This document shows, in pieces, positions 1 through 60,809 of a stretch of 60,809 nt of DNA (its first letter is position 1; each line of letters opens with the position of its first letter). A program made the translations under genes and the position numbers. Source of the stretch: a virus; the IMG/VR virus record IMGVR_UViG_3300008262_000072, positions 1-60,809 of that record. The stretch is one strand, 5' to 3'. The notes under the pieces were generated by a model, which did not search any database, was not told the DNA's origin, and saw only the letters and a list, made by a program, of their open reading frames with translations.

Positions 1-165
1 AGCCTCGACACAGTAGGCACTGAAGAATTTCTGAAGTTGATACATGAAATGGGTGCAGATACAAATGTATTTGTTATCTCACATAAAGGCGACCAACTGT
101 TCGATAAGTTCCGTTCGGTTATTAAATTTGAAAAGAAAAATAATTTTTCAAGGATTGCAAAATGA
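1..165 (+). CDS. 46: Recombination endonuclease subunit gp46 (SbcC/Rad50-like), C-terminal fragment
   Basis: The window opens inside this gene; 54 residues remain. They begin with the D-loop of an ABC ATPase (SLDTVGTEEF) and continue to the switch His (VFVISHKG), the order seen at the C-terminus of T4 gp46 and Rad50/SbcC. In T4, gp46 with gp47 forms the nuclease complex that resects DNA ends for recombination-dependent replication. The stop TGA (163-165) overlaps the ATG of the deformylase gene (ATGA), so the two are translationally coupled. The start and Walker A lie upstream of the window. Confidence 0.85.
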   Translation, partial: SLDTVGTEEFLKLIHEMGADTNVFVISHKGDQLFDKFRSVIKFEKKNNFSRIAK

Positions 166-755
166 GTACAGAAGATATTGTCTTATATGACACAGCAGAT
201 GCGGTTAAGATTAAACCAACAGCAACACAAGTTGAAACATTTGATTTGGTTCCTCCAGACCACCCAGCCCTTTACAAAGTTTTACCTGAGTTCGACTTTG
301 AAAATGTGCCAATTAATCCAAATAGTTTTGCATCCACATTGGTAGAAACTTGTAAGAAACAAAATGGTATTGGCCTTTCTGCCAACCAATGTGGTTTTGA
401 GTACCGTGTTTTCGTCATGGGTGCAGGTGAAGAATATGTGGCATACTTTAATCCTAAAATCATTTCATCATCAGGTGAAAAACACATGGAAGAAGGATGC
501 CTTTCATTCCCTTTCCTAAATCTACACATCACCAGACCAGAAACCGTGGAAGTTGAATACCAAGATTTCACAGGTGAGAAACGTACCAAAACATTTAATG
601 GTATATCTGCAAGATGTTTTCTCCATGAGCTTGACCACATGAACGGAATAGTGTATACTAGTCGTGTAAAACCACTTGCGTTACAATATGGTTTGAAAAG
701 ACTGAATAAAATTAGACGCAAGTATTTCAATCCTAAGAAAATGAAAAAAACTTAA
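162..755 (+). CDS. def: Peptide deformylase
   Basis: 197 residues. The three deformylase motifs are present in order: GIGLSANQ (69-76), EGCLS (111-115) and HELDH (155-159). The Cys of motif 2 and the two His of motif 3 bind the metal, and the Glu is catalytic. The family removes the formyl group from nascent N-terminal Met. Phage copies are common in T4-like marine phages and are thought to speed maturation of phage or host-photosystem proteins; here it fits with the phage's large translation-support load. An N-terminal extension of about 45 residues precedes the usual core. It overlaps gp46 upstream and the next ATG (755) downstream. Confidence 0.93.
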   Translation: MSTEDIVLYDTADAVKIKPTATQVETFDLVPPDHPALYKVLPEFDFENVPINPNSFASTLVETCKKQNGIGLSANQCGFEYRVFVMGAGEEYVAYFNPKIISSSGEKHMEEGCLSFPFLNLHITRPETVEVEYQDFTGEKRTKTFNGISARCFLHELDHMNGIVYTSRVKPLALQYGLKRLNKIRRKYFNPKKMKKT

Positions 756-1996
756 TGGCCACACCTATAGATTATGTTGATGCTCAGTGGGACAAATGGC
801 AGGTACTAAATGAACCTGAACGTTTTGAACACATTGATACCGAGCAGTTGAAAGAAATATTGATTAAGGACCTTACGTATGCCTCACAGATGGATGTACG
901 TGAGTATACCTTATATCAAAAGTGGTTAGAAGTGCATGAGAAATATCCAACTAGGCCAATTACCACATTGTTTGGTGATGACGTACAGTTGGTAGATGTT
1001 ACACAAAAGAACCTTGTTGAAAAGGTTAAGAAGAATTTCTGGATGCCAGAAAGTCCAGATGACTATGAAAAATTAAAACCAAAGTTGGTCTTGTCTAATG
1101 GACCTTTGGCTGAAACATGGAACACTGTGCGTACATTTTCTTCCACGATGAAGAATAATTCCAACATCGGCCGCAATCTATACTACACCGTGGTTGATGA
1201 AGTTACGGACAAGTATCTTGGTGTTATCTGTATATCATCCGACTTCTTGGACTTGACTCCTAGAGACACCGCAATCGGTTGGCCGAGAGATGTTAAGACA
1301 CAACAAGGTATGATTAATCATACTGCAATCGGTTCTACTATCGTACCATTACAACCATTAGGCTTTAATTACATGGGTGGTAAATTGTTGGCACTATTGT
1401 GTCTCGCTGATACAGTACAAAAAGATTGGAAAAGACAATATGATGATGTTCTTGTCGGAGTTACAACTACTTCTCTTTATGGTAACACTAAATCAAATGG
1501 CCTATCACAGTATGATGGCCTTGAACATTGGAATAAAATGGGTTTCTCAAGTGGTTCGGTTGCTTTTGAACCGTCCAGAAAAACCAGAGCAATGATTTAT
1601 GATTGGGTTAAAGAGAATCATACACGTAAATATTTTGAGTGGTGGGAAGCCAAGAATCAAAAAGGTCTACCACTTAAGCGTGACCACAAAAATCGTACAT
1701 TAAATTTTGCGTATGGTAAGTTAGGTATTCCAAAAGAACTTATCCGTACCGAACATCAGAGGGGAATCTACTTCTCTCCTCTGTACAACAACACTAATGA
1801 ATATCTTAGGAAAGAAATTGGTGATGAACAACTGGTCAAATCATTTGATACCAGTGAAGAAACCTTGACGCAAATTTGGAAAACCAAATATGCCAAAGGT
1901 CGTATATCAATGTTGAAGAAAAAGAATAACGTATCTTATGAATCGTTGTTTTATGAAGAAACCAAGGCTAAGTATCTACCACAAGTTGGCAGATAA
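755..1996 (+). CDS. DruA-like DUF4338 protein, copy A
   Basis: 413 residues. The central region carries GRNLYYTVVDE, KYLGVICISSDF, then IVPLQPLGFNYMGGKLLA, TTSLYG and SQYDGLEHW. This order (GRNL, GxI/L, I-x-P-x-x-x-x-N-x-x-x-K-x-L, then a family-specific T-x-x-x-x-G) is how I remember DUF4338, the domain of the Druantia defence protein DruA. A paralogue lies at 27001-28107 and shares these blocks. The biochemical activity is unknown to me. Start ATG overlaps the deformylase stop. Flanked downstream by a strong promoter for the next unit. Confidence 0.6.
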   Translation: MATPIDYVDAQWDKWQVLNEPERFEHIDTEQLKEILIKDLTYASQMDVREYTLYQKWLEVHEKYPTRPITTLFGDDVQLVDVTQKNLVEKVKKNFWMPESPDDYEKLKPKLVLSNGPLAETWNTVRTFSSTMKNNSNIGRNLYYTVVDEVTDKYLGVICISSDFLDLTPRDTAIGWPRDVKTQQGMINHTAIGSTIVPLQPLGFNYMGGKLLALLCLADTVQKDWKRQYDDVLVGVTTTSLYGNTKSNGLSQYDGLEHWNKMGFSSGSVAFEPSRKTRAMIYDWVKENHTRKYFEWWEAKNQKGLPLKRDHKNRTLNFAYGKLGIPKELIRTEHQRGIYFSPLYNNTNEYLRKEIGDEQLVKSFDTSEETLTQIWKTKYAKGRISMLKKKNNVSYESLFYEETKAKYLPQVGR

Positions 1997-2017
1997 TAAA
2001 GTATACCGCCAATATAC

Positions 2018-2046
2018 TTGACACACACACTAAGTAATAGTATAAT
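2018..2046 (+). promoter_or_regulatory. Sigma70-type promoter
   Basis: Perfect TTGACA (2018-2023) and TATAAT (2041-2046) with a 17-bp spacer. It lies just after the DruA-like gene and about 60 bp before the HTH gene, with an AGGAGA Shine-Dalgarno at 2094-2099. Confidence 0.85.
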
Positions 2047-2104
2047 GTGAACACTTGCGAAATGCAAGACTTTTGTTTTTTAACTTTGTCATTAGGAGAT
2101 TATT

Positions 2105-2377
2105 ATGACTACCAAACTTTCTGCGAAAGAAAAGATCCTCAACTATTTGAGCAAGACTGAGGGTTACAACACTCTCTCCACAGCACAAGCTCGTGCTCGT
2201 TTCGGAATCCAAAATGTTTCCGCACGTATTGATGAATTGCGCCAAGAAGGCCATGTCATCTACACTAACACCAAAACCCGTGGTGATGGTTCTAAGGTAT
2301 CTGTGTATCGTATTGGTACACCAACCAAATCAATGGTTCGTACCGCACTTAAAGCTGGTTACAGCTTCAGCGCCTAA
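2105..2377 (+). CDS. Small winged-helix/HTH protein
   Basis: 90 residues. The N-terminal half reads as a helix-turn-helix: KEKILNYLSKTEGYNTLSTA, then RFGIQNVSARIDELRQEGHVI, followed by a wing-like strand pair (TKTRGDGSKVSVYRIG). It resembles the small HTH proteins that T4-like phages carry as single-gene transcription units. It has its own consensus promoter and an intrinsic terminator, so it is probably expressed early and strongly. A DNA-binding regulatory role is inferred; the target is unknown. Confidence 0.7.
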   Translation: MTTKLSAKEKILNYLSKTEGYNTLSTAQARARFGIQNVSARIDELRQEGHVIYTNTKTRGDGSKVSVYRIGTPTKSMVRTALKAGYSFSA

Positions 2378-2389
2378 TTAGGTGAATAT

Positions 2390-2417
2390 GGGGAGGCCAT
2401 GGTCTCCCCTTTTTTTA
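2390..2417 (+). terminator. Intrinsic terminator
   Basis: Stem GGGGAGGCC / GGTCTCCCC (one G-T pair) followed by a run of seven T. It closes the HTH transcription unit. Confidence 0.85.
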
Positions 2418-2431
2418 TTTTTGGAGAGTAA

Positions 2432-3250
2432 ATGGAAATTTCAATTAAAAAAGAAGAACTAGCAAAGAAAAGTATTTTCGTTGCGACACCAATGTACGGC
2501 GGAATGAATCACGGACTCTATGCCAAAGCATGTCTCGATTTACAGGCCATCTGTATGCAGTATGGTGTCCAAGTGAAATTTTCATTTCTTTTCAATGAGT
2601 CTTTAATTACCCGTGCTAGAAATTATCTTGTGGATGAATTCTTGCACCGTTCAGATTGTACACATATGTTGTTCATTGACGCTGACGTACATTTTAATCC
2701 ACAAGATGTTATTGCCTTATTGGCCTTAGACAAGGATGTTATTGGTGGTCCTTATCCTAAGAAGGCCATCAAATGGTCCTCTGTTAAGAAAGCACTAACT
2801 AAAAATCCGGCCATGGAAGCAACCGACTTGGAAAAAGTTACTGGTGATTATGTTTTTAATCCAGTAAAAGGTACAGACAAATTTAGTGTTTCTGATCCAC
2901 TTGAAGTTTTGGAAATTGGTACCGGTTTTATGATGGTTAAACGTGAAGTATTTCCTAAATTTGCAGAAGCGTTCCCTCATCTACGTTACAAACCCGACCA
3001 CGTTGGCCAAGCCAACTTTGATGGTTCACGGTACATTCATGCATACTTTGATACATTAATTGATACTATAGACTCTCCAACAGGTGGTGGTTCAGACCGT
3101 TACTTGTCAGAAGATTATATGTTCTGTCAGTTGTGGCGCAAGATTGGTGGTTCTATTTGGTTGTGTCCTTGGATGCGAGCAGACCATATCGGTACCTATC
3201 ACTTCAAAGGTGATATGCCAGCAGTAGCAAATTTCGTTGGAGAAATGTGA
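2432..3250 (+). CDS. Glycosyltransferase (GT-A fold)
   Basis: 272 residues. The N-terminus (KSIFVATPMYGGMNHGLYA) and the DxD-type metal site (MLFIDADVHFNPQDV, around 92-106) fit a GT-A glycosyltransferase of the Anp1-like type seen in T4-like phages. It later has GTGFMMVKREVF, a common acceptor-side strand in this group. The sugar and acceptor are unknown; DNA-base, virion or surface glycosylation are all possible. The stop TGA (3248-3250) overlaps the next start. Confidence 0.75.
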   Translation: MEISIKKEELAKKSIFVATPMYGGMNHGLYAKACLDLQAICMQYGVQVKFSFLFNESLITRARNYLVDEFLHRSDCTHMLFIDADVHFNPQDVIALLALDKDVIGGPYPKKAIKWSSVKKALTKNPAMEATDLEKVTGDYVFNPVKGTDKFSVSDPLEVLEIGTGFMMVKREVFPKFAEAFPHLRYKPDHVGQANFDGSRYIHAYFDTLIDTIDSPTGGGSDRYLSEDYMFCQLWRKIGGSIWLCPWMRADHIGTYHFKGDMPAVANFVGEM

Positions 3251-3912
3251 TGATTGTTGGTTTACTTGGATTCATTGGTTCAGGTAAAGGTACTGCCGGT
3301 GACATTCTTAAAGACCTTGGTTTTACTCCCGTTAGTTTTGCCAAAGGTGTTAAGGATGTTGCCTCGGAAATGTTTGGTTGGCCTCGACATTTGTTAGAAG
3401 GTGATACTGAACAGTCCAGACAATGGCGTGAACAACCAGATAAGTTTTGGTCAGAAGAATTTGGCCGTGAATTTACACCAAGACTTGCACTACAGTTGAT
3501 GGGTACTGAGGTTGGTCGTGATGTGTTTCACCAAGATTTTTGGGTTATCAAACTTAAAAACTACATCAAGAAAAATGCAAATCAAAATTTTGTTATTACT
3601 GATGTAAGATTTCAAAATGAAATTGATTTTGTACACAAACAAAATGGCATCTTAATTGAGATACAACGTGGTGTTATACCGCATTGGTATGAAATTGCCT
3701 CAAAAGCAAATCGTGGTGACTGGAAAGCGGAAGAATTTATGTTGAAACAATCTGGTGTACATGAATCTGAGTGGCGTTGGATTGGTGGTTACATCGACCA
3801 TCAAATTGATAATACCAAATCCCTAGAAGATTTAAAAATTAATATGATTAAATGCTTGACAACCTCTTATGGTCCAAGTATAATGAGTGAATTGAAACAA
3901 GGAGTATCGTAA
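3250..3912 (+). CDS. 1: Deoxynucleoside monophosphate kinase (T4 gp1-like)
   Basis: 220 residues from ATG 3250; a GTG one codon upstream is the alternative. P-loop GFIGSGKGT near the N-terminus, and VITDVRFQNEIDFV as the Walker B/substrate region, are typical of phage dNMP kinases. The enzyme phosphorylates dNMPs to dNDPs, feeding polymerase together with the RNR, ThyX and dCMP deaminase encoded in this window. The start overlaps the glycosyltransferase stop (TGATG), and the stop TAA overlaps the clamp ATG. Confidence 0.85.
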   Translation: MIVGLLGFIGSGKGTAGDILKDLGFTPVSFAKGVKDVASEMFGWPRHLLEGDTEQSRQWREQPDKFWSEEFGREFTPRLALQLMGTEVGRDVFHQDFWVIKLKNYIKKNANQNFVITDVRFQNEIDFVHKQNGILIEIQRGVIPHWYEIASKANRGDWKAEEFMLKQSGVHESEWRWIGGYIDHQIDNTKSLEDLKINMIKCLTTSYGPSIMSELKQGVS

Positions 3913-4589
3913 TGAAATTATCTAATGAGACCTTAACGGTTCTTAAAAACTTTGCCAACATTAATCCTGGCATTGAGTTTAAGACTGGTAAGAAATTGAC
4001 AACTATTTCCGCAACAAAGACCGTCTTAGCTAAGGCTGGAGTTAAAGATGATTTCCCACAGGATTTCTGTATCTATGACTTGAACCAGTTCTTGTCTGTA
4101 CAATCATTGTACAAAGATGGCGAGATTGATTTTGATGACAAACATGTTATCTTTAAAGTTGGTCGTAAGAAACTAAACTATCGCAAAACTGCAAAGAGCA
4201 TGATTGTAACTCCGCCAGATAAAGAGTTGACATTACCTTCCGTTGATGTGGCTTTCACATTGAAAGAAGAAGAACTTGCTTCTATCCTAAAGACTGCAAG
4301 CATCCTACAATCACCTAACATTGCCATCATGTCTGATGGTGAAAAGATTTCTATCACAACCTGTGATGCAAAAGACAACTCAGCACACACCGATTCAACA
4401 GAAATTGCTGATGGCAATGGTAAGAAATTCAGAGCCTTGTTCCTCACAGAGAACTTTAAAATGATTTCTGGTTCTTATGAAGTACAAATCTCTGCAAAAG
4501 GTTTGTCTTACTTTAAAAACACCAAAGAAGATATGGAATACTGGATTGCTATTGAAGCAAAAGAGTCTGACCTATCTTTCGGAGAATAA
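3912..4589 (+). CDS. 45: DNA polymerase sliding clamp gp45
   Basis: 225 residues, close to the 228 of T4 gp45. The start MKLSNETLTVLKNFANINPG and the internal TLKEEELASILKTASILQ are typical of phage clamps. The trimeric clamp tethers gp43 to DNA and, in T4, activates late transcription with gp33/gp55, relevant here because late-promoter octamers are present. It heads the 45-44-62-regA order, with three small genes inserted between 45 and 44. Confidence 0.92.
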   Translation: MKLSNETLTVLKNFANINPGIEFKTGKKLTTISATKTVLAKAGVKDDFPQDFCIYDLNQFLSVQSLYKDGEIDFDDKHVIFKVGRKKLNYRKTAKSMIVTPPDKELTLPSVDVAFTLKEEELASILKTASILQSPNIAIMSDGEKISITTCDAKDNSAHTDSTEIADGNGKKFRALFLTENFKMISGSYEVQISAKGLSYFKNTKEDMEYWIAIEAKESDLSFGE

Positions 4590-4590
4590 T

Positions 4591-4866
4591 ATGACTAAAG
4601 TAAATACATTGTTTGGTTCTTTTGATGAAGACCAACTTAAAAAACTTAAAGGTTATGTTGATGAGGTTGTGTTACATATGCAACGCAATCAATCCAATAA
4701 CGATGCTATCAAAGACATTGTGGATATCACCAATGATGAATTGAAAATCCCTAAGAAGATTATCAAACGCATGGCAAAAACACAATTCAAAAACTCTTTT
4801 CAAACTGAAGTTGCTGAATCAAAAGAGTTTGAAGCACTATTTGAAAGTATGAATGAGGTGAAATGA
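4591..4866 (+). CDS. Small acidic/basic DNA-binding protein, DsbA(T4)-like
   Basis: 91 residues from ATG 4591, one base after the clamp stop; a longer in-frame reading starting inside gp45 lacks a ribosome site. The middle (DIVDITNDELKIPKKIIKRM) and the end (FQTEVAESKEFEALFESM) parallel T4 dsDNA-binding protein DsbA (a KDELGVDGKMFNRLL-like stretch, then an EAETEEV-like stretch). T4 DsbA binds near late promoters. The match is by eye and weak. Confidence 0.5.
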   Translation: MTKVNTLFGSFDEDQLKKLKGYVDEVVLHMQRNQSNNDAIKDIVDITNDELKIPKKIIKRMAKTQFKNSFQTEVAESKEFEALFESMNEVK

Positions 4867-5063
4867 TGGGTGAAATACGAACATGGTTTGATAGAGATGA
4901 ATATATTGCTGTATTGAAGAAAGAAGTTCAAGTATTAAAAACTCGGTTCAACCCAAATGAAGAAGGAACAGGCCATTACAATACAGCAATTGGTGTATTA
5001 GAAAATCGTATTGAAGAAATTCAAAGTGAATTGAACTGGCCATTCCCAAATGACACAAATTGA
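4863..5063 (+). CDS. Hypothetical small protein
   Basis: 66 residues, no family recognised. Charged and helical in appearance, with a possible coiled coil in its first 30 residues (YIAVLKKEVQVLKTRF). Its ATG overlaps the previous stop (ATGA), and its end overlaps the next start by 14 bases, so it sits in the clamp operon. Confidence 0.7.
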   Translation: MMGEIRTWFDRDEYIAVLKKEVQVLKTRFNPNEEGTGHYNTAIGVLENRIEEIQSELNWPFPNDTN

Positions 5064-5394
5064 AATACCATTCTTCTATCCACTAACGGAACAAATTCCG
5101 TTAGATTTGGATTTCACTCCAACCGAAGAATGGATTTCTGAGTGGCGCAAGAGACAATGGAATAACAGTACATTACTGACTGTTGATTCTGGTGGTACAG
5201 GTGCAACAATGTGGTCAACAGGTGCAACCATATCATCATCAATGACTTCTTTTGTTATAAAACCTTCTGTGAAAAATGTTGGTAAATGGGAAATCACAGA
5301 CTCTATGTTTGTGTATAGACCCACAAAACCAAATGCCGTCATCAGGTTTATGGCCAAGTATCTTCTTGGCTTTAAATGGCACGATGAAATTTAA
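5050..5394 (+). CDS. Hypothetical protein
   Basis: 114 residues, unrecognised. N-terminus MTQIEIPFFYPLTEQIPLDL; a Gly/Thr/Ser-rich middle (TVDSGGTGATMWSTGATISS) and a C-terminal basic/hydrophobic end. No signal peptide or clear membrane segment. It overlaps the preceding gene and precedes gp44 by 20 bases. Confidence 0.65.
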   Translation: MTQIEIPFFYPLTEQIPLDLDFTPTEEWISEWRKRQWNNSTLLTVDSGGTGATMWSTGATISSSMTSFVIKPSVKNVGKWEITDSMFVYRPTKPNAVIRFMAKYLLGFKWHDEI

Positions 5395-5414
5395 TTATAT
5401 TATGGAGTATTTGA

Positions 5415-6350
5415 ATGTCACAACATATTTTATGGGTGGAGAAGTATCGCCCTAAGACTATCGAAGATTGTATTCTTCCTGATGGTATCAAGTCTACTTT
5501 CCAAGACTATGTAAACCGCAAAGAGATTCCCAATCTTTTGTTGGCAGGTTCTGCTGGTGTCGGTAAAACCACAATCGCAAAGGCTCTCTGTGAAGAAGTT
5601 GGTTGTGATTACATTATGATTAACGGTTCAGACGAATCGGGTATTGATGTTCTACGGAACAAAATCAAGAACTATGCATCATCTATGTCCCTATCAGGCG
5701 GCCGCAAGGTCGTTATCATTGACGAAGCGGACTATCTAAATCCAAATTCAACTCAACCTGCGATGCGTGGTGCAATCGAGGAGTTCTCATCCAACTGTTC
5801 GTTCATTTTTACATGTAACTTCAAGAACAGAATCATTGACCCTATTCATTCACGGTGTGCTGTTGTTGACTTTAAAATCAATGGTAGTAAACAGAAGATG
5901 GCTGCAGGATTCTTCAAACGTGTCGAATGGATTTTAGAACAAGAAGGTATCACATACGACAAGCAAGTGGTTGCTGCTGTTATCACCAAACATTTCCCTG
6001 ACAACCGCCGTGTTCTGAACGAACTACAACGTTATAGTGTTAGTGGCACAATCGACAAAGGCATCTTGGCCTCGGTTTCTGATGTTCAAATGAATGAACT
6101 AGTGTCTTCTATTATGAACAAGGACTTCGCTTCCTGTCGAAAATGGGTGACAAACAACCTTGATAATGATATCACCAGAATCTTTAGAAACATCTATGAT
6201 GGTCTGTATGAGAAGTTGAAACCAAACTCTGTACCGCAAATGGTTCTGATTTTGGCCAAGTATCAATATCAATCAGCCTTTGTTGCAGACCATGAAATCA
6301 ATTTGATTGCCTGTCTCACAGAATTAATGGTCGAATGTGAATTCAAATGA
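5415..6350 (+). CDS. 44: Clamp loader large subunit gp44
   Basis: 311 residues, near T4 gp44 (319). AAA+ motifs in order: N-terminal WVEKYRPKTIEDCILP, Walker A AGSAGVGKTT (about 45-54), Walker B VVIIDEADYL (about 95-104), and the SRC-type Arg finger motif (PIHSRC). Four gp44 plus one gp62 open and load the gp45 clamp in an ATP-dependent manner. The stop overlaps the gp62 start (ATGA). Confidence 0.93.
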   Translation: MSQHILWVEKYRPKTIEDCILPDGIKSTFQDYVNRKEIPNLLLAGSAGVGKTTIAKALCEEVGCDYIMINGSDESGIDVLRNKIKNYASSMSLSGGRKVVIIDEADYLNPNSTQPAMRGAIEEFSSNCSFIFTCNFKNRIIDPIHSRCAVVDFKINGSKQKMAAGFFKRVEWILEQEGITYDKQVVAAVITKHFPDNRRVLNELQRYSVSGTIDKGILASVSDVQMNELVSSIMNKDFASCRKWVTNNLDNDITRIFRNIYDGLYEKLKPNSVPQMVLILAKYQYQSAFVADHEINLIACLTELMVECEFK

Positions 6351-6736
6351 GTCCGTTCGATTATGCCGATTTTATCCTGAGAAAGAAGGTGCCGGATGGT
6401 GAATTGGACTTCAAAGATTATGCACCTTTCCTAATCAATAGGTCTTTATCCAACCACTTAGATTGTGTCTTGTATGCCAACGACATGAACTTGTGGCCTG
6501 GAATTGATAAAGACATGCAATACCAGTATCTTCTAAATAGTATCAGGCCTATGAAACGGAAGTTTGTTCCGTGGCAAAAGGCCGATTCTGAGAAGGATAT
6601 TGAATGTGTGAAAACCTATTTTGGGTATTCAAACTCCAAGGCTAAAGAAGCCCTACGTATCCTCACCGATGAACAAATCGCTGATATAAAAACAAAAATA
6701 GATACAGGCGGAGTGAAGAATAATGATAGACATTAA
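6347..6736 (+). CDS. 62: Clamp loader small subunit gp62
   Basis: 129 residues, shorter than T4 gp62 (187), as in many marine T4-like phages. Starts MSPFDYADFILRKK and contains FLINRSLSNHLDCVLYANDMN, the conserved start region of gp62. Placed exactly between 44 and regA, with overlaps at both ends. It completes the clamp-loader complex. Confidence 0.88.
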   Translation: MSPFDYADFILRKKVPDGELDFKDYAPFLINRSLSNHLDCVLYANDMNLWPGIDKDMQYQYLLNSIRPMKRKFVPWQKADSEKDIECVKTYFGYSNSKAKEALRILTDEQIADIKTKIDTGGVKNNDRH

Positions 6737-7130
6737 AGACTTAGTTGAAGTGACATTGGATGATAAAGATGATTTTCTAAAAGTACGTGAGACACTGACC
6801 CGAATTGGTGTCGCCTCCAAGAAAGACCAAACATTGTACCAATCTTGCCACATACTCCACAAACGTGGTCAATACTATGTGGTACATTTCAAAGAACTAT
6901 TTGCCTTAGATGGCAAACCAACCGACATTTCTGAGAACGACCTATCTCGCAGAAATGCAATTGCAAACCTATTGGAAGATTGGGGTCTGGTAAAGATTGT
7001 CAATAAAAAACAAACCGAGGTGCCCACACCTATCTTTCTGTCACAGATTAAAATATTGTCACATAAAGAAAAGAATGATTGGCAACTTACACCAAAGTAT
7101 AACATTGGTAAAAAACCAAACGGTTCTTGA
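6723..7130 (+). CDS. regA: Translational repressor RegA
   Basis: 135 residues (T4: 122). Very close to RegA over the first 110 residues: DFLKVRETLTRIGVASKKDQ, LYQSCHILHKRGQYYVVHFK and NAIANLLEDWGLV. RegA binds the translation-start region of early mRNAs and represses them, including the clamp-loader genes and itself in T4. It ends the 45-44-62-regA cluster. Its last codons overlap the -35 of the next promoter. Confidence 0.95.
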   Translation: MIDIKDLVEVTLDDKDDFLKVRETLTRIGVASKKDQTLYQSCHILHKRGQYYVVHFKELFALDGKPTDISENDLSRRNAIANLLEDWGLVKIVNKKQTEVPTPIFLSQIKILSHKEKNDWQLTPKYNIGKKPNGS

Positions 7131-7155
7131 CAACTAGTATAAATACTGATATGAT
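7127..7155 (+). promoter_or_regulatory. Sigma70-type promoter overlapping regA end
   Basis: TTGACA (7127-7132) and TATGAT (7150-7155), 17-bp spacer. The TGA stop of regA lies inside the -35 box. Drives the structured leader and Hsp20 gene. Confidence 0.75.
7138..7145 (+). promoter_or_regulatory. T4-type late promoter octamer TATAAATA
   Basis: Exact TATAAATA, the only conserved element of T4 late promoters (recognised by gp55). It lies within the spacer of the sigma70-type promoter, so the Hsp20 unit could be read both early and late. Confidence 0.6.
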
Positions 7156-7254
7156 GGTCCCATTCGGGATGGGAAAAAGGTGCTCCACCTACCTTAGGAG
7201 CGTATTAAAACGGACAGACGCACTGTCACTGGATAACGTAACCAGTACCTAACC
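7156..7254 (+). ncRNA. Structured leader RNA upstream of hsp20 (candidate)
   Basis: No ORF. Helices readable in order: TCCCAT/ATGGGA (7158-7163 with 7069+100, i.e. 7169-7174); AGGTG/CACCT (7178-7182 with 7086+100, i.e. 7186-7190), which competes with GCTCC/GGAGC (7182-7186 with 7197-7201); GACAG/CTGTC (7213-7217 with 7223-7227); ACTGG/CCAGT (7228-7232 with 7242-7246). An intrinsic terminator follows. This looks like an attenuator-type leader or a short stand-alone RNA. No known class recognised. Confidence 0.5.
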
Positions 7255-7281
7255 GATACGCCTTCGGGGTATCAATTTTTT
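7255..7281 (+). terminator. Intrinsic terminator in the hsp20 leader
   Basis: Stem GATAC(G)CC / GGGTATC with a TTCG tetraloop and one bulged G, then six T. It lies only 24 bases before the Hsp20 ATG, so reading through must be regulated or partial. Confidence 0.75.
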
Positions 7282-7304
7282 AATCTCGCTTTTAGGAGAA
7301 ACAT

Positions 7305-7757
7305 ATGACAAATCTTATGAAAGATTTTTTCGGTTCTGACTTTGGTAAAATCCAACCCTTCACTGTAGGTTTCAATGACACAATGGACCTCATGCGTGAA
7401 GCTGCAGCGGCTGCATCTAAAGCCGTATCTTATCCTCCATACAACATCAAACAGGTAAAAGAAAACAAGTATGTCATTGAAATGGCAGTTGCTGGTTTTG
7501 CTAAGTCTGACATTGAGATGACTTTGGAAGGAAACAAACTCGTAATTAAAGCTGCAACAAAAGACGCAGATGAAGAAGAATATTTGTACAAAGGCATTGC
7601 CAACCGTGCATTTGAACGTACCTTCACTCTCGCAGACAAAGTAGAAATTAAAGATGCGGAATTGATGAATGGTATGTTGAAAATTTGGCTAGAAAACATG
7701 GTCAAAGCACAAGACGCCATTAAGAAAATTTCTATAAAGGAAACGGTAGAAAAATGA
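7305..7757 (+). CDS. Small heat shock protein (Hsp20/alpha-crystallin)
   Basis: 150 residues. Alpha-crystallin domain from about 45 to 135: PPYNIKQVKENKYVIEMAVA, FAKSDIEMTLEGNKLVIKA, and RAFERTFTLADKVEIKDAEL followed by NGMLKIWL. N-terminal residues DFGKIQPFTVGFNDTMDLM resemble IbpA. ATP-independent holdase that keeps unfolded proteins soluble. Hsp20 is a frequent T4-like cyanophage gene. Good Shine-Dalgarno TAGGAGA at 7292-7298. The stop overlaps the next ATG. Confidence 0.92.
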   Translation: MTNLMKDFFGSDFGKIQPFTVGFNDTMDLMREAAAAASKAVSYPPYNIKQVKENKYVIEMAVAGFAKSDIEMTLEGNKLVIKAATKDADEEEYLYKGIANRAFERTFTLADKVEIKDAELMNGMLKIWLENMVKAQDAIKKISIKETVEK

Positions 7758-7909
7758 TTCAACTAATTACCTCTTTACTTAAACGTATAAGTGGTGATTA
7801 TGGAACCAATTTAGAATCATATATCACCAGTAGAAATCCTCAAAATGAGGGCGACATTGAGCGCTTCACCCGTGATTATCATTTTCTTATAACTCAAAAT
7901 AGGTACTAA
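7754..7909 (+). CDS. Small hypothetical protein
   Basis: 51 residues: amphipathic N-terminus (MIQLITSLLKRISGDYG) and a charged tail. It starts in the Hsp20 stop (ATGA) and so is translationally coupled. It loosely resembles short DUF3563-type proteins but I cannot assign it. Confidence 0.6.
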   Translation: MIQLITSLLKRISGDYGTNLESYITSRNPQNEGDIERFTRDYHFLITQNRY

Positions 7910-7910
7910 A

Positions 7911-7994
7911 ATGAAAAAATTATTTACAAGTATACTTGAGGCCATAGAGGCTATCAAACAACACAGGTCGGGACCCGACCTTAAAGGTAGATAA
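7911..7994 (+). CDS. Very small peptide (27 aa), probable gene
   Basis: Begins one base after the preceding stop: MKKLFTSILEAIEAIKQHRS then GPDLKGR. Amphipathic helix-like start. Supported only by tight spacing and the terminator 8 bases after its stop. Could be a leader peptide or chance. Confidence 0.4.
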   Translation: MKKLFTSILEAIEAIKQHRSGPDLKGR

Positions 7995-8001
7995 TTACCA
8001 T

Positions 8002-8028
8002 AAGGGGTCTTGACAGACCCCTTTTTTT
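8002..8028 (+). terminator. Intrinsic terminator containing a -35 box
   Basis: AAGGGGTCT / AGACCCCTT with loop TGAC, followed by seven T. Ends the hsp20 unit. The loop and flanking bases read TTGACA, the -35 of the next promoter. Confidence 0.88.
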
Positions 8029-8038
8029 ATTGTATAAT
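8010..8038 (+). promoter_or_regulatory. Sigma70-type promoter built into the terminator
   Basis: TTGACA (8010-8015, hairpin apex) and TATAAT (8033-8038), spacer 17 bp. The expected start site (about 8045) is only a few bases from ATG 8048, so that message would be nearly leaderless. The tRNA at 8231 and the rubrerythrin genes follow. Confidence 0.8.
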
Positions 8039-8047
8039 TGAGACATT

Positions 8048-8230
8048 ATGAAAACTGAAAAACAATACATCAAAAAAGTACGTGTGAAAACCACGTTGGA
8101 GAATTACTACGTTTGTTCACCAGAGACTAAAGAGATTGATGGGGTACAATTTGTTTACGTAATCAAAAACATTGGTATTAGGGAAACACCTAAATTAATG
8201 CGGAAAGAATCATTAGAATATATCAAATAA
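8048..8230 (+). CDS. Hypothetical protein, possibly leaderless
   Basis: 60 residues, basic, beta-rich in appearance (YIKKVRVKTTLENYYVCSPE, then VQFVYVIKNIGIRETPK). No family recognised. No Shine-Dalgarno is visible, and the promoter puts the transcript start close to the ATG. The stop abuts the tRNA. Confidence 0.6.
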   Translation: MKTEKQYIKKVRVKTTLENYYVCSPETKEIDGVQFVYVIKNIGIRETPKLMRKESLEYIK

Positions 8231-8305
8231 GGGCCGATAGCTTAATGGTAAAGCAGTGAACTCATAATTCATTGAGTCTAGGTTCAATTCCTAGTCGGCC
8301 CACCA
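8231..8305 (+). tRNA. tRNA with CAT anticodon (Ile2-type likely, or elongator Met)
   Basis: Acceptor GGGCCGA/TCGGCCC, anticodon loop CTCATAA, encoded ACCA. A paired position 1-72 rules out the initiator type. The body resembles tRNA-Ile(CAU), which needs lysidine at C34; this cannot be settled by eye. Confidence 0.85.
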
Positions 8306-8323
8306 TTTTTATTAAGGATTATC

Positions 8324-8773
8324 ATGTCTATTACAATTAAAAACCTTGAGGCGGCATTGGCTGGAGAAAGTCAAGCGCACATCAAGTATCGTTACTTTGC
8401 AAAGATTGCTATGGAAGAAGGTCATGAGGAAATTGCCAAACATTTTTGGCACACCGCTGACCAAGAATTACTCCATGCATGGGGTCACCTTGAGTTGTTG
8501 GTTGGTAAACCAACTACCAAAGAATGTCTTGAAATGGCCATCGAAGGTGAAACATATGAGTTCACTACAATGTATCCTAATATGAAAAAAGATGCAGAGA
8601 TAGAAGGCAACAAAGAAGCAGAACGTGAAGCTGCACACCAAATTGCAGAAAGTCACACACACGCTGAAGAATTCCGTGCAGTTCTTGCTAAGGCAGAAAA
8701 GAAATTTGCAGCATTGGCTAAGATTGAGAAACGTCATGCAGAAGCATACAAAGCAAAATTGGAGGCACTATAA
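8324..8773 (+). CDS. Rubrerythrin-like diiron protein
   Basis: 149 residues. A four-helix ferritin-like fold with ligand motifs GESQAHIKYRYFAKIA (E15), ADQELLHAWGH (E48, H51) and a second half EGETYEF / ESHTHAEEFR. Rubrerythrins reduce hydrogen peroxide with electrons from rubredoxin. Unlike classical rubrerythrin the rubredoxin domain is not fused; it is the next gene (TAATG overlap). Family membership is clear, the phage role inferred (peroxide or iron handling). Confidence 0.88.
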   Translation: MSITIKNLEAALAGESQAHIKYRYFAKIAMEEGHEEIAKHFWHTADQELLHAWGHLELLVGKPTTKECLEMAIEGETYEFTTMYPNMKKDAEIEGNKEAEREAAHQIAESHTHAEEFRAVLAKAEKKFAALAKIEKRHAEAYKAKLEAL

Positions 8774-8901
8774 TGGATCACGTATGTGTAGTTTGTGGCC
8801 ACGTCCACGATGAAGAAAAAGAAGGTGCATGGGATACATTACCTGATGATTTTACTTGTCCAGAGTGCGACTGTGGTAAAGAAGATTACGAGGTCCTGTG
8901 A
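8773..8901 (+). CDS. Rubredoxin-like protein
   Basis: 42 residues with CVVCG at 5-9 and CPEC near 29-32, plus the aromatic/acidic spacing WDTLPDDFTCPEC typical of rubredoxin (iron bound by four Cys). It is likely the electron donor of the adjacent rubrerythrin. It starts in the rubrerythrin stop and ends over the GTG of the deaminase gene (GTGA). Confidence 0.85.
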   Translation: MDHVCVVCGHVHDEEKEGAWDTLPDDFTCPECDCGKEDYEVL

Positions 8902-9371
8902 AAACAAAATTTCGTGATGCGTATATGAAAGTTGCCGAGACATTCGCAGGATTGTCCTCGGCTAAAAGACTTCATGTTGGTGCCATTGTAGTCAAAGATG
9001 ACAGAATTATTTCAATTGGTTACAATGGTATGCCATCTGGTTGGGATAACAACTGTGAAGATAAAATCTATTGTGATGATGGTGATTGTTTAGAACAACA
9101 GTTACCAAAAGAGTCGGACACATGGAAAAGATATAAACTTAAAACCAAACCAGAGGTACTTCATGCAGAAACAAATGCGATTGCCAAGTTAGCTAAATCT
9201 ACCGAATCTGGTATGGGTGCTACTATGTTTGTTACCCATGCTCCATGTTTGGACTGTGCCAAACTTATATACCAAAGTGGTATTAATAGTGTTCTATATC
9301 GGAACTCTTATCGGAGTGATGATGGTATCCAATTCCTACAAAAAGCAGCCGTTTGGGTGGAAAAAATCTAA
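8898..9371 (+). CDS. cd: dCMP deaminase
   Basis: 157 residues, GTG start overlapping the rubredoxin stop. Zinc-deaminase motifs HAETNA (about 94-99) and APCLDCAKLI (about 117-126) are complete. N-terminal RLHVGAIVVKDDRIISIGYN fits the family. Converts dCMP to dUMP, substrate of ThyX (46225-46875). Confidence 0.92.
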   Translation: MKTKFRDAYMKVAETFAGLSSAKRLHVGAIVVKDDRIISIGYNGMPSGWDNNCEDKIYCDDGDCLEQQLPKESDTWKRYKLKTKPEVLHAETNAIAKLAKSTESGMGATMFVTHAPCLDCAKLIYQSGINSVLYRNSYRSDDGIQFLQKAAVWVEKI

Positions 9372-9373
9372 TA

Positions 9374-9409
9374 CTCCTAAATAGCTGAGGGTAATTGTGC
9401 CCTTAGGAG
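9374..9409 (+). promoter_or_regulatory. Hairpin that masks the Shine-Dalgarno of the SprT-like gene
   Basis: CTCCTAA (9374-9380) pairs with TTAGGAG (9403-9409), the ribosome site of the next gene; inner GGG/CCC (9389-9391 with 9400-9402) extends it. No T-run, so translation control is more likely than termination (inference). Confidence 0.5.
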
Positions 9410-9415
9410 ACCAGG

Positions 9416-9925
9416 ATGATTATTCGTGTGGTTAACTGTCCAGACAAAGATTTTAAGCCCTTTGTTGAAAGAGCTGCCCAATTCTTCGCTAAAGAATTGA
9501 TACCTAATACACGGATAAGGAATAATTGTGCAACCGAAATTAAATTTTGTACAAAGATAGATGAATATGGTTTTGCTAGTATTGAAGATTACAATACACA
9601 AAAACAACCTCGAAAATTCCTAATAGAAATAAATCCAAATATTGGATCCAGAAGAATACTGGAAACTTTGGCACATGAAATGGTTCATGTGAAACAATAC
9701 ATTGATGGTGAAACGAACGATGAGTTGACCCGATGGAGAGGTAAACGGGTTGATCCAGACAAAATTGATTATTGGGTTCAGCCATGGGAAATAGATGCTT
9801 ACGGCCGTGAACCAGGACTACTTACGAAGTTTGCTATATCTGAACACTTGTGGGAAACGTTTGCTGACTTTGTTGACCCATCTGGTCCAATAAATTATAA
9901 TCCGATTGCATGGAAAAAAGAATGA
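9416..9925 (+). CDS. SprT-like putative zinc metallopeptidase
   Basis: 169 residues. HExxH site AHEMVHVKQY near 81-90, preceded by FLIEINPNIGSRRILETLAH, and a later Glu in EHLWETFAD that could be the third ligand. Found as a conserved protein in T4-like aquatic phages. Substrate unknown. Its Shine-Dalgarno is in the stem described at 9374-9409. Confidence 0.7.
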   Translation: MIIRVVNCPDKDFKPFVERAAQFFAKELIPNTRIRNNCATEIKFCTKIDEYGFASIEDYNTQKQPRKFLIEINPNIGSRRILETLAHEMVHVKQYIDGETNDELTRWRGKRVDPDKIDYWVQPWEIDAYGREPGLLTKFAISEHLWETFADFVDPSGPINYNPIAWKKE

Positions 9926-10461
9926 GTGTTGAAGCGGATAAATTTACATATGGCCAAGGTAACATAAAAGTTATCACAAATGAACCAGGCGTAAAAGTAA
10001 AAATGGGTAAATACTGTTCAGTTGCTGGGGATGTAAAGGTCTTTCTTGGTGGCAATCATAGAGTTGATTGGATTACAACATTTCCTTTTGGCCACACAAG
10101 CACAAACGAAATCAACGTTGGTAAAGTTGAAGGACATCCAAGTACAAACGGTGATATAATTATTGGTAATGACGTTTGGTTAGGCACAGGATGCACAATC
10201 ATGTCTGGTGTAAAGATTGGTGATGGTGCTGTTGTTGCTGCACATTCACACGTTGTACGTGATGTTGAACCTTATGCCATGGTCGGTGGAAATCCAGCAA
10301 GAACAATCAAACTTAGGTTTGAACAAAGAATTATTGATGCACTGATGGAATTAAAGTGGTGGGATTTAGATACAGATGTGGTAAAATTAATCGTCCCGAG
10401 CTTGTGTTCCGAACCAAATTATGATACAATACAAAACTTAATACAGAAGTATAAAAAATAA
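9922..10461 (+). CDS. Acetyltransferase of the left-handed beta-helix (CatB/Vat) type
   Basis: 179 residues from ATG 9922 (ATGA overlap with the previous stop); ATG 9910 in frame is possible. Hexapeptide repeats (IIIGNDVWLGTGCTIMSGV, KIGDGAVVAAHSHVV) then the C-terminal VGGNPARTIKLRF typical of xenobiotic or sugar O-acetyltransferases. Catalytic His candidate in LGGNHRVDW. May modify sugars made by the phage glycosyltransferases (inference). Confidence 0.88.
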   Translation: MSVEADKFTYGQGNIKVITNEPGVKVKMGKYCSVAGDVKVFLGGNHRVDWITTFPFGHTSTNEINVGKVEGHPSTNGDIIIGNDVWLGTGCTIMSGVKIGDGAVVAAHSHVVRDVEPYAMVGGNPARTIKLRFEQRIIDALMELKWWDLDTDVVKLIVPSLCSEPNYDTIQNLIQKYKK

Positions 10462-10475
10462 TTTTTAATAACCGC

Positions 10476-10504
10476 TTGCCAAGACATAAAAGTTCCTATA
10501 TAAT
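10476..10504 (+). promoter_or_regulatory. Sigma70-type promoter
   Basis: TTGCCA (10476-10481), 17-bp spacer, TATAAT (10499-10504). Opens a transcript of about 175 nt that ends at the terminator 10655-10684. Confidence 0.75.
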
Positions 10505-10510
10505 AACACT

Positions 10511-10621
10511 ATGACAAATTTTAAACACATATCCTTTACGTTGCATCAAGAGTATCGCACAATTAATTGTGGTGATAGCTCATGGGCGCCGACCGGGTTT
10601 TGTGTAAAGAGAGAGAACTAA
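10511..10621 (+). CDS. Possible 36-aa ORF within a short transcript
   Basis: Starts ATG at the predicted transcript start (MTNFKHISFTLHQEYRTINC...), so it would be leaderless. No homologue recognised. The same transcript has a hairpin AGAACT/AGTTCT (about 10615-10634) and may instead be a small RNA. The stretch 10462-10773 otherwise holds only promoters, a terminator and the boxA-like site. Confidence 0.35.
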   Translation: MTNFKHISFTLHQEYRTINCGDSSWAPTGFCVKREN

Positions 10622-10654
10622 AACATAAGTTCTAATTAAGACTCCAAACACAAG

Positions 10655-10684
10655 ACCCTAGACCTAAAAAATCTAGGGTTTTTT
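10655..10684 (+). terminator. Intrinsic terminator
   Basis: CCCTAGA / TCTAGGG with an A-rich 9-nt loop, then six T. Separates the short transcript from the tRNA array. Confidence 0.88.
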
Positions 10685-10711
10685 GTTTGTTGTTTCAATA
10701 CAACATAGTGG

Positions 10712-10739
10712 TTGCCAGAATCTTTGGTTCTGATACAAT
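10712..10739 (+). promoter_or_regulatory. Promoter of the first tRNA block
   Basis: TTGCCA (10712-10717) and TACAAT (10734-10739), spacer 16 bp, 35 bases before tRNA-Gln. Followed by a boxA-like sequence. Confidence 0.65.
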
Positions 10740-10745
10740 ACACTC

Positions 10746-10760
10746 TGTTCTTTAAAAATT
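10746..10760 (+). promoter_or_regulatory. boxA-like antitermination site
   Basis: TGTTCTTTAAAAATT. Closely resembles the rRNA-leader boxA (E. coli TGCTCTTTAACAATT) bound by NusB/S10. The same core recurs at 11585, again between a promoter and tRNAs. Confidence 0.5.
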
Positions 10761-10773
10761 TGTTGTAGTTTAT

Positions 10774-10847
10774 TGGGGTATAGCATAGTGGTAGTGCTGC
10801 GGACTTTGAATCCGTAGGTCCTTGTTCGATTCAAGGTACCCCAGCCA
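10774..10847 (+). tRNA. tRNA-Gln (TTG)
   Basis: U1-A72 acceptor TGGGGTA/TACCCCA as in bacterial Gln tRNAs, anticodon TTG, G73, encoded CCA. First tRNA of the main array. Confidence 0.93.
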
Positions 10848-10881
10848 TATAAAAACACATTGATGCAGTGTGTTTCTATAT

Positions 10882-10973
10882 GGAAGATGATGCAGCGGGG
10901 TTGGTCCTGCGACTGGCCTTGAAAACCAGGTTCTCAGAAATGGGATGGGGTTCGACTCCTCCGTCTTCCGCCA
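10882..10973 (+). tRNA. tRNA-Ser (TGA)
   Basis: Acceptor GGAAGAT/GTCTTCC, anticodon TGA in stem CTGGC/ACCAG, long variable arm (class II), G73 and encoded CCA. Confidence 0.92.
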
Positions 10974-10978
10974 AACAT

Positions 10979-11066
10979 AGAAGGTTGCCCGAGAGGTTAA
11001 GGGAGCAGTTTGCTAAACTGTCGTTGCGAAAGCGGCGCATCGGTTCGAATCCGATACCTTCTGCCA
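10979..11066 (+). tRNA. tRNA-Ser (GCT)
   Basis: Acceptor AGAAGGT/ACCTTCT, anticodon GCT, class II variable arm (about GTTGCGAAAGCGGC), G73, encoded CCA. Confidence 0.92.
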
Positions 11067-11072
11067 GTAAAT

Positions 11073-11164
11073 GCCAGCGAGACTGGGTAGTCAGAGAGGT
11101 CTTATACACCTTTTAGCGCCAGATTAGCGTTCTTGAGAGTGTTCGAGTCACTCCGCTGGTACCA
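11073..11164 (+). tRNA. Atypical tRNA-like gene, apparent TAT anticodon
   Basis: Acceptor GCCAGCG/CGCTGGT with G1-U72, T-arm GAGTG/CACTC, encoded ACCA. Best anticodon arm is GAGGT-CTTATAC-ACCTT, giving TAT (AUA codons, Ile). But a 24-nt variable region with its own hairpin (AGCGC/GCGTT) and a cramped D-arm (GACT-GGGT-AGTC) are class II or degenerate features. Could be an Ile tRNA of odd shape, a Leu-derived tRNA, or a decayed copy. Confidence 0.55.
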
Positions 11165-11172
11165 AATGAAAG

Positions 11173-11388
11173 ATGATTATGTGGAAAATTATAAACGAAG
11201 ATAAGATGATATTAAATGCAAGTCCAACATTGAATGATGCAATGAAGTTTGCAAAAGGTTACGATAAGTTTGTAACCATCACCAATGGTGAGATGGAATT
11301 TGTAGGTAAGTTCGGTGTTGATACTATCAAGGACGGAAAGTGTCCTGATGGAGTTGATTACACTTGGATGAAACGAAGAAATATGTAG
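11173..11388 (+). CDS. Hypothetical small protein in tRNA array
   Basis: 71 residues: MIMWKIINEDKMILNASPTL, then NDAMKFAKGYDKFVTITNGE. No family recognised. Its stop TAG (11386-11388) lies inside the 5' end of tRNA-Cys, so maturation of the tRNA would cut the message. Confidence 0.6.
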   Translation: MIMWKIINEDKMILNASPTLNDAMKFAKGYDKFVTITNGEMEFVGKFGVDTIKDGKCPDGVDYTWMKRRNM

Positions 11389-11460
11389 GTGTGACCCGAA
11401 AGGCTAGGGAGCAGATTGCAAATCTGTTTTATGCAGGTTCGATTCCTGTCACCTACTCCA
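11385..11460 (+). tRNA. tRNA-Cys (GCA)
   Basis: Acceptor GTAGGTG/CACCTAC, anticodon GCA, U73 (a Cys identity base), encoded CCA. Overlaps the stop of the upstream ORF by 4 bases. Confidence 0.93.
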
Positions 11461-11467
11461 AAAATTA

Positions 11468-11501
11468 GTCGTATAAAAATTAAATTTGAAATTTATACGA
11501 C
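11468..11501 (+). other. Long hairpin after tRNA-Cys
   Basis: GTCGTATAAA / TTTATACGAC, 10-bp stem, 14-nt loop, no T-run. A second hairpin, TGTTGTA-GAAA-TACAACA, follows at 11505-11522. Possibly a processing or weak termination site before the next promoter. Confidence 0.6.
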
Positions 11502-11528
11502 AAGTGTTGTAGAAATACAACACACTGG

Positions 11529-11557
11529 TTGACAGACATTCATGGTTGTGTTATACT
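11529..11557 (+). promoter_or_regulatory. Promoter of the second tRNA block
   Basis: TTGACA (11529-11534), 17-bp spacer, TATACT (11552-11557), ahead of tRNA-Glu. Confidence 0.75.
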
Positions 11558-11584
11558 TCATCTATGAATTGAGAAATCAATCAT

Positions 11585-11593
11585 TGTTCTTTA
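11585..11593 (+). promoter_or_regulatory. Second boxA-like site
   Basis: TGTTCTTTA followed by an A/T run, placed between the promoter and tRNA-Glu exactly as at 10746. The repeated arrangement supports a real antitermination element. Confidence 0.5.
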
Positions 11594-11611
11594 AAATTTT
11601 GAATGCTTTAT

Positions 11612-11687
11612 GCACCTATCGTCTAACGGTTAGGACGATGCCCTTTCAAGGCATAAACGGCGGGTTCGATTCCCCCTAGGTGTACCA
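11612..11687 (+). tRNA. tRNA-Glu (TTC)
   Basis: Acceptor GCACCTA/TAGGTGT (G1-U72), anticodon stem ATGCC/GGCAT with TTC, A73, encoded CCA. Confidence 0.9.
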
Positions 11688-11833
11688 TTGTTAAGTGTTA
11701 TCAAGGTATCGTCATAGGACGCTATGACTATGCGGGCTCAACTGTGCGAGGAACGGGTCCTGATATAACTGCTATTCGCTTGTGAGTGCTAGCTACATTG
11801 TTCACAAATAGGCACGATAGCACTTAACAATGG
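11688..11833 (+). ncRNA. Unassigned structured RNA A in tRNA array
   Basis: The ends pair over up to 18 bp: 11685-11702 (CCATTGTTAAGTGTTATC) with 11816-11833, one G-U pair. Inside: GTCATAG/CTATGAC (11711-11717 with 11722-11728), AGGA/TCCT (11749-11752 with 11758-11761) and TTGTGA/TCACAA (11780-11785 with 11802-11807). No ORF, and not tRNA-shaped. The 5' arm begins in the CCA of tRNA-Glu. I do not recognise the class. Confidence 0.6.
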
Positions 11834-11839
11834 TAGTTT

Positions 11840-11913
11840 GGAGGTATAACTTAGTGGTAAAGTAGTAGGCTTTTAACCTATTAACCAGAGTTCGATTCTC
11901 TGTACCTCTACCA
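11840..11913 (+). tRNA. tRNA-Lys (TTT)
   Basis: Acceptor GGAGGTA/TACCTCT (G1-U72), anticodon TTT in TAGGC..CCTA, A73, encoded CCA. Confidence 0.92.
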
Positions 11914-11920
11914 AAAAATT

Positions 11921-12005
11921 GGAGATGCGGCAAAGTGGGAGAGTTGCGGCAGACTGTAAATCTGTTCTTTCGGGTGAGTAGGTTCGAATCTTACCATCTC
12001 CACCA
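11921..12005 (+). tRNA. tRNA-Tyr (GTA)
   Basis: Acceptor GGAGATG/CATCTCC, anticodon stem CAGAC/TCTG with GTA, class II variable arm as in bacterial Tyr tRNAs, A73, encoded CCA. Confidence 0.94.
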
Positions 12006-12205
12006 AATCCCGTTACCACTTTCGTTAAAGTGGCGTTTGATTAGCGAGAGAGATCCGGTGGCAGAAAACCGATAGCGGGGTGGGAATAAAGCACTCCCCA
12101 GACTCTGATAGGCAGAATCCTAACTGCACACAGACATTAGAATAAAATGGATGGACAGAGTAACTGCTCAATTAAGGGCTTGTGTGGAAACAAGTAGCTT
12201 ATACT
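12006..12205 (+). ncRNA. Unassigned structured segment B in tRNA array
   Basis: No ORF. A first domain is closed by CCCGTTA/TAGCGGG (12009-12015 with 12073-12079) and holds CCACTTT-CGTT-AAAGTGG (12016-12033) and CGGT/ACCG (around 12055-12071). Further on: GCAG/CTGC and CTTGT/ACAAG hairpins (the latter near 12179-12195). The first domain is tRNA-sized (71 nt) but lacks T- and anticodon-arm consensus and CCA. Class not recognised. Confidence 0.45.
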
Positions 12206-12211
12206 ATTTTA

Positions 12212-12286
12212 GGTGCGTTCATATAATGGTCATTATCTCGGATTGTCTATCCGAAGATGGGAGTTCGATTCTCCCACGCATCGCCA
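12212..12286 (+). tRNA. tRNA-Asp (GTC)
   Basis: Acceptor GGTGCGT/ACGCATC, anticodon stem CGGAT/ATCCG with GTC, G73, encoded CCA. Confidence 0.93.
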
Positions 12287-12314
12287 AATGTTATATTGTT
12301 GTAAGGAAATAAAA

Positions 12315-12671
12315 ATGAATATAGAAGATATGGTTGGTAAAGTGTTCACATCGGTGACACAAGATGGTCGTGAAATGATATTTGCTAATGATACTGAAAA
12401 ATTCAAATTCTATCATTATCAAGATTGTTGTGAATCGGTTTACATTGAAAGTGTTGTAGGCGATTTATCAGATTTAGAAGGTGAACCACTTTTGATTGCT
12501 GAAGAAGTATCAGGTGAAATACCAGAAGCTAGAGAAGATGAATACATTGAATCTCGTTCATGGACATTTTACAAATTTGCTACACGCAAAGGTTATGTTG
12601 ATGTTCGTTGGTTGGGAGAATCAAACGGTTATTATTCTGAGTCAGTAGATTTAGAATATGAGTTAGTATAA
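12315..12671 (+). CDS. DUF7448-type conserved phage protein
   Basis: 118 residues from ATG 12315 (Shine-Dalgarno AAGGAA). Conserved core FYHYQDCCESVYIESVVGDL followed by PLLIAEEVSGE and SWTFYKFATRKGYVDVRW is characteristic of this widespread phage/bacterial family, whose function is unknown. A longer in-frame reading would start inside tRNA-Asp and is rejected. Confidence 0.8.
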   Translation: MNIEDMVGKVFTSVTQDGREMIFANDTEKFKFYHYQDCCESVYIESVVGDLSDLEGEPLLIAEEVSGEIPEAREDEYIESRSWTFYKFATRKGYVDVRWLGESNGYYSESVDLEYELV

Positions 12672-12677
12672 GAATAT

Positions 12678-12752
12678 TCCAGAGTAGCACAGCGGTAGTG
12701 CAGTTGACTGTTAATCAATTGGTCGTAGGTTCGATCCCTGCCTCTGGAGCCA
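12678..12752 (+). tRNA. tRNA-Asn (GTT)
   Basis: Acceptor TCCAGAG/CTCTGGA (U1-A72), anticodon stem TTGAC..ATCAA with GTT, G73, encoded CCA. Confidence 0.94.
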
Positions 12753-12955
12753 AGCCGCTCCGCTTTGTTAGCGGATACTGTGACCCGCAGGATAGAAGTG
12801 AGGTGACTCTCAAGGGTGGTAGTCTTCTTACCGAAAGGCCGCTGGCAATGCGTTAACGGTCCTGGTCGGGAAGCGGGTGGAAGGTGTGTGAGATTTGCGG
12901 GGCAACCCAAGAGATGATACACTAAATTACCGCCGCAGGATGCAGAGCATTTAAT
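12753..12955 (+). ncRNA. Unassigned structured segment C in tRNA array
   Basis: Clearly more GC-rich than its surroundings. Helices: CCGCT/AGCGG (about 12756-12775); ACCCGC/GCGGGT (12783-12788 with 12873-12878), enclosing GGCCG/CGGTC (around 12838-12861) and GACT/AGTC; then TTGC/GCAA (about 12896-12906) and ATGC-AGA-GCAT near 12940. An antisense ORF here (12632-12922) runs through tRNA-Asn and is not credible. Class not recognised. Confidence 0.5.
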
Positions 12956-12958
12956 TTC

Positions 12959-13032
12959 GCCCTATTAGTATAATGGTATTACACCTGTTTTGTAGTCAGG
13001 TTACGGCAGTTCGATTCTGTCATGGGGCCCCA
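12959..13032 (+). tRNA. tRNA-Thr (TGT)
   Basis: Acceptor GCCCTAT/ATGGGGC, anticodon loop TTTGTAG giving TGT (stem has a U-U at 31-39), C73, encoded CCA. Confidence 0.85.
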
Positions 13033-13038
13033 GTTTTT

Positions 13039-13114
13039 CTCTCTGAAGCGTTATCAGGTTGCGTACACGGTTTGGGGCCGTGTGGTCAAGGTTCGAATCC
13101 TTGCAGGGAGACCA
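13039..13114 (+). tRNA. tRNA-Pro (TGG)
   Basis: Acceptor CTCTCTG/CAGGGAG (C1-G72, a Pro identity feature), anticodon TGG in ACACGG..CCGTGT, A73, encoded CCA. Confidence 0.93.
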
Positions 13115-13120
13115 GTTTAT

Positions 13121-13194
13121 GGGGAATTAGTATAATGGGATTACGGCAGCTTTGCAAGCTGTTTATAGGAGTTCGATTCTCCTATTCTCCACCA
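13121..13194 (+). tRNA. tRNA-Ala (TGC)
   Basis: Acceptor GGGGAAT/ATTCTCC with a G3-U70 wobble, the Ala identity element. Anticodon TGC in CAGCT/AGCTG, A73, encoded CCA. Confidence 0.94.
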
Positions 13195-13200
13195 AATTTC

Positions 13201-13275
13201 GGTGATGTAGCAAAACGGTAATGCACCTCCTTCATACGGAGAAGATTGGGGGCTCGAGTCCCTCCATCACCACCA
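13201..13275 (+). tRNA. tRNA-Met elongator type (CAT)
   Basis: Acceptor GGTGATG/CATCACC, anticodon loop TTCATAC, A73, encoded CCA. Paired 1-72 excludes the initiator type. One of three CAT tRNAs in the window. Confidence 0.85.
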
Positions 13276-13282
13276 ATATTAT

Positions 13283-13357
13283 GGGCGATTAGTAAAATGA
13301 ATATTACACAACGCTACGAACGTTGAAGTGGGAGTTTGATTCTCTCATCGCCCTCCA
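13283..13357 (+). tRNA. tRNA-Arg (ACG)
   Basis: Acceptor GGGCGAT/ATCGCCC, anticodon stem CAACG/CGTTG with ACG (needs host TadA for inosine), U73, encoded CCA. D-loop lacks the usual GG (AAAATGAATA), a mild oddity. Confidence 0.85.
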
Positions 13358-13361
13358 AAAT

Positions 13362-13436
13362 GCCGAGGTAGCTCAGTGGTAGAGCAGCGTCTTGATAAGG
13401 CGTTGGCCAAGAGTTCAATTCTCTTTCTCGGTACCA
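13362..13436 (+). tRNA. tRNA-Ile (GAT)
   Basis: Acceptor GCCGAGG/TCTCGGT (G1-U72), anticodon GAT, A73, encoded CCA. Confidence 0.9.
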
Positions 13437-13439
13437 AAT

Positions 13440-13513
13440 ATCTCGCTGGTGTAATGGCAGCATAGCGGTCTCCAAAACCGTTGGTTGGGGTTCGAGTCCC
13501 TAGCGGGATGCCA
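13440..13513 (+). tRNA. tRNA-Trp (CCA)
   Basis: Acceptor ATCTCGC/GCGGGAT (A1-U72 and G73, as in Trp), anticodon CCA in GCGGT..ACCGT, encoded CCA end. Confidence 0.93.
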
Positions 13514-13536
13514 AGTTTTATTAGAAGGTGGTTAAT

Positions 13537-14022
13537 ATGAAAAATTTTAATATAGAAGAAGTCAGACAATACCTTGCAAATCAAGGTCCTGATACCAAGG
13601 TTTATCTTGGTGCCGACTCTGAAAGAATCAGAGTGAATGGTGTTTGGTATGCTGACTATGCTCTAGCAGTTGTAGTTCATATTGATGGCCGACATGGTTG
13701 TAAGATTTTCGGATATGTTCACCGTGAATTGGATTACGACCATAAGAAAAGTAAACCTGCTATGAGGTTGATGACTGAAGTTTATAAAGTTTCAGAATTG
13801 TTTCAATCATTAGCAGAAGTGTTGGAAGATTATCATGTTGAAGTTCATCTTGATTTAAATAAAGATGATGTTCATGGTAGTTCATGTGTTGTTCAGCAAG
13901 CAATTGGTTATATCAAAGGTACATGTAACATGACACCAATGGTTAAACCAGATGCACCTGCTGCAAGTTTCTGTGCTGACAGATTGAAAAGAATTCTGGC
14001 AGAACAGGAAGCAATTCAGTAA
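13537..14022 (+). CDS. RNase H-like protein of the YkuK/DUF458 family
   Basis: 161 residues from ATG 13537 with Shine-Dalgarno AGAAGGTGG; an upstream in-frame GTG overlaps that site and is less likely. Motifs VYLGADSERIRVNGVWYADY (residues about 22-41) and CKIFGYVHRELDYDHKKSKP fit this predicted RNase H-fold family, and HLDLNKDDVHGSS supplies further acidic residues. Nuclease activity is predicted only. Embedded among tRNAs, so RNA processing is a possible role (inference). Confidence 0.75.
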   Translation: MKNFNIEEVRQYLANQGPDTKVYLGADSERIRVNGVWYADYALAVVVHIDGRHGCKIFGYVHRELDYDHKKSKPAMRLMTEVYKVSELFQSLAEVLEDYHVEVHLDLNKDDVHGSSCVVQQAIGYIKGTCNMTPMVKPDAPAASFCADRLKRILAEQEAIQ

Positions 14023-14025
14023 TAT

Positions 14026-14100
14026 GGAGTTGTTAGTTTAGTGGTAAAACTGCGGGTTGTGATTCCGCCATCACGGGTTCGATTCCCGTACTTCTCCCCA
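14026..14100 (+). tRNA. tRNA-His (GTG), mismatched acceptor
   Basis: Anticodon GTG in TGCGGGTT..TCCGCC, G-1 opposite C73 as His tRNAs require, encoded CCA. The acceptor GAGTTGT/ACTTCTC has two adjacent U-U mismatches (4-69, 5-68), so function may be impaired. Confidence 0.85.
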
Positions 14101-14106
14101 ATTTAT

Positions 14107-14181
14107 GCCTTGTTAGCTCAGTGGTAGAGCGCCCTCCTTACAAGTGGGATGTCGGCAGTTCGAAACTGTCACAAGGTACCA
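14107..14181 (+). tRNA. tRNA-Val (TAC)
   Basis: Acceptor GCCTTGT/ACAAGGT (G1-U72), anticodon loop CTTACAA, A73, encoded CCA. One mismatch in the anticodon stem. Confidence 0.9.
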
Positions 14182-14185
14182 TTAT

Positions 14186-14261
14186 GCTGCTTTAGCTGAT
14201 GTGGTCATAGCGGTGGTTTGAAGAACCATTGAAAGAGGTTCGATTCCTCTAGGCAGCACCA
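14186..14261 (+). tRNA. tRNA-Phe (GAA)
   Basis: Acceptor GCTGCTT/AGGCAGC, anticodon arm GTGGT-TTGAAGA-ACCAT giving GAA, A73, encoded CCA. Confidence 0.9.
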
Positions 14262-14266
14262 AATAT

Positions 14267-14343
14267 GCCCAAGTGACGGAATAGGTATACGTACTTGATT
14301 CAAAATCAAGGTTATGTGGGCTCGAATCCCACCTTGGGTACCA
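14267..14343 (+). tRNA. tRNA-Leu (CAA) with short variable arm
   Basis: Acceptor GCCCAAG/CTTGGGT (G1-U72, A73 as in Leu), Leu-like D-arm, anticodon CAA in CTTGA/TCAAG. The variable region is only about 5 nt (GTTAT) where bacterial Leu tRNAs have a long arm. Confidence 0.88.
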
Positions 14344-14344
14344 T

Positions 14345-14418
14345 GCTCTTATAGGTAAATGGCATACCACATCCATGGTAAGGATGTATCCTAAGTTCGA
14401 TTCTTAGTAGGAGCACCA
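14345..14418 (+). tRNA. tRNA-Thr (GGT)
   Basis: Acceptor GCTCTTA/TAGGAGC, anticodon arm CATCC-ATGGTAA-GGATG giving GGT, A73, encoded CCA. Second Thr isoacceptor. Confidence 0.88.
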
Positions 14419-14615
14419 ATTTGTTTTAATGTTGTTAAGACAAACTCTTTTTCTTGTGTGATATATAATTCATCCTCAGTAAAAGATTTTTTCTCAGTAA
14501 CATATGATGGAACAAAATCAGAAGGCACACAATAATAACCATGTGGTTCATATGGTTGTTGTGCATACAGTCCGTAGAACATTTCTACTGTAGGTCTTTT
14601 TGATGTTGGTATCAT
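14391..14615 (-). CDS. Possible small minus-strand gene between tRNAs
   Basis: 74 residues from the ATG at 14615 (MIPTSKRPTVEMFYGLYAQQ, then PYEPHGYYCVPSDFVPSYVT). Composition is protein-like and the plus strand has no alternative, but its last codons run antisense into tRNA-Thr and no Shine-Dalgarno is seen. It fills the 210-base gap 14419-14628. Confidence 0.4.
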   Translation of the reverse strand: MIPTSKRPTVEMFYGLYAQQPYEPHGYYCVPSDFVPSYVTEKKSFTEDELYITQEKEFVLTTLKQIGAPTKNRT

Positions 14616-14628
14616 ATGAGTATTTATT

Positions 14629-14705
14629 GCCCCGGTGACGGAATTGGTATACGTGTTGGTCTTAGAAGCCAAATTTTGAGAGTTCGAGTCTCTCCTGGGG
14701 CACCA
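14629..14705 (+). tRNA. tRNA-Leu (TAG) with short variable arm
   Basis: Acceptor GCCCCGG/CTGGGGC, D-arm almost identical to tRNA-Leu(CAA) (GTGACGGAAT.GGTATACG), anticodon loop CTTAGAA giving TAG, variable region about 5 nt, A73, encoded CCA. Confidence 0.88.
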
Positions 14706-14711
14706 AAAAAT

Positions 14712-14786
14712 CTGGCGTTAGTATAATGGATAATACAGTAGGCTTCTACCCTTCTAATGGGAGTTCGATTCTCTCACGCCGGACCA
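14712..14786 (+). tRNA. tRNA-Arg (TCT)
   Basis: Acceptor CTGGCGT/ACGCCGG, anticodon loop CTTCTAC giving TCT, A73, encoded CCA. Confidence 0.9.
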
Positions 14787-14804
14787 TTTAACAAGGAGTT
14801 TATT

Positions 14805-15386
14805 ATGCCATCAGTATTTTTAGTAAGTGACACACACTTTGGTCACGCTGGTGTGTGTAGATTTCTCCGTGAGGACGGTGTGACAAAGCTTAGGCCATGG
14901 GATAATCCTGATGAGATGGATGAAGAAATGGTAAAGCGATGGAACGAAACTGTAAGACCAAACGATAAGGTATATCATCTTGGTGATGTTGTTATCAACC
15001 GTAAAGCAATGAGTACTCTGTATAGGCTTAACGGCGATAAAGTTCTTATCCGTGGCAACCATGATATATTTCGTGATGAGGAATACAGACAACACTTCCG
15101 TGAACTACGTGCTTATCATGTAATGAACGGAATGATTCTGTCACACATTCCAATTCATGAGGAAAGTCTTGGTCGTTTCGGTGTAAACATTCATGGACAC
15201 CTTCATGCAAATCGGGTAAAGATTGCTAAACATGCAAAAGCTAAGCCTGAAATTGATACTAGATACCATTGTGTTTGTGTTGAACAAACAGATTTTAGAC
15301 CGATTCTTTTTGAAGATGTTATCAAAAGAATCAAAGAAGAAGGTGGTATGGTCGGTTTCAAAAATGGAAACGGACCTGCCATGTGA
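14805..15386 (+). CDS. Calcineurin-like metallophosphoesterase
   Basis: 193 residues from ATG 14805 (Shine-Dalgarno AAGGAG). Full motif set: SDTHFGH (8-14), HLGDV, GNHD, ILSHIP and HGHLH. Such small phage phosphoesterases (MJ0936-like) act on phosphodiesters or phosphomonoesters; the substrate is unknown. It lies between tRNA-Arg and tRNA-Leu, its stop two bases before the latter, so it is read in the tRNA transcript. Confidence 0.9.
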   Translation: MPSVFLVSDTHFGHAGVCRFLREDGVTKLRPWDNPDEMDEEMVKRWNETVRPNDKVYHLGDVVINRKAMSTLYRLNGDKVLIRGNHDIFRDEEYRQHFRELRAYHVMNGMILSHIPIHEESLGRFGVNIHGHLHANRVKIAKHAKAKPEIDTRYHCVCVEQTDFRPILFEDVIKRIKEEGGMVGFKNGNGPAM

Positions 15387-15387
15387 T

Positions 15388-15471
15388 GCGAGTATGGGGG
15401 AATTGGTAGACCCAGCAGACTTAAAATCTGCCGCCATGTGCGTACCGGTTCGACTCCGGTTACTCGTACCA
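15388..15471 (+). tRNA. tRNA-Leu (TAA), class II
   Basis: Acceptor GCGAGTA/TACTCGT (G1-U72), anticodon stem GCAGA/TCTGC with TAA, a genuine long variable arm (CGCCATGTGCG), A73, encoded CCA. Contrasts with the two short-armed Leu tRNAs. Confidence 0.93.
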
Positions 15472-15484
15472 TTTTGGAGATTAT

Positions 15485-17419
15485 ATGAGAATTTTGGCTA
15501 TACATAGTGAACACGGAATACACCATTCATCATGCTGTATATATGATGGTGATTCAATTGTTTATTTCTTAGAGGAAAGATATAGTGGTTACAAACACGA
15601 TTCTGGTTTAGAACATTGTTTGTTTAATGTTTTAAAAACTAATTTAACATTCGATAAAATTGTATTCAGTGAGTTTCACAATTTAGAAGTTTCAAACAAT
15701 GATAATTATGATGAAAGGTTATTAAAGAAGATATCAAAATCTTTACCTTACATGACAAAGATTGCATTAACGGAACCAAAAAAATTCTTAGATGTTAATC
15801 CAGAAAATGTGGAAGAACAAATCATAACAGACATTGAAATACCTTTACCCGATTCTGTGGATGCTTCGATTGCAACAGAATGGAAAAAAATTTCTAATGG
15901 TTCTAAAAAATTTATACTATCATATTATAAAAAATATAATCATTTTCCTTTGATTGAATATGATAGTAAACACCACCGCAATCATGCCTCGTTGGCTTTT
16001 TACAATAGTGGTTTTGATAAATCACTTATCTTTGTTGCTGATGGTGCTGGTGAAGTAAATTTTGCAACAGCACCTGATGGTAAATTTATTAATTATAAAG
16101 AGATTGAATCTGTATATGTTGGAGATTATCCTAGTTCGGTAGAACCAATTTATAAAAATTTCGGTTCATATGAAGGACACGATTACACAAAAGAAATTAC
16201 AAGATGGAAGAAAAAATATCCTGATTGTGAAGTTGTTTTTGGAAATTATATGGGTATAGGATTCTTATATGGATGCGCCGCAATTCACATCAATGAAACG
16301 ATGGAAGAATCTGGCAAAGTTATGGGATTATCTTCATATGGAAAATCAACAAATAATAGTTATATAAAAAACGATTACTATGTTAACACAGATTTATTTA
16401 ATTGTGCAGCACACGATTTTTTACCTATATTTGCACCACCAAATGGTTATTCAGAAAATTTCAAATATAAACCAGTACATGAAAATACACCAACACAAAT
16501 AGGTGGTCCGGAAACAATAATTGCTTTAAAGACTTTGCCTTTGCAAAAGATTATCACCAAAACAAATTATAAACCTTATGCTGATTTTGCAAAAGATGTG
16601 CAATTACAAACGCAAGAGATTGGTGCCAACTTAATTAGAAAAGCAATAGATAAAACTGGTATAAAAAAGGTTTGTGTTTCTGGTGGGTATGGAATGAATA
16701 TACTTTCAAATTCATACTATGTAAAGCAATTTCCTGATGTTGAGTTTTATTTCGAACCATTGTCGATTGATAGTGGTATCTCGATTGGTTGTGCTTTATA
16801 CCATTTTCATAAAGAAACGGGCGATTGTACCTCTAGACCAGTTAAAAGTATTTCATTTCATGGTTTTAAACATGATGTTACTTCATATAAAGGTGTTGAT
16901 GCATCATTACAAGATATTGCAAAACTTTTATATGATAATAAATCTGTTGCAGTATACACAGGTTTAGCTGAGGCCGGACAACGTGCTTTGGGTAATCGTT
17001 CCATATTGTTTAATGCATTGAATGTTGATGCAAAAGATATTGTTAACAAAATCAAGCGTAGAGAATGGTATAGGCCATTTGCTGCTGTTGTCTTGGAAGA
17101 AGATGCTGAGTTGTATTTTGATATGGGTAGAACCAAGAAGAATTTGTTTATGACACAATCATTTGATGTTAAGACCGATTTAATTCCTGGTGTCACACAT
17201 GTGGACAACACCTGTAGAGTACAAACTGTATCAGAAGGATATTTGTATGACCTTTTGGTTGAGTTTAAAAAACTTTCTGGTCATGGCATTCTATTGAACA
17301 CTAGTTTCAACCTTGCTGGCAAACCTTTAGTGGAAACACCAAAACAAGCCATAGAGACTTTGAATACTTCAGTATTGGATTATCTTTGGTTTGAAGAAAC
17401 CGGACAATTATTTTCATAA
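15485..17419 (+). CDS. Carbamoyltransferase (NodU/CmcH family)
   Basis: 644 residues, full length for the family. N-terminal Kae1/TsaD-like domain with KHHRNHASLAFYNSGF and FVADGAGE (metal/nucleotide site); C-terminal YrdC-like part with TGLAEAGQRALGNRSIL and REWYRPFAAVVLEED. The family makes carbamoyl-adenylate and transfers carbamoyl to sugar or antibiotic hydroxyls. Homologues are frequent in T4-like cyanophages; the acceptor here may be a glycan on DNA or virion (inference). Downstream of tRNA-Leu, likely co-transcribed. Confidence 0.9.
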   Translation: MRILAIHSEHGIHHSSCCIYDGDSIVYFLEERYSGYKHDSGLEHCLFNVLKTNLTFDKIVFSEFHNLEVSNNDNYDERLLKKISKSLPYMTKIALTEPKKFLDVNPENVEEQIITDIEIPLPDSVDASIATEWKKISNGSKKFILSYYKKYNHFPLIEYDSKHHRNHASLAFYNSGFDKSLIFVADGAGEVNFATAPDGKFINYKEIESVYVGDYPSSVEPIYKNFGSYEGHDYTKEITRWKKKYPDCEVVFGNYMGIGFLYGCAAIHINETMEESGKVMGLSSYGKSTNNSYIKNDYYVNTDLFNCAAHDFLPIFAPPNGYSENFKYKPVHENTPTQIGGPETIIALKTLPLQKIITKTNYKPYADFAKDVQLQTQEIGANLIRKAIDKTGIKKVCVSGGYGMNILSNSYYVKQFPDVEFYFEPLSIDSGISIGCALYHFHKETGDCTSRPVKSISFHGFKHDVTSYKGVDASLQDIAKLLYDNKSVAVYTGLAEAGQRALGNRSILFNALNVDAKDIVNKIKRREWYRPFAAVVLEEDAELYFDMGRTKKNLFMTQSFDVKTDLIPGVTHVDNTCRVQTVSEGYLYDLLVEFKKLSGHGILLNTSFNLAGKPLVETPKQAIETLNTSVLDYLWFEETGQLFS

Positions 17420-17424
17420 TGTGC

Positions 17425-17453
17425 TTGCCAAGTGATTGTAAAGCATATATAAT
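17425..17453 (+). promoter_or_regulatory. Sigma70-type promoter of the last tRNA block
   Basis: TTGCCA (17425-17430), 17-bp spacer, TATAAT (17448-17453). Ten bases before tRNA-Gly. Same -35 variant as at 10476 and 10712. Confidence 0.78.
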
Positions 17454-17462
17454 ACACATGAT

Positions 17463-17537
17463 GCGGGTATAGTGCTAGTGGTAACACAAGACCTTGCCAA
17501 GGTTTAGTTGTGGGTTCGATTCCCACTGCCCGCTCCA
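17463..17537 (+). tRNA. tRNA-Gly (GCC)
   Basis: Acceptor GCGGGTA/TGCCCGC, anticodon loop with GCC, U73 (Gly identity), encoded CCA. Confidence 0.94.
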
Positions 17538-17559
17538 AGTTAACTACAACAAATTTTAT

Positions 17560-17633
17560 GCAGGGTTAGTTTAATGGTAAAATTCCATCCTTCCAAGTTG
17601 GTGTCGTGGGTTCGATTCCCACACTCTGCTCCA
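17560..17633 (+). tRNA. tRNA-Gly (TCC)
   Basis: Acceptor GCAGGGT/ACTCTGC, anticodon loop CTTCCAA giving TCC, U73, encoded CCA. Confidence 0.92.
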
Positions 17634-17639
17634 TTTAAT

Positions 17640-17706
17640 GCGGTTTGTAATAGTACGATACAAGGTACCCCCTTGTGTTAACTGAGCAAAGCAGTAGACC
17701 GCTCCA
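17640..17706 (+). tRNA. 67-nt tRNA-like element with degenerate arms
   Basis: A 7-bp acceptor GCGGTTT/AGACCGC, U then encoded CCA. Small D-like hairpin GTA/TAC, anticodon-like arm ACAAG-GTACCCC-CTTGT (would read ACC) and T-like arm ACTG-AGCAAAG-CAGT without the TTCGA consensus. Probably a decayed Gly-type tRNA or a tRNA mimic; unlikely to decode normally. Confidence 0.5.
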
Positions 17707-17719
17707 TTTTGAGGACACT

Positions 17720-17965
17720 ATGAATATTAAACCATTGCACGATAAAGTATTGATTGAACGGCTTGAAAATGTTAAAGAGACCGCTTCAGGCATCATCCTA
17801 AAACATTCCGAAGAACCAGATAAAGCAAGAGTACTTGCAGTTGGTCCAGAGGTTACAGAGGTACAGGTTGGTGATGTTGTTCAACCAGATTGGGGTAAGG
17901 CTGCAGCTGTACAAGAATATTTCGTAGTGAAGATTCAAGATATCGCTTACATCTACGGAGAGTAA
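17720..17965 (+). CDS. GroES-like co-chaperonin
   Basis: 81 residues from ATG 17720 with a GAGG site; the longer in-frame reading would start in the tRNA-like element. Cpn10 fold marks: N-terminal KPLHDKVLIERLE, mobile-loop-like ETASGIIL, and VLAVGPEVTEVQVGDVV with a C-terminal strand. T4 gp31 plays this role for the capsid protein; here the loop retains the bacterial-type IIL end for GroEL binding. Confidence 0.88.
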   Translation: MNIKPLHDKVLIERLENVKETASGIILKHSEEPDKARVLAVGPEVTEVQVGDVVQPDWGKAAAVQEYFVVKIQDIAYIYGE

Positions 17966-17966
17966 T

Positions 17967-18227
17967 ATGTCGGATGGTGGTAAAGGTTCTAATCCAAGAC
18001 CGTTTAGTGTTTCGCAAAAACAATTTGCGGATAATTATGATGCCATCTTCCGTAAACCTTCACCTAAAGAGTTAGAGGAAGACAAATACGAACAAGAAGA
18101 ATTTGATAGAATCTTAGAAGAAAATCGTATGCGCCAAAAAAGAGAAAAGGCTCTGGATGAGATTGTCAGAATTAATCAAGAATTAGGATTGTATGACGAT
18201 GAATACAATCCTTTAATTAAGGAATGA
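17967..18227 (+). CDS. Conserved T4-like phage protein (MSDGGKGS family)
   Basis: 86 residues. The start MSDGGKGSNPRPFSVSQKQF is a hallmark of a small conserved protein in many T4-like phages; function unknown. The remainder is charged and helical. One base after the GroES stop; its stop abuts the initiator-like tRNA. Confidence 0.75.
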   Translation: MSDGGKGSNPRPFSVSQKQFADNYDAIFRKPSPKELEEDKYEQEEFDRILEENRMRQKREKALDEIVRINQELGLYDDEYNPLIKE

Positions 18228-18300
18228 AGCGGGTTGGTGAAACAGTATCACAGTGGGCTCATAATCCTCAGTTCCGGTGCAACTCCGTGACCCGCAACCA
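18228..18300 (+). tRNA. Initiator-like tRNA-fMet (CAT)
   Basis: Position 1-72 is an A-A mismatch (AGCGGGT / ACCCGCA), the formylation hallmark of bacterial initiators, which leave 1-72 unpaired. Anticodon loop CTCATAA after GGG (29-31) facing TCC, D-stem GTGA/TCAC, A73, encoded CCA. T-loop TGCAACT and a T-stem mismatch are atypical. Confidence 0.75.
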
Positions 18301-19074
18301 CTAATCTTTATACACTTCATATATAAATTCCGCTTCAGGAATTCTTGTCTTTGTATTCTTACTACCCAATACAACAACCACTCTATCACCTTCACTTGTG
18401 TCTAATAGAAGCGTGATACATCCACCAGATTCATTTATAAAACCAGTCTTACTGACCACTATGTTTTGATAGTGTCCTATCATTGGGTTTGTATTTCTAA
18501 AAACAAACCATTTCTTCTTTACTTTTATTTTTATTTCTAACTTGCGGCTAGCATAAACTATATTGCTGTATTCTGCCGCTTTCTTTGTCAGTATCACCAG
18601 CTCTCTTGCAGTACTAACATTCCTTTTATCTAATCCTGTTGGTTCATAAACAATGGATTTTTCCATTTTTAATTTCTTCAACTTATCATTCATGGCCTCA
18701 ACACAAGCAACCATACCACCAGGATAATGTTCACATAGTGTATATGCGGCTCTATTACTACTGTGTATCATGGTCATAGAGACCAAATCGGCTCGACTGA
18801 TAGCTTGGTTTTTTACTGGCAACCGGTCTCGTATTTTTGTAGTCATTGTCAATATCTGACTCATGTTAGGATTTGTATCCATTACAACCATAACAGTTAA
18901 CAATTTTGTTATACTGGCAATAGGCCTAACCTTATCATAATCTTCACCACCCAATACAGTGCCATTTAAATCCGACACAATCCAGGATTTGGCTGTGAGG
19001 AATTCTGCTTTGACTGGTGATTGACCAAGAAGTATGGTGAAAAATAACAGATTAATAAAAATTCTATATAACAA
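18301..19074 (-). CDS. Secreted D-alanyl-D-alanine carboxypeptidase-like (peptidase S11)
   Basis: 257 residues with a signal peptide (about 1-23, cleavage after VKA). The three penicillin-binding motifs are in order: SITK (54-57), SSN (105-107) and KTG (209-211). The C-terminal PBP5 tail is lacking. The family trims or cleaves peptidoglycan stem peptides in the periplasm. In a phage it could remodel the cell wall during infection or aid lysis; host acquisition is likely. It is convergent with the tRNA array and sits in the only clear minus-strand block. Confidence 0.85.
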   Translation of the reverse strand: MLYRIFINLLFFTILLGQSPVKAEFLTAKSWIVSDLNGTVLGGEDYDKVRPIASITKLLTVMVVMDTNPNMSQILTMTTKIRDRLPVKNQAISRADLVSMTMIHSSNRAAYTLCEHYPGGMVACVEAMNDKLKKLKMEKSIVYEPTGLDKRNVSTARELVILTKKAAEYSNIVYASRKLEIKIKVKKKWFVFRNTNPMIGHYQNIVVSKTGFINESGGCITLLLDTSEGDRVVVVLGSKNTKTRIPEAEFIYEVYKD

Positions 19075-19099
19075 TCGAAGGCTCCGTACGGATTAAATA

Positions 19100-19381
19100 T
19101 CATGGTGCAGGTACTCTAGACTTACAAGCCCTAGCACTGTTTATAGAAGTTGTATGCACAAGTTTACTTCCTCTTTTTTGGTTATCACATTTGTATTCAC
19201 AAACTTGTATTCCTTTTGAATCCGTAAAACTTCTTTCCAAATTACAATAAGCACCAGTATTTTCTGAAATGCTTTTTGTATATATGATAGCATCCGGCAT
19301 CAAGTTTATATTGATGGTCGGGTTTGTAATCATAAGTGTTGCACTAGTGGTTAATAAAGTGAACAGTAGTTTGTTTTTCAT
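19100..19381 (-). CDS. Hypothetical secreted protein
   Basis: 93 residues. Hydrophobic N-terminus (MKNKLLFTLLTTSATLMITN) looks like a signal sequence; five Cys in the mature part (CNLERSF, CEYKCDNQ, RACKSR) suggest disulfides in the periplasm. No family recognised. Overlaps the end of the upstream minus-strand gene (ATGA). Confidence 0.65.
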   Translation of the reverse strand: MKNKLLFTLLTTSATLMITNPTININLMPDAIIYTKSISENTGAYCNLERSFTDSKGIQVCEYKCDNQKRGSKLVHTTSINSARACKSRVPAP

Positions 19382-20160
19382 CTTCCTACGTATTTCTGTG
19401 GTAATGCTTCTCGTCTGCGTTGTTCTTCCGTTTTTGGTATTAAACCATCTCCATATTGTGGATATTTTCTTTGGCGGTCATATGCTACCCACATAAACAA
19501 TCCACCTAGAAAAATTATCATTATCATAACTCCTACACCGATTACAAATTCTTGTCTGAGTTTTGCCATCCTTGCTCGTTTGCGTTTATCCAAAATTGCT
19601 TGTTGTTTCATCTCTTTGGCAATAAGAACACTTTGTTCTTTGCCCATTTGTTTCATCATCTCCTCAACTTCGGTGTATAATGCACCTAGTTCAGGTGGAC
19701 TTTGATACACCATCAGTTCACGCAAATCAATACTCATTTGTTCTAGTTGTTTACGCATTAGAACACGTTGTAATGCACGTTTACCTAAACTGGCATCACC
19801 ATGATACACCTCAGTTTTAGCACGGCGTTCTTCTTCTTCAAAAATAGCCATGCATTTGTAATAGTTATCATAGTAAGTACCAAGATGTTCACCAATCTCG
19901 GTATAAATGTTAGTGTGTTGGTTTGAGTTTGCTTTCTTGTTTAACTCAATTACATTATTCTTTTCACGGATAAACTGATTGCGTTGTTCAGTCGTGGCAG
20001 GTTTTTCAGGGGGATGGAGTTTTTTGAACTGGTCGTCAAGGTCCTTGAGGACGTCTTTAACTTCCCCAGCAGCTCCTTTGATATCTTTGTATAGTTTACA
20101 ACCAGCTTTGACGGCTGATACTGCACCATTTGCTAATGCAAAGAGTGTGATTGGATCCAT
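19378..20160 (-). CDS. Coiled-coil membrane-anchored phage protein
   Basis: 260 residues. Long charged helices (about 35-185, including KPATTEQRNQFIREKNNVIE) and one transmembrane helix near 205-227 (VIGVGVMIMIIFLGGLFMWV). Similar proteins occur near structural genes in T4-like marine phages with unknown role. First gene of the minus-strand block; it faces the promoter of the polymerase operon. Confidence 0.7.
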   Translation of the reverse strand: MDPITLFALANGAVSAVKAGCKLYKDIKGAAGEVKDVLKDLDDQFKKLHPPEKPATTEQRNQFIREKNNVIELNKKANSNQHTNIYTEIGEHLGTYYDNYYKCMAIFEEEERRAKTEVYHGDASLGKRALQRVLMRKQLEQMSIDLRELMVYQSPPELGALYTEVEEMMKQMGKEQSVLIAKEMKQQAILDKRKRARMAKLRQEFVIGVGVMIMIIFLGGLFMWVAYDRQRKYPQYGDGLIPKTEEQRRREALPQKYVGR

Positions 20161-20184
20161 TTATATTTTGTACCATTTTTTTAC

Positions 20185-20213
20185 TTGACTTTATGATAAA
20201 AAAATGATATAAT
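20185..20213 (+). promoter_or_regulatory. Promoter of the polymerase operon
   Basis: TTGACT (20185-20190), 17-bp spacer, TATAAT (20208-20213), 45 bases before the next ATG. Confidence 0.72.
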
Positions 20214-20257
20214 CTTGATTCAGTTCACACTATATAATTATTTAGGATAGGATTAAC

Positions 20258-20569
20258 ATGAAAATATATGCAATGAAATTGGTAACCGGTGAAGAACTCA
20301 TTGGTGAAGTTGAGATGGAAACTGAGAATAAGATGGTAATTAAAAATCCATTGGGTATCGCAATTGTACGTGGTAAAGATGGTCAACCAAATGTAGGTTT
20401 CGCACCATTTCCAATCCACGCAGAACAAAAATCAGACTCTACTATTGCCTTGAAACACGAACATATTGTATACTACTACGTTCCCGCAGAAGACTTTGTG
20501 AAGAATTATGACCAGATTTTTGGCGCAGGCATTATTCTTCCAGGTCAACAACAAATTATTACAGGTTAA
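20258..20569 (+). CDS. Sm-like-fold conserved phage protein upstream of polymerase
   Basis: 103 residues. The start MKIYAMKLVTGEELIGEVEM and HIVYYYVPAEDFVKNYDQIF suggest the small beta-barrel (Sm/Lsm-type) protein that many T4-like cyanophages carry next to gp43. Role unknown. Stop overlaps the gp43 ATG (TAATG). Confidence 0.6.
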   Translation: MKIYAMKLVTGEELIGEVEMETENKMVIKNPLGIAIVRGKDGQPNVGFAPFPIHAEQKSDSTIALKHEHIVYYYVPAEDFVKNYDQIFGAGIILPGQQQIITG

Positions 20570-23112
20570 TGTCAACTTTTTATACAAACGTACAGTCGCT
20601 CGGTGGAAAAATTCTTTATCGTGGCGTCAAAGATGGTAAACGAATCAAACTGAAGATTGATTATGAACCACAACTTTATCTTCCAGCTCGAACTGGTAAA
20701 GGTACACACAAGTCACTTGATGGTTTAGACCTTGTTCCAAAACGATTCGATGGTATTCGTGAAGCCAGAGAATATGTGAAACAATATGACGGTCTTCATG
20801 GTGCACCAAAAATTTATGGTAACACAAGGTTTGAATATGCATTTATTGCAGAACAACATACAGACATGGTCGATTGGGAACAAGATAAAGTAAGTGTTGC
20901 AATTATCGACATTGAGGTTGGTTCAGAAAATGGTTTCCCTGATCCATACCTTGCAAATGAACCTATCACCGCAATTGCATTGACCTTTATTAATGGCCAC
21001 ACTTATGTGTTTGGTTGTGGTGATTTTCGTAATGATACACCAGAAAGTGTAACTTATATCAAGTGTAAAGATGAATATACACTTTGTAGTAAATTTATTG
21101 AACTATGGTACAAAATGTACCCCGATGTTATCACTGGTTGGAACACCAAGTTCTTTGATATACCATATCTTGTTAATCGTTTCCGTAAAATTCTTGGTGA
21201 AGATAAGACCAAGATGTTGTCTCCATGGAACTACATCAGTGAACGTAAAACCAACATCAATGGTCGTTTGTTGATTGCATACAGCTTTGTTGGTATCGAA
21301 TCACTTGATTATATTGAGTTGTACAAATGGTATGCGCCAGGTGGTAAATCACAAGAATCCTATCGACTAGATAATATCGCACAAGTAGAACTTGGTGAAG
21401 GCAAGATTTCATATGATGAATATGAGAACTTACACCAACTGTACAGACTGAACTATCAAAAGTTTATTGAATACAACATTAAAGACGTTGCATTGATTAT
21501 CAAACTAGAAGACAAGTTGAAGTTGATTGAGTTGGCCTTAACTCTTGCATATGATACTAAGTGTAACTATGAAGATGTGTTTGCACAGACACGTATGTGG
21601 GATTCACTAACATATTCCTATTTGTTAGGTAAAGACATTATTGTTCCACCAAAAGAAATACAAGATAAAGATGCTGCGTTTGAAGGTGCATATGTTAAAG
21701 AACCACAAGTTGGCCTACACAATTGGGTTGCATCATTTGACTTAAACAGTTTGTATCCTCACTTGATGATGCAATATAATATTTCACCAGAAACGTTGAT
21801 TGAACCAGAAAATTATACAACAGAAATGCGTGATATACTTTCACAAGGTGTTACTGTTGATAAACTCTTGAAAAGACAAATTGACATTTCAAGTTTGCAA
21901 AATGCCACAATCACACCAAACGGCCAATTCTTCCGTACCGACATTCAAGGTTTCTTACCTAAGATGATGGTTGAGATGTATGATGACCGCAAAAAATTTA
22001 AAAAGTTGATGTTACAGGCATCACAGGAGTATGAAAATGAAAAAGACGAATCAAAAAAATACGACATTGAAAAACGAGTTGCCAGATACAACAACCTCCA
22101 GCTCGCAAAGAAAGTATCCCTTAACTCTGCCTACGGTGCTTTGGGAAGTCAGTATTTTAGGTTTTATGACCTACGCATGGCTTTGGGAGTCACTACGGCA
22201 GGCCAGCTTTCCATCAGATGGATCGAAGCGAAAATCAACCAATACATGAACAAACTTCTCGGTACAGAAAATGATTATGTCATTGCTTCTGATACCGATT
22301 CAATTTATCTCCGTATGGGTGAGTTGGTTGACAAGTTTGTTAAAGACCAAACCGATAAACAGAAAGTAATTTCTGTCATGGATAAAATCTGTGAAGAAAA
22401 GATTCAACCTTACATCGACAAATCATACCAAGAACTGGCTGATTATGTTCATGCATATGACCAGAAGATGCAAATGAAACGTGAAGGTCTTTCTGACAAA
22501 GGTGTATGGACTGCCAAGAAACGTTATATTCTAAACGTATATAACAACGAAGGTGTGCAGTATGCTGAACCTCATATGAAAGTGATGGGTTTAGAAATGA
22601 TTAAGTCATCGACACCATCTGCTATTCGTGAGAAGATGAAGGCTGCCATTAAGTTGATGATGACTGGTACAGAACAACAAGTACAAGATTTTATTGCCGA
22701 GTTTAGGAAAGAGTTTAGAACATTACCAGCGGAAGAAATATCTTTTCCAAGGGGTCTAAATGGGCTAAATACTTATTCCGATCCAGTAATGTTGTTCAAA
22801 AAAGGAACACCGATTCATGTTCGTGGTGCTATTGTATATAACCACCACTTGAAACAAATGAATCTCACAAAGAAATATCCACTCATACAAGAAGGTGAAA
22901 AACTCAAATTTACCTATTTGAAAATGCCGAATCATTTTAAGAATGATGTGGTTTCTTTCCCTGGTAGAATACCTAAAGAGTTTGAGCTTGACAACTATAT
23001 TGATTATGATGTACAATTCGACAAAGCATTTCTGGAACCAATCAGTGTCATTTTAAAATGTATGAAGTGGTCTGCGGAAAAAAATAATTCTTTAGAGGAC
23101 TTTTTCGGATGA
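20569..23112 (+). CDS. 43: DNA polymerase gp43 (family B)
   Basis: 847 residues, slightly shorter than T4 gp43 (898). Proofreading motifs: Exo I VAIIDIEVGS, Exo II TGWNTKFFDIPYL, Exo III YNIKDVAL. Polymerase motifs: A SFDLNSLYPHL, B KKVSLNSAYGALG, C ASDTDSIYL. All catalytic acids are present. The C-terminus should bind the gp45 clamp. One uninterrupted gene, unlike the split polymerases of some relatives. Its stop overlaps the next start. Confidence 0.96.
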   Translation: MSTFYTNVQSLGGKILYRGVKDGKRIKLKIDYEPQLYLPARTGKGTHKSLDGLDLVPKRFDGIREAREYVKQYDGLHGAPKIYGNTRFEYAFIAEQHTDMVDWEQDKVSVAIIDIEVGSENGFPDPYLANEPITAIALTFINGHTYVFGCGDFRNDTPESVTYIKCKDEYTLCSKFIELWYKMYPDVITGWNTKFFDIPYLVNRFRKILGEDKTKMLSPWNYISERKTNINGRLLIAYSFVGIESLDYIELYKWYAPGGKSQESYRLDNIAQVELGEGKISYDEYENLHQLYRLNYQKFIEYNIKDVALIIKLEDKLKLIELALTLAYDTKCNYEDVFAQTRMWDSLTYSYLLGKDIIVPPKEIQDKDAAFEGAYVKEPQVGLHNWVASFDLNSLYPHLMMQYNISPETLIEPENYTTEMRDILSQGVTVDKLLKRQIDISSLQNATITPNGQFFRTDIQGFLPKMMVEMYDDRKKFKKLMLQASQEYENEKDESKKYDIEKRVARYNNLQLAKKVSLNSAYGALGSQYFRFYDLRMALGVTTAGQLSIRWIEAKINQYMNKLLGTENDYVIASDTDSIYLRMGELVDKFVKDQTDKQKVISVMDKICEEKIQPYIDKSYQELADYVHAYDQKMQMKREGLSDKGVWTAKKRYILNVYNNEGVQYAEPHMKVMGLEMIKSSTPSAIREKMKAAIKLMMTGTEQQVQDFIAEFRKEFRTLPAEEISFPRGLNGLNTYSDPVMLFKKGTPIHVRGAIVYNHHLKQMNLTKKYPLIQEGEKLKFTYLKMPNHFKNDVVSFPGRIPKEFELDNYIDYDVQFDKAFLEPISVILKCMKWSAEKNNSLEDFFG

Positions 23113-24254
23113 TATTCTTAACGTTACTAACAGCAATAGCATTATCTGCCGTTGCTGGATACTATTCAGTTATTGGTTTAGCACAAATCTTTCCGGGTTC
23201 TTTCTGGCCAGTTATTATTATGGGTTCTATTCTTGAAGCATCAAAACTCGTAACAGTATCTTGGTTGTATAGAAACTGGAGAGAATGTCCTATATTAATC
23301 AAATCATATCTATCAATTGCTGTAACCATTTTGATGTTGATTACATCTATGGGTATCTTTGGTTTCTTATCAAAGGCACACTTAGAACATTCAGCAGATA
23401 ATGCACCACTTGTGGATAAAATTGCATTACTGGATGAAAAGATTAAAACGGAGAAAGAGAATGTCGAGGCAAACCGTAAGATTATTAAACAGTATGATGA
23501 GGTTGTGGACCAAACGATGGGTCGCTCAACAGATGAAAAAGGTGCCGCTACGGCACAAGCGATACGCCGTTCCCAACAGAAAGATAGGATTAGAGTACTT
23601 CAAGAAATCCAACAGTCGCAAGCCACAATTGCCAAATACTCCGAGGAACGTGCGCCTCTATCTACAGAGCTTAAAAAGATTGAAGCGGATATCGGGCCAA
23701 TCAAATACATTGCAGCCTTGGCGTATGATTCAGAGGCTGATGGTGACATTATCGACAAAGCGGTAAGACTTGTCATTCTATTGATTATTGTAGTCTTTGA
23801 TCCGTTGGCAATTCTGTTGTTGATTGCATACAACATGTCTATGAAAGAAAAAGAACATGTTGAAGACTTCTTTAAACGTGATAGACAAACTGCCAAAAAA
23901 TTGGATGAAGATGTCAAAGTTGAACCTCAACCAGAACCGGTTGATCCGTATGCATACTTGAAACAACCATTCAAACACTTTGAGAATTTGAAACCGATGG
24001 TTGCACCAGTTGTTAAACCAAAAGAAGAAACGGTGGAGATTAAAAAAGACAATATGATTGTCATTGATGATGTAACTGGTGAAACAATACCACCAATTAC
24101 ACATGAGAAGGTAACAATTGAAACTCACAACACACAAAATTCTATTATGTACGAAGAACACCATGTTCCCGTGAAAACACTTGAACCTAAGTATGATTAT
24201 GAAGAACCTTATTCGTTTAAAGAAAAAGAAGTTCGTGATGCTGGTAAATTTTAA
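23109..24254 (+). CDS. Multi-pass membrane protein with coiled coil
   Basis: 381 residues. Three N-terminal transmembrane helices (about 2-22, 32-52, 66-92), a long coiled coil (about 105-195, e.g. DKIALLDEKIKTEKENVEAN), another hydrophobic helix (about 217-240, LVILLIIVVFDPLAILLLI), then a Pro/Glu-rich cytoplasmic tail. Conserved next to gp43 in related phages. The topology suggests an inner-membrane protein, perhaps a replication anchor or lysis-timing factor; no function known. Confidence 0.7.
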   Translation: MIFLTLLTAIALSAVAGYYSVIGLAQIFPGSFWPVIIMGSILEASKLVTVSWLYRNWRECPILIKSYLSIAVTILMLITSMGIFGFLSKAHLEHSADNAPLVDKIALLDEKIKTEKENVEANRKIIKQYDEVVDQTMGRSTDEKGAATAQAIRRSQQKDRIRVLQEIQQSQATIAKYSEERAPLSTELKKIEADIGPIKYIAALAYDSEADGDIIDKAVRLVILLIIVVFDPLAILLLIAYNMSMKEKEHVEDFFKRDRQTAKKLDEDVKVEPQPEPVDPYAYLKQPFKHFENLKPMVAPVVKPKEETVEIKKDNMIVIDDVTGETIPPITHEKVTIETHNTQNSIMYEEHHVPVKTLEPKYDYEEPYSFKEKEVRDAGKF

Positions 24255-24265
24255 AGGATGATAAA

Positions 24266-25333
24266 ATGAGTATATTAGATAAAATTAAAAAGAATAGTAG
24301 TATCAAAGATTCTGCTATCTTGTCAAAATCAAAATTCTTCAATGAGAAGGATATGATTCCAACCGCAGTGCCAATTATTAATGTGGCACTTTCTGGTAAA
24401 TTAGACGGCGGCCTAACACCAGGTCTTACAATGTGGGCAGGTCCATCCAAACACTTTAAGACAGCATTCAGTTTATTGATGGCCAAATCTTACTTGGACA
24501 AATATCAAGATTCAGCACTTCTATTCTACGATTCAGAGTTTGGTACTCCGCAGTCTTATTTTGATTCCTTTGGTATTGACACTAACAGGGTACTCCATAC
24601 TCCTCTTACAGATATTGAACAACTCAAATTCGACATAATGGCACAGTTGACACAATTGGAACGTGGTGATAAATTGATTATCGTCATTGATTCAATTGGT
24701 AACTTGGCATCCAAAAAAGAAGTTGAAGATGCGTTGGCTGAGAAATCTGTAGCAGATATGAGTCGTGCAAAACAAGTTAAGAGTTTGTTCCGTATGGTAA
24801 CACCACATTTGTCTTTGAAAGACATTCCGATGATTGTTGTTAACCACACATACAAAGAAATTGGTATGTTCCCTAAAGATATTGTTGGTGGTGGTACTGG
24901 TTCTTATTACTCAGCCGATAACATTTTTATCATTGGTCGCCAACAAGAAAAAGACGGTACAGAAGTTACCGGTTATAACTTCATTATCAACGTAGAGAAA
25001 AGTAGATATGTCAAAGAAAAATCTAAGATACCTGTTAGCGTATCTTTTGACGGTGGTATTAGCACTTGGTCTGGTTTACTTGACCTTGCTCTTGAGTCCA
25101 AACATGTGGTTAAACCAAAGAATGGTTGGTATCAACGTGTCGATTCCGATGGTGTGATTGAGGAAAAGAATTACCGTGAGAAGGACACCGACACCAAAGA
25201 CTTCTGGATGCCTATTCTGAAACAGAAATCATTCCGTGATTTCATTGAGAACAAATACCGTGTGGCTGCAGGAGAAATTATGACAAGCAACATTGATGAA
25301 ACATTTGATGTTGAAACTATGAATGGTGCATAA
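24266..25333 (+). CDS. uvsX: UvsX RecA-like recombinase
   Basis: 355 residues (T4: 391). Walker A WAGPSKHFKTAFSLL, Walker B DKLIIVIDSIGNL, and loop region PMIVVNHTYKEIGMFPKDIVG match UvsX. It polymerises on ssDNA and drives strand exchange, feeding recombination-dependent replication with gp46/47. Shine-Dalgarno AAAGGATGA. Stop overlaps the next ATG (TAATG). Confidence 0.95.
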   Translation: MSILDKIKKNSSIKDSAILSKSKFFNEKDMIPTAVPIINVALSGKLDGGLTPGLTMWAGPSKHFKTAFSLLMAKSYLDKYQDSALLFYDSEFGTPQSYFDSFGIDTNRVLHTPLTDIEQLKFDIMAQLTQLERGDKLIIVIDSIGNLASKKEVEDALAEKSVADMSRAKQVKSLFRMVTPHLSLKDIPMIVVNHTYKEIGMFPKDIVGGGTGSYYSADNIFIIGRQQEKDGTEVTGYNFIINVEKSRYVKEKSKIPVSVSFDGGISTWSGLLDLALESKHVVKPKNGWYQRVDSDGVIEEKNYREKDTDTKDFWMPILKQKSFRDFIENKYRVAAGEIMTSNIDETFDVETMNGA

Positions 25334-25653
25334 TGGTCGAAGGAATACATTACTGTTACATCTATCCAAAGGATGATACAACAGCAGTCAACATCAAATT
25401 TTTGGAAGGTCCTTACAAAGATACCATATTCAAATATGGTAAGGTTAAATTTAAGGAAGAAAATGAACAGGTCTATTTACTTTTTGCTTATGATGTGTTA
25501 GAATCACCAGTTAAGAAGCCAGCTAAGCTGGAAAAAGATAGTGACTTTAAAAATTACATTGGTGACTTATTGGTGGAAATAATGTCATCTAATATGGAAC
25601 AGGAAGTAGTAGATGAAACTGGAACAAACAATTCTAAAGAATTTAATTTATAA
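25333..25653 (+). CDS. Conserved small protein between uvsX and gp41
   Basis: 106 residues, beta-rich start (GIHYCYIYPKDDTTAVNIKF, then LEGPYKDTIFKYGKVKFKEE). Same position is occupied by a similar protein in marine T4-like phages. Overlaps the helicase start by 41 bases, so expression is coupled. Function unknown. Confidence 0.65.
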   Translation: MVEGIHYCYIYPKDDTTAVNIKFLEGPYKDTIFKYGKVKFKEENEQVYLLFAYDVLESPVKKPAKLEKDSDFKNYIGDLLVEIMSSNMEQEVVDETGTNNSKEFNL

Positions 25654-27004
25654 TGAAGAATTCTTACGTAAGGTACTTCCGTTCATCAAGGAAGAATATT
25701 TTACAGATAGGACCGATAGAGCAATCTTCAATGAGATTTCCAAGTTCACAGAGGCTTACAATTCTACACCAACGATTGAAGCAATTGAACTGGCCATCAA
25801 AGAAAAGAGAAATCTCTCAGATGATGAAGTGGAGAAGTGCGAATCTTGTTTACAAGAGATTGTTAAGACTAAACACGAAGAATCCAAAATTGACTGGTTG
25901 GTTGATAAAACCGAAGAATTTTGCCAAGAGAAGGCCATATACAATGCTGTATTGGGGTCTATTTCAATCCTCGATGGGAAAGATAAAACCCAAGATAAAG
26001 GGTCCATACCGAAGTTACTTTCCGATGCTTTAGCAATTTCATTCGATAGTTCAGTTGGCCATGATTACATGGAAGATTCTGATGCTCGATACGAATTTTA
26101 TCACCGTACAGAAGAACGTATTCCTTTTGACCTAGAATTCTTTAACAAGATTACTAAAGGTGGTTTGCCTAATAAAACACTTAACATTGCTCTTGCTGGT
26201 ACTGGTGTTGGTAAATCACTGTTTATGTGTCACGTTGGCGCAGGCTGTATGGTACAAGGCAAGAATGTTCTTTATATCACCATGGAGATGAGTGAAGAAA
26301 AGATTGCTGAACGTATTGATGCAAATCTTTTAAACGTTACAGTAGACGACCTTGTAAATTTACCGAAAGATTTGTATGATAAAAAGATTGAAAGACTCCG
26401 TGAAAAAACTGTTGGAAAACTTATCATTAAAGAATATCCAACAGCGTCTGCAAGCAGCACACACTTTCGTACCTTACTCAACGAACTCAATCTTAAAAAG
26501 TCTTTTGTTCCTGATATTATTTTTATTGATTATCTTAACATATGTTGTTCAGCAAGAATCAAAGCCGGAGCGAATGTCAACTCTTACACCTATGTCAAAG
26601 CAATCGCTGAGGAGTTGCGAGGTCTTGCCGTTGAGTTCGGAGTACCTATTGTTTCTGCGACACAAACAACTAGAGGCGGATTTACTTCTTCCGACCCCGG
26701 ACTCGAAGACACAAGTGAGTCTTTTGGTTTGCCCGCTACAGCAGACTTGATGTTTGCTTTGATTTCTTCCGAAGAACTAGAAGAAATGGGACAGATTATG
26801 GTCAAACAGTTGAAGAATCGTTATAATGATCCAACTTATTTCAAACGATTCACATTGGGTATTGACAGAGCAAAGATGCGTTTATATGATGTTGACCAAT
26901 CTGGCCAAGATGGTATCACCGATTCTGGCCAAGATAAACCACTTAATACATTCAGCAACAGAGAAAAACCACAGAAAAAATCATTTGATGGATTTAAAGT
27001 ATGA
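25613..27004 (+). CDS. 41: Replicative DNA helicase gp41 (DnaB-like)
   Basis: 463 residues (T4: 475). Walker A ALAGTGVGKSLFM (about 194-206), NVLYITMEMSEEKIAERIDA (H1a region), Walker B DIIFIDYLNIC, and Q-loop VSATQTTRGG. Hexameric 5'-3' helicase that works with the gp61 primase (45198-46211). The C-terminus is low-complexity and charged. Stop overlaps the DruA-like paralogue start. Confidence 0.94.
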   Translation: MKLEQTILKNLIYNEEFLRKVLPFIKEEYFTDRTDRAIFNEISKFTEAYNSTPTIEAIELAIKEKRNLSDDEVEKCESCLQEIVKTKHEESKIDWLVDKTEEFCQEKAIYNAVLGSISILDGKDKTQDKGSIPKLLSDALAISFDSSVGHDYMEDSDARYEFYHRTEERIPFDLEFFNKITKGGLPNKTLNIALAGTGVGKSLFMCHVGAGCMVQGKNVLYITMEMSEEKIAERIDANLLNVTVDDLVNLPKDLYDKKIERLREKTVGKLIIKEYPTASASSTHFRTLLNELNLKKSFVPDIIFIDYLNICCSARIKAGANVNSYTYVKAIAEELRGLAVEFGVPIVSATQTTRGGFTSSDPGLEDTSESFGLPATADLMFALISSEELEEMGQIMVKQLKNRYNDPTYFKRFTLGIDRAKMRLYDVDQSGQDGITDSGQDKPLNTFSNREKPQKKSFDGFKV

Positions 27005-28107
27005 AATTAGAATTTGAAGATGCAGTTCATTGTGCCAAAGTGTTTGAAGATTACTTTGGTAACTTTGACCGTATTGATGAATACATGCGTGACCAGAAGT
27101 TGAATTCGCTGGCAGAACTTCCATCCAATCCTTTGTTTCCCATTGAAGATGAATTGTTTCAGAACTTTACAATGGATCCAAAAGATATGAATTTCGAGGT
27201 TGTAGAGATTGATAATGAAACATGGACCAATCTGTTGAACATTACATCATCACACGTTAATATTCCACCTGTTGGCCGTAATGTCAAATTGGCTGTACGT
27301 GAAACGAATACAGGAAAGTACGTAGGATTCATCCGTCTTGGTTCACCAGTAATCAACTGTAAACCACGTAATGATATGTTAGGACAAGTGTTTACACAAC
27401 AACCTGAATGGGGTAAACGATTCAATAACTCCGCAATGATGGGTTTTGTTATTGTACCTGCACAACCATTTGGTTACAATTACCTTGGTGGTAAACTTCT
27501 AGCTGCAATCTGCACTTCACACGAAGTACGTGAGATTGTAAATGCGAAGTATGGAATGAATCTATGCCTCTTTGAGACAACCTCTTTGTATGGTAGTTCA
27601 AAGACTGTATCACAATATGATGGTATGAAACCATATATTCGTTACAAAGGCCTGACTGATTCCGATTTCTTACCAATGATGCACGGTAAACCATATTCCG
27701 ACTTACGTGACTTTGTGCAAGACAAAGTTGGTCCTTTGGTAGAAGAAGATGCTTCTAGTAAGAAACTAAAAATCTCAATGAAGATTATATCACTAACTAA
27801 GGCTGCACTTAAAGGTACACCTGAAGGGGATACATTCATAGCAACGATCGAAAAGGCCAAAGGGTTGACAGAACAGAAGCGATATTACATTAGTGATTAT
27901 GGTTTCAGTAACATGATTGACTATGTGAACTGTAAGACGGACGTGCTTATTCCTGGTGAAAACTATGAAAAACACAGTCTGGTAAACTTGATTGAATGGT
28001 GGAGAAAAAAGGCTTGCAATCGGTATGAAACCTTGTATAATGATAACCGGTTAAAAACCGAACTGGAGATTTGGACTTCTGGAAAGGAGATTCAAATCAT
28101 AAGATAA
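27001..28107 (+). CDS. DruA-like DUF4338 protein, copy B
   Basis: 368 residues. Shares with the 755-1996 protein the blocks GRNVKLAVRE, GKYVGFIRLGSP, IVPAQPFGYNYLGGKLLA, TTSLYGSSK and SQYDGMKPY, and a Trp/basic C-terminal part (IEWWRKKACNRYETL). Same proposed family as Druantia DruA (DUF4338). Tightly coupled to gp41, which hints at a replication or DNA-linked role (inference). Confidence 0.6.
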   Translation: MKLEFEDAVHCAKVFEDYFGNFDRIDEYMRDQKLNSLAELPSNPLFPIEDELFQNFTMDPKDMNFEVVEIDNETWTNLLNITSSHVNIPPVGRNVKLAVRETNTGKYVGFIRLGSPVINCKPRNDMLGQVFTQQPEWGKRFNNSAMMGFVIVPAQPFGYNYLGGKLLAAICTSHEVREIVNAKYGMNLCLFETTSLYGSSKTVSQYDGMKPYIRYKGLTDSDFLPMMHGKPYSDLRDFVQDKVGPLVEEDASSKKLKISMKIISLTKAALKGTPEGDTFIATIEKAKGLTEQKRYYISDYGFSNMIDYVNCKTDVLIPGENYEKHSLVNLIEWWRKKACNRYETLYNDNRLKTELEIWTSGKEIQIIR

Positions 28108-28110
28108 ATA
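28103..28110 (+). promoter_or_regulatory. T4-type late promoter octamer (GATAAATA)
   Basis: GATAAATA directly at the end of copy B and 20 bases before the next ATG. One base off the T4 consensus TATAAATA; the same variant is at 38473. Confidence 0.55.
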
Positions 28111-28129
28111 CTTTCTTTGAAGGTGTTAA

Positions 28130-29206
28130 ATGGCTTATACTTTTTTCCCAAAGACTGCAACTGAAATCAAGCAAACTCTAAAGGGTGACAAAGGAAAGAT
28201 AGATGATATAATCAATATCTTTGCTTACTTGAAATCAAAATTTAAATCGGTTGAATCTCCCATCAATATTGATCCAGCAGCAATTGCAAAAATTAATGTC
28301 ACAAGAGATTTACAAACTGATATAGACCTCGCAAAAATAAAGCGAGAAGCAAAAGTAACCAAAGTCACAATGAAATTTGGTTCTGGATCATCTGGCGGCC
28401 GAGGTGTACAGAACAAAGGTAATGCATATGAAGGACAACTTGCAACTGCTTTGAGACAATGGTGGGATGGTGAAAAAATAACCGATGTGAAATTGAAAGA
28501 TGCAGTTGATGATATTGTTAAATTACACAAATTAGAAAAATGTAAAAGTGTGGAAGTCAAAGAGGTTGGTGAGTTAAACAACAAACGACCTTTTATTTTT
28601 ACACCACAAGTTTTAATCTCATCAAAAATTCCTGTACACGATAACAATCTGGGGCCCGTTGTTACCGACATTACATTAATTTGCGATAAAAAGGAAATTT
28701 ACTTGAGTTTAAAAACTGGCGGCACAGTAACTTTTTTCAATTCAGGCATTCGTACCGTTCTTTCACCAGCAGAAATCAAGTCTGGTAAAATTACAAACAA
28801 AGATGGATTGAAGATACTTAATATGTTCAATATCAATGATGCATTGTTTTGTGATATCTACAATGGTAAACTCAAAAAAGGTTATGTTGAAGATGTTTGG
28901 AAAACAATGTCATCTAAACAGAAGAATGAATTGAAAAACTTTTTGATTTCTGGTGTTGGCCATGGATACACAATTGTTCATAAACTCACGGGTAAAACCG
29001 AAGTGTATGAAATTGACAAAGACTATATGACCTCAGCTGCAACACCAAATTCATGTAACGTGTATTATGGTGGTAAATCAGGTACAGGTAAGCGTATTGA
29101 CATGGAGATAGAAACCGGTCATTACATTCTTAAACTAAACATACGTGATACACAAGGTGGTGATGGTTATCCTACCCGTATGATGTGTGATTACTCTTAC
29201 AAATAA
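28130..29206 (+). CDS. Conserved phage protein, possible PD-(D/E)XK nuclease fold
   Basis: 358 residues. GNAYEGQLATALRQWW supplies an early Glu; VVTDITLICDKKEIYLSLKT has the D then x-x-K pattern on a strand as in PD-(D/E)XK enzymes (S in place of the second acid). Similar large proteins sit before structural genes in marine T4-like phages. Preceded by a late-type octamer. The nuclease call is a motif inference. Confidence 0.5.
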   Translation: MAYTFFPKTATEIKQTLKGDKGKIDDIINIFAYLKSKFKSVESPINIDPAAIAKINVTRDLQTDIDLAKIKREAKVTKVTMKFGSGSSGGRGVQNKGNAYEGQLATALRQWWDGEKITDVKLKDAVDDIVKLHKLEKCKSVEVKEVGELNNKRPFIFTPQVLISSKIPVHDNNLGPVVTDITLICDKKEIYLSLKTGGTVTFFNSGIRTVLSPAEIKSGKITNKDGLKILNMFNINDALFCDIYNGKLKKGYVEDVWKTMSSKQKNELKNFLISGVGHGYTIVHKLTGKTEVYEIDKDYMTSAATPNSCNVYYGGKSGTGKRIDMEIETGHYILKLNIRDTQGGDGYPTRMMCDYSYK

Positions 29207-29508
29207 TGGCACTAACAGACTTCGATAAAATTCTAAAGAGTTATGAGGACACCGAAAATGATTTCGGTTTCTCAGCTATTTCGGAACAGGAATATAATTC
29301 TACAATTAAAGAAAGTGTACAGACCGTTGAGAATTACAAAGTAAATTTGGATGAAACGGAAAGACGTTTGGTTGAAGTTGAGAAGATGATTATCCCTTTC
29401 CTAAAGAAACTACATAGTACAGGAGATAAAGAATATATCTACTGGCCTAATCGCAAACCAGCAATTGAAAAACAGATTGAGGCAATTCTAAAACTGACTA
29501 GAGGATGA
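29206..29508 (+). CDS. Conserved small T4-like phage protein
   Basis: 100 residues, coiled-coil centre (VENYKVNLDETERRLVEVEK) and the conserved end YIYWPNRKPAIEKQIEAIL that recurs in T4-like cyanophages. Function unknown. TAATG overlap with the preceding gene. Confidence 0.75.
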   Translation: MALTDFDKILKSYEDTENDFGFSAISEQEYNSTIKESVQTVENYKVNLDETERRLVEVEKMIIPFLKKLHSTGDKEYIYWPNRKPAIEKQIEAILKLTRG

Positions 29509-29514
29509 TAAATT

Positions 29515-30234
29515 ATGAAGCCGTTAGTGACTGTGATTACACCTACAACGGGTGCTCCGTATCTACGCCAAGCGATAGACTCGGTTAAAAACCAAACTTA
29601 TGATAATATACAACACCTCGTTGTTGTAGATGGCCAACCAAAAGGTCGTGTGATAGCAAGAGAGTATCCACACATCGACCTAATAGACCTCCCATACCCA
29701 ACAGGACTTGACCGGTTCAACGGACACCGAATATATGGTGCATCTGTATATCTTGCAAAAGGTGACTTGGTTTGTTTCTTGGATGAAGATAACTACTACG
29801 ATACCACACACATTGAATCGTTGGTGAAAGTTATTGAAAAAGGCAACGATTGGGCTTTCTCTTTGCGTAAAATTGTAGACAAAGAAAGTAATTACGTTTG
29901 CCTGGACGATTGTGAATCATTGGGTAAATGGGAATCTTGCATTGGTGATTACTTTGTTGATGTTGGTTGTTTCTTTCTACCAAAGATGATTGCAATTCAA
30001 ACAAGTGCAATTTGGTATCGTAAGGCAAGAGAACCTGGAGTACCAGAGGTTGATAGAATGTTGACTCATGTATTGAGAAACAACAATTTAAAATATGACA
30101 CTAACGGCGACTACACCTTAAATTACCGCACAGGTAACACACAGTTATCGGTGCAATCTGAATTCTTCTTACAAGGAAATAAGAAGATGCTTGAAAAATA
30201 TAATGGAGATTTACCATGGAACAAAAAGACCTGA
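29515..30234 (+). CDS. Family 2-type glycosyltransferase
   Basis: 239 residues. GT2 start PLVTVITPTTGAPYLRQAID, nucleotide-binding HLVVVDGQPKGR, and the DxD equivalent LVCFLDEDNYYDTTHIE. Transfers a nucleotide-activated sugar to an unknown acceptor. First gene of a five-gene sugar/methyl island; overlaps the next gene by 19 bases. Confidence 0.85.
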   Translation: MKPLVTVITPTTGAPYLRQAIDSVKNQTYDNIQHLVVVDGQPKGRVIAREYPHIDLIDLPYPTGLDRFNGHRIYGASVYLAKGDLVCFLDEDNYYDTTHIESLVKVIEKGNDWAFSLRKIVDKESNYVCLDDCESLGKWESCIGDYFVDVGCFFLPKMIAIQTSAIWYRKAREPGVPEVDRMLTHVLRNNNLKYDTNGDYTLNYRTGNTQLSVQSEFFLQGNKKMLEKYNGDLPWNKKT

Positions 30235-31076
30235 TTATAGGGGCATTTAAAAACTATAACTACGAACAAGTCAAACCTTGGATCGAATCTATTAATGAAT
30301 GTGGATTCAAAGGTGACAAAGTGCTGATTGCAATTGATGCATCAGAAGAAACAATATTAAAAATAACTAAAGCAGGTTTTACAGCCATAGCAGCAAAGTC
30401 TATGTCTGGTGCAATGTTTCATATGGAACGTTTCATTCACATCTATGACTACTTGAAGAAACATAATGGTGAGTATCGTTATGTTGTCAGTACCGATGTA
30501 CGTGATGTAATTTTTCAACTTGATCCGATGGAATACTTGTCACATGTACTAACAAATAATTCTGGTTATGATTTGATTGGTGTATCTGAATGTATACTAG
30601 TTAAAAATGAACATTGGAATCGTGACAACATTTTAAAATGTTTTGGTACATATTTCTATGAAGAAATTAAAGATTTCGAAGTATTAAACGTTGGTACATT
30701 GGCTGGTAAAGCACACATCATTTCTGACCTATGTGGTATGTTGTATCAATTGTCTTTGAATAGAGCGGATTGGGTTGCAGACCAAGCTGCATATAATATA
30801 CTGATGGGTTGGTTCCCATATATTGATTTGACATATATCAGTGGTTTAAATGATGGTTTTTGTTGCAACCTACATGTGACAAACAAACCAATTGAAAAAG
30901 ACCACTTTGCTCCATTCATTACAGAAAAACATCCAATATTTGAAGATGGTTTAATGAAAACTGGTGATGGTCAACCTTATTATATTGTTCACCAATATGA
31001 CCGAGATCCAGAATTGAAGAAATTTTATCATGATAAGTATAAGGTTGAAGAATTAATTACTTTTAGGACAACATAA
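30216..31076 (+). CDS. Putative glycosyltransferase
   Basis: 286 residues. VVSTDVRDVIFQLDPMEYLS carries a D-x-R-D type nucleotide-sugar site seen in a class of plant and phage glycosyltransferases, and LNVGTLAGKAHIISDLCGML follows as in those enzymes. Acceptor unknown. Sits between GT2 and HtrL-like enzymes, so it is likely part of one glycan pathway. Confidence 0.7.
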   Translation: MEQKDLIIGAFKNYNYEQVKPWIESINECGFKGDKVLIAIDASEETILKITKAGFTAIAAKSMSGAMFHMERFIHIYDYLKKHNGEYRYVVSTDVRDVIFQLDPMEYLSHVLTNNSGYDLIGVSECILVKNEHWNRDNILKCFGTYFYEEIKDFEVLNVGTLAGKAHIISDLCGMLYQLSLNRADWVADQAAYNILMGWFPYIDLTYISGLNDGFCCNLHVTNKPIEKDHFAPFITEKHPIFEDGLMKTGDGQPYYIVHQYDRDPELKKFYHDKYKVEELITFRTT

Positions 31077-31879
31077 TGATTACTATTGTTACTGCTTTTT
31101 ATGACATTGGTCGTGGAGAATGGACACCAGATAAAGGTCTACCACACTATCTACAAAGAACCACCGATACATACATTGAACGTTTCTCACACATGGCTCA
31201 AATGGAAAACGAAATGGTTGTATTTTCCACACCAGACATTATTGAGAAACTAAAACCTTTGCGTGGTGATAGACCAACAAAATTTGTTTCGTTTGATATT
31301 TTTAGTAAGTATGCAGACTTGATTAAAGATGTACATAACATCCAAAGAACTGATGCATTTCAAAATCTAATTGTTCCAGAACAACGAGCAAATCCAGAGT
31401 ATTGGAATGCACATTATGTGGTTGTTAACTTTCTCAAGTCTGTGTTTGTCAATCTGGCCATCAAACATAATATGGTCAGTAATGAACTGGTGTCTTGGTT
31501 GGATTTTGGTTACTGCCGCACAGCTGATAAAGTTCCTGCAAGTAAAAAATGGTCTTATGACTTTGATGTAAACAAGATGCATCTATTCAATTACAAAGAC
31601 TATGATAGCAAACCAATACATGAAATTATTGCAACAAATGATGTTTACATTCTTGGTGCAAAAATTGTTGGTGGTGTAACTGCATGGCCGAAATTTGAAT
31701 CTGCAATGAAAGAGAACTTAATTGAATTAGGTACAAATGGTTTGATTGACGATGACCAAACACTTATGTTAATGTCAACAATTAAATATCCAGAATTGTT
31801 TGAACTACATAAGATTCCGGACCACCAACTCGGACTTGATCCGTTTGTTATTTTTAGTGACTTTAATAAAGAGGTATAA
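31076..31879 (+). CDS. HtrL/YibB-type (WlaTC) glycosyltransferase
   Basis: 267 residues. The start ITIVTAFYDIGRGEW, later VSWLDFGYCRTADKVP and IIATNDVYILGAKIVGG match the HtrL_YibB family, a GT-A-like group encoded in LPS gene clusters. Likely adds a sugar to a surface or virion glycan (inference). Confidence 0.8.
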   Translation: MITIVTAFYDIGRGEWTPDKGLPHYLQRTTDTYIERFSHMAQMENEMVVFSTPDIIEKLKPLRGDRPTKFVSFDIFSKYADLIKDVHNIQRTDAFQNLIVPEQRANPEYWNAHYVVVNFLKSVFVNLAIKHNMVSNELVSWLDFGYCRTADKVPASKKWSYDFDVNKMHLFNYKDYDSKPIHEIIATNDVYILGAKIVGGVTAWPKFESAMKENLIELGTNGLIDDDQTLMLMSTIKYPELFELHKIPDHQLGLDPFVIFSDFNKEV

Positions 31880-31880
31880 T

Positions 31881-32444
31881 ATGAGTGATGTAATTAAATT
31901 TAATACTGAAACACAAGCATTTGGTGTTCAAAGAGCTCCAACCAAGTGTTCTGGTTATGGACTTGGCGAATTAACCAAAGGTATGAAAAAAGGATTGGAG
32001 ATTGGTTGTTCTGAGGCACACACCTCAAAGTTTCTTTTAGACACCAATCCAGAATTGACACTATATTCAATTGATCCGTATGTTGCATATACAGATTGGA
32101 ACGGTAATGTATTGAATGACCGAGAAGAATTCTTTCAACGTGTGACTAAAGAGATGGCAGTTTACGGTGACAGATTCGTTTTGATTAGGGATTTTTCAGA
32201 CAATGTTGTTGACAGGTTCAATGATGGAGAATTCGATTTCATCTTTATTGATGGTTTACATACTTACGAACAACTTACAAAAGATTGTCACAACTATTAT
32301 CCAAAAGTTAAAAAAGGTGGTATATTCTCTGGCCATGACTATCAAACTATTCCTGGTGTCAATAAAGCCGTTTGTGAATTTGCACCAACCAAAACAGACA
32401 AGGTTCTGACAACTGAATGTGATGTTTGGTATTGGTACAAATGA
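31881..32444 (+). CDS. SAM-dependent methyltransferase (class I)
   Basis: 187 residues from ATG 31881 with Shine-Dalgarno GAGGT. Motif I GLEIGCSEAHTSKFLL, acidic second strand LYSIDPYVAY, and FDFIFIDGLHTYEQLTKDCH plus GGIFSGHDY, the pattern of the Methyltransf_24 family that methylates sugars or small molecules. Context among glycosyltransferases suggests sugar methylation. Confidence 0.85.
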   Translation: MSDVIKFNTETQAFGVQRAPTKCSGYGLGELTKGMKKGLEIGCSEAHTSKFLLDTNPELTLYSIDPYVAYTDWNGNVLNDREEFFQRVTKEMAVYGDRFVLIRDFSDNVVDRFNDGEFDFIFIDGLHTYEQLTKDCHNYYPKVKKGGIFSGHDYQTIPGVNKAVCEFAPTKTDKVLTTECDVWYWYK

Positions 32445-33115
32445 AATCAATTTTTATAGTAACATCTTGTTTGATACCTGCAATTGGTGTCTTTAGTCCA
32501 GAAGAACGTCTGAAACAAACACTAGAAACTGTTGATTCTATTAGAAAAAAATCTCCAGATTCATTCATCGTACTTTCCGATGTATCAATACAATCATTGA
32601 CAGACAAGTATTCAGAACTTGTTTCTAAGGTTGACTTATTCTTAAATTTGAATCAGGTTGATTTTTTATTACACTTTACCAAAAACGGAATGAAAAGCCA
32701 AGGTGAATGTGCAATGATGCATGTTGTATTAGACTATCTAAAACAGAATTCGGATTTATTAGAAGGTGTTGACCGTGTATTTAAAATAACTGGTCGCCTA
32801 CAACTTGATGATGGTTTCGATATTAGTCAATATGATGGATTGAATGGTAAATATGTATTCAAAGAACGCATACCAACATGGATGAGTGAACCTGTTCACG
32901 GAGCAACTCATGTTTTTGATACTCGTTTGTGGTCAATGTGTACTTCTCTGGTAGATACACACCAGCTAGTGTTACAGGAAGTCTTTCCTTTATTAGGTCC
33001 TTTAGACTTGGAACACGCATATTACAGTATTATAGATAAAGAAAAAGTAGTAGAATTTGACCGAGTTCATTGCAAGGGTCAAGTGGCATCAACAGGTGAA
33101 TGGAAATTCGACTGA
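32441..33115 (+). CDS. Putative glycosyltransferase-like protein
   Basis: 224 residues from ATG 32441 (ATGA overlap). SIFIVTSCLIPAIGVFSPEE at the N-terminus and RVFKITGRLQLDDGFDIS in the middle resemble phage/bacterial glycosyltransferases with a KxxGR motif. No DxD is obvious. Last gene of the sugar island. Confidence 0.6.
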   Translation: MKSIFIVTSCLIPAIGVFSPEERLKQTLETVDSIRKKSPDSFIVLSDVSIQSLTDKYSELVSKVDLFLNLNQVDFLLHFTKNGMKSQGECAMMHVVLDYLKQNSDLLEGVDRVFKITGRLQLDDGFDISQYDGLNGKYVFKERIPTWMSEPVHGATHVFDTRLWSMCTSLVDTHQLVLQEVFPLLGPLDLEHAYYSIIDKEKVVEFDRVHCKGQVASTGEWKFD

Positions 33116-33144
33116 TTTTGAGTACTATATATCGAACCCAATAT

Positions 33145-33173
33145 TTGACAGATTTATGAATCTGTGATATAAT
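33145..33173 (+). promoter_or_regulatory. Sigma70-type promoter with palindrome in spacer
   Basis: TTGACA (33145-33150), 17-bp spacer, TATAAT (33168-33173). The spacer holds CAGATT-TATG-AATCTG (33149-33164), a possible operator. Confidence 0.75.
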
Positions 33174-33177
33174 CCAT

Positions 33178-33185
33178 TATAAATA
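33178..33185 (+). promoter_or_regulatory. T4-type late promoter octamer TATAAATA
   Basis: Exact match, five bases downstream of the sigma70-type -10 and about 45 bases before the first capsid-targeted gene. Confidence 0.65.
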
Positions 33186-33229
33186 ACCCTACGGACAACC
33201 AAAGTGTGTTGTAATTCAATAGGTAGACA

Positions 33230-34432
33230 ATGTTATCATTCAAAACTTTTTTAACAGAGCAAGAGGATCCTGAAGAAGGCGCCAGCCGTCAGATTAAACA
33301 CCTGACCCATGTGGAAGACCGACCTCTACAAACTGGTGAAAAAGGTGCTGCACATGCTATCAAGTCATTATCAGCTGCAGCAGAACACATTAAGGCAGGC
33401 AATAAAACCTCCGAACTAACGACAAAATATGATGGTTCACCAGCACTTGTTTATGGCCATCATCCAAAGACAGGTAAATTCTTTGTTGCATCCAAGTCTG
33501 CTTTCAACAAAACACCAAAGATTAATTACACACCAAAAGACGTAGATATGAACCACGGTCATGCACCTGGTCTTGCTGCAAAATTAAAAGATGCATTAAC
33601 ACATTTACCTAAGATTGCACCAAAACAAGGTGTATATCAAGGTGACATGATGTTCGGTACCGACAAAGAAGATAAGAAAAGTGAAAAGGGTGGTGGAACA
33701 TCCTTTCATCCTAATCCATCCGGTCTAACATATACTGCTCACGGAACACATGAAGGCTCAGTTAAGAAGGCGAAGATTGGTGTTGTAACACATCTATCAT
33801 ATCATGGTAAAGATGCAGCCAGTCTAAATGCATCACATGAAGTTGACCACGAAAACTTCAACAAACATTCAGATGTATTCTCTGTCGATCCAAGAATGGA
33901 CACATCAAAAGTACATTTTAGTCCGGAAGAACAAAAGAAATTCAGTAAACATATTGCAGATGCACAAGCAGTCCATGATACACATGGTGATGATATGTAT
34001 GCTGGTTCAAGCGCACACCACGGCATCGGCGGCGCCTTAGAGACATATATGAATCATACTGTTCGCACAGGCGAAGAAGCAAATCACAAGAACTTTAAGA
34101 ATTGGTTAGAAACCAAAAAGAACAAAGACATTGACAAACTCAAAGTCGAGAAGAATAAGAAAGCCAAACAAGCAGACCTAAAAGATGAGTTAGGTAAGAT
34201 TGAACGAAACAAGAAACACTACAACAATCTTTTCAAAATGCATGGTCACTTGCAGGCAGCTAAAGATACACTCATTGGTGTTATGAATCAACACCAAGAA
34301 TTCCAACACACACACGGCGGCGAATCTGCGAATCCTGAAGGATATGTTTTCCATCACGGCAAAGAATCTGATAAATTCGTTAATCGTGCGGAATTCTCAC
34401 GTAGAAATTTTGCTGGAATAAGAAACATATGA
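33230..34432 (+). CDS. Capsid-targeted nucleotidyltransferase/ligase-like protein
   Basis: 400 residues. Residues 1-10 (MLSFKTFLTE) resemble the T4 internal-protein capsid-targeting sequence (IPIII MKTYQEFIAE). Next comes TKYDGSPALVYG (about 65-76), the K-x-DG motif I of the covalent nucleotidyltransferase/ligase superfamily, then FFVASKSAF, VYQGDMMF and, near the end, PEGYVFH (motif IV-like) and a late Lys-rich KESDKFVNR. This fits the phage DUF6267 group. An RNA- or DNA-ligase or end-modifying activity is inferred. Rich in His/Lys/Thr. Confidence 0.65.
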   Translation: MLSFKTFLTEQEDPEEGASRQIKHLTHVEDRPLQTGEKGAAHAIKSLSAAAEHIKAGNKTSELTTKYDGSPALVYGHHPKTGKFFVASKSAFNKTPKINYTPKDVDMNHGHAPGLAAKLKDALTHLPKIAPKQGVYQGDMMFGTDKEDKKSEKGGGTSFHPNPSGLTYTAHGTHEGSVKKAKIGVVTHLSYHGKDAASLNASHEVDHENFNKHSDVFSVDPRMDTSKVHFSPEEQKKFSKHIADAQAVHDTHGDDMYAGSSAHHGIGGALETYMNHTVRTGEEANHKNFKNWLETKKNKDIDKLKVEKNKKAKQADLKDELGKIERNKKHYNNLFKMHGHLQAAKDTLIGVMNQHQEFQHTHGGESANPEGYVFHHGKESDKFVNRAEFSRRNFAGIRNI

Positions 34433-36204
34433 AAAAGTTTTTAGAAAAATTACACGAAGATGCACAGACCCACACACCTGTGGTTATGGCATTTGGTCGA
34501 ATGAACCCACCAACTATTGGTCACGAAAAACTGGTCAATAGAGTCACACAGTTAGCCAAAGATTATAAAGCACCACACCACATTATTGTGTCACATTCTA
34601 TGGATGCAAAGAAGAATCCATTGGAACTTGCAAGTAAAATTAAACACGCAAAGAGATTCTTTCCAGGTGCGAACATAACTGGTTCAAGTAAAGAGAAACC
34701 AACATTCTTACAACATGCAGCTGCACTACATGCGGCTGGACATGACCACTTGGTGATGGTTGCTGGTTCAGACCGTATTCCAGAATATGAACAAAAGTTA
34801 AATCAATATAATGGTGAAGGTCCAGGTAAATTATTCAACTTCAAAAAGATTGAAGTGAAGTCTGCTGGTCAACGTGATCCAGATGCCGAAGGTGCAGAAG
34901 GTATGTCAGCATCCAAAATGCGTGAACATGCAAAGAGTGGAGATTTCAATTCTTTCCGCCAAGGTGTTCCATCACACGTTCCAGATAATCACGCTAGAGC
35001 ATTGTTTCGTGATGTTCGTAAAGGCATGGGATTGAATGAAGATTTCAACCGTGGTCTGTTTAAAGCCATCTTTGTGACTGGCGGACCTGGTTCAGGTAAA
35101 GACATTATCATCCGTGAAGCGATTGCAGAATCAAAAGCAGTCGAGTTAAATTCTGTGCAAGCATTTGACTTATTGATGGACAAACAAAAGTTGTCTGAAA
35201 AAACAAATGACTACCGTAGAGAAGCAATTCGCAACCGTGGTCCACTAATCATCAATGGTCCTGCTGACGACCACACAAGAATGATTACCATTAGAGAAGA
35301 ACTAGAAGAATTTGGTTATGAAACCGCTATGGTGTTTGTTGATACAACCAACGAAGCCAGTAAAGAACGTAATGAGAAGTTGAACAAATCAATTTCCGAA
35401 TCAATCAGATATGATAAGTGGCAACTTGCACAAACTTCAAAAGAAGCATATCGCCAGAATTTTTCCAATTTTATAAATTTCAATAATAGTTCCACTTTCG
35501 AAGAAATTCAAGAGGATATTACTGACACTTACGGAGAAATAAATAGGTTCATCGAGGACAAAAATTACAATGAAATTGCGTTCTCTTGGTTGGAAAGTCG
35601 TGGTAAAATTAGTATCACATCATTATTTAAGGAAAATGAAAATGTTAAGAAAAATTCTAGATTTTTTGAAAGTTACAAAACCAAGCGCACCAGCGGCACC
35701 AGTGGAAGTCCAAGTCTCAACACCGGAACCGGTCCAAGAGCAGAAGGTCCAGGAAGTGAACTCCCAGATAATCGTGCAGGAGACAGTAACGCCGACAACA
35801 TCAAGTGGGACGGAAACAAAAAACGTGGCGGATACACCTTCAGAACCTACACCGAAGAAAGCCCCAGCCTCAAAGTCAACCCAATCCCCAAAGAAAACAA
35901 CTTCTCCAAGGACAAAGAAAAAGTAAAGCGTAATCGTTTTACTGATGCACCAACTGTCAATCAACGTATGAGAAATATTACAACAGTTGGTCCAGAATTT
36001 GATACACGCCAACAGGGAACAGTATACCCTATGTCTGGTCTAGGCGATGTAACATATAGAGAGTCTTACAATAATCCAGCTGATACCGAAATGGGTGTTA
36101 GTGGTGTTTTGGGTGGTGCAACAAATAAGGAACCTATGGAAAATCCAAGAGACAAGTTTGGTTCAAGTTCTCTAAAGAATTCTCTAAAGAAGAAAAAGAA
36201 ATGA
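34429..36204 (+). CDS. Capsid-targeted nucleotidylyltransferase-kinase fusion (NadM/NadR-like)
   Basis: 591 residues. N-terminal MKKFLEKLHE is a possible capsid-targeting tag. Domain 1 (about 17-205): FGRMNPPTIGHEKLV (HIGH-type motif) and MSASKMREHAK (ISxxSxxR-type motif) of nucleotidylyltransferases such as NMN adenylyltransferase. Domain 2 (about 212-400): P-loop FVTGGPGSGKD of a kinase. The tail (about 420-591) is low-complexity and Lys-rich. NadR has the same two activities, so NAD+ synthesis is one possibility; other small-molecule substrates remain open. Confidence 0.65.
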   Translation: MKKFLEKLHEDAQTHTPVVMAFGRMNPPTIGHEKLVNRVTQLAKDYKAPHHIIVSHSMDAKKNPLELASKIKHAKRFFPGANITGSSKEKPTFLQHAAALHAAGHDHLVMVAGSDRIPEYEQKLNQYNGEGPGKLFNFKKIEVKSAGQRDPDAEGAEGMSASKMREHAKSGDFNSFRQGVPSHVPDNHARALFRDVRKGMGLNEDFNRGLFKAIFVTGGPGSGKDIIIREAIAESKAVELNSVQAFDLLMDKQKLSEKTNDYRREAIRNRGPLIINGPADDHTRMITIREELEEFGYETAMVFVDTTNEASKERNEKLNKSISESIRYDKWQLAQTSKEAYRQNFSNFINFNNSSTFEEIQEDITDTYGEINRFIEDKNYNEIAFSWLESRGKISITSLFKENENVKKNSRFFESYKTKRTSGTSGSPSLNTGTGPRAEGPGSELPDNRAGDSNADNIKWDGNKKRGGYTFRTYTEESPSLKVNPIPKENNFSKDKEKVKRNRFTDAPTVNQRMRNITTVGPEFDTRQQGTVYPMSGLGDVTYRESYNNPADTEMGVSGVLGGATNKEPMENPRDKFGSSSLKNSLKKKKK

Positions 36205-36413
36205 AAAAATTCACAGAATTCGTAAAAGAATCCACAAAAGAAACTGAACACCACGATGCTCAGGAAATCAAACGTCAAAAGGCACACTTGATGGACAAAG
36301 CTAAAGAGTATGGTGACCAAGCACAAAAAGAAAAACATTTCGGTCATGGTGGCGCCGCACAAGCAAAAGGTGAGACTATGGCTGCAGCTGCAAAAAACAT
36401 TAAAGGAGAGTAA
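36201..36413 (+). CDS. Small capsid-targeted internal-protein-like
   Basis: 70 residues. MKKFTEFVKE matches the T4 internal-protein targeting pattern (MKTYQEFIAE); the rest is charged, helical and Lys/His/Ala-rich, as T4 internal proteins are. Probably packaged in the head and trimmed by the prohead protease. Overlaps the previous stop (ATGA). Confidence 0.6.
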   Translation: MKKFTEFVKESTKETEHHDAQEIKRQKAHLMDKAKEYGDQAQKEKHFGHGGAAQAKGETMAAAAKNIKGE

Positions 36414-36414
36414 C

Positions 36415-36906
36415 ATGATAGACTTAAAAAAGAACGATGCACTTGCTGATGCGGTAAAAGAAATTTTACAGCAAGAAGCTTTAAAAGGTAATCAACACGA
36501 AATTGATAAAAATAAGAACAATAAAGTTGATGCACACGATTTCAAAATTCTTCGTGGTGAAAAGAAAGCAGTTAAAAAAGAAGAAGTTGAAACCGTTGAA
36601 GAAGGTCTTAAAGATATTGCCAAGAAAGCTTTCAAAGCTTTGACTGGTGGTTCAGATGAAGACCAACTTAAAGCACTACAGAAAAGAGCTGGTGCACCAG
36701 TAACTGGTAAAAAACCAGAACCAAAAAAAGAAGAAGTTGAAGTTTCAACCCAAAAAACTTTGAAGCAATTCAGAGAAAATGCATTTGACTGGAAAAAGAA
36801 ACCAGAACCACAACCAAATGGCGGTTCAGGTGTAAAACAAGGTTCACGTTATGGTGGTTCTAAACAGAAAGATAAACCAGAACAGGAAACAGACGAAAAA
36901 AAGTAA
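36415..36906 (+). CDS. Charged virion-type protein with EF-hand-like loop (0-frame product)
   Basis: 163 residues from ATG 36415 (Shine-Dalgarno AAAGGAGAG). EIDKNKNNKVDAHDFKILRG reads as a calcium-binding EF-hand-like loop (D-x-N-x-N-x-x-x-x-x-x-D). C-terminal half is Lys/Pro/Glu-rich. The last codons form A-AAA-AAG directly before TAA; a -1 shift there would add 49 residues (see 36897-36947 and 36903-37052). Confidence 0.75.
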   Translation: MIDLKKNDALADAVKEILQQEALKGNQHEIDKNKNNKVDAHDFKILRGEKKAVKKEEVETVEEGLKDIAKKAFKALTGGSDEDQLKALQKRAGAPVTGKKPEPKKEEVEVSTQKTLKQFRENAFDWKKKPEPQPNGGSGVKQGSRYGGSKQKDKPEQETDEKK

Positions 36907-36947
36907 ATGAGGCAAAAGGACCAACCAGTCAGGAAGACGGACCTTTT
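36897..36947 (+). promoter_or_regulatory. Candidate programmed -1 ribosomal frameshift signal
   Basis: Heptamer A-AAA-AAG (36897-36903), in the correct zero-frame register, immediately before TAA. SD-like AGGA at 36884-36887, 9 bases upstream. Ten bases downstream a hairpin AAAAGG/CCTTTT (36914-36919 with 36942-36947) with inner CC-GTC/GAC-GG. This is the same three-part layout as E. coli dnaX. Confidence 0.6.
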
Positions 36948-37052
36948 GTCTCTAGTATTAATGATACACATGATTTGAAGCCATTGAACCACGCAAGGTA
37001 CTTGGCTAAAAAATCTTTAAATAGAGTTCAAAAAGAAATGATGAACAAATAA
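36903..37052 (+). CDS. -1 frame extension of the 36415 protein
   Basis: Open -1 reading frame of 49 codons from the slippery site to TAA 37050-37052: starts VNEAKGPTSQEDGPFVSSIN and ends LAKKSLNRVQKEMMNK. It has no ATG or GTG near its beginning, so independent initiation is unlikely. It would be made as a 212-residue fusion by -1 frameshifting. A genuine indel is the alternative. Confidence 0.55.
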   Translation, partial: VNEAKGPTSQEDGPFVSSINDTHDLKPLNHARYLAKKSLNRVQKEMMNK

Positions 37053-37061
37053 GGCACAATA

Positions 37062-38477
37062 ATGAGCAAAGCACAAACATTAAAATCTATAGTTAAAAGG
37101 GGGGGTGCAGAAAAGCCTTCTTTTGGAACCAATCCTTGGGATCCATGGTCCGCAAAAGCAAATATTGCGGAAGATGCTGCTTTGGATCAATATTTGACCT
37201 CTAGAGGTATCAATCCGAAACACGTTTCTAAAGACCAGAAGGTTGCACATTCCAAGATGGGTCAATTCCTAAAATGGAAAAGAGACCACATGTCTGAAGC
37301 TGTAGACAGGAAAGATACAATTGTTTTTGACATTCCTTTATTGATTCGTGTGTTAGAATTTGCTCGTGAAGAATTGAAATCAGACGTATTACTACACAAA
37401 ATGGTAGAAAGATTGATTTCTATCCGTGGTAAGGGAACATTGACAATGAACCAATATGGCAAGATTGTCAAAGAAGAAGCTGAATCTTTAGGTGAATCTT
37501 TTCCTGAATATGGTGAAAGAGCCAATAAACTTTTAAAAAGAAGTCATGAACTGTATGATAAATCTCGTTCAGAACCAGACGCTTCAAAGAAAAAAGAAAT
37601 GGTTTCTAAGTCAACAAGAGCTCATGGTATTTTTATGAAAGCCAAAGAAAAACACATGAGTCGTCATCCTGAAGATGCAGAATCTTTACGAAACAAAACA
37701 ATGTCTGGTGCAAGCAAAGATTATGAAGGTGGTAAAAAATGGACTGGCGATTCTGTTGAACATCCGGAAGACACTAGTGTTATTTCTGAAATCAGCAGTG
37801 CAACTTTGGATAGTTACAAAGAGAAGGCCAAGAAGTCAGCTGATGATTTGTCAGCAAAAGGTGAATATAGAAAATCTACAAACCGCTGGTCTAACATTAT
37901 GAAGGCTACTGGTAAACAGATTGATAAGACAACTGCCAGCATTAAGAAGTCTTTGAACAAGGAAGAAACTGTTTCAGAGGTTGCACCTCCAGGATTTGAG
38001 GGTACCGTCAAGGCCATGAAAAAACATAAGGATATTGATAATCCTTATGCGCTCGCATGGTCAATGAAGAACAAAGGTTACAAGTCACATAAGAAGGCTG
38101 ACGGAACACCAAAGAATGAAAACTTTCAGGATCCAATGGCCGCATCATCAATGCCTAATGACGGTGCAAATAGTCCTGATGATGTTGAACAACCAAAGAA
38201 TAAAAAGTTAATTCAAATGTCTAAGTCTGCTCGAATCATTAAAAACCTTTATAAAAAGAAGGGTATGAAAGAGGAGATTTATGACCACGAAAAGGAAGAT
38301 AAATCTGTTGCATCTTCTGGTAAAAAACCAAAAATGCAAAAGATAAGTACTGGTTTAGAAGAACCACAAGCCGCAGCGGTATTAACAGGCGGTACCACCA
38401 TGACTGGTGAAAAGAGAGATACCATCGAAATCGACCCTATGATGAAGATGCGTAAACCAATTTCTGGAAAAAGATAA
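37062..38477 (+). CDS. Large virion-associated/internal-head-type protein
   Basis: 471 residues, charged, mostly helical. Conserved segments of T4-like phage virion proteins: DQYLTSRGINPKHVSKDQKV followed by AHSKMGQFLKWKRDH (about 42-78), and NPYALAWSMKNKGYKSHKK (about 325-343). N-terminal part contains a run of seven G bases (37100-37106) that could mark a sequencing-sensitive site, but the frame is open throughout. No enzyme motif seen. Confidence 0.65.
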   Translation: MSKAQTLKSIVKRGGAEKPSFGTNPWDPWSAKANIAEDAALDQYLTSRGINPKHVSKDQKVAHSKMGQFLKWKRDHMSEAVDRKDTIVFDIPLLIRVLEFAREELKSDVLLHKMVERLISIRGKGTLTMNQYGKIVKEEAESLGESFPEYGERANKLLKRSHELYDKSRSEPDASKKKEMVSKSTRAHGIFMKAKEKHMSRHPEDAESLRNKTMSGASKDYEGGKKWTGDSVEHPEDTSVISEISSATLDSYKEKAKKSADDLSAKGEYRKSTNRWSNIMKATGKQIDKTTASIKKSLNKEETVSEVAPPGFEGTVKAMKKHKDIDNPYALAWSMKNKGYKSHKKADGTPKNENFQDPMAASSMPNDGANSPDDVEQPKNKKLIQMSKSARIIKNLYKKKGMKEEIYDHEKEDKSVASSGKKPKMQKISTGLEEPQAAAVLTGGTTMTGEKRDTIEIDPMMKMRKPISGKR

Positions 38478-38480
38478 ATA
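38473..38480 (+). promoter_or_regulatory. T4-type late promoter octamer (GATAAATA)
   Basis: GATAAATA at the very end of the preceding gene, 33 bases before the Ig-like structural gene with Shine-Dalgarno AAGGAG. Confidence 0.55.
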
Positions 38481-38512
38481 CAAAGATAACCCTCGGTTAA
38501 AAGGAGAATAAA

Positions 38513-39184
38513 ATGTCATCTTGGGGAAATAACGACAACGCAGCTAACGCACCATATTGGGCAGTTAACTCAACAATAGTCAATGCAGCTGACGTAAAAG
38601 CAGTTGCAGCTGCACCTACCGCAGCAAACGTTGCATTACTATATGGTAATACAACAGCTGATGTATATACAACAGGTCAAACCATTGGTTTGTTTTCTGT
38701 TGATGCACAGGAATCATTAGTAACTCATGCCCAACACACTGGTTGGGTACTAAGAACTACAGGTTCTGGTGGCCGTGCCGGACGTGTTCAAAATGAAGTT
38801 TTGGTTGCTTTGAGTGGAGTTACTGGTGACGGTGACGCACAACAATATGCAAACGTTTCTATCACATTGAGTGGACCAGCTGATGCTGCTGTTCTTGCAA
38901 ATGCTACATACTATGCTAACGTTGCAACCTTCAGCGTAACACCAAGTTTGGTTGGAAACACATCTGCAACACTAACATATCAGTGGCAGTACAACTCTGG
39001 TTCAGCGTGGGCAAACATTCCTGCAAACACAGTACCAATGCAATACAGCGGCGCAACAAGTTCAGTATTGTATGCAAGACCTGGAACTACAGCAAACAAC
39101 GCAACGAAGTATCGTGTTGTCGTTACTGCCGCAGACCAAGGTGTATCAGCAACATCCGCAAACGCAGTTATTACTGTAACCTAA
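38513..39184 (+). CDS. Ig-like domain virion protein
   Basis: 223 residues, Ala/Thr/Asn-rich beta structure. MSSWGNNDNAANAPYWAVNS is a typical start for abundant head or decoration proteins in T4-like marine phages; TLTYQWQYNSGSAWANIPAN followed by KYRVVVTAADQGVSATSANA is an immunoglobulin-like domain (about 140-223). Late promoter before and hairpin terminator after make it a single-gene late unit, suggesting high expression. Confidence 0.8.
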   Translation: MSSWGNNDNAANAPYWAVNSTIVNAADVKAVAAAPTAANVALLYGNTTADVYTTGQTIGLFSVDAQESLVTHAQHTGWVLRTTGSGGRAGRVQNEVLVALSGVTGDGDAQQYANVSITLSGPADAAVLANATYYANVATFSVTPSLVGNTSATLTYQWQYNSGSAWANIPANTVPMQYSGATSSVLYARPGTTANNATKYRVVVTAADQGVSATSANAVITVT

Positions 39185-39187
39185 TAA

Positions 39188-39208
39188 AAGGGGCTTCGGC
39201 CCCTCTTT
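39188..39208 (+). terminator. Intrinsic terminator
   Basis: AGGGGC-TTCG-GCCCCT followed by CTTTAA: a stable UUCG hairpin with a short T-run. It ends the Ig-like protein unit. Confidence 0.75.
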
Positions 39209-39211
39209 AAT

Positions 39212-39598
39212 ATGTTTGATGATTTGAATGAAGAAAATTTTATGTTGTATGCTATGAAATGCTATACATCACCACATTGTATTATGTCGGAATTTGAGGG
39301 AGATATCAAAAGAACGAAATATCTGAAAAGATTGTTTCGTAGATATAAGATAACAAAATCCCTCAAAGAACGATTAATAATGAACCATATCATTTTATTG
39401 AATAATGTTTTTGGTCCGGAAGCAACGGCAAGAATATTGTTCTATAAGACTGATGAACGTGATTATGATATTCTAAAAACTTTTTTAGACTATCTTGATA
39501 TTATGCCTGATTTTGTTTATGGTATCAATGGAAAAACTATATTATCATCCGATTTACCACTAGATATGAATGTCGCAGAGATATTAAGAAACATATGA
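39212..39598 (+). CDS. Conserved T4-like phage protein (DUF7207 type)
   Basis: 128 residues. KRTKYLKRLFRRYKITKSLK, then ERLIMNHIILLNNVFGPEAT and ARILFYKT form the conserved core of a small structural-region protein of marine T4-like phages; function unknown. Ends over the next ATG (ATGA). Confidence 0.7.
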   Translation: MFDDLNEENFMLYAMKCYTSPHCIMSEFEGDIKRTKYLKRLFRRYKITKSLKERLIMNHIILLNNVFGPEATARILFYKTDERDYDILKTFLDYLDIMPDFVYGINGKTILSSDLPLDMNVAEILRNI

Positions 39599-40419
39599 AA
39601 ACATTTCAAGAATATTTAAACGAAGTTAAGAAACCAACCGGTGACCTGAAGAAGGCCTGTTGGGACGGCTATACTGCTGTCGGTACAAAACAAAAAGGTG
39701 GACGTACAGTTCCGAATTGTGTACCTGAAGAAATTGTCAAGGAAGCTCATGGTCCTTGGGGCAAAATATCACAGGCTAGTTTAGATAAAATTGCAAAAGC
39801 CAAAAAACGTGAAGAAAAAGAAAAAGGTATTCTGAGAAGACCTGGATCAAAGTTACGAAAAGATACACCTAATTATGTTGCTAAAGTAAATGACCTTTCT
39901 GAAGAAGAATTAGAAGAAAATCATATTGCAATCGCCATGGGTAAAGAGATGGATGATGAGGGTAGTATGATTATGAATCAACTGGATCACATGGAACGTT
40001 CCATCAAAATGATGCGTGATGTGGTTAAGGATCCAAATATGCAGATACCTGCTTGGGTTCAATCTAAGGTAACATTGGCCGCAGACTATATTGAAACAGC
40101 TGCTGGTTACATGTCTAGTAAAAATGAAGAAGTTGACCTAGAAGAAACTGCTGCATGGCAACGCAAAGAAGGCAAAAGTGAATCTGGTGGTTTGAATCAA
40201 AAAGGTGTTGATTCTTATCGTAGAGAAAATCCTGGTTCCAAACTAAAAACAGCCGTCACAACAAAACCATCAAAATTAAAAGCAGGTTCAGCTGCAGCAA
40301 ATCGCCGCAAATCATTCTGTGCTAGAATGTCTGGTATGAAAAAAAGATTAACTTCAGCAAAAACTGCTAATGATCCAGATTCACGCATTAATAAATCTTT
40401 ACGTAAATGGAACTGCTAA
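39595..40419 (+). CDS. Capsid-targeted protein with DUF6321 C-terminus
   Basis: 274 residues. MKTFQEYLNE (1-10) differs from T4 IPIII MKTYQEFIAE only by conservative changes, with the same predicted cleavage after LNE. Then KKACWDGYTAVGTKQKGGRT and a C-terminal AWQRKEGKSESGGLNQKG with KSFCARMSGM..LRKWNC, the Cys/basic DUF6321 module. Probably packaged in the head. Stop overlaps the next ATG. Confidence 0.75.
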   Translation: MKTFQEYLNEVKKPTGDLKKACWDGYTAVGTKQKGGRTVPNCVPEEIVKEAHGPWGKISQASLDKIAKAKKREEKEKGILRRPGSKLRKDTPNYVAKVNDLSEEELEENHIAIAMGKEMDDEGSMIMNQLDHMERSIKMMRDVVKDPNMQIPAWVQSKVTLAADYIETAAGYMSSKNEEVDLEETAAWQRKEGKSESGGLNQKGVDSYRRENPGSKLKTAVTTKPSKLKAGSAAANRRKSFCARMSGMKKRLTSAKTANDPDSRINKSLRKWNC

Positions 40420-40652
40420 TGAAAACATTTCAAGAATATATTACAGAAAAGGGTAGATGTTGGACTGGTTACAAACCTGTTCCAGGCAAAAAAGCATATT
40501 CTGATAATAGTTGTGTGAAAGAAGACGGTATGGCCGGAGCACCAGCAAATAGTGTTGGTGGTGGAAACATTGCTGGTTCTGGTGGCGCTGGCGGAGAACC
40601 TGGTGTTTCTAAGAAAAGAAACCCTGTAATGTCATTCGTTAAGCGTAAATAA
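40419..40652 (+). CDS. Small capsid-targeted protein
   Basis: 77 residues from ATG 40419. MKTFQEYITE is nearly identical to the tag of the previous protein and to T4 IPIII. RCWTGYKPVPGKKAYSDNSC repeats the CWxGY..C unit of its neighbour, suggesting duplication; the tail is Gly/Ala-rich and basic. Confidence 0.7.
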   Translation: MKTFQEYITEKGRCWTGYKPVPGKKAYSDNSCVKEDGMAGAPANSVGGGNIAGSGGAGGEPGVSKKRNPVMSFVKRK

Positions 40653-40654
40653 AC

Positions 40655-41110
40655 ATGTGGTTATTGCAATGGTTGCCTAATTGGATTTTCTACGCCGTCT
40701 TAATAGCCGGCGTTTTTGGTTTGGCCGCATCATATCTTATCAGATTCTTATCATTCATACCATTCCTTTACGTTTATAAAACACCAATACAATTAGGTTC
40801 TATTGCTGCGATTGTGATTGGTACATTCATGGCTGGCGCAATCCACGATAATGAACAGTGGGAAGCAAGAGTGCGAGAGATGGAAGAAAAAGTTGCTGCA
40901 GCTGAAGTACAATCAAAGGAAGAAAATATTAAGATTGTTGAAAAAGTGGTAAACAAGGTGCAAATTGTTAAGACCCGTGGTCAAGACATTGTTAAATATG
41001 TGGATAGAGAAATTGTAAAGTATGACACAAAATTTGTTCCAGGTGGTGTATGTGAGATACCAAAAGAATTCGTAGAAGCTCACAATAGAGCAGCAGAGGC
41101 ACCAAAATGA
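40655..41110 (+). CDS. Inner-membrane spanin-like (Rz-type) protein
   Basis: 151 residues. Two N-terminal hydrophobic helices (about 10-32 and 45-62), then a coiled coil (NEQWEARVREMEEKVAAAEV) and a periplasmic tail ending in KFVPGGVCEIPKEFVEAHNR, the end seen in Rz-like proteins of marine phages. Overlaps the lipoprotein gene (ATGA), the Rz/Rz1 arrangement. Confidence 0.7.
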   Translation: MWLLQWLPNWIFYAVLIAGVFGLAASYLIRFLSFIPFLYVYKTPIQLGSIAAIVIGTFMAGAIHDNEQWEARVREMEEKVAAAEVQSKEENIKIVEKVVNKVQIVKTRGQDIVKYVDREIVKYDTKFVPGGVCEIPKEFVEAHNRAAEAPK

Positions 41111-41397
41111 ATGAGAGAACAACAGAATATTTAATATGGGCTATCTTTATTGTTGTAATGGTGTTTATGATGGGCTGTTCTACAACAGTTCCAGTTACCG
41201 CTAAATTTCCAGAAGTACCTGAGAAATTGAAACAGAAATGTCCTCAATTAGAAAAATTAGTAGATGATCCAAAGTTAACAGACATAAGCAAAACAGTTAC
41301 AATAAACTATACAACATACTATGAGTGTGCGGTGAAAAATGATGCATGGATTGAATGGTATGAAATACAGAAACGAATATTTGAAGGTGTGAAATGA
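41107..41397 (+). CDS. Outer-membrane spanin-like (Rz1-type) lipoprotein
   Basis: 96 residues. Signal sequence with a lipobox VFMMGCSTT (Cys about 22) followed by a short mature domain. The pair with the upstream gene forms a two-component spanin that fuses inner and outer membranes in the last step of lysis of Gram-negative hosts. Confidence 0.75.
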   Translation: MNERTTEYLIWAIFIVVMVFMMGCSTTVPVTAKFPEVPEKLKQKCPQLEKLVDDPKLTDISKTVTINYTTYYECAVKNDAWIEWYEIQKRIFEGVK

Positions 41398-41915
41398 CAG
41401 AAGAACAAGAACAAACTAAAGAACGCACTGGTTGGATTATTACATTTTTGGCTGCATTTTTGGCTATCACATCATTACTTGATGGTGGCAATTCATCACA
41501 GATTTTAGATAACACGATTGAAGCAAACAATGTTTGGTCTTTCTATCAAGCAAAAAGCATTAAACAGTCATTAGCTGAAATAACATACGATAATGCTGTT
41601 CGTAATGGAGACAAAAGAAAAGCCCAAATTATGAAGGCTAAAATAGAACGTTATGAATCTGAACCTTCATCAGGTGAAGGTAAAAAAGAATTGATGGCCA
41701 AGGCTCGTGCAATTGAAGCTAAGAGAGCAGTAGCGGAACTAAGAAGTCCTTGGTACACATACTCTAATGCTTTCTATCAAATTGCAATTGTTATATTAGC
41801 TGCATCTATGTTGACGTTGAATAAAAAAATGTATTGGATTGGTATCGGTCTTGGTGCTTTTGCAGTATTGTTAATGTCACAAGGTGCTTTTTTATGGTTA
41901 CCGATAATATTATAA
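41394..41915 (+). CDS. DUF4337-type membrane protein
   Basis: 173 residues. Transmembrane helices at about 15-32, 122-140 and 148-170; between them the family signature NNVWSFYQAKSIKQSLAEIT. Function unknown; position between spanins and endolysin suggests an envelope role. Start overlaps the spanin stop. Confidence 0.75.
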   Translation: MTEEQEQTKERTGWIITFLAAFLAITSLLDGGNSSQILDNTIEANNVWSFYQAKSIKQSLAEITYDNAVRNGDKRKAQIMKAKIERYESEPSSGEGKKELMAKARAIEAKRAVAELRSPWYTYSNAFYQIAIVILAASMLTLNKKMYWIGIGLGAFAVLLMSQGAFLWLPIIL

Positions 41916-41924
41916 GGATTGAAA

Positions 41925-42548
41925 ATGGAATTAACAAAAGAACAATTAAAACAATTACTTCCAAAAAACCCATATATTGATAACTGGCATCACGCCCTAT
42001 CAATTCTACTACCGGATTATGAAATCAATACACCTCAGAGAATGGCTGCTTTCATAGCACAATGTTCACATGAGTCTGGTGGTTTCATGGTTCTCAAAGA
42101 GAATCTAAATTATAAAGCAGCATCACTACGTAAACTGTTTGGTAAGTATTTTCCAAATGATGAGATTGCAAACCAGTATGCATCTAAACCAAACAAACAG
42201 GAAGCAATTGCAAACCGCATCTATGCATCACGTATGGGTAACGGAGATGAGGCGTCTGGTGATGGATACAAGTTCTGTGGCCGTGGTTTAATCCAATTGA
42301 CTGGTCGTGACAACTATACTTTCTTTGCAGGCAGTCTCGATATCACAGTAGAAGAAGCATCAGAATATCTACAGACATTTGAAGGCGCAGCACAATCTGC
42401 TTGCTGGTTCTGGGAAACAAATAAATTAAATCAGTGGGCTGACAAAGGTGATATCGTCACATTGACAAAACGTATCAATGGTGGAACGATTGGCCTTGAA
42501 GACCGCATCAAACATTATGAACACGCACTTCATGTTTTTGGAGTTTAA
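41925..42548 (+). CDS. Endolysin, GH19 chitinase/lysozyme-like
   Basis: 207 residues from ATG 41925 (Shine-Dalgarno AAGGA). GH19 marks: AAFIAQCSHESGGF (catalytic Glu in HESGG), YASRMGNGDEASGDGYKFCG, and GRGLIQLTGRDNY. The family cleaves peptidoglycan glycan strands. No signal peptide, so it needs a holin; candidates lie at 43277-43961. Confidence 0.92.
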   Translation: MELTKEQLKQLLPKNPYIDNWHHALSILLPDYEINTPQRMAAFIAQCSHESGGFMVLKENLNYKAASLRKLFGKYFPNDEIANQYASKPNKQEAIANRIYASRMGNGDEASGDGYKFCGRGLIQLTGRDNYTFFAGSLDITVEEASEYLQTFEGAAQSACWFWETNKLNQWADKGDIVTLTKRINGGTIGLEDRIKHYEHALHVFGV

Positions 42549-42549
42549 T

Positions 42550-42984
42550 GTGAAAAAAATTATATTAATACTTGCATTGTTACCTTGTTTGGCATTTGCA
42601 CAAAAAGCACCACAAGGTGTTACATATGACGCACAAATATTAAGAGTAACGGATGGCGATACAGTTGTTATCGCCGCACCCTTTCTACCTGCACCCCTTA
42701 AGCCCGAACTTGCGGTACGAGTCTATGGAGTCGATACTCCAGAAAAAGGATTTAGAGGTCAATGCGATAGTGAAAAACAACGTGGTGAAGCCGCTTCCGT
42801 TTTCACTAAAGGTCTCATTAACGCCAGCCAACAGCGACAAGTCATACTATACGGGTGGGATAAATTCGGTGGTCGTGTATTGGGTGATATCATTCTAAAC
42901 GGTCAAAGTCTCCGTACCCAATTGATTGCCAACGGATTTGCTCGTGAATATTACGGTGAAGCTAAAACTTCTTGGTGTAATTAA
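42550..42984 (+). CDS. Secreted staphylococcal-nuclease-like thermonuclease
   Basis: 144 residues from GTG 42550 with a signal peptide (MKKIILILALLPCLAFA, cut before QKAP). SNase motifs: LRVTDGDTVVI, VRVYGVDTPEKG (active-site Arg, Asp, Glu) and KFGGRVLGDI (second catalytic Arg). Calcium-dependent cleavage of DNA/RNA in the periplasm or outside. It follows the endolysin, so extracellular DNA removal or blocking of competing DNA entry is plausible. Confidence 0.88.
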   Translation: MKKIILILALLPCLAFAQKAPQGVTYDAQILRVTDGDTVVIAAPFLPAPLKPELAVRVYGVDTPEKGFRGQCDSEKQRGEAASVFTKGLINASQQRQVILYGWDKFGGRVLGDIILNGQSLRTQLIANGFAREYYGEAKTSWCN

Positions 42985-42993
42985 GGAAAAAAC

Positions 42994-43287
42994 ATGAACG
43001 ATAAAAAACTATTATATGTAGCAATCGCAATGATTATTTTACCTTTATCATTGGCATTTTTTGGTGGTGATAGATTCCGTTATCCATGTCAAGACCCTGA
43101 TAATTGGGACAAAGAATTTTGTAAAATGCCAAAATGTGATGTGACAAGAACTTGTCCAGAGCATATTTTTAAAGGACAGAGGGATCCAAGATTAGGTCCA
43201 CCAACAACAAGAGTTGAACCTATGGGCCAAACTCCTGCACCAGCACAATGTACAACACCAACACAAGGAGCGAATTGTGGAAAATAA
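42994..43287 (+). CDS. Conserved small membrane-anchored Cys-rich protein
   Basis: 97 residues. N-terminal transmembrane helix (about 6-23, LYVAIAMIILPLSLAFFGGD) then a periplasmic Cys-rich part (RYPCQDPDNWDKEFCKMPKC, then TCPEHIF) known in the lysis region of marine T4-like phages. Six Cys, perhaps disulfide-bonded. Function unknown. Confidence 0.65.
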   Translation: MNDKKLLYVAIAMIILPLSLAFFGGDRFRYPCQDPDNWDKEFCKMPKCDVTRTCPEHIFKGQRDPRLGPPTTRVEPMGQTPAPAQCTTPTQGANCGK

Positions 43288-43735
43288 TAATAATTTCATG
43301 TATACAGAAGAGCAGTTAATGGCTCGTCTAAAATTCTTTATCGGTATTTGTTTAGCATTAACATTGACAGGTATTGTATTTGTCGTGTTATACTCCATCA
43401 TCTTTGTAACTCAACCATTAAATGCAATTAGTCCTATTGACCAAAAATTCTTTGAGTTGATTATTCCTATTGCAACATTCTTAACTGGTACTCTATCAGG
43501 CATTATGTTAGCCGGTAATGATAAAGACCTTAGAGCAAAGGCGCTAGATGCAGCAAATAAACCACCAACCGTTTCAGGACCACCACCAAATGCACCGTCA
43601 ACTAATGCACCAAGCAACAATGCAACATTTGGCACACCAACGCCAAGCGCAGCAACATTTGCACCAGCAGCACAAGTTGTCACAGGATTTGGAGGCAAAC
43701 CAGCACCTGCACCAGCCCCACAACCAGAAATCTAA
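43277..43735 (+). CDS. Membrane protein with Pro/Ala-rich tail, holin candidate
   Basis: 152 residues from GTG 43277 with Shine-Dalgarno AAGGAG at 43265-43270. Two transmembrane helices (about 18-42 and 62-78), then a low-complexity PPPNAPSTNAPSNNATFG tail. Holin-like topology, but no family match that I can name. Confidence 0.6.
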   Translation: MENNNNFMYTEEQLMARLKFFIGICLALTLTGIVFVVLYSIIFVTQPLNAISPIDQKFFELIIPIATFLTGTLSGIMLAGNDKDLRAKALDAANKPPTVSGPPPNAPSTNAPSNNATFGTPTPSAATFAPAAQVVTGFGGKPAPAPAPQPEI

Positions 43736-43739
43736 ATAA

Positions 43740-43961
43740 ATGACATTCTTTAGAAGTATGTTATCAGATGGTGTCAATGGCACCATCTCCAGTAAAAGAG
43801 TAGTTACATTACTATCATTCACCATGTGTGCATTTGGGTTTGTTGCTATGGTGTATGGTTATCCAATTGACACCAAAATATATGACTCTATGATGTATAT
43901 TGTGCTTGCGGGTTTAGGTTTTACAGCTTCAGAAAAATTTGTTAAAAAGGACGAAAAATGA
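43740..43961 (+). CDS. Holin-like protein
   Basis: 73 residues: DGVNGTISSKRVVTLLSFTM then a hydrophobic segment and YIVLAGLGFTASEKFVKKDE. Two membrane helices and a basic C-terminus, as in small phage holins with the ISSKR start. Would permit endolysin access to the wall. Overlaps the next ATG. Confidence 0.65.
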   Translation: MTFFRSMLSDGVNGTISSKRVVTLLSFTMCAFGFVAMVYGYPIDTKIYDSMMYIVLAGLGFTASEKFVKKDEK

Positions 43962-44155
43962 AAAATTATATATTTGTAGCAGGATTGTGTCTTGCACTTA
44001 ATGTTTACGCAGCAGAAACAAAAAAAGTTTGTGTTGATGTAAAAGACAAACAAGGTCAAGTTGTTAAAGACAAAGCCGGCAAACCAAAACAGAATTGTAA
44101 AGAAATGAAAGTTCATAAGAAACTTGAAGGCACAGAAGTACCTGTGAAAAAATAA
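43958..44155 (+). CDS. Small secreted Lys-rich protein
   Basis: 65 residues with a signal peptide (cut after VYA). The mature part, about 47 residues, is Lys-rich with two Cys (KVCVDVKD, KQNCKEM). No family recognised. Stop overlaps the iscU start. Confidence 0.6.
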   Translation: MKNYIFVAGLCLALNVYAAETKKVCVDVKDKQGQVVKDKAGKPKQNCKEMKVHKKLEGTEVPVKK

Positions 44156-44550
44156 TGGCATACTCTGATAAGGTAATCGACCATTACGAAAATCCACGAA
44201 ACGTGGGTAAGTTTCAAGAAGATGATACCATAGGTACTGGTATGGTCGGTGCGCCTGCTTGTGGTGATGTAATGAGGCTTCAAATTAAAGTTGAGGAAGG
44301 AATCATTACCGATGCGAAATTCAAAACATACGGATGCGGAAGTGCAATTGCCAGTTCAAGCCTCGTTACCGAATGGGTCAAGGGAAGGACGCTTGACGAA
44401 GCGGGAAAAATTAGTAATTCAACAATTGCTGAAGAGCTTGCCCTCCCACCGGTTAAAATACATTGTAGCATACTTGCAGAAGATGCTGTGAAAGCGGCCA
44501 TTAACAATTATAAGGGAAAACATGTTGACAGTAACTGCGAATGCCATTGA
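44155..44550 (+). CDS. iscU: Fe-S cluster scaffold IscU
   Basis: 131 residues, full length. All three cluster Cys are present: GAPACGDVM, TYGCGSAIASSS and KIHCSILAEDA, plus the LPPVK chaperone-binding motif (ALPPVKIHCS). IscU assembles [2Fe-2S] clusters with host IscS and hands them to carriers. The sequence looks very host-like. It overlaps the A-type carrier gene by 29 bases, so the two are one unit. Confidence 0.93.
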   Translation: MAYSDKVIDHYENPRNVGKFQEDDTIGTGMVGAPACGDVMRLQIKVEEGIITDAKFKTYGCGSAIASSSLVTEWVKGRTLDEAGKISNSTIAEELALPPVKIHCSILAEDAVKAAINNYKGKHVDSNCECH

Positions 44551-44836
44551 ACAAATAAAAGAAATTTTATTGGAAGAAGAAAGTTCTAAATACGTCAGAG
44601 CGTTCATCGAAGGCGGTGGATGTTCTGGTTTTAATTATGGTTTCATGATAGAGGATGTTAAAAATGAAGATGATTTCGAAGTAACTGAAAAATTACTTGT
44701 TGATTCTGCCAGTATGCAATATTTCTCTGGTGCAACAATAGATTATAAAAAAGACAGACTAACAGGATCACAATTTGTGATTACCAACCCAAATGCCAAA
44801 TCCACTTGTGGATGTGGCAGCAGTTTCAGTGTATAA
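44522..44836 (+). CDS. A-type Fe-S carrier (IscA/ErpA family)
   Basis: 104 residues. Three conserved Cys: GGGCSGFNYGF and the C-terminal STCGCGSSFSV. These proteins accept clusters from IscU and deliver them to targets. In phages the RNR or host respiratory enzymes might be the clients (inference). Whether it is IscA or ErpA cannot be said by eye. Confidence 0.9.
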   Translation: MLTVTANAIEQIKEILLEEESSKYVRAFIEGGGCSGFNYGFMIEDVKNEDDFEVTEKLLVDSASMQYFSGATIDYKKDRLTGSQFVITNPNAKSTCGCGSSFSV

Positions 44837-44847
44837 GAAAGAACTAA

Positions 44848-45153
44848 ATGGCTACCACAGTAGAACGAATCGGCATTGTTGAAACTAAGGTCGAAAACCT
44901 TAGTGAAAAAATGGACGACCTAAAGGTTGATGTTAAAGAGATGCATGATTGTCTGGATAAGACTAGGGACACTTTGACGGAAAAACTGGAAGAAATGTAT
45001 AATGCATCATGCTCTCAGCATGCCGAACTTGCCGCAAAAATTGGTGACCTGGAAAAGATTAGACAAAAGATTGTTTGGATGGTTGCCGGTGGTGTTGCGG
45101 TACTTGGAATACTTTCTGGCCATATTGAAAAGATACTTGCATTTTTTCATTAA
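44848..45153 (+). CDS. XhlA-like coiled-coil/TM protein
   Basis: 101 residues: coiled coil (VERIGIVETKVENLSEKMDD onward, about 4-68) and one C-terminal transmembrane helix (IVWMVAGGVAVLGILSGHI, about 75-93). This is the haemolysin XhlA pattern often found with holins and endolysins. Overlaps the promoter of the primase gene at its 3' end. Confidence 0.65.
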   Translation: MATTVERIGIVETKVENLSEKMDDLKVDVKEMHDCLDKTRDTLTEKLEEMYNASCSQHAELAAKIGDLEKIRQKIVWMVAGGVAVLGILSGHIEKILAFFH

Positions 45154-45165
45154 TTGGTGTATAAT
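45137..45165 (+). promoter_or_regulatory. Promoter of the primase/nucleotide operon
   Basis: TTGCAT (45137-45142), 17-bp spacer, TATAAT (45160-45165). The -10 sits in a potential hairpin GGTGTA/TACACC (about 45157-45190). Confidence 0.65.
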
Positions 45166-45197
45166 CTAGTTTCTTGTAAACTCTACACCATTTTGTT

Positions 45198-46211
45198 ATG
45201 TCCGTTTTTATTGATAGAACCTTTTTGCTAAGGGTATCCCCGAAGCTTCAAAAATTCACACAGAAGAAAGAGAACCTGTACAACTTCAGGTGTCCTCTCT
45301 GTGGCGACTCGAGCAAAAACAAAACCAAAGCCCGTGGTTATGTTTACGAAAAAAAGAACAACTACTTTTACATGTGCCACAATTGTGGTGCATCCACATC
45401 CTTTTATAATTTCCTGGAGAAGGTTGATTCGAACCTAGTTAAAGAATATGCACTTGAACGTTACAAGAATGGTGAACAGGGACGTGACAATTACGTTAAA
45501 CCAACTTTCGAAGAATTCAAATCTGAAACCCCGAAGTTTCGTGTTAAATTCGATATTCCATCGGTCGAATCGTTACCAGAAGAACATTTTGCGAAGGTGT
45601 ATGTCAAATCCCGCAAAATACCAGAGTCGTTCCATGCACACCTTTATTTTGCACAAGACTTTAAAGGCTTTGTCGAAAGTCTGCAAATAGAAAAAGAAGG
45701 CCTAAAGGAAGATGACCCTAGATTGGTAATACCGTTCTATGATGAAGAAAAGAATCTAGTGGCTTTTCAAGGTCGTGCATTAGGTGAATCTAAACTCAGA
45801 TACATCACTGTAAAGACAGACAAAGAGAATCACAAGTTATTTGGCACTGACAGGATCGACACAGAACAGATGATATATGTCGTGGAAGGTCCTATTGACT
45901 CCATGTTCCTGGAGAATGCCGTTGCGACTGCGGATTCGAACCTGATGGCTGCATCTAAACACTTTGATAAGTCTAAAATTGTTTTGATATATGATAATGA
46001 ACCACGCAACAAAGAATTACATAAACAGATGGACAAGGCTATTGAGGAACACTATAATGTTGTCATCTGGCCAGAAATGATTGAAGAAAAGGATGTAAAT
46101 GATATGGTTTTGAATGGCTTCTCACCTGACGAAATTCAAGATATCATAAGTAAACATACCTTTGTGAATTTGAGGGCAAAGATGGAATTTATTAATTGGA
46201 AAAAGACTTGA
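45198..46211 (+). CDS. 61: DNA primase gp61
   Basis: 337 residues (T4: 342). N-terminal zinc ribbon CPLCGDSSKN..CHNCG (about 34-62), Toprim motif VVEGPIDSMFLENA (about 229) and IVLIYDNEPRNKE. Makes RNA primers with gp41. Preceded by its own promoter, unlike the gp41 gene, which lies in the polymerase operon. Confidence 0.92.
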   Translation: MSVFIDRTFLLRVSPKLQKFTQKKENLYNFRCPLCGDSSKNKTKARGYVYEKKNNYFYMCHNCGASTSFYNFLEKVDSNLVKEYALERYKNGEQGRDNYVKPTFEEFKSETPKFRVKFDIPSVESLPEEHFAKVYVKSRKIPESFHAHLYFAQDFKGFVESLQIEKEGLKEDDPRLVIPFYDEEKNLVAFQGRALGESKLRYITVKTDKENHKLFGTDRIDTEQMIYVVEGPIDSMFLENAVATADSNLMAASKHFDKSKIVLIYDNEPRNKELHKQMDKAIEEHYNVVIWPEMIEEKDVNDMVLNGFSPDEIQDIISKHTFVNLRAKMEFINWKKT

Positions 46212-46224
46212 ATGGAGATTTGTT

Positions 46225-46875
46225 ATGAACGTGAAATTAATATCATACACACAGGGAGCAGACGGTAAGAATTTGTTGGAACAGGTTGCTTTTGCAGCCA
46301 GAGTCTCAAATCCTGCCAATCAAAATAATAGCGAAACTTCTGAAAAGTTGGTTCGTTATCTTATCAAAAATCAACATTGGTCACCACTAGAAATGGTGAG
46401 TATATGTTTAGAAATAGACACTACACGGGACATAGCAAGACAGATTTTGAGGCATCGTTCATTTTCCTTTCAGGAATTTAGTCAACGATATGCTGATGCG
46501 TCACAATTAGGTTTTGAATTGAAAGAAGCTAGATTACAAGATACAAAGAATCGTCAGAATAGTATTGTAACTGATAATCTTGCATTACAAGCTTGGTGGG
46601 AAGAACGTCAAAAAAGAGTATTGGAAGAAAGTAAGAATGCTTATGAATGGGCACTTGTTAATGGTATTGCAAAAGAACAAGCGAGAGCAGTTCTACCAGA
46701 AGGTATGACAGGTTCACGTTTGTATATGAACGGAACGCTTCGTAGTTGGGTTCACTATATACAACTCCGTAGCGCAAACGGGACACAGAAAGAACATCAA
46801 GATGTTGCATTGGCTTGTGCTGATGCCATTGAGCCGATTTTCCCTATGATTAAGGAGTACACCAATGGACAGTAA
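46225..46875 (+). CDS. thyX: Flavin-dependent thymidylate synthase ThyX
   Basis: 216 residues. ThyX signature RHRSFSFQEFS (RHR-x7-S), plus NQHWSPLEMVSICLEID and EGMTGSRLYMNGTLRSWVHY. Converts dUMP to dTMP with methylene-THF, FAD and NADPH. Receives dUMP from the phage dCMP deaminase. Overlaps the next gene by 11 bases. Confidence 0.95.
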   Translation: MNVKLISYTQGADGKNLLEQVAFAARVSNPANQNNSETSEKLVRYLIKNQHWSPLEMVSICLEIDTTRDIARQILRHRSFSFQEFSQRYADASQLGFELKEARLQDTKNRQNSIVTDNLALQAWWEERQKRVLEESKNAYEWALVNGIAKEQARAVLPEGMTGSRLYMNGTLRSWVHYIQLRSANGTQKEHQDVALACADAIEPIFPMIKEYTNGQ

Positions 46876-47224
46876 GAATGATGTAAGAATCTTTATGGAT
46901 GCATGTGACCAAAAGGCAACAGATTTTGGGCCACAATCTGAACTATATGTGGATTTGATAATGGAAGAATTTAGAGAGCTTATTACGGCATATGGCAGTA
47001 GAAACATTGTAGAAATTGCAGACGCTACTGCTGATTTGAAATGGGTAATTGAAGGATTAGAACACACACTACAAATACCACAACAAGAAGTTTGGGACGA
47101 AGTTGCACGTAGCAATCTAGCCAAAATCTCAGAAGGTGGAAAAGTACTAAAGAGGCAAGATGGCAAAGTATTAAAACCAGAAGGTTGGACGCCACCTGAT
47201 ATTAAATCAATTATAAGAAAGTAA
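46865..47224 (+). CDS. MazG-like NTP pyrophosphohydrolase (1)
   Basis: 119 residues. Metal-binding helices LIMEEFRELITAYGSRN and EIADATADLKWVIEG are the MazG-type all-alpha signature, followed by VARSNLAKISEGGKVLKRQD typical of phage members. Hydrolyses (d)NTPs or ppGpp-like alarmones. A second, different MazG-like protein is at 56817-57095. Confidence 0.85.
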   Translation: MDSKNDVRIFMDACDQKATDFGPQSELYVDLIMEEFRELITAYGSRNIVEIADATADLKWVIEGLEHTLQIPQQEVWDEVARSNLAKISEGGKVLKRQDGKVLKPEGWTPPDIKSIIRK

Positions 47225-47228
47225 AAAT

Positions 47229-49019
47229 ATGGAATACATGGGTGTCAAAATAGACTTAGAAAAAGATAAACTATTTGATGAATTAGGAATTAAAAGATTA
47301 CAAGAATCTTACATGCGTGATGATGAAACATCACCACAACAGAGGTTTGCATATGTATCATCGTCATTCGGAAGTAATACTGAACACGCTCAGCGCCTTT
47401 ACGATTACGCCAGTAATCATTGGCTTAGTTATAGTACTCCAATTCTTAGTTACGGTCGTTCTAAGCGTGGTATGCCTATATCATGCTTTCTCAATTATAT
47501 TGAAGACACTGCGGAGGGCCTAGTTGATAATCTTAGTGAAACTAATTGGCTTTCTATGCTTGGCGGTGGTGTTGGTATTGGCTTCGGTATACGTAGTGCA
47601 GACGACAAGAGTACTGGTGTTATGCCGCACCTCAAAATTTACGATGCTTCATCTCTTGCTTACCGTCAGGGTCGTACTCGCCGTGGAAGTTATGCTGCTT
47701 ATCTTGATATCAGTCATCCCGACATTATATCATTTTTAGAAATGCGTAAACCTACCGGTGATCCAAATGTACGATGTATGAATCTACATCATGGTGTTAA
47801 TATCACTGATGATTTTATGAAACTGATTGAAAACTGTATGTTGGATTCGGAAGCAGATGATTCGTGGAATTTAGTTGATCCTAAATCTGGTGAAATCCGT
47901 GAGACAGTATCCGCTAAACATTTATGGCAACAAATCTTAGAATTACGTATGCACACCGGTGAACCTTACATTCACTACATTGATACGAGTAACAATATGT
48001 TACCACAATTCTTAAAAGACAAAGGATTGAAAATTCATCAATCAAATCTTTGTTCTGAAATTATTTTACCAACAAATGAAGAAAGAACAGCTGTGTGTTG
48101 CCTTTCATCATTAAACTTGGAGTATTATGATGATTGGAAAAATGATTCCTTATTCCTTAAGGATGTGGCTGAAATGCTTGATAACGTTTTGGAGTTTTTT
48201 ATTACTAATGCACCTGATACCATTTCCAGGGCTATTTACTCTGCTAGCCGTGAGCGTTCTATTGGCATTGGTGCCTTAGGTTTTCACGCATACTTGCAGA
48301 AAAACAATATTGCTTTTGAAGGTGTTATGGCTAAGGTTGCAAACAATCAAATGTTCAAACACATAAGGAGTAAATTAGATGAAGCTAATCAAATTCTTGG
48401 AAGCGAACGAGGGGAAGCTCCTGATGCTGTCGGCACTGGCCAGCGCTTTAGTCACCTTATGGCTATTGCTCCAAATGCTTCTTCGTCTATCATTATGGGA
48501 AACACTAGCCCTAGTGTCGAGCCTTACCGTGCTAATGCTTACCGTCAGGACACTTTATCAGGCGCATTTTTGAATAAGAATAAACACTTAGATAAAATAA
48601 TTCAAAAACATGCTGAGATTCATCCAGAAGGATGGTCAGATGAAGTGTGGAGCAGTATTATTGCTAATGATGGTTCAGTTCAACATTTCGAGTGGTTGGA
48701 TGAAAACGACCGAGCAGTATTCAAAACATCTATGGAAATTGACCAACGTTGGGTTATTGAATTGGCTGCTGACCGTCAACAATACATCGACCAAGCACAA
48801 TCTTTGAATTTGTTCTTCCGTCCTGATGCACATATTAAATATATTCATGCAATTCATTTTATGGCATGGAAAAAAGGATTAAAAACACTTTACTACTGCC
48901 GTTCTGAAAAGATTGGTAAAGCAGACAAGGTATCTAAACGTATTGAACGTCAAGTAATCAAAGAACTTGATATGGTACAAGTAGCACAAGGTAACGATTG
49001 TATAGCTTGCGAGGGCTAA
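47229..49019 (+). CDS. nrdA: Ribonucleotide reductase large subunit (class Ia)
   Basis: 596 residues, shorter than E. coli NrdA (761) because the N-terminal ATP-cone is absent, so dATP inhibition is probably lost. Catalytic residues: first active-site Cys in MPISCFLN, NLCSEI (Asn, Cys, Glu), second Cys in VCCLSSLN, and C-terminal redox CIACEG. Reduces NDPs to dNDPs. Followed by an amidotransferase-like gene, thioredoxin and nrdB. Confidence 0.94.
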   Translation: MEYMGVKIDLEKDKLFDELGIKRLQESYMRDDETSPQQRFAYVSSSFGSNTEHAQRLYDYASNHWLSYSTPILSYGRSKRGMPISCFLNYIEDTAEGLVDNLSETNWLSMLGGGVGIGFGIRSADDKSTGVMPHLKIYDASSLAYRQGRTRRGSYAAYLDISHPDIISFLEMRKPTGDPNVRCMNLHHGVNITDDFMKLIENCMLDSEADDSWNLVDPKSGEIRETVSAKHLWQQILELRMHTGEPYIHYIDTSNNMLPQFLKDKGLKIHQSNLCSEIILPTNEERTAVCCLSSLNLEYYDDWKNDSLFLKDVAEMLDNVLEFFITNAPDTISRAIYSASRERSIGIGALGFHAYLQKNNIAFEGVMAKVANNQMFKHIRSKLDEANQILGSERGEAPDAVGTGQRFSHLMAIAPNASSSIIMGNTSPSVEPYRANAYRQDTLSGAFLNKNKHLDKIIQKHAEIHPEGWSDEVWSSIIANDGSVQHFEWLDENDRAVFKTSMEIDQRWVIELAADRQQYIDQAQSLNLFFRPDAHIKYIHAIHFMAWKKGLKTLYYCRSEKIGKADKVSKRIERQVIKELDMVQVAQGNDCIACEG

Positions 49020-49658
49020 TTGAAACCTACAATTGCATTGTTTCTACACCAACCAAAATGTTCGGTGCAATCTGGTAATGGCATCATCAAAGCACTTGAA
49101 AGCCATTACCATTTTAAAATATTTACAAGACATGAAGTAGAAAATGACTTCTTTGATAATGTTGATATTATTGCTTTTCCTGGTGGTTTGGGTGACAGTG
49201 ATAGTTTCGATTATCTGTTTAAAAATAATCGTGACCGCATCACTGATTTTGTTCATAATGGCGGCCGCTATTTGGGAATTTGCATGGGTGCTTATTGGGC
49301 TGGCCGTGATTATTTTAATTTTTTACATAACGTAGAAGTTGAACAATACATAAAGAGACCTAATACAGATACAAAAAGACCACATGCAAAAAACTTGAAG
49401 ATTGAATGGTTGGGAAAAGAAGAAAAAATGTTTTTTTATGATGGTTGTGCTTTTGGTGGAGGTCAATATGAAATTATTGCTAAGTATATGAATGATGATC
49501 CGATGGCAATTATACAAGATAAGCTTGGACTAATTGGTTGTCATCCAGAGAGTCAACCACATTGGTATAAATCATATAGTTGGATGAGAGGACTCTATCA
49601 CAACGGAGAACATCATAAATTATTATTAGAATTTACAAATAAATTAATGGAGAGATAA
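49020..49658 (+). CDS. Class I glutamine-amidotransferase-like (BPL_N type) protein
   Basis: 212 residues from a TTG start just after the nrdA stop, with GAGGG upstream; no other early start exists. Nucleophile elbow LGICMGAYWAG (Cys about 89) and GCHPESQPHW (His-Pro-Glu) near the end resemble the biotin-protein-ligase N-terminal domain family. IIAFPGGLGDSD is typical. Function unknown; the insertion between RNR genes is notable. Confidence 0.75.
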   Translation: MKPTIALFLHQPKCSVQSGNGIIKALESHYHFKIFTRHEVENDFFDNVDIIAFPGGLGDSDSFDYLFKNNRDRITDFVHNGGRYLGICMGAYWAGRDYFNFLHNVEVEQYIKRPNTDTKRPHAKNLKIEWLGKEEKMFFYDGCAFGGGQYEIIAKYMNDDPMAIIQDKLGLIGCHPESQPHWYKSYSWMRGLYHNGEHHKLLLEFTNKLMER

Positions 49659-49659
49659 G

Positions 49660-49902
49660 ATGAAGATATTAAGATTTACAGCATCATGGTGTGGGCCATG
49701 CAAATCATTAGCAAAAAACTTAGAAGAAGCAAACCTATCGGTTCCAATTGAAGTGGTTGACGTTGATGTTCAATCCGATATTGCAGTTGAATATGGAATT
49801 CGTGGTGTGCCGACATTGGTTATGTTGGATGAAAATATTGAAGTTAAAAGATTGGTTGGATCCAAAACTGTGACTGAATTAAAAGAGTGGGCAACAGCAT
49901 GA
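49660..49902 (+). CDS. Thioredoxin
   Basis: 80 residues, short. Active site ASWCGPCKSL (Cys 11, Cys 14) and cis-Pro GVPTLVM. Likely the reductant for the phage RNR, replacing T4 glutaredoxin NrdC. Overlaps the nrdB ATG (ATGA). Confidence 0.93.
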   Translation: MKILRFTASWCGPCKSLAKNLEEANLSVPIEVVDVDVQSDIAVEYGIRGVPTLVMLDENIEVKRLVGSKTVTELKEWATA

Positions 49903-50885
49903 TTAAGAAGATAGAATCTAGACTTACGGATGAAAGAAACAGTTTCAAACCTTTCAACTATCCATGGGCATATGATGCATGGTTGAAACACGAACAATCA
50001 CATTGGCTTCACACAGAAGTACCAATGATGGAAGACGTTAAGGATTGGAAAAAGAAACTAAGCAAAGAAGAAAAACAATTTCTTACACACATCTTTAGGT
50101 TTTTTACGCAAGGTGACATTGACGTTGCTGGTGGATATGTTAAGAACTATCTTCCATATTTTCCACAACCAGAAGTTCGTATGATGTTATTGGGTTTTGC
50201 TGCAAGAGAAGCGTTACACGTTGCTGCATACAGCCATCTAATCGAAACACTTGGTTTACCTGAAGCCACTTATAACCAATTCTTAGACTATCAAGAAATG
50301 AAAGATAAACACGATTATGTGTTAGAACTTTCTTCTAAGAATGGTGATGCCGCCTCAACTGCAACCCATATCGCCGTGTTCAGTGCTTTCACTGAAGGGA
50401 TGCAGTTGTTCTCATCTTTCATCATGTTACTTAACTTTCCACGCACAGGTAAGATGAAGGGTATGGGACAGATTGTTACATGGTCTATTGTTGATGAAAC
50501 TCAACATGCAGAATCAATGATTAAATTATTCCGTTCCTACATAGAAGAAAACAAAGAGATATGGAATGACGAACTCAAAGGACGAATCTACACCATCGCC
50601 GAAAAAATGGTCGAACTGGAAGATAAGTTTATTGACCTCGCCTTTTCTATGGGCGCTATGGACGGTCTTTCTAGTGAAGATGTCAAAAAGTATATCCGTT
50701 ATATTGCTGATAGGCGTCTTATATCTCTTGGTCTTAAGGGTATTTTTAAAGTAAAGAAGAACCCACTACCATGGGTTGAAGAAATGATTAACGCACCGAC
50801 ACACACCAATTTCTTTGAGAACAGAGCAACCGACTATGCAAAAGGTGCATTATCGGGAAACTGGGGAGATGTTTGGGCCAATTAA
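49899..50885 (+). CDS. nrdB: Ribonucleotide reductase small subunit (class Ia)
   Basis: 328 residues from ATG 49899. Ligand set: EALHVAAYSH (Glu, His and radical Tyr in the EXXHXXXY spacing) and IVDETQHAESM (Glu, His). Forms the diferric-tyrosyl radical that starts NrdA catalysis. Iron supply may connect it to the IscU/rubrerythrin genes (inference). Confidence 0.94.
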   Translation: MIKKIESRLTDERNSFKPFNYPWAYDAWLKHEQSHWLHTEVPMMEDVKDWKKKLSKEEKQFLTHIFRFFTQGDIDVAGGYVKNYLPYFPQPEVRMMLLGFAAREALHVAAYSHLIETLGLPEATYNQFLDYQEMKDKHDYVLELSSKNGDAASTATHIAVFSAFTEGMQLFSSFIMLLNFPRTGKMKGMGQIVTWSIVDETQHAESMIKLFRSYIEENKEIWNDELKGRIYTIAEKMVELEDKFIDLAFSMGAMDGLSSEDVKKYIRYIADRRLISLGLKGIFKVKKNPLPWVEEMINAPTHTNFFENRATDYAKGALSGNWGDVWAN

Positions 50886-50894
50886 AGGAAAGAT

Positions 50895-51083
50895 ATGACA
50901 ACAAGAACAATAACAGCGGAGTGTAGTAGCTGCGAATCCAGTTACGATGTAATTTATATGGAAGAACTAGTATCAGAAGAATTACCTGAGTTTTGCCCGT
51001 TTTGCGGTGAAACCATTGATTCAATATCCGAAGATGAATATATAGATGAGGATGATGAATCAGATGAGGACAAATGGGACTGA
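50895..51083 (+). CDS. Small zinc-ribbon acidic protein
   Basis: 62 residues. CSSC (about 10-13) and CPFCG (about 34-38) form a four-Cys zinc ribbon; the C-terminal third is Asp/Glu-rich (EDEYIDEDDESDEDKWD). Common small protein next to RNR genes in related phages; role unknown. Overlaps the next start by 10 bases. Confidence 0.7.
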   Translation: MTTRTITAECSSCESSYDVIYMEELVSEELPEFCPFCGETIDSISEDEYIDEDDESDEDKWD

Positions 51084-51487
51084 ATTGGACATATAAAGAC
51101 AAAGAATTTACAGAAGAATTGATTGGTGATAATTATGGTTTTGTGTATCTTATAACCAACAGTGTAACAAACAAAAAATACATTGGTAAGAAATTTTTCT
51201 ATTCTTCAAAAACCAGACAAGTCAAAGGTAAGAAGAAACGATTCAAAGTTTCCTCGGACTGGCAAACTTACTATGGTAGTAACGAGGAATTGAAAAAAGA
51301 TGTTATAATACACGGACTAGATTCGTTTAGTCGAGAAATTATACATCTATGCAAAAGCAAAGGTGAGTGTGGTTATCTTGAAGCAAAAGAACAGTTTGTA
51401 AATGGTGCTCTGGAAACAGATGACTATTACAATTCTTGGATTATGGTTAGAGTAAGAAAATCACATATTAAAGGATTGCAATGTTAG
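51074..51487 (+). CDS. GIY-YIG domain endonuclease
   Basis: 137 residues. GFVYLITNSVTNKKYIGKKF contains the two GIY-YIG strands (VYL..KYIG) and FSREIIHLCKSKGECGYLEA the later Arg/Glu helix of the fold. No separate DNA-binding repeats are seen, so it may be a repair or host-DNA nuclease rather than a mobile homing enzyme. Overlaps both neighbours. Confidence 0.78.
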   Translation: MGLNWTYKDKEFTEELIGDNYGFVYLITNSVTNKKYIGKKFFYSSKTRQVKGKKKRFKVSSDWQTYYGSNEELKKDVIIHGLDSFSREIIHLCKSKGECGYLEAKEQFVNGALETDDYYNSWIMVRVRKSHIKGLQC

Positions 51488-51825
51488 ATTATTTGGCAGA
51501 AGTTGGTAATGAGTTTGATGCATTATTCTTTTTACCAATGGAAGATGAAGATAGTATCAACATCATCTCAAACAAATACAAAAATCCAGGTCAACCTATA
51601 GAAGGAAACGTTATTGGTTCTTGGTGGCACATTTTGTTGTTTAAATGCAACGAAGAAAGTGGTCAAGTAGAAGACCTGGATATCTTTGATGCCATTTTCT
51701 CGGATCCTAGGGAATACATATCTGGTTTAATACCACAAGGTTGGTATGGGTTAATTGCAAAGAAAACCACAACCTCCCACGATTTCCTAGATGATGCTGT
51801 TGACAAGTTCAAGTCAATGATGTAA
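51481..51825 (+). CDS. Hypothetical protein
   Basis: 114 residues, acidic, no family recognised. Start MLDYLAEVGNEFDALFFLPM; contains Trp-rich GNVIGSWWHILLFKC. Overlaps the GIY-YIG stop by 7 bases and precedes RNase H by 29. Confidence 0.6.
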   Translation: MLDYLAEVGNEFDALFFLPMEDEDSINIISNKYKNPGQPIEGNVIGSWWHILLFKCNEESGQVEDLDIFDAIFSDPREYISGLIPQGWYGLIAKKTTTSHDFLDDAVDKFKSMM

Positions 51826-51854
51826 AATGTGAGTATCTAAACTGAAAGTATATT

Positions 51855-52718
51855 ATGATTCTCGTTGACCTTAACCAGGTATTACTAGCCGGATTGATGG
51901 CGCAAATTGCCAGTCAAAAAGGTGTTAAATTAGAAGAAGGCCTTATTAGACACATGGTTCTGAACATTCTCAGGACTCACCTAAAGAACTTCCGTGAAGA
52001 ATATGGTGAAGTTGTGTTGTGTGCTGACAACCGTAAATATTGGCGCAAGGAATTCTTTCCTTTCTACAAAGCCGGCCGTAAAAAAACCAGAGAGAAATCT
52101 GAACTTGACTGGCATCTAATCTTTGATATGCTTTCCAAATTCAAGCAAGAACTCAGAGATAATTTTCCATACAAAGTAATTGATGTTGAAGGTGCAGAGG
52201 CTGATGATATCATTGGCACACTGGTGCCTCGTCATATCATGCATGAAAACATCCTGATTATTTCCAGTGATGGAGACTTCTTGCAATTACAAATGTATAA
52301 TGGTAGAAGTGATTATACTGTCAAACAATATAATCCTGCACAGAAGAAATTTATTATCTCCAAAAATCCAATGGATGAATTAAAAGAGAAGATTATTCAT
52401 GGTGATAAAGGTGATGGCATTCCAAACATTCTCTCATCAAGTGATACGTTTGTGCGTGAGATTCGTCAAAAAGTTATGACTGAAGCTAAACTCACTAAAT
52501 TCATGGCACAAAACTATGCTGAATATGATGATGAAAATGCACGTATTGGTTTTTCACGCAACCAAACACTGATTGACCTGAGAAACATACCAGGTGATAT
52601 ACAATCCAAAATCATAAATACTTATGAAGAAACCAAACCAGCACCTAAAGGTAAAATACTGGATTATTTGATTACAAACAAACTGAAAAGTTTAATAGAT
52701 GTTATTGGGGAATTTTAA
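51855..52718 (+). CDS. rnh: RNase H (T4 Rnh, FEN-type 5'-3' exonuclease)
   Basis: 287 residues (T4: 305). Acidic metal sites MILVDLNQVLLAG, VVLCADNRKYWR, VEGAEADDIIG and IISSDGDFLQLQ, plus the H3TH-like loop IIHGDKGDGIPN. Removes RNA primers from Okazaki fragments. Overlaps the next ATG by one base (TAATG). Confidence 0.93.
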   Translation: MILVDLNQVLLAGLMAQIASQKGVKLEEGLIRHMVLNILRTHLKNFREEYGEVVLCADNRKYWRKEFFPFYKAGRKKTREKSELDWHLIFDMLSKFKQELRDNFPYKVIDVEGAEADDIIGTLVPRHIMHENILIISSDGDFLQLQMYNGRSDYTVKQYNPAQKKFIISKNPMDELKEKIIHGDKGDGIPNILSSSDTFVREIRQKVMTEAKLTKFMAQNYAEYDDENARIGFSRNQTLIDLRNIPGDIQSKIINTYEETKPAPKGKILDYLITNKLKSLIDVIGEF

Positions 52719-53143
52719 TGAAAGCGTTATATGAAGTATTTGATGAATTTGAATTGGCAAAAAACAAAAAAGAAAGAATGGATGTAATTTCCAAAAATCT
52801 TTCACAGACATTGGTTGATGTGTTAAAATTGGCTTATCATCCAAACATACAATGGAAAATTAAAGAGTTACCAGAAAATTATCGTGTACCAACAGATATG
52901 TTACCAGGAATCACACATGACAGTATCAACGGACAAATACGTAGAATGTATATGTTCATGGTTGGTGATGCAACAGCAGAGAAGTTAAATGAACACCGTA
53001 GGAATGAATTATTAATTCAAATGTTAGAATCAATTGAGCCACGGGAAGCAGAAGTTTTATTGGGTATCTTCCAGAAAGATTTGGGAGTAAAAGGGTTAGA
53101 CTATAAATTTGTAAAAGAGGCATTTCCAGACATGTTGCCATGA
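52718..53143 (+). CDS. Conserved phage protein (DUF6433 type)
   Basis: 141 residues. ESIEPREAEVLLGIFQKDLG and KGLDYKFVKEAFPDMLP form the conserved C-terminus of a small protein that follows rnh in marine T4-like phages. Role unknown. Overlaps the next gene by 4 bases. Confidence 0.7.
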   Translation: MKALYEVFDEFELAKNKKERMDVISKNLSQTLVDVLKLAYHPNIQWKIKELPENYRVPTDMLPGITHDSINGQIRRMYMFMVGDATAEKLNEHRRNELLIQMLESIEPREAEVLLGIFQKDLGVKGLDYKFVKEAFPDMLP

Positions 53144-53529
53144 CAAAAAAAGAAAACATCATTGTCTTATCGGGTGAATTTGATTACATAACTTATAATG
53201 ATTTTAAATTATTAAAAACTTGCAAATCCAAATGTGATTGGCTTGTTATAGGAGTTCATTCTGACTCCTATATGGAGTTATGTAGAAATAAGACTAGAAA
53301 TTCATTTGAACAAAGAAAAGAATTTGTAAAGAGTATTTCTCACGTTGATGAGGTGTTTGCTTTTAATGATTTTGATGGAACATGCTGTAATTTACTAAAA
53401 CTTATAAAACTATGTTATCCCGCATCCAATATAATCTATGTTTCAGAAACGAACGTAGAGGATATGCCAGAAGCCCGTATTCGTGGCATCACATTTACAA
53501 CATTTGAAATTATTAATCAAGGAGTTTAA
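53140..53529 (+). CDS. Degenerate cytidylyltransferase-like protein
   Basis: 129 residues. Overall shape of TagD/RfaE-type nucleotidylyltransferases: GEFDYITYNDFKLLKTCKSK, WLVIGVHSDSY, FEQRKEFVKSISHVDEVFAF. The signature H-x-G-H (FDxxHxGH) is replaced by ITYND, so catalysis is doubtful. May be a binding or regulatory relic. Confidence 0.65.
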   Translation: MTKKENIIVLSGEFDYITYNDFKLLKTCKSKCDWLVIGVHSDSYMELCRNKTRNSFEQRKEFVKSISHVDEVFAFNDFDGTCCNLLKLIKLCYPASNIIYVSETNVEDMPEARIRGITFTTFEIINQGV

Positions 53530-53534
53530 TTAAA

Positions 53535-53720
53535 GTGTCAAAATTTTCTGGAAAGTTTCGCAATCAGCGAGACTATGACGATGAACAGTATTTCCGTGAG
53601 GAAAACAAAAGTAAGAAACGTCAGAAACAACAGCGAAAACAAAAGTATTATGATGAGTACGAATCCTTCGAATCTCAACAACGTTTCAATCAAAAACCCC
53701 AAAAAATGAAATATTATTGA
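53535..53720 (+). CDS. Small highly charged protein
   Basis: 61 residues from GTG 53535. Rich in Arg/Lys/Gln/Tyr (YDDEQYFREENKSKKRQKQQ). No Cys, no membrane segment. Nucleic-acid binding is possible from composition only. Confidence 0.55.
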   Translation: MSKFSGKFRNQRDYDDEQYFREENKSKKRQKQQRKQKYYDEYESFESQQRFNQKPQKMKYY

Positions 53721-53744
53721 TGTTGTAACCACACAACACAACTA

Positions 53745-53773
53745 TTGACAGTCTTTGATGAATGGTGTATAAT
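53745..53773 (+). promoter_or_regulatory. Sigma70-type promoter
   Basis: Perfect TTGACA (53745-53750) and TATAAT (53768-53773), 17-bp spacer. Shine-Dalgarno AGGAGA at 53787-53792. Starts the small-gene unit that leads to the CobT-like gene. Confidence 0.85.
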
Positions 53774-53797
53774 AGAACCACTACTCAGGAGATTTTT

Positions 53798-54127
53798 ATG
53801 ATGATTTATGTTCGAACCGCAAAGTCCAAGAAAAAACTAGGACCAAAAGCCGTGCGTGAACAATATGATGCATGGTTGAAATCACACCAAACATCAAAAC
53901 CTATCAAATCCACAAGTAATCAACTAACATATAAGTTGTCGGCACCTGCTGGTCGTGAAACCGTGCATTATCCGTCATTAAATACAGGTAACGGTGTCGC
54001 TACTAAAACAGCACCGAAGATTTACACTGGTACAAAAGTGATGGGAATAGCAACAATGCACAAATCAAACGCTGTTCCTGTGTTTAACAGCGAAGAAGCT
54101 GTAGAAATTTCAAGTATGAGGCGCTAA
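53798..54127 (+). CDS. Conserved small phage protein
   Basis: 109 residues from ATG 53798 (a second ATG follows directly). Core KSKKKLGPKAVREQYDAWLK and NAVPVFNSEEAVEISSMRR recur in T4-like phages; function unknown. An upstream in-frame ATG lies in the promoter and is rejected. Confidence 0.65.
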   Translation: MMIYVRTAKSKKKLGPKAVREQYDAWLKSHQTSKPIKSTSNQLTYKLSAPAGRETVHYPSLNTGNGVATKTAPKIYTGTKVMGIATMHKSNAVPVFNSEEAVEISSMRR

Positions 54128-54128
54128 A

Positions 54129-54281
54129 ATGAGCAAGAAAATGAGTTTTGTTGTAAAATTACAACGTCCTGTGTGTCGTACACCAATCAAGCCTGTACAA
54201 ACACACAAGAATGTCGTAAAATACAGTCGTAAAGATGAGAAAAAGACAATTTTGTCGCAAATTACTGAGTTAGGAACATAA
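54129..54281 (+). CDS. Small hypothetical protein (50 aa)
   Basis: MSKKMSFVVKLQRPVCRTPI, then basic; ends LSQITELGT. Spaced one base from the previous stop. The end LSQITE is encoded by the first copy of a 16-bp direct repeat (54253-54268). Confidence 0.55.
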   Translation: MSKKMSFVVKLQRPVCRTPIKPVQTHKNVVKYSRKDEKKTILSQITELGT

Positions 54282-54299
54282 AATGTCGCAAATTACTGA
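54253..54299 (+). repeat. Direct repeat TGTCGCAAATTACTGA (two copies)
   Basis: Exact 16-bp copies at 54253-54268 and 54284-54299, 31 bases apart. The first encodes the C-terminal SQITE of one small protein, the second the N-terminal MSQITE of the next. Marks a local duplication and potential recombination site. Confidence 0.85.
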
Positions 54300-54429
54300 A
54301 CCAAAAAAAGAACCGCAAGAACCGATTGACTGGAAACCTTTAGATGAAGTTGTCCGAAAATGGGCCGCACTGACCGGACACGAAAATGACCAAGATTGGT
54401 ACAGGAAAATGAAGGAATATTATGAATAA
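54283..54429 (+). CDS. Small hypothetical protein (48 aa)
   Basis: MSQITEPKKEPQEPIDWKPL, then DEVVRKWAALTGHENDQDWY. Trp-containing helical small protein; its first residues lie in the second copy of the direct repeat. Overlaps the AbrB-like start by 8 bases. Confidence 0.6.
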   Translation: MSQITEPKKEPQEPIDWKPLDEVVRKWAALTGHENDQDWYRKMKEYYE

Positions 54430-54598
54430 GAGCTATATCATTGATTTGCAAGAAGCGGATGATGGTACAGGTGACGCAATTTTGCAATTTCCAGATGAGT
54501 TGATTGCTGAAACTGGATGGAAAGAAGGTACCGTCTTGAATTTGAGAGTTGAGGAAACTCCAAGAGGCAACGTTATTGTTATGACTGAGAAAAAATAA
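54422..54598 (+). CDS. AbrB/MazE-like swapped-hairpin protein
   Basis: 58 residues. LQFPDELIAETGWKEGTVLN followed by LRVEE matches the SpoVT-AbrB beta-hairpin core (small DNA-binding or antitoxin-like proteins common in phages). No toxin partner is visible. Its TAA shares bases with ATG 54598 of the next frame. Confidence 0.7.
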   Translation: MNKSYIIDLQEADDGTGDAILQFPDELIAETGWKEGTVLNLRVEETPRGNVIVMTEKK

Positions 54599-56579
54599 TG
54601 GAATTACTTGAATCGTTTTGGACAAAAATATATCCGGTGCTCTTTATGACCTTTTTACAGGACATGAAGTTGGCCATGCTCTATATACACCTATAGATGG
54701 TATGTTGAAAGCAAGAAAAGAAAATGTTATTAGAGATGTGACCAACGTTGTCGAAGATTCTCGCATTGAACGTAAAATCAAGCACAAATATCCAGGTCTT
54801 AAAAATTCTTTTGTTAAAGCTTATGGTGAGCTTATGGATAGAGATTTCTTTGGCATCAAAGGAACAGATATCAACAAGATGAATTTTCTTGACCGCATAA
54901 ACCTGCACTGCAAAGGCGGCGCAGCATTACGTATTCAATTCAATGATGAAGAACGTGGTTTGCTTAATGAAGTTGAAACCACCGAAACCTATGATAACGT
55001 TATTGATGTATCGAAGAAAATTATCGAATACATGAAACGCAAACTAGAAGAAGAAGAACAAAAACGTGCTAAAGCTAAAGCCGAAGGTGATGATGGCGAT
55101 GATGAAGACCAATCAGAATATGAAGAAGTTGACTTTGATGACCAAGGCAATTCAAAAGAACAAACTTTTGAAGATGGTGAAGATGTAGGAGAACAAGAGG
55201 TTGAGTCTAACAAACAATCTGATAGTGATGAGTTTGATTCAGTAGAAGAAGATAAGAAAGTAAGTTTGGAAGACCAGATTCGTTCCTTTACTGATGCGGC
55301 TTATAAAGAAAATGAAAAACAACTTTTTGATAATAGATTAAGTAATATCATATACGCAAATATTCCATATTTTAATCCAAAAGATGTTGTTGACCACAAA
55401 TATATCTGGAAAAAATACAAAGAAGAAAACTTCATTTCTTCAACAGAAACATTCCTTAAAATTCGAAACGAAAGTAACAAGGTAGTTTCATACCTCGTTA
55501 AAGAGTTTGAAATGCGTAAGAATGCTGACCAGTTGAAACGTACAACAACTGCCAAAACTGGCGAGTTGAATATGAATAAAATTTATTCTTATGGTTTTAG
55601 TGAAGATATCTTTAAGAAAATCTCGGTTGTTCCTGGTGGTAAATCGCACGGACTTGTTATGTTCCTCGATTGGTCTGGTTCTATGCATGAACACATCGGT
55701 AACACAATGAAACAATTAATCAATTTGGTATTGTTCTGTAAGAAAATGAACATACCATATGAAGTGTTTGCTTTTGTTGAAGATACTGATAGGGAAAAAC
55801 TAACTCAACAAGTACGAAAAGTAAATGACATATACTTTAAACCATACGGTTTAATGAACCTGTTGTCATCCAGAATGTCTAGTTCGGAATTCACTTATGC
55901 CTGTTCATCATTAGTTTGTATGGCTGGTCTAGCTAATGTTCGTGGTTATTTACCTCATTGGTTGCATATGCAAGGCACACCTTTGAATCAAGCAATCGTT
56001 CATGCAATGACTATTGTTCCTGAATTCCAAAAGAAAAACAAATTACAGATTGTCAATACAATTTTTCTAACAGACGGTGAAAGTAATAACTCGAATCGGT
56101 ATTTACAACATGATCCATACTATGGACTAACTGATGTTCATATGAAATGTGAAAGATTGGTTATTCGTGATCCTGTTACCAAACACGAAGAAAAGGTTGA
56201 TAACAGAGGTATGTATGAAACACAGACAAATGCTTTCATTCGTTTACTAAAAGCTCGAACTGGTTCAAATATTATTGGATTCTATGTTATCACCGGTAGA
56301 GATTTTAATCGTAAAATACACCAATGGTTTCCAAAACAAATGAACCATGAAGAAATGAAGGACAACTTTAGAAAATCCAAGTTTGCTATTCTAGAAAATA
56401 CTGGTTATGATGAGTATTATATCTTGCGGTCAAACGGCCTAGATACCGATGAGGATTCTACATTTGAAGTTAAAGAGGGTGTAACGTTCAAAGGTATCGC
56501 CTCCGCTTTTACGAAGTACAATAGTGGTAAATATAACAGTCGTGTTGTACTAAATCGTTTTATTGGACTTATTACATAG
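54598..56579 (+). pseudogene. CobT-like VWA/metallopeptidase protein with damaged 5' end
   Basis: The open frame 54612-56579 gives about 653 residues from a TTG at 54618. It contains NISGALYDLFTGHEVGHALY (HExxH) near its beginning, NVVEDSRIERKI, an acidic linker (about 150-215) and a VWA domain with MIDAS MFLDWSGSMHEH and later FLTDGESNN. Homologues in T4-like phages partner the AAA+ CobS. They have about 50 more residues before NISGALY; here only MELLESFWTK remains, from ATG 54598, and it is one frame off (a -1 shift is needed after TK). Likely an internal deletion or a sequence error. Confidence 0.7.
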
Positions 56580-56587
56580 GAGTTATT

Positions 56588-56824
56588 ATGGAAATTTATT
56601 CAGAATATTATGGTGCAGGTAGAAAAGCTACCGTGACCAGACTTTCCAGAGGTGTCGTCATTGACAGACAGTTTGATGTTTGGGAAGTTGCCTTGTATAT
56701 TGAGAACAAAGTGGTACAACGAACCACAATTCGTACCGAGAGTGAAGCAGAAGAATTTGCCGAATCTTGGTGTCAAGGTTCCGATGGTAACCAAGTTTTG
56801 TTGAATGAGGTTATTAATGGATAA
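56588..56824 (+). CDS. Hypothetical protein
   Basis: 78 residues, beta-rich: MEIYSEYYGAGRKATVTRLS, then RQFDVWEVALYIENKVVQRT and TESEAEEFAESWCQG. Shine-Dalgarno AGGAG. Resembles small conserved phage proteins; not assigned. Overlaps the next start by 8 bases. Confidence 0.65.
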   Translation: MEIYSEYYGAGRKATVTRLSRGVVIDRQFDVWEVALYIENKVVQRTTIRTESEAEEFAESWCQGSDGNQVLLNEVING

Positions 56825-57095
56825 AAAGACCAAAGAGATTTTCTGTATCACACAGGAAGAATGTGCCGAAGTGACACAGGCAATCTCAAAGATTTTCCGT
56901 TTCGGTTTTGACTCTATACATCCCGTTACAAATAAAAGTAACATGCAGAGTTTGGAAGAAGAAGTTGGTGACCTTCTGGCTATGATTGATATTATGGTAG
57001 AGAAGTGTATTATTTCTGACAGTAACATTAACGCAGCCAGAATTGCCAAAAAAGAGAAACTAAAAATCTGGTCTAACATTTATAAGGAAGCATAA
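56817..57095 (+). CDS. MazG-like nucleotide pyrophosphohydrolase (2)
   Basis: 92 residues from ATG 56817. EECAEVTQAISKIFRFG and LEEEVGDLLAMIDIMVEK carry the ExxE..ExxD metal-binding helices of the all-alpha NTP-pyrophosphatase family. Differs in sequence from the 46865 protein, so the two are not recent duplicates. Confidence 0.8.
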   Translation: MDKKTKEIFCITQEECAEVTQAISKIFRFGFDSIHPVTNKSNMQSLEEEVGDLLAMIDIMVEKCIISDSNINAARIAKKEKLKIWSNIYKEA

Positions 57096-57096
57096 A

Positions 57097-57570
57097 ATGG
57101 AATACGATTTTGCAAAATTCGAAAGTAACTTAATTAGAATTCTTGAAAACTCACAATGGGACGGAACACTTGATATCGGTGAGAACCTTTCACCAATCAC
57201 AGAAATTAAAGTCGCATTTGATGGATATGGTGATTTAGAAACTCAAGATGAAAATGGTGAGTATGAATACATCGAACATGGAAATACCGACCTACAATCA
57301 TACGCAATCTATATTCATAAAGATTCTGCAAAACGTGGTTTTGTTTTCCCTGAACATGATGTATACTCCTTTACATTTGGTAATATGGTACAACACCGCC
57401 CAGCAGAAGAAGTCTGTTTGTTTGCTTGGTACTCAAAGAATGAAATTACTGGTGAATGGTCGTGGGATATAATTCCGTTGGAAGACCGATTGTCCGAAGA
57501 TAACACTATGACTGCTGAACAAGTTGTTGATATTTTAGAAGTACTAGTTAATAGATACTATCCAGAATGA
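57097..57570 (+). CDS. Hypothetical protein
   Basis: 157 residues, acidic, beta-rich, no family recognised. Notable Trp-rich CLFAWYSKNEITGEWSWDII near the C-terminus. Overlaps the next small gene by 4 bases. Confidence 0.65.
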   Translation: MEYDFAKFESNLIRILENSQWDGTLDIGENLSPITEIKVAFDGYGDLETQDENGEYEYIEHGNTDLQSYAIYIHKDSAKRGFVFPEHDVYSFTFGNMVQHRPAEEVCLFAWYSKNEITGEWSWDIIPLEDRLSEDNTMTAEQVVDILEVLVNRYYPE

Positions 57571-57716
57571 GTGATGAACTGGCCTTGGCCATCTATGAAA
57601 AATTAAAACAGAAACACGGTGATAACTTACCCGATCCTGACCATGAACCCATACAATTCGCACACTGCGTAAAGATGTTGAGACATTATGAACCAGAAGT
57701 ATTCAGAAAAGTTTGA
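57567..57716 (+). CDS. Small hypothetical protein (49 aa)
   Basis: MSDELALAIYEKLKQKHGDN, then LPDPDHEPIQFAHCVKMLRH. Helical. ATGA overlap with the previous gene and a 29-base overlap with the macro-domain gene. Unassigned. Confidence 0.55.
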   Translation: MSDELALAIYEKLKQKHGDNLPDPDHEPIQFAHCVKMLRHYEPEVFRKV

Positions 57717-58173
57717 TGCATATTATGATGAACAGACCAACGAATGGTTGGAGGATACCTGTGACGATCCAGAATGTGACCTCTGTATCGGCCGAACACC
57801 TGCACCACTAAGAGAGATTTTCGTCTTTGGTTCAAACCTGGCTGGCCGACACGGTGCTGGTGCCGCAAAGTTTGCTCTTGATAATCATGGTGCCATCTAT
57901 GGTGTCGGTGTCGGACTACAAGGCGAGTCTTATGGTATACCAACAAAAGACCAAAACATCGAAACCTTACCCTTAACTTACATTAGAGTATACGTTAATC
58001 AATTCATAGAGTTTGCTAAACATATGCCTGACCTGGTATTCAACGTTACTGCTATTGGATGTGGCCTTGCTGGGTATACTCCTTCTCAAATAGCACCGAT
58101 GTTTTCCAGCGCCTCCGGACTTTCCAATGTCCGCCTACCGAAAGAATTCCTAGAGGTCCTCGCAAATGACTGA
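57688..58173 (+). CDS. Macro-domain-like (A1pp) protein
   Basis: 161 residues. IFVFGSNLAGRHGAGAAKFA, then YGVGVGLQGESYGIPTKD and IGCGLAGYTPSQIAPMF match a phage and bacterial macro-domain group that binds ADP-ribose or related metabolites. An N-terminal CDDPECDLC segment may bind zinc. Possible roles: ADP-ribosylation reversal or sequestering of defence signalling nucleotides (inference). Confidence 0.75.
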   Translation: MNQKYSEKFDAYYDEQTNEWLEDTCDDPECDLCIGRTPAPLREIFVFGSNLAGRHGAGAAKFALDNHGAIYGVGVGLQGESYGIPTKDQNIETLPLTYIRVYVNQFIEFAKHMPDLVFNVTAIGCGLAGYTPSQIAPMFSSASGLSNVRLPKEFLEVLAND

Positions 58174-58297
58174 CTTGCTGGCAATTCTACTTTTATTCTT
58201 CCTATTCTGGGGAGAACCAGACGTTTGGGATAAACTCCACGAACGAGCCATGCAACACATAGAGGAACCACAATGCGTAAAACAATCATCACCTTAG
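58166..58297 (+). CDS. Small single-pass membrane protein (43 aa)
   Basis: MTDLLAILLLFFLFWGEPDV: one N-terminal membrane helix then a charged tail. ATGA-type overlap upstream and a 25-base overlap with the secreted protein gene. Probable but unsupported by homology. Confidence 0.5.
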   Translation: MTDLLAILLLFFLFWGEPDVWDKLHERAMQHIEEPQCVKQSSP

Positions 58298-58569
58298 CAC
58301 TCCTGTTCAGCACTACAACATTCGCACAAGAAGTATTCAATCTGACGAAAATAATAAAATGTTCGGATGCCGAATCAGTAATGCAATACTTTACAGAACA
58401 ATACAAAGAGAAACCAGTTTGGGTCGGCAAAACAACTAATGGTACACACGTAACATTACTAGTCAACAAAGAGAAACGAAGCTGGACACTCATCGAATAC
58501 GATAGTAAACTGGCTTGCATATTGGGTGCAGGCGATGCTACCAGCAATCCCGATATCACATGGAACTAA
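58273..58569 (+). CDS. Secreted hypothetical protein
   Basis: 98 residues with a signal peptide (MRKTIITLALLFSTTTFA, cut before QEVF). Mature part has two Cys (IIKCSDAES, KLACILGAG) and a small mixed fold. Similar secreted proteins are known in aquatic phages. Function unknown. Confidence 0.65.
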   Translation: MRKTIITLALLFSTTTFAQEVFNLTKIIKCSDAESVMQYFTEQYKEKPVWVGKTTNGTHVTLLVNKEKRSWTLIEYDSKLACILGAGDATSNPDITWN

Positions 58570-58597
58570 TAATCAACTTTTATAATGGAGAAACTAA

Positions 58598-59785
58598 ATG
58601 AGCATAACACACGCAGTACCACTTTCAGAAAAAAAATTCACACAAGAACATGTGGAGATTTCAAAACAATATGTCAATCCAAAAGTTTGGCCAGGTCTAT
58701 ACGATAACAAAACACTTAAAACAAATTTCAAAACGTTAAAATTTGTTGACCGCCGCATTATGGACATCAAAGATATGTTGTACGATATTCCGGATTCTGA
58801 GTTACACAAGTATCCAGATAATATGCAAGACCACATTAAAAGACACAAGTTTATGATTCAAGCGGCTCGTTCAAACGGCCGTGGTATTAACGCACCAAAA
58901 GTATGGCAAAGTATGCGCCAATATGGTTATGAACTTTCTCATATACCAATGTGCGTCATCGGAATGATGGACAACAAAAACCATTTTAATGACGGCCGTA
59001 CTCGACTAGAAGAATTGGAAGAACAAGGTTTCACAAACGTAATCGTAGACTACTATACCTGTGCAGACTGGCATTCATTTACCTCGTTTGCGTTGTTCCG
59101 TAATCCACCAGACAAAGCCCGTTCACCACAGACACGGGCCGATGTTATCTTCAATGGTACTACAGAAATCAAAACAGGCCGTCTTGCAAAGACTAAAGAA
59201 GCAATCGAAGATTATGTGAGACTCGTTACAATGGATGCATATGACGAACACAACTTTGGTAAAATTGTCAAAGGTATTTTAAAAGGTAAATCTGGTCAAT
59301 CTTCTTCACACTCAAACAAAGAGGCTGACGATTGGATGATAACGAATGGTTATCTTAACAATATCAAAGACAATGGTATCTATTACCTTGTTGTTTCCGC
59401 AAATTCTAAATCATCTTCTATTGTTGCTGGTGCTCACGAACTACATCGCCTACAGATGGCCGGTCACAAAGTTAAAGAACTCAGACTCGTTATCAATCCA
59501 GGTACACTTAAGGGTGCTAATCCAGAGGCCTCATGGAAATCAACTATTGATTCTTTCAGAACAACATATCATAGTAACATCGACCTCATTAAGAATTCAC
59601 ATTTCATATTGGCTCAAGACAGAAATATCATCAAACTATTCGGTGCTATTCCGACCGTACATTCTATGGCACAGACATATCCACTAAACAAGATTGTTGA
59701 ATTCAGTAAAATCTTTACCAAAAAGCACAAGACTTTTGTAGACCTAGGTATGCAGAACGCTATGACGGACCTGTTGGGTATGTAA
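58598..59785 (+). CDS. ParB/Srx-like domain protein
   Basis: 395 residues. MCVIGMMDNKNHFNDGRTRL followed by EELEEQGFTNVIVDYY resembles the ParB-like nuclease/NTPase fold (N/D-GRxRL motif). The C-terminal half (about 250-395) is unrecognised. Phage ParB-like proteins act as nucleases, modifiers or CTP switches; which applies is open. Confidence 0.65.
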   Translation: MSITHAVPLSEKKFTQEHVEISKQYVNPKVWPGLYDNKTLKTNFKTLKFVDRRIMDIKDMLYDIPDSELHKYPDNMQDHIKRHKFMIQAARSNGRGINAPKVWQSMRQYGYELSHIPMCVIGMMDNKNHFNDGRTRLEELEEQGFTNVIVDYYTCADWHSFTSFALFRNPPDKARSPQTRADVIFNGTTEIKTGRLAKTKEAIEDYVRLVTMDAYDEHNFGKIVKGILKGKSGQSSSHSNKEADDWMITNGYLNNIKDNGIYYLVVSANSKSSSIVAGAHELHRLQMAGHKVKELRLVINPGTLKGANPEASWKSTIDSFRTTYHSNIDLIKNSHFILAQDRNIIKLFGAIPTVHSMAQTYPLNKIVEFSKIFTKKHKTFVDLGMQNAMTDLLGM

Positions 59786-59786
59786 T

Positions 59787-59987
59787 ATGAACAAACTATC
59801 AGTACAACAGAGAGAATTACTGGCCATCAAAGAATTCTGTGACAAGTATCCAGAAGCCGATTACGTTACTATCTCCGTAGATAGTTCATCTGGTATTGGT
59901 TCAATTATCAAAGTCTCGTTACCAACGGTTGTCAACGGAGACCACGTTATCATAGAGAAGACCATTGTAGATGAAAGTAGTTGGTAA
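59787..59987 (+). CDS. Small hypothetical protein
   Basis: 66 residues: MNKLSVQQRELLAIKEFCDK, then a beta-rich half (YVTISVDSSSGIGSIIKVSL). No family recognised. TAATG overlap with the next gene. Confidence 0.6.
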   Translation: MNKLSVQQRELLAIKEFCDKYPEADYVTISVDSSSGIGSIIKVSLPTVVNGDHVIIEKTIVDESSW

Positions 59988-60142
59988 TGAAAAGATGGAC
60001 TGAAAAAGAGTTTTCTCAGTGGGTATACTATGATGACCAAGATGGCAAGATTATCGGTGCCGTATACAAAATCGGTAACTCAAATAGTATCTGGGGCGGC
60101 AAAGTATGCCAGAAAATCTGTAGAGCTGTATTGGGAAATTGA
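59987..60142 (+). CDS. Small protein, probably frameshifted (true end near 60170)
   Basis: 51 residues (MKRWTEKEFSQWVYYDDQDG, GAVYKIGNSNSIWGGKV...). After GGK the +1 frame reads YARKSVELYWEIDSRTLLEQ and ends TGA 60168-60170, overlapping the next ATG exactly (ATGA). The alternative end looks more protein-like and restores operon spacing, so one base may be missing near 60108-60112. Confidence 0.6.
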   Translation: MKRWTEKEFSQWVYYDDQDGKIIGAVYKIGNSNSIWGGKVCQKICRAVLGN

Positions 60143-60166
60143 CAGTAGAACTTTACTGGAACAACA

Positions 60167-60424
60167 ATGAACGACCGAATTAAAGAACTTGAACAACAAT
60201 GCTGGGAAGTCAGGCAGTATAACCCACCTTGGTTTAATGCAACCAAGTTTGCCGAGTTGATTATGCGAGAATTTATTGGTATACTAGAAGAAGAAATTAA
60301 ATTGGTAGAAGAATTCAAATCTACCTCTGTTAAGGCTGATGTGATTAAATGTCATCAAAGTAAAATTTGGCATTTTCATAAATTGATTGACAAGAGTAAG
60401 AAACATTTCGGAGTTGAAGAATGA
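60167..60424 (+). CDS. Small phage protein, tandem copy 1
   Basis: 85 residues: MNDRIKELEQQCWEVRQYNP, FAELIMREFIGILEEEIKLV and the end KKHFGVEE. Same frame pattern as the next protein: MNxRIKEL, KFAELI.RE, HFGVEE. This family of small proteins is often found in tandem in phages; function unknown. Confidence 0.7.
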   Translation: MNDRIKELEQQCWEVRQYNPPWFNATKFAELIMREFIGILEEEIKLVEEFKSTSVKADVIKCHQSKIWHFHKLIDKSKKHFGVEE

Positions 60425-60648
60425 ACGAACGAATTAAAGAACTTGTTAGAGAATCCAACTTAGATGTATATGGTCTAGGCAAGGAAAGATACAAGTGGGA
60501 ATATACCGTAGAAAAGTTCGCCGAGTTGATTGTACGGGAATGTGTTGAAGTGTGTCATAAGATGGCAGAGGATTCTGATAGTTATGTGGTTCACGATGGT
60601 GATACTTGTGCTGAACAGATTAAACAACATTTCGGAGTAGAAGAATGA
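60421..60648 (+). CDS. Small phage protein, tandem copy 2
   Basis: 75 residues: MNERIKELVRESNLDVYGLG, KFAELIVRECVEVCHKMAED and QIKQHFGVEE. Paralogue of the preceding gene; ATGA overlap on both sides. Confidence 0.72.
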   Translation: MNERIKELVRESNLDVYGLGKERYKWEYTVEKFAELIVRECVEVCHKMAEDSDSYVVHDGDTCAEQIKQHFGVEE

Positions 60649-60809
60649 AAGTAAGTGGTATTAATGCCGCAATGGCACACAAAATCGAACTACAGAAACT
60701 TGTACACCAAGAGACAATCAAACAACAACAGATTAAAGTAATCAAAGACCGTAAAGAAGAAATAGAACGCATGAGGCCACAGGACCTTAACAAAGGCCAA
60801 AACATTGAT
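60645..60809 (+). CDS. Hypothetical protein, cut by window end
   Basis: 55 residues visible, helical and charged (KIELQKLVHQETIKQQQIKV, then IKDRKEEIERMRPQD). No family recognised. Starts in the previous stop (ATGA). Confidence 0.55.
   Translation, partial: MKVSGINAAMAHKIELQKLVHQETIKQQQIKVIKDRKEEIERMRPQDLNKGQNID

Follow-up and report, generated by a model that had tools for sequence, protein, structure and literature searches.

The DNA of IMG/VR virus record IMGVR_UViG_3300008262_000072 analysed here, a stretch of 60,809 nt called the window below, carries a real, conserved -1 frameshift signal that, judging from its sequence, is very probably used in the phage. With a probability of roughly 0.87, -1 programmed ribosomal frameshifting of the dnaX layout would yield a 212-aa form of a protein beside a 163-aa form. 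Ribosomes translating the 163-codon gene would arrive at the heptamer A-AAA-AAG and be held there by a hairpin 5 nt downstream, probably together with an upstream AGGA. Both tRNA-Lys would slip back onto AAA-AAA, and a fraction of the ribosomes would bypass the stop in the -1 frame and add 49 residues (212 aa), while the remaining ribosomes would terminate at TAA and release the 163-aa form. We infer that the ribosome itself slips, at some efficiency, that the phage needs both forms, and that the protein acts in the head. An earlier note on this DNA had proposed a -1 programmed frameshift signal at this place, and the clade-wide occurrence of the signal, the selection on the tail in the -1 frame only, and the frozen heptamer and stem sites strongly support that proposal. 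The following elements are read directly from the window.

36415-36906, + strand: frame-0 gene with ATG start and AAAGGAG upstream, short product of 163 aa, homologues in 46 IMG/VR loci
36884-36887, + strand: SD-like AGGA, 9 nt before the heptamer, its putative role taken from dnaX
36897-36903, + strand: slippery heptamer A-AAA-AAG in frame 0, identical in 52 of 52 clade contigs
36904-36906, + strand: frame-0 stop TAA directly after the heptamer, present in 52 of 52 clade contigs
36903-37052, + strand: -1-frame tail of 49 codons (VNEAKGPTSQEDGPF...MMNK) plus stop, long product of 212 aa ending in a confident predicted helix
36909-36952, + strand: candidate stimulatory hairpin with an 11-bp stem (36909-36919 with 36942-36952) and an inner helix in the loop, indicated by fold energy and frozen synonymous sites
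11840-11913, + strand: phage tRNA-Lys(UUU) from the tRNA search, able to read both heptamer codons

The gene starts with ATG at 36415 and its 3' end reads ...GAC GAA AAA AAG TAA. The heptamer, in frame and directly before the stop, and the AGGA 9 bases upstream of it are both placed as the earlier note had described. The hairpin, which was said to lie 10 bases past the heptamer, is present as well, but it begins at 36909, after a spacer of 5 nt. Its stem strands are GAGGCAAAAGG and CCTTTTGTCTC, and its fold energy is -18.8 kcal/mol (z -3.73), with none of 200 shuffles as stable. In E. coli, A_AAA_AAG is among the most shift-prone heptamers, and stimulatory structures usually begin 5-8 nt downstream (PMC4066793). 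Two features of the dnaX layout, the in-frame A-AAA-AAG and a stable structure at that distance, are found in the window, together with a signal conserved beyond the amino acids and a second frame under selection. In the Rfam search, no match except tRNAs was obtained. Gene-like ORFs of the window contain 104 in-frame X-XXY-YYZ heptamers; the one at 36897 alone has a directly adjoining stop, and no other joins such a stop to a long -1 extension and a fold at or below -15 kcal/mol. The other two heptamers with a long -1 extension, at 34405 and 3229, are located 4-6 codons before a stop, are followed by weak folds (-1.4 and -9.5 kcal/mol), and appear to be normal overlaps with the gene that follows. 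Of six relatives searched, five have DNA matching the tRNA-Lys(UUU). The search of the window gave no tRNA-Lys(CUU). The region 8231-18297 of the window has 27 tRNA genes predicted by ARAGORN and one weak Rfam match (18228-18297), a near-full set, and a Nol-like carbamoyltransferase gene (15485-17419) adjoins this tRNA cluster.

Tail-encoding contigs in IMG/VR numbered 51, and an alignment-based scan for the tail gave the identical 51. In all of them the junction between the frame-0 body and the -1 tail is A7-G-TAA, and in none is the gene continuous; the hairpin sequence is kept in all 51, with a stem mismatch in one contig. A DNA pattern scan without the requirement of a split returned 65 contigs, each representing this gene. 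The frameshift signal is kept in all 52 sequences found of the window's clade, which consists of freshwater T4 relatives; the 52 contigs include near-copies, and the number of distinct tails is 22. Conservation of heptamer and hairpin in relatives, which had been suggested as a check, was thereby found throughout the clade (52 contigs, with the mismatch in L310). The SD-like element is more variable in the clade alignments, being AGGA at 9 nt in the window, at 6 nt in some relatives, and AGG only in two. It is partly accounted for by the encoded peptide and, by analogy, probably assists ribosome pausing at the heptamer.

The -1 frame past the heptamer stays open for 49 codons, to TAA at 37050-37052, and has no ATG, GTG, or TTG before tail codon 27, which agrees with the claim that it is open without a start of its own. 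For the tail after the hairpin, pN/pS among the 22 distinct sequences is 0.20 in the -1 frame versus 3.83 and 1.31 in the other two, and these two frames also contain stops in the tail region. On these ratios, the tail is under purifying selection in the -1 frame only. It was predicted as a flexible linker followed by a confident helix at residues 28-49; folded alone it is one helix, with too little information for a fold search. Its tryptic peptide is GPTSQEDGPFVSSINDTHDLKPLNHAR. No significant second copy of the tail was found within the window. A separate small tail protein with its own start, for example by re-initiation at the stop, would find a candidate start in TAAATGAGG, which puts an ATG right past the stop in about half of the contigs, but that ATG is in frame 0 and opens a short unrelated ORF, and the other half has CTG. 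As codons 3-26, which hold the best conserved part of the tail, precede any ATG, GTG, or TTG in the tail frame, and relatives encode the tail fused, a separate protein is extremely improbable.

The chance that a recent indel, decay, or sequencing error has broken a continuous gene is equally negligible. One extra A would join the two frames, and relatives outside the clade are continuous; however, exactly A7 occurs in 52 contigs from many metagenomes, the tail keeps its pN/pS of 0.20 with zero stops past the split, even in L050, where tail identity has fallen to 63%, and stem and heptamer are frozen. A coding tail together with a frozen RNA signal across the clade excludes sequencing error or decay for the clade, where this explanation is refuted by conservation.

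Synonymous variation was observed in one of nine heptamer/stem codons, four of eight loop codons, and 24 of 30 codons past the hairpin (Fisher p 3.6e-4 for heptamer/stem versus post-hairpin codons, in a test that ignores shared ancestry). Five further clade members have fold energies of -18.8 to -26.2 kcal/mol, and L310, with one stem mismatch, has -12.5 kcal/mol. A loop change in L307 and L347 can extend the stem, the fold of L307 being the one of -26.2 kcal/mol. The single synonymous stem change in the clade turns A-U into G-U. No hairpin pair has changed on both sides within the clade, so the case for the structure is made by its fold energy, by the freeze at synonymous sites, and by the one G-U change. 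What looked like a double change in L338 was only a stem in another register and was left out of the count.

The hairpin also bears on transcriptional slippage, in which the polymerase would add an A in the A7 run and ordinary translation of the A8 transcript would enter the tail. With one added A, the long product would be exactly the same. Relatives have A9 or A10 at the same place, and these are lengths of efficient slippage by bacterial RNA polymerase, which slips efficiently at 9 As (PMC5009743); Citrobacter rodentium tssM does so at A11 (PMC4256274). A7 is, however, shorter than the cited slippage sites and than the run of about nine or more A/T of the Thermus dnaX type, a length that the A9/A10 relatives have, and 17 A7 runs occur on the + strand of the window. 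While the polymerase is on the run, the RNA of a downstream hairpin has yet to be made and could play no role in the slip, yet the hairpin is frozen, and the terminal G of A-AAA-AAG is invariant. The hairpin past a short A7 and the invariant G favour ribosomal over transcriptional slippage in the window's clade, and the transcriptional route is considered unlikely there.

Among known systems, E. coli dnaX is alike in the heptamer A_AAA_AAG, in the order of SD-like element, heptamer, and hairpin, in similar spacings, and in two products with a common N-terminus (PMC5009743, PMC3711429), but the shift there, at about 50% on the same heptamer (PMC5009743), leads to the short product and here would lead to the long one, and the proteins are unrelated. 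Two-ORF dnaX genes share the zero-frame stop directly past a poly-A slip site and the long form made via -1 (PMC3711429; PMC5009743), and their A10 versions recall the distant relatives of the window gene. They differ in being cellular replication genes, and the slippage preferred for them by the authors is transcriptional; A7 with a hairpin is the arrangement in the window clade. For dnaX, ribosomal frameshifting and transcriptional slippage each occur, in different bacteria, and have been called interchangeable (PMC3711429). In C. rodentium tssM, a poly-A tract likewise interrupts the gene and gives two length variants; both variants are needed, and the continuous Yersinia homologue also slips (PMC4256274). 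The slippage there is transcriptional, at A11, and the passages on it describe no stimulatory hairpin. The lambda G/GT chaperones and the capsid proteins of phages A2 and T3 are structural-type phage genes in which a -1 slip adds a C-terminal extension (PMC5009743), but the window gene matches neither chaperone nor capsid families, and its neighbours differ. A chaperone of the lambda G/GT type, which would have a tape measure gene downstream, was rejected: body, tail, and the gene that follows are without a PHROG match, and the gene beyond is the head-like phrog_613. A frameshifted major capsid protein of the A2 or T3 type was rejected likewise, as neither PHROG nor, above cut-off, Pfam gave a match. 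T4 is named as the exception for the G-T frameshift (PMC5009743).

By its content, the window belongs to a T4-like phage: it encodes a DNA polymerase with about 50% identity to those of cyanomyoviruses, and the T4-type prohead protease family PF03420 is present in four relatives. A T4-type internal head protein, which would lie inside the capsid and be cut by that protease, is one candidate identity for the product of the frame-0 gene. The frame-0 gene carries an EF-hand-like motif DKNKNNKVDAHDF, a weak match under the Pfam cut-off, and a C-terminal stretch found family-wide. Its body is a mosaic of inserted modules of highly variable length, while the last part and the tail are constant. Module insertions such as EEVEQIDELSKSTLGSYVKKA and KAPPGFEGTVKAMKKHKDIDNP occur in L008-L050 upstream of the junction and in the window gene 37062-38477; IDE followed by L in such modules presumably resembles the T4 prohead protease site. 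Two neighbouring genes are as follows.

36201-36413, + strand: upstream small gene MKKFTEFVKES..., known from its sequence and with no family match above cut-off
37062-38477, + strand: downstream gene of the same cluster, 471 aa, used as marker protein for the tree

We take the start of the upstream gene to resemble the T4 capsid-targeting sequence. No known family was matched above cut-off by body or tail, neither matched isolated phages, and no genome contig was confirmed to have the gene in the scan of such contigs; a continuous relative used as query gave just weak module matches in cyanophages. Synteny with cyanophage S-ShM2 comprises cytidylyltransferase, uncharacterised lysine-rich proteins, a virion structural protein, and gp61 primase. 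At the syntenic place, S-ShM2 has lysine-rich modular proteins, in which no A-run frameshift was recognised. This synteny puts the gene near the head-like protein (phrog_613), and from these neighbours a virion location of its protein is plausible. No paper with the term for a virion location of the neighbouring cytidylyltransferase was among the matches listed.

Outside the clade, more distant loci encode the C-terminus of the tail in frame, as a continuous ORF. The earlier note had named continuous ORFs in relatives as a sign of an indel; they were found, but only outside the clade, where they point to an ancestral gene and not to a recent indel. Most continuous relatives have no such downstream fold, and their A-run is of other length or absent. 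Since several of them (L087, L132, L138, L144, L147, L149, and L251) are without a long A-run, the continuous gene is probably the ancestral state. With the tail encoded in frame in distant relatives, it would be the C-terminus that the family had originally, and the derived feature would be the regulated making of the form without the tail.

An in-frame A9 was identified in L090-L098, L229, and L383, and it is followed by GTAACTGA at L090:3160, L092:3199, L093:3199, L094:3166, L097:3166, L098:3142, and L229:4082. When seven A9 loci were compared, AAA AAA AAA GTA ACT was invariant at every third position, and neighbouring codons vary. In the A9 ORFs, GTA is used for 36 of 147 Val and ACT for 33 of 110 Thr, and the remaining KKK triplets contain AAG. 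Both other frames have immediate stops at this junction (TAA, TGA), and its sequence resembles that of Thermus dnaX-type sites, at which slippage is transcriptional. In L383 (9021-9080), the two junction types are mixed, the in-frame A9 being followed by a strong hairpin (-20.1 kcal/mol, z -5.96).

The gene is split to -1 at A10 in L148, L151, L242, L243, L381, and L382 and at A9 in L155 and L380, with TAA, TGA, or TAG directly past the run. L155/L380 and L381/L382 are contig pairs, which rules out a single-assembly error for these at least, and the split state of L151 and of L148 rests on single contigs. Runs of nine or more A or T outside the junctions occur once in 14 relative loci, as a second A9 run at L353:6313, and not at all in the window. 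L148/L338 also have a downstream hairpin (-17.6 kcal/mol, z -3.0), which is absent in L242, L243, L155, L380, and L381 in the fold test. Slippage in the A9/A10 members may be transcriptional, given the efficiency with which bacterial polymerase slips on 9 As. In the tree of the downstream protein, L242 and L243 fall inside a group of continuous relatives, and no fewer than two changes across the starred branches are required to explain the split state; support for this tree is modest. Slightly better than even is our estimate that A7 with hairpin, in-frame A9 with stops, and out-of-frame A9/A10 are interchangeable means to one two-product junction, and, as part of that reading and with the same narrow preference, that the out-of-frame state arose separately from the window clade on at least one occasion. 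This wider pattern of alternative slippery junctions is less certain than the frameshift signal of the window's clade.

With this finding, T4-like phages gain a well-supported recoded gene that belongs to neither the tail-chaperone nor the capsid families; for the usual tail frameshift, these phages have been described as the exception. Annotation pipelines will cut this gene short or overlook its tail. The relatives form a natural series, from continuous without a run through in-frame A9 and out-of-frame A9/A10 to A7 with hairpin, which allows direct tests of the change from one to two products and from transcriptional to ribosomal slippage. If the junctions are indeed interchangeable, these phages would need the two forms in a fixed proportion, regardless of whether polymerase or ribosome slips, as with dnaX.
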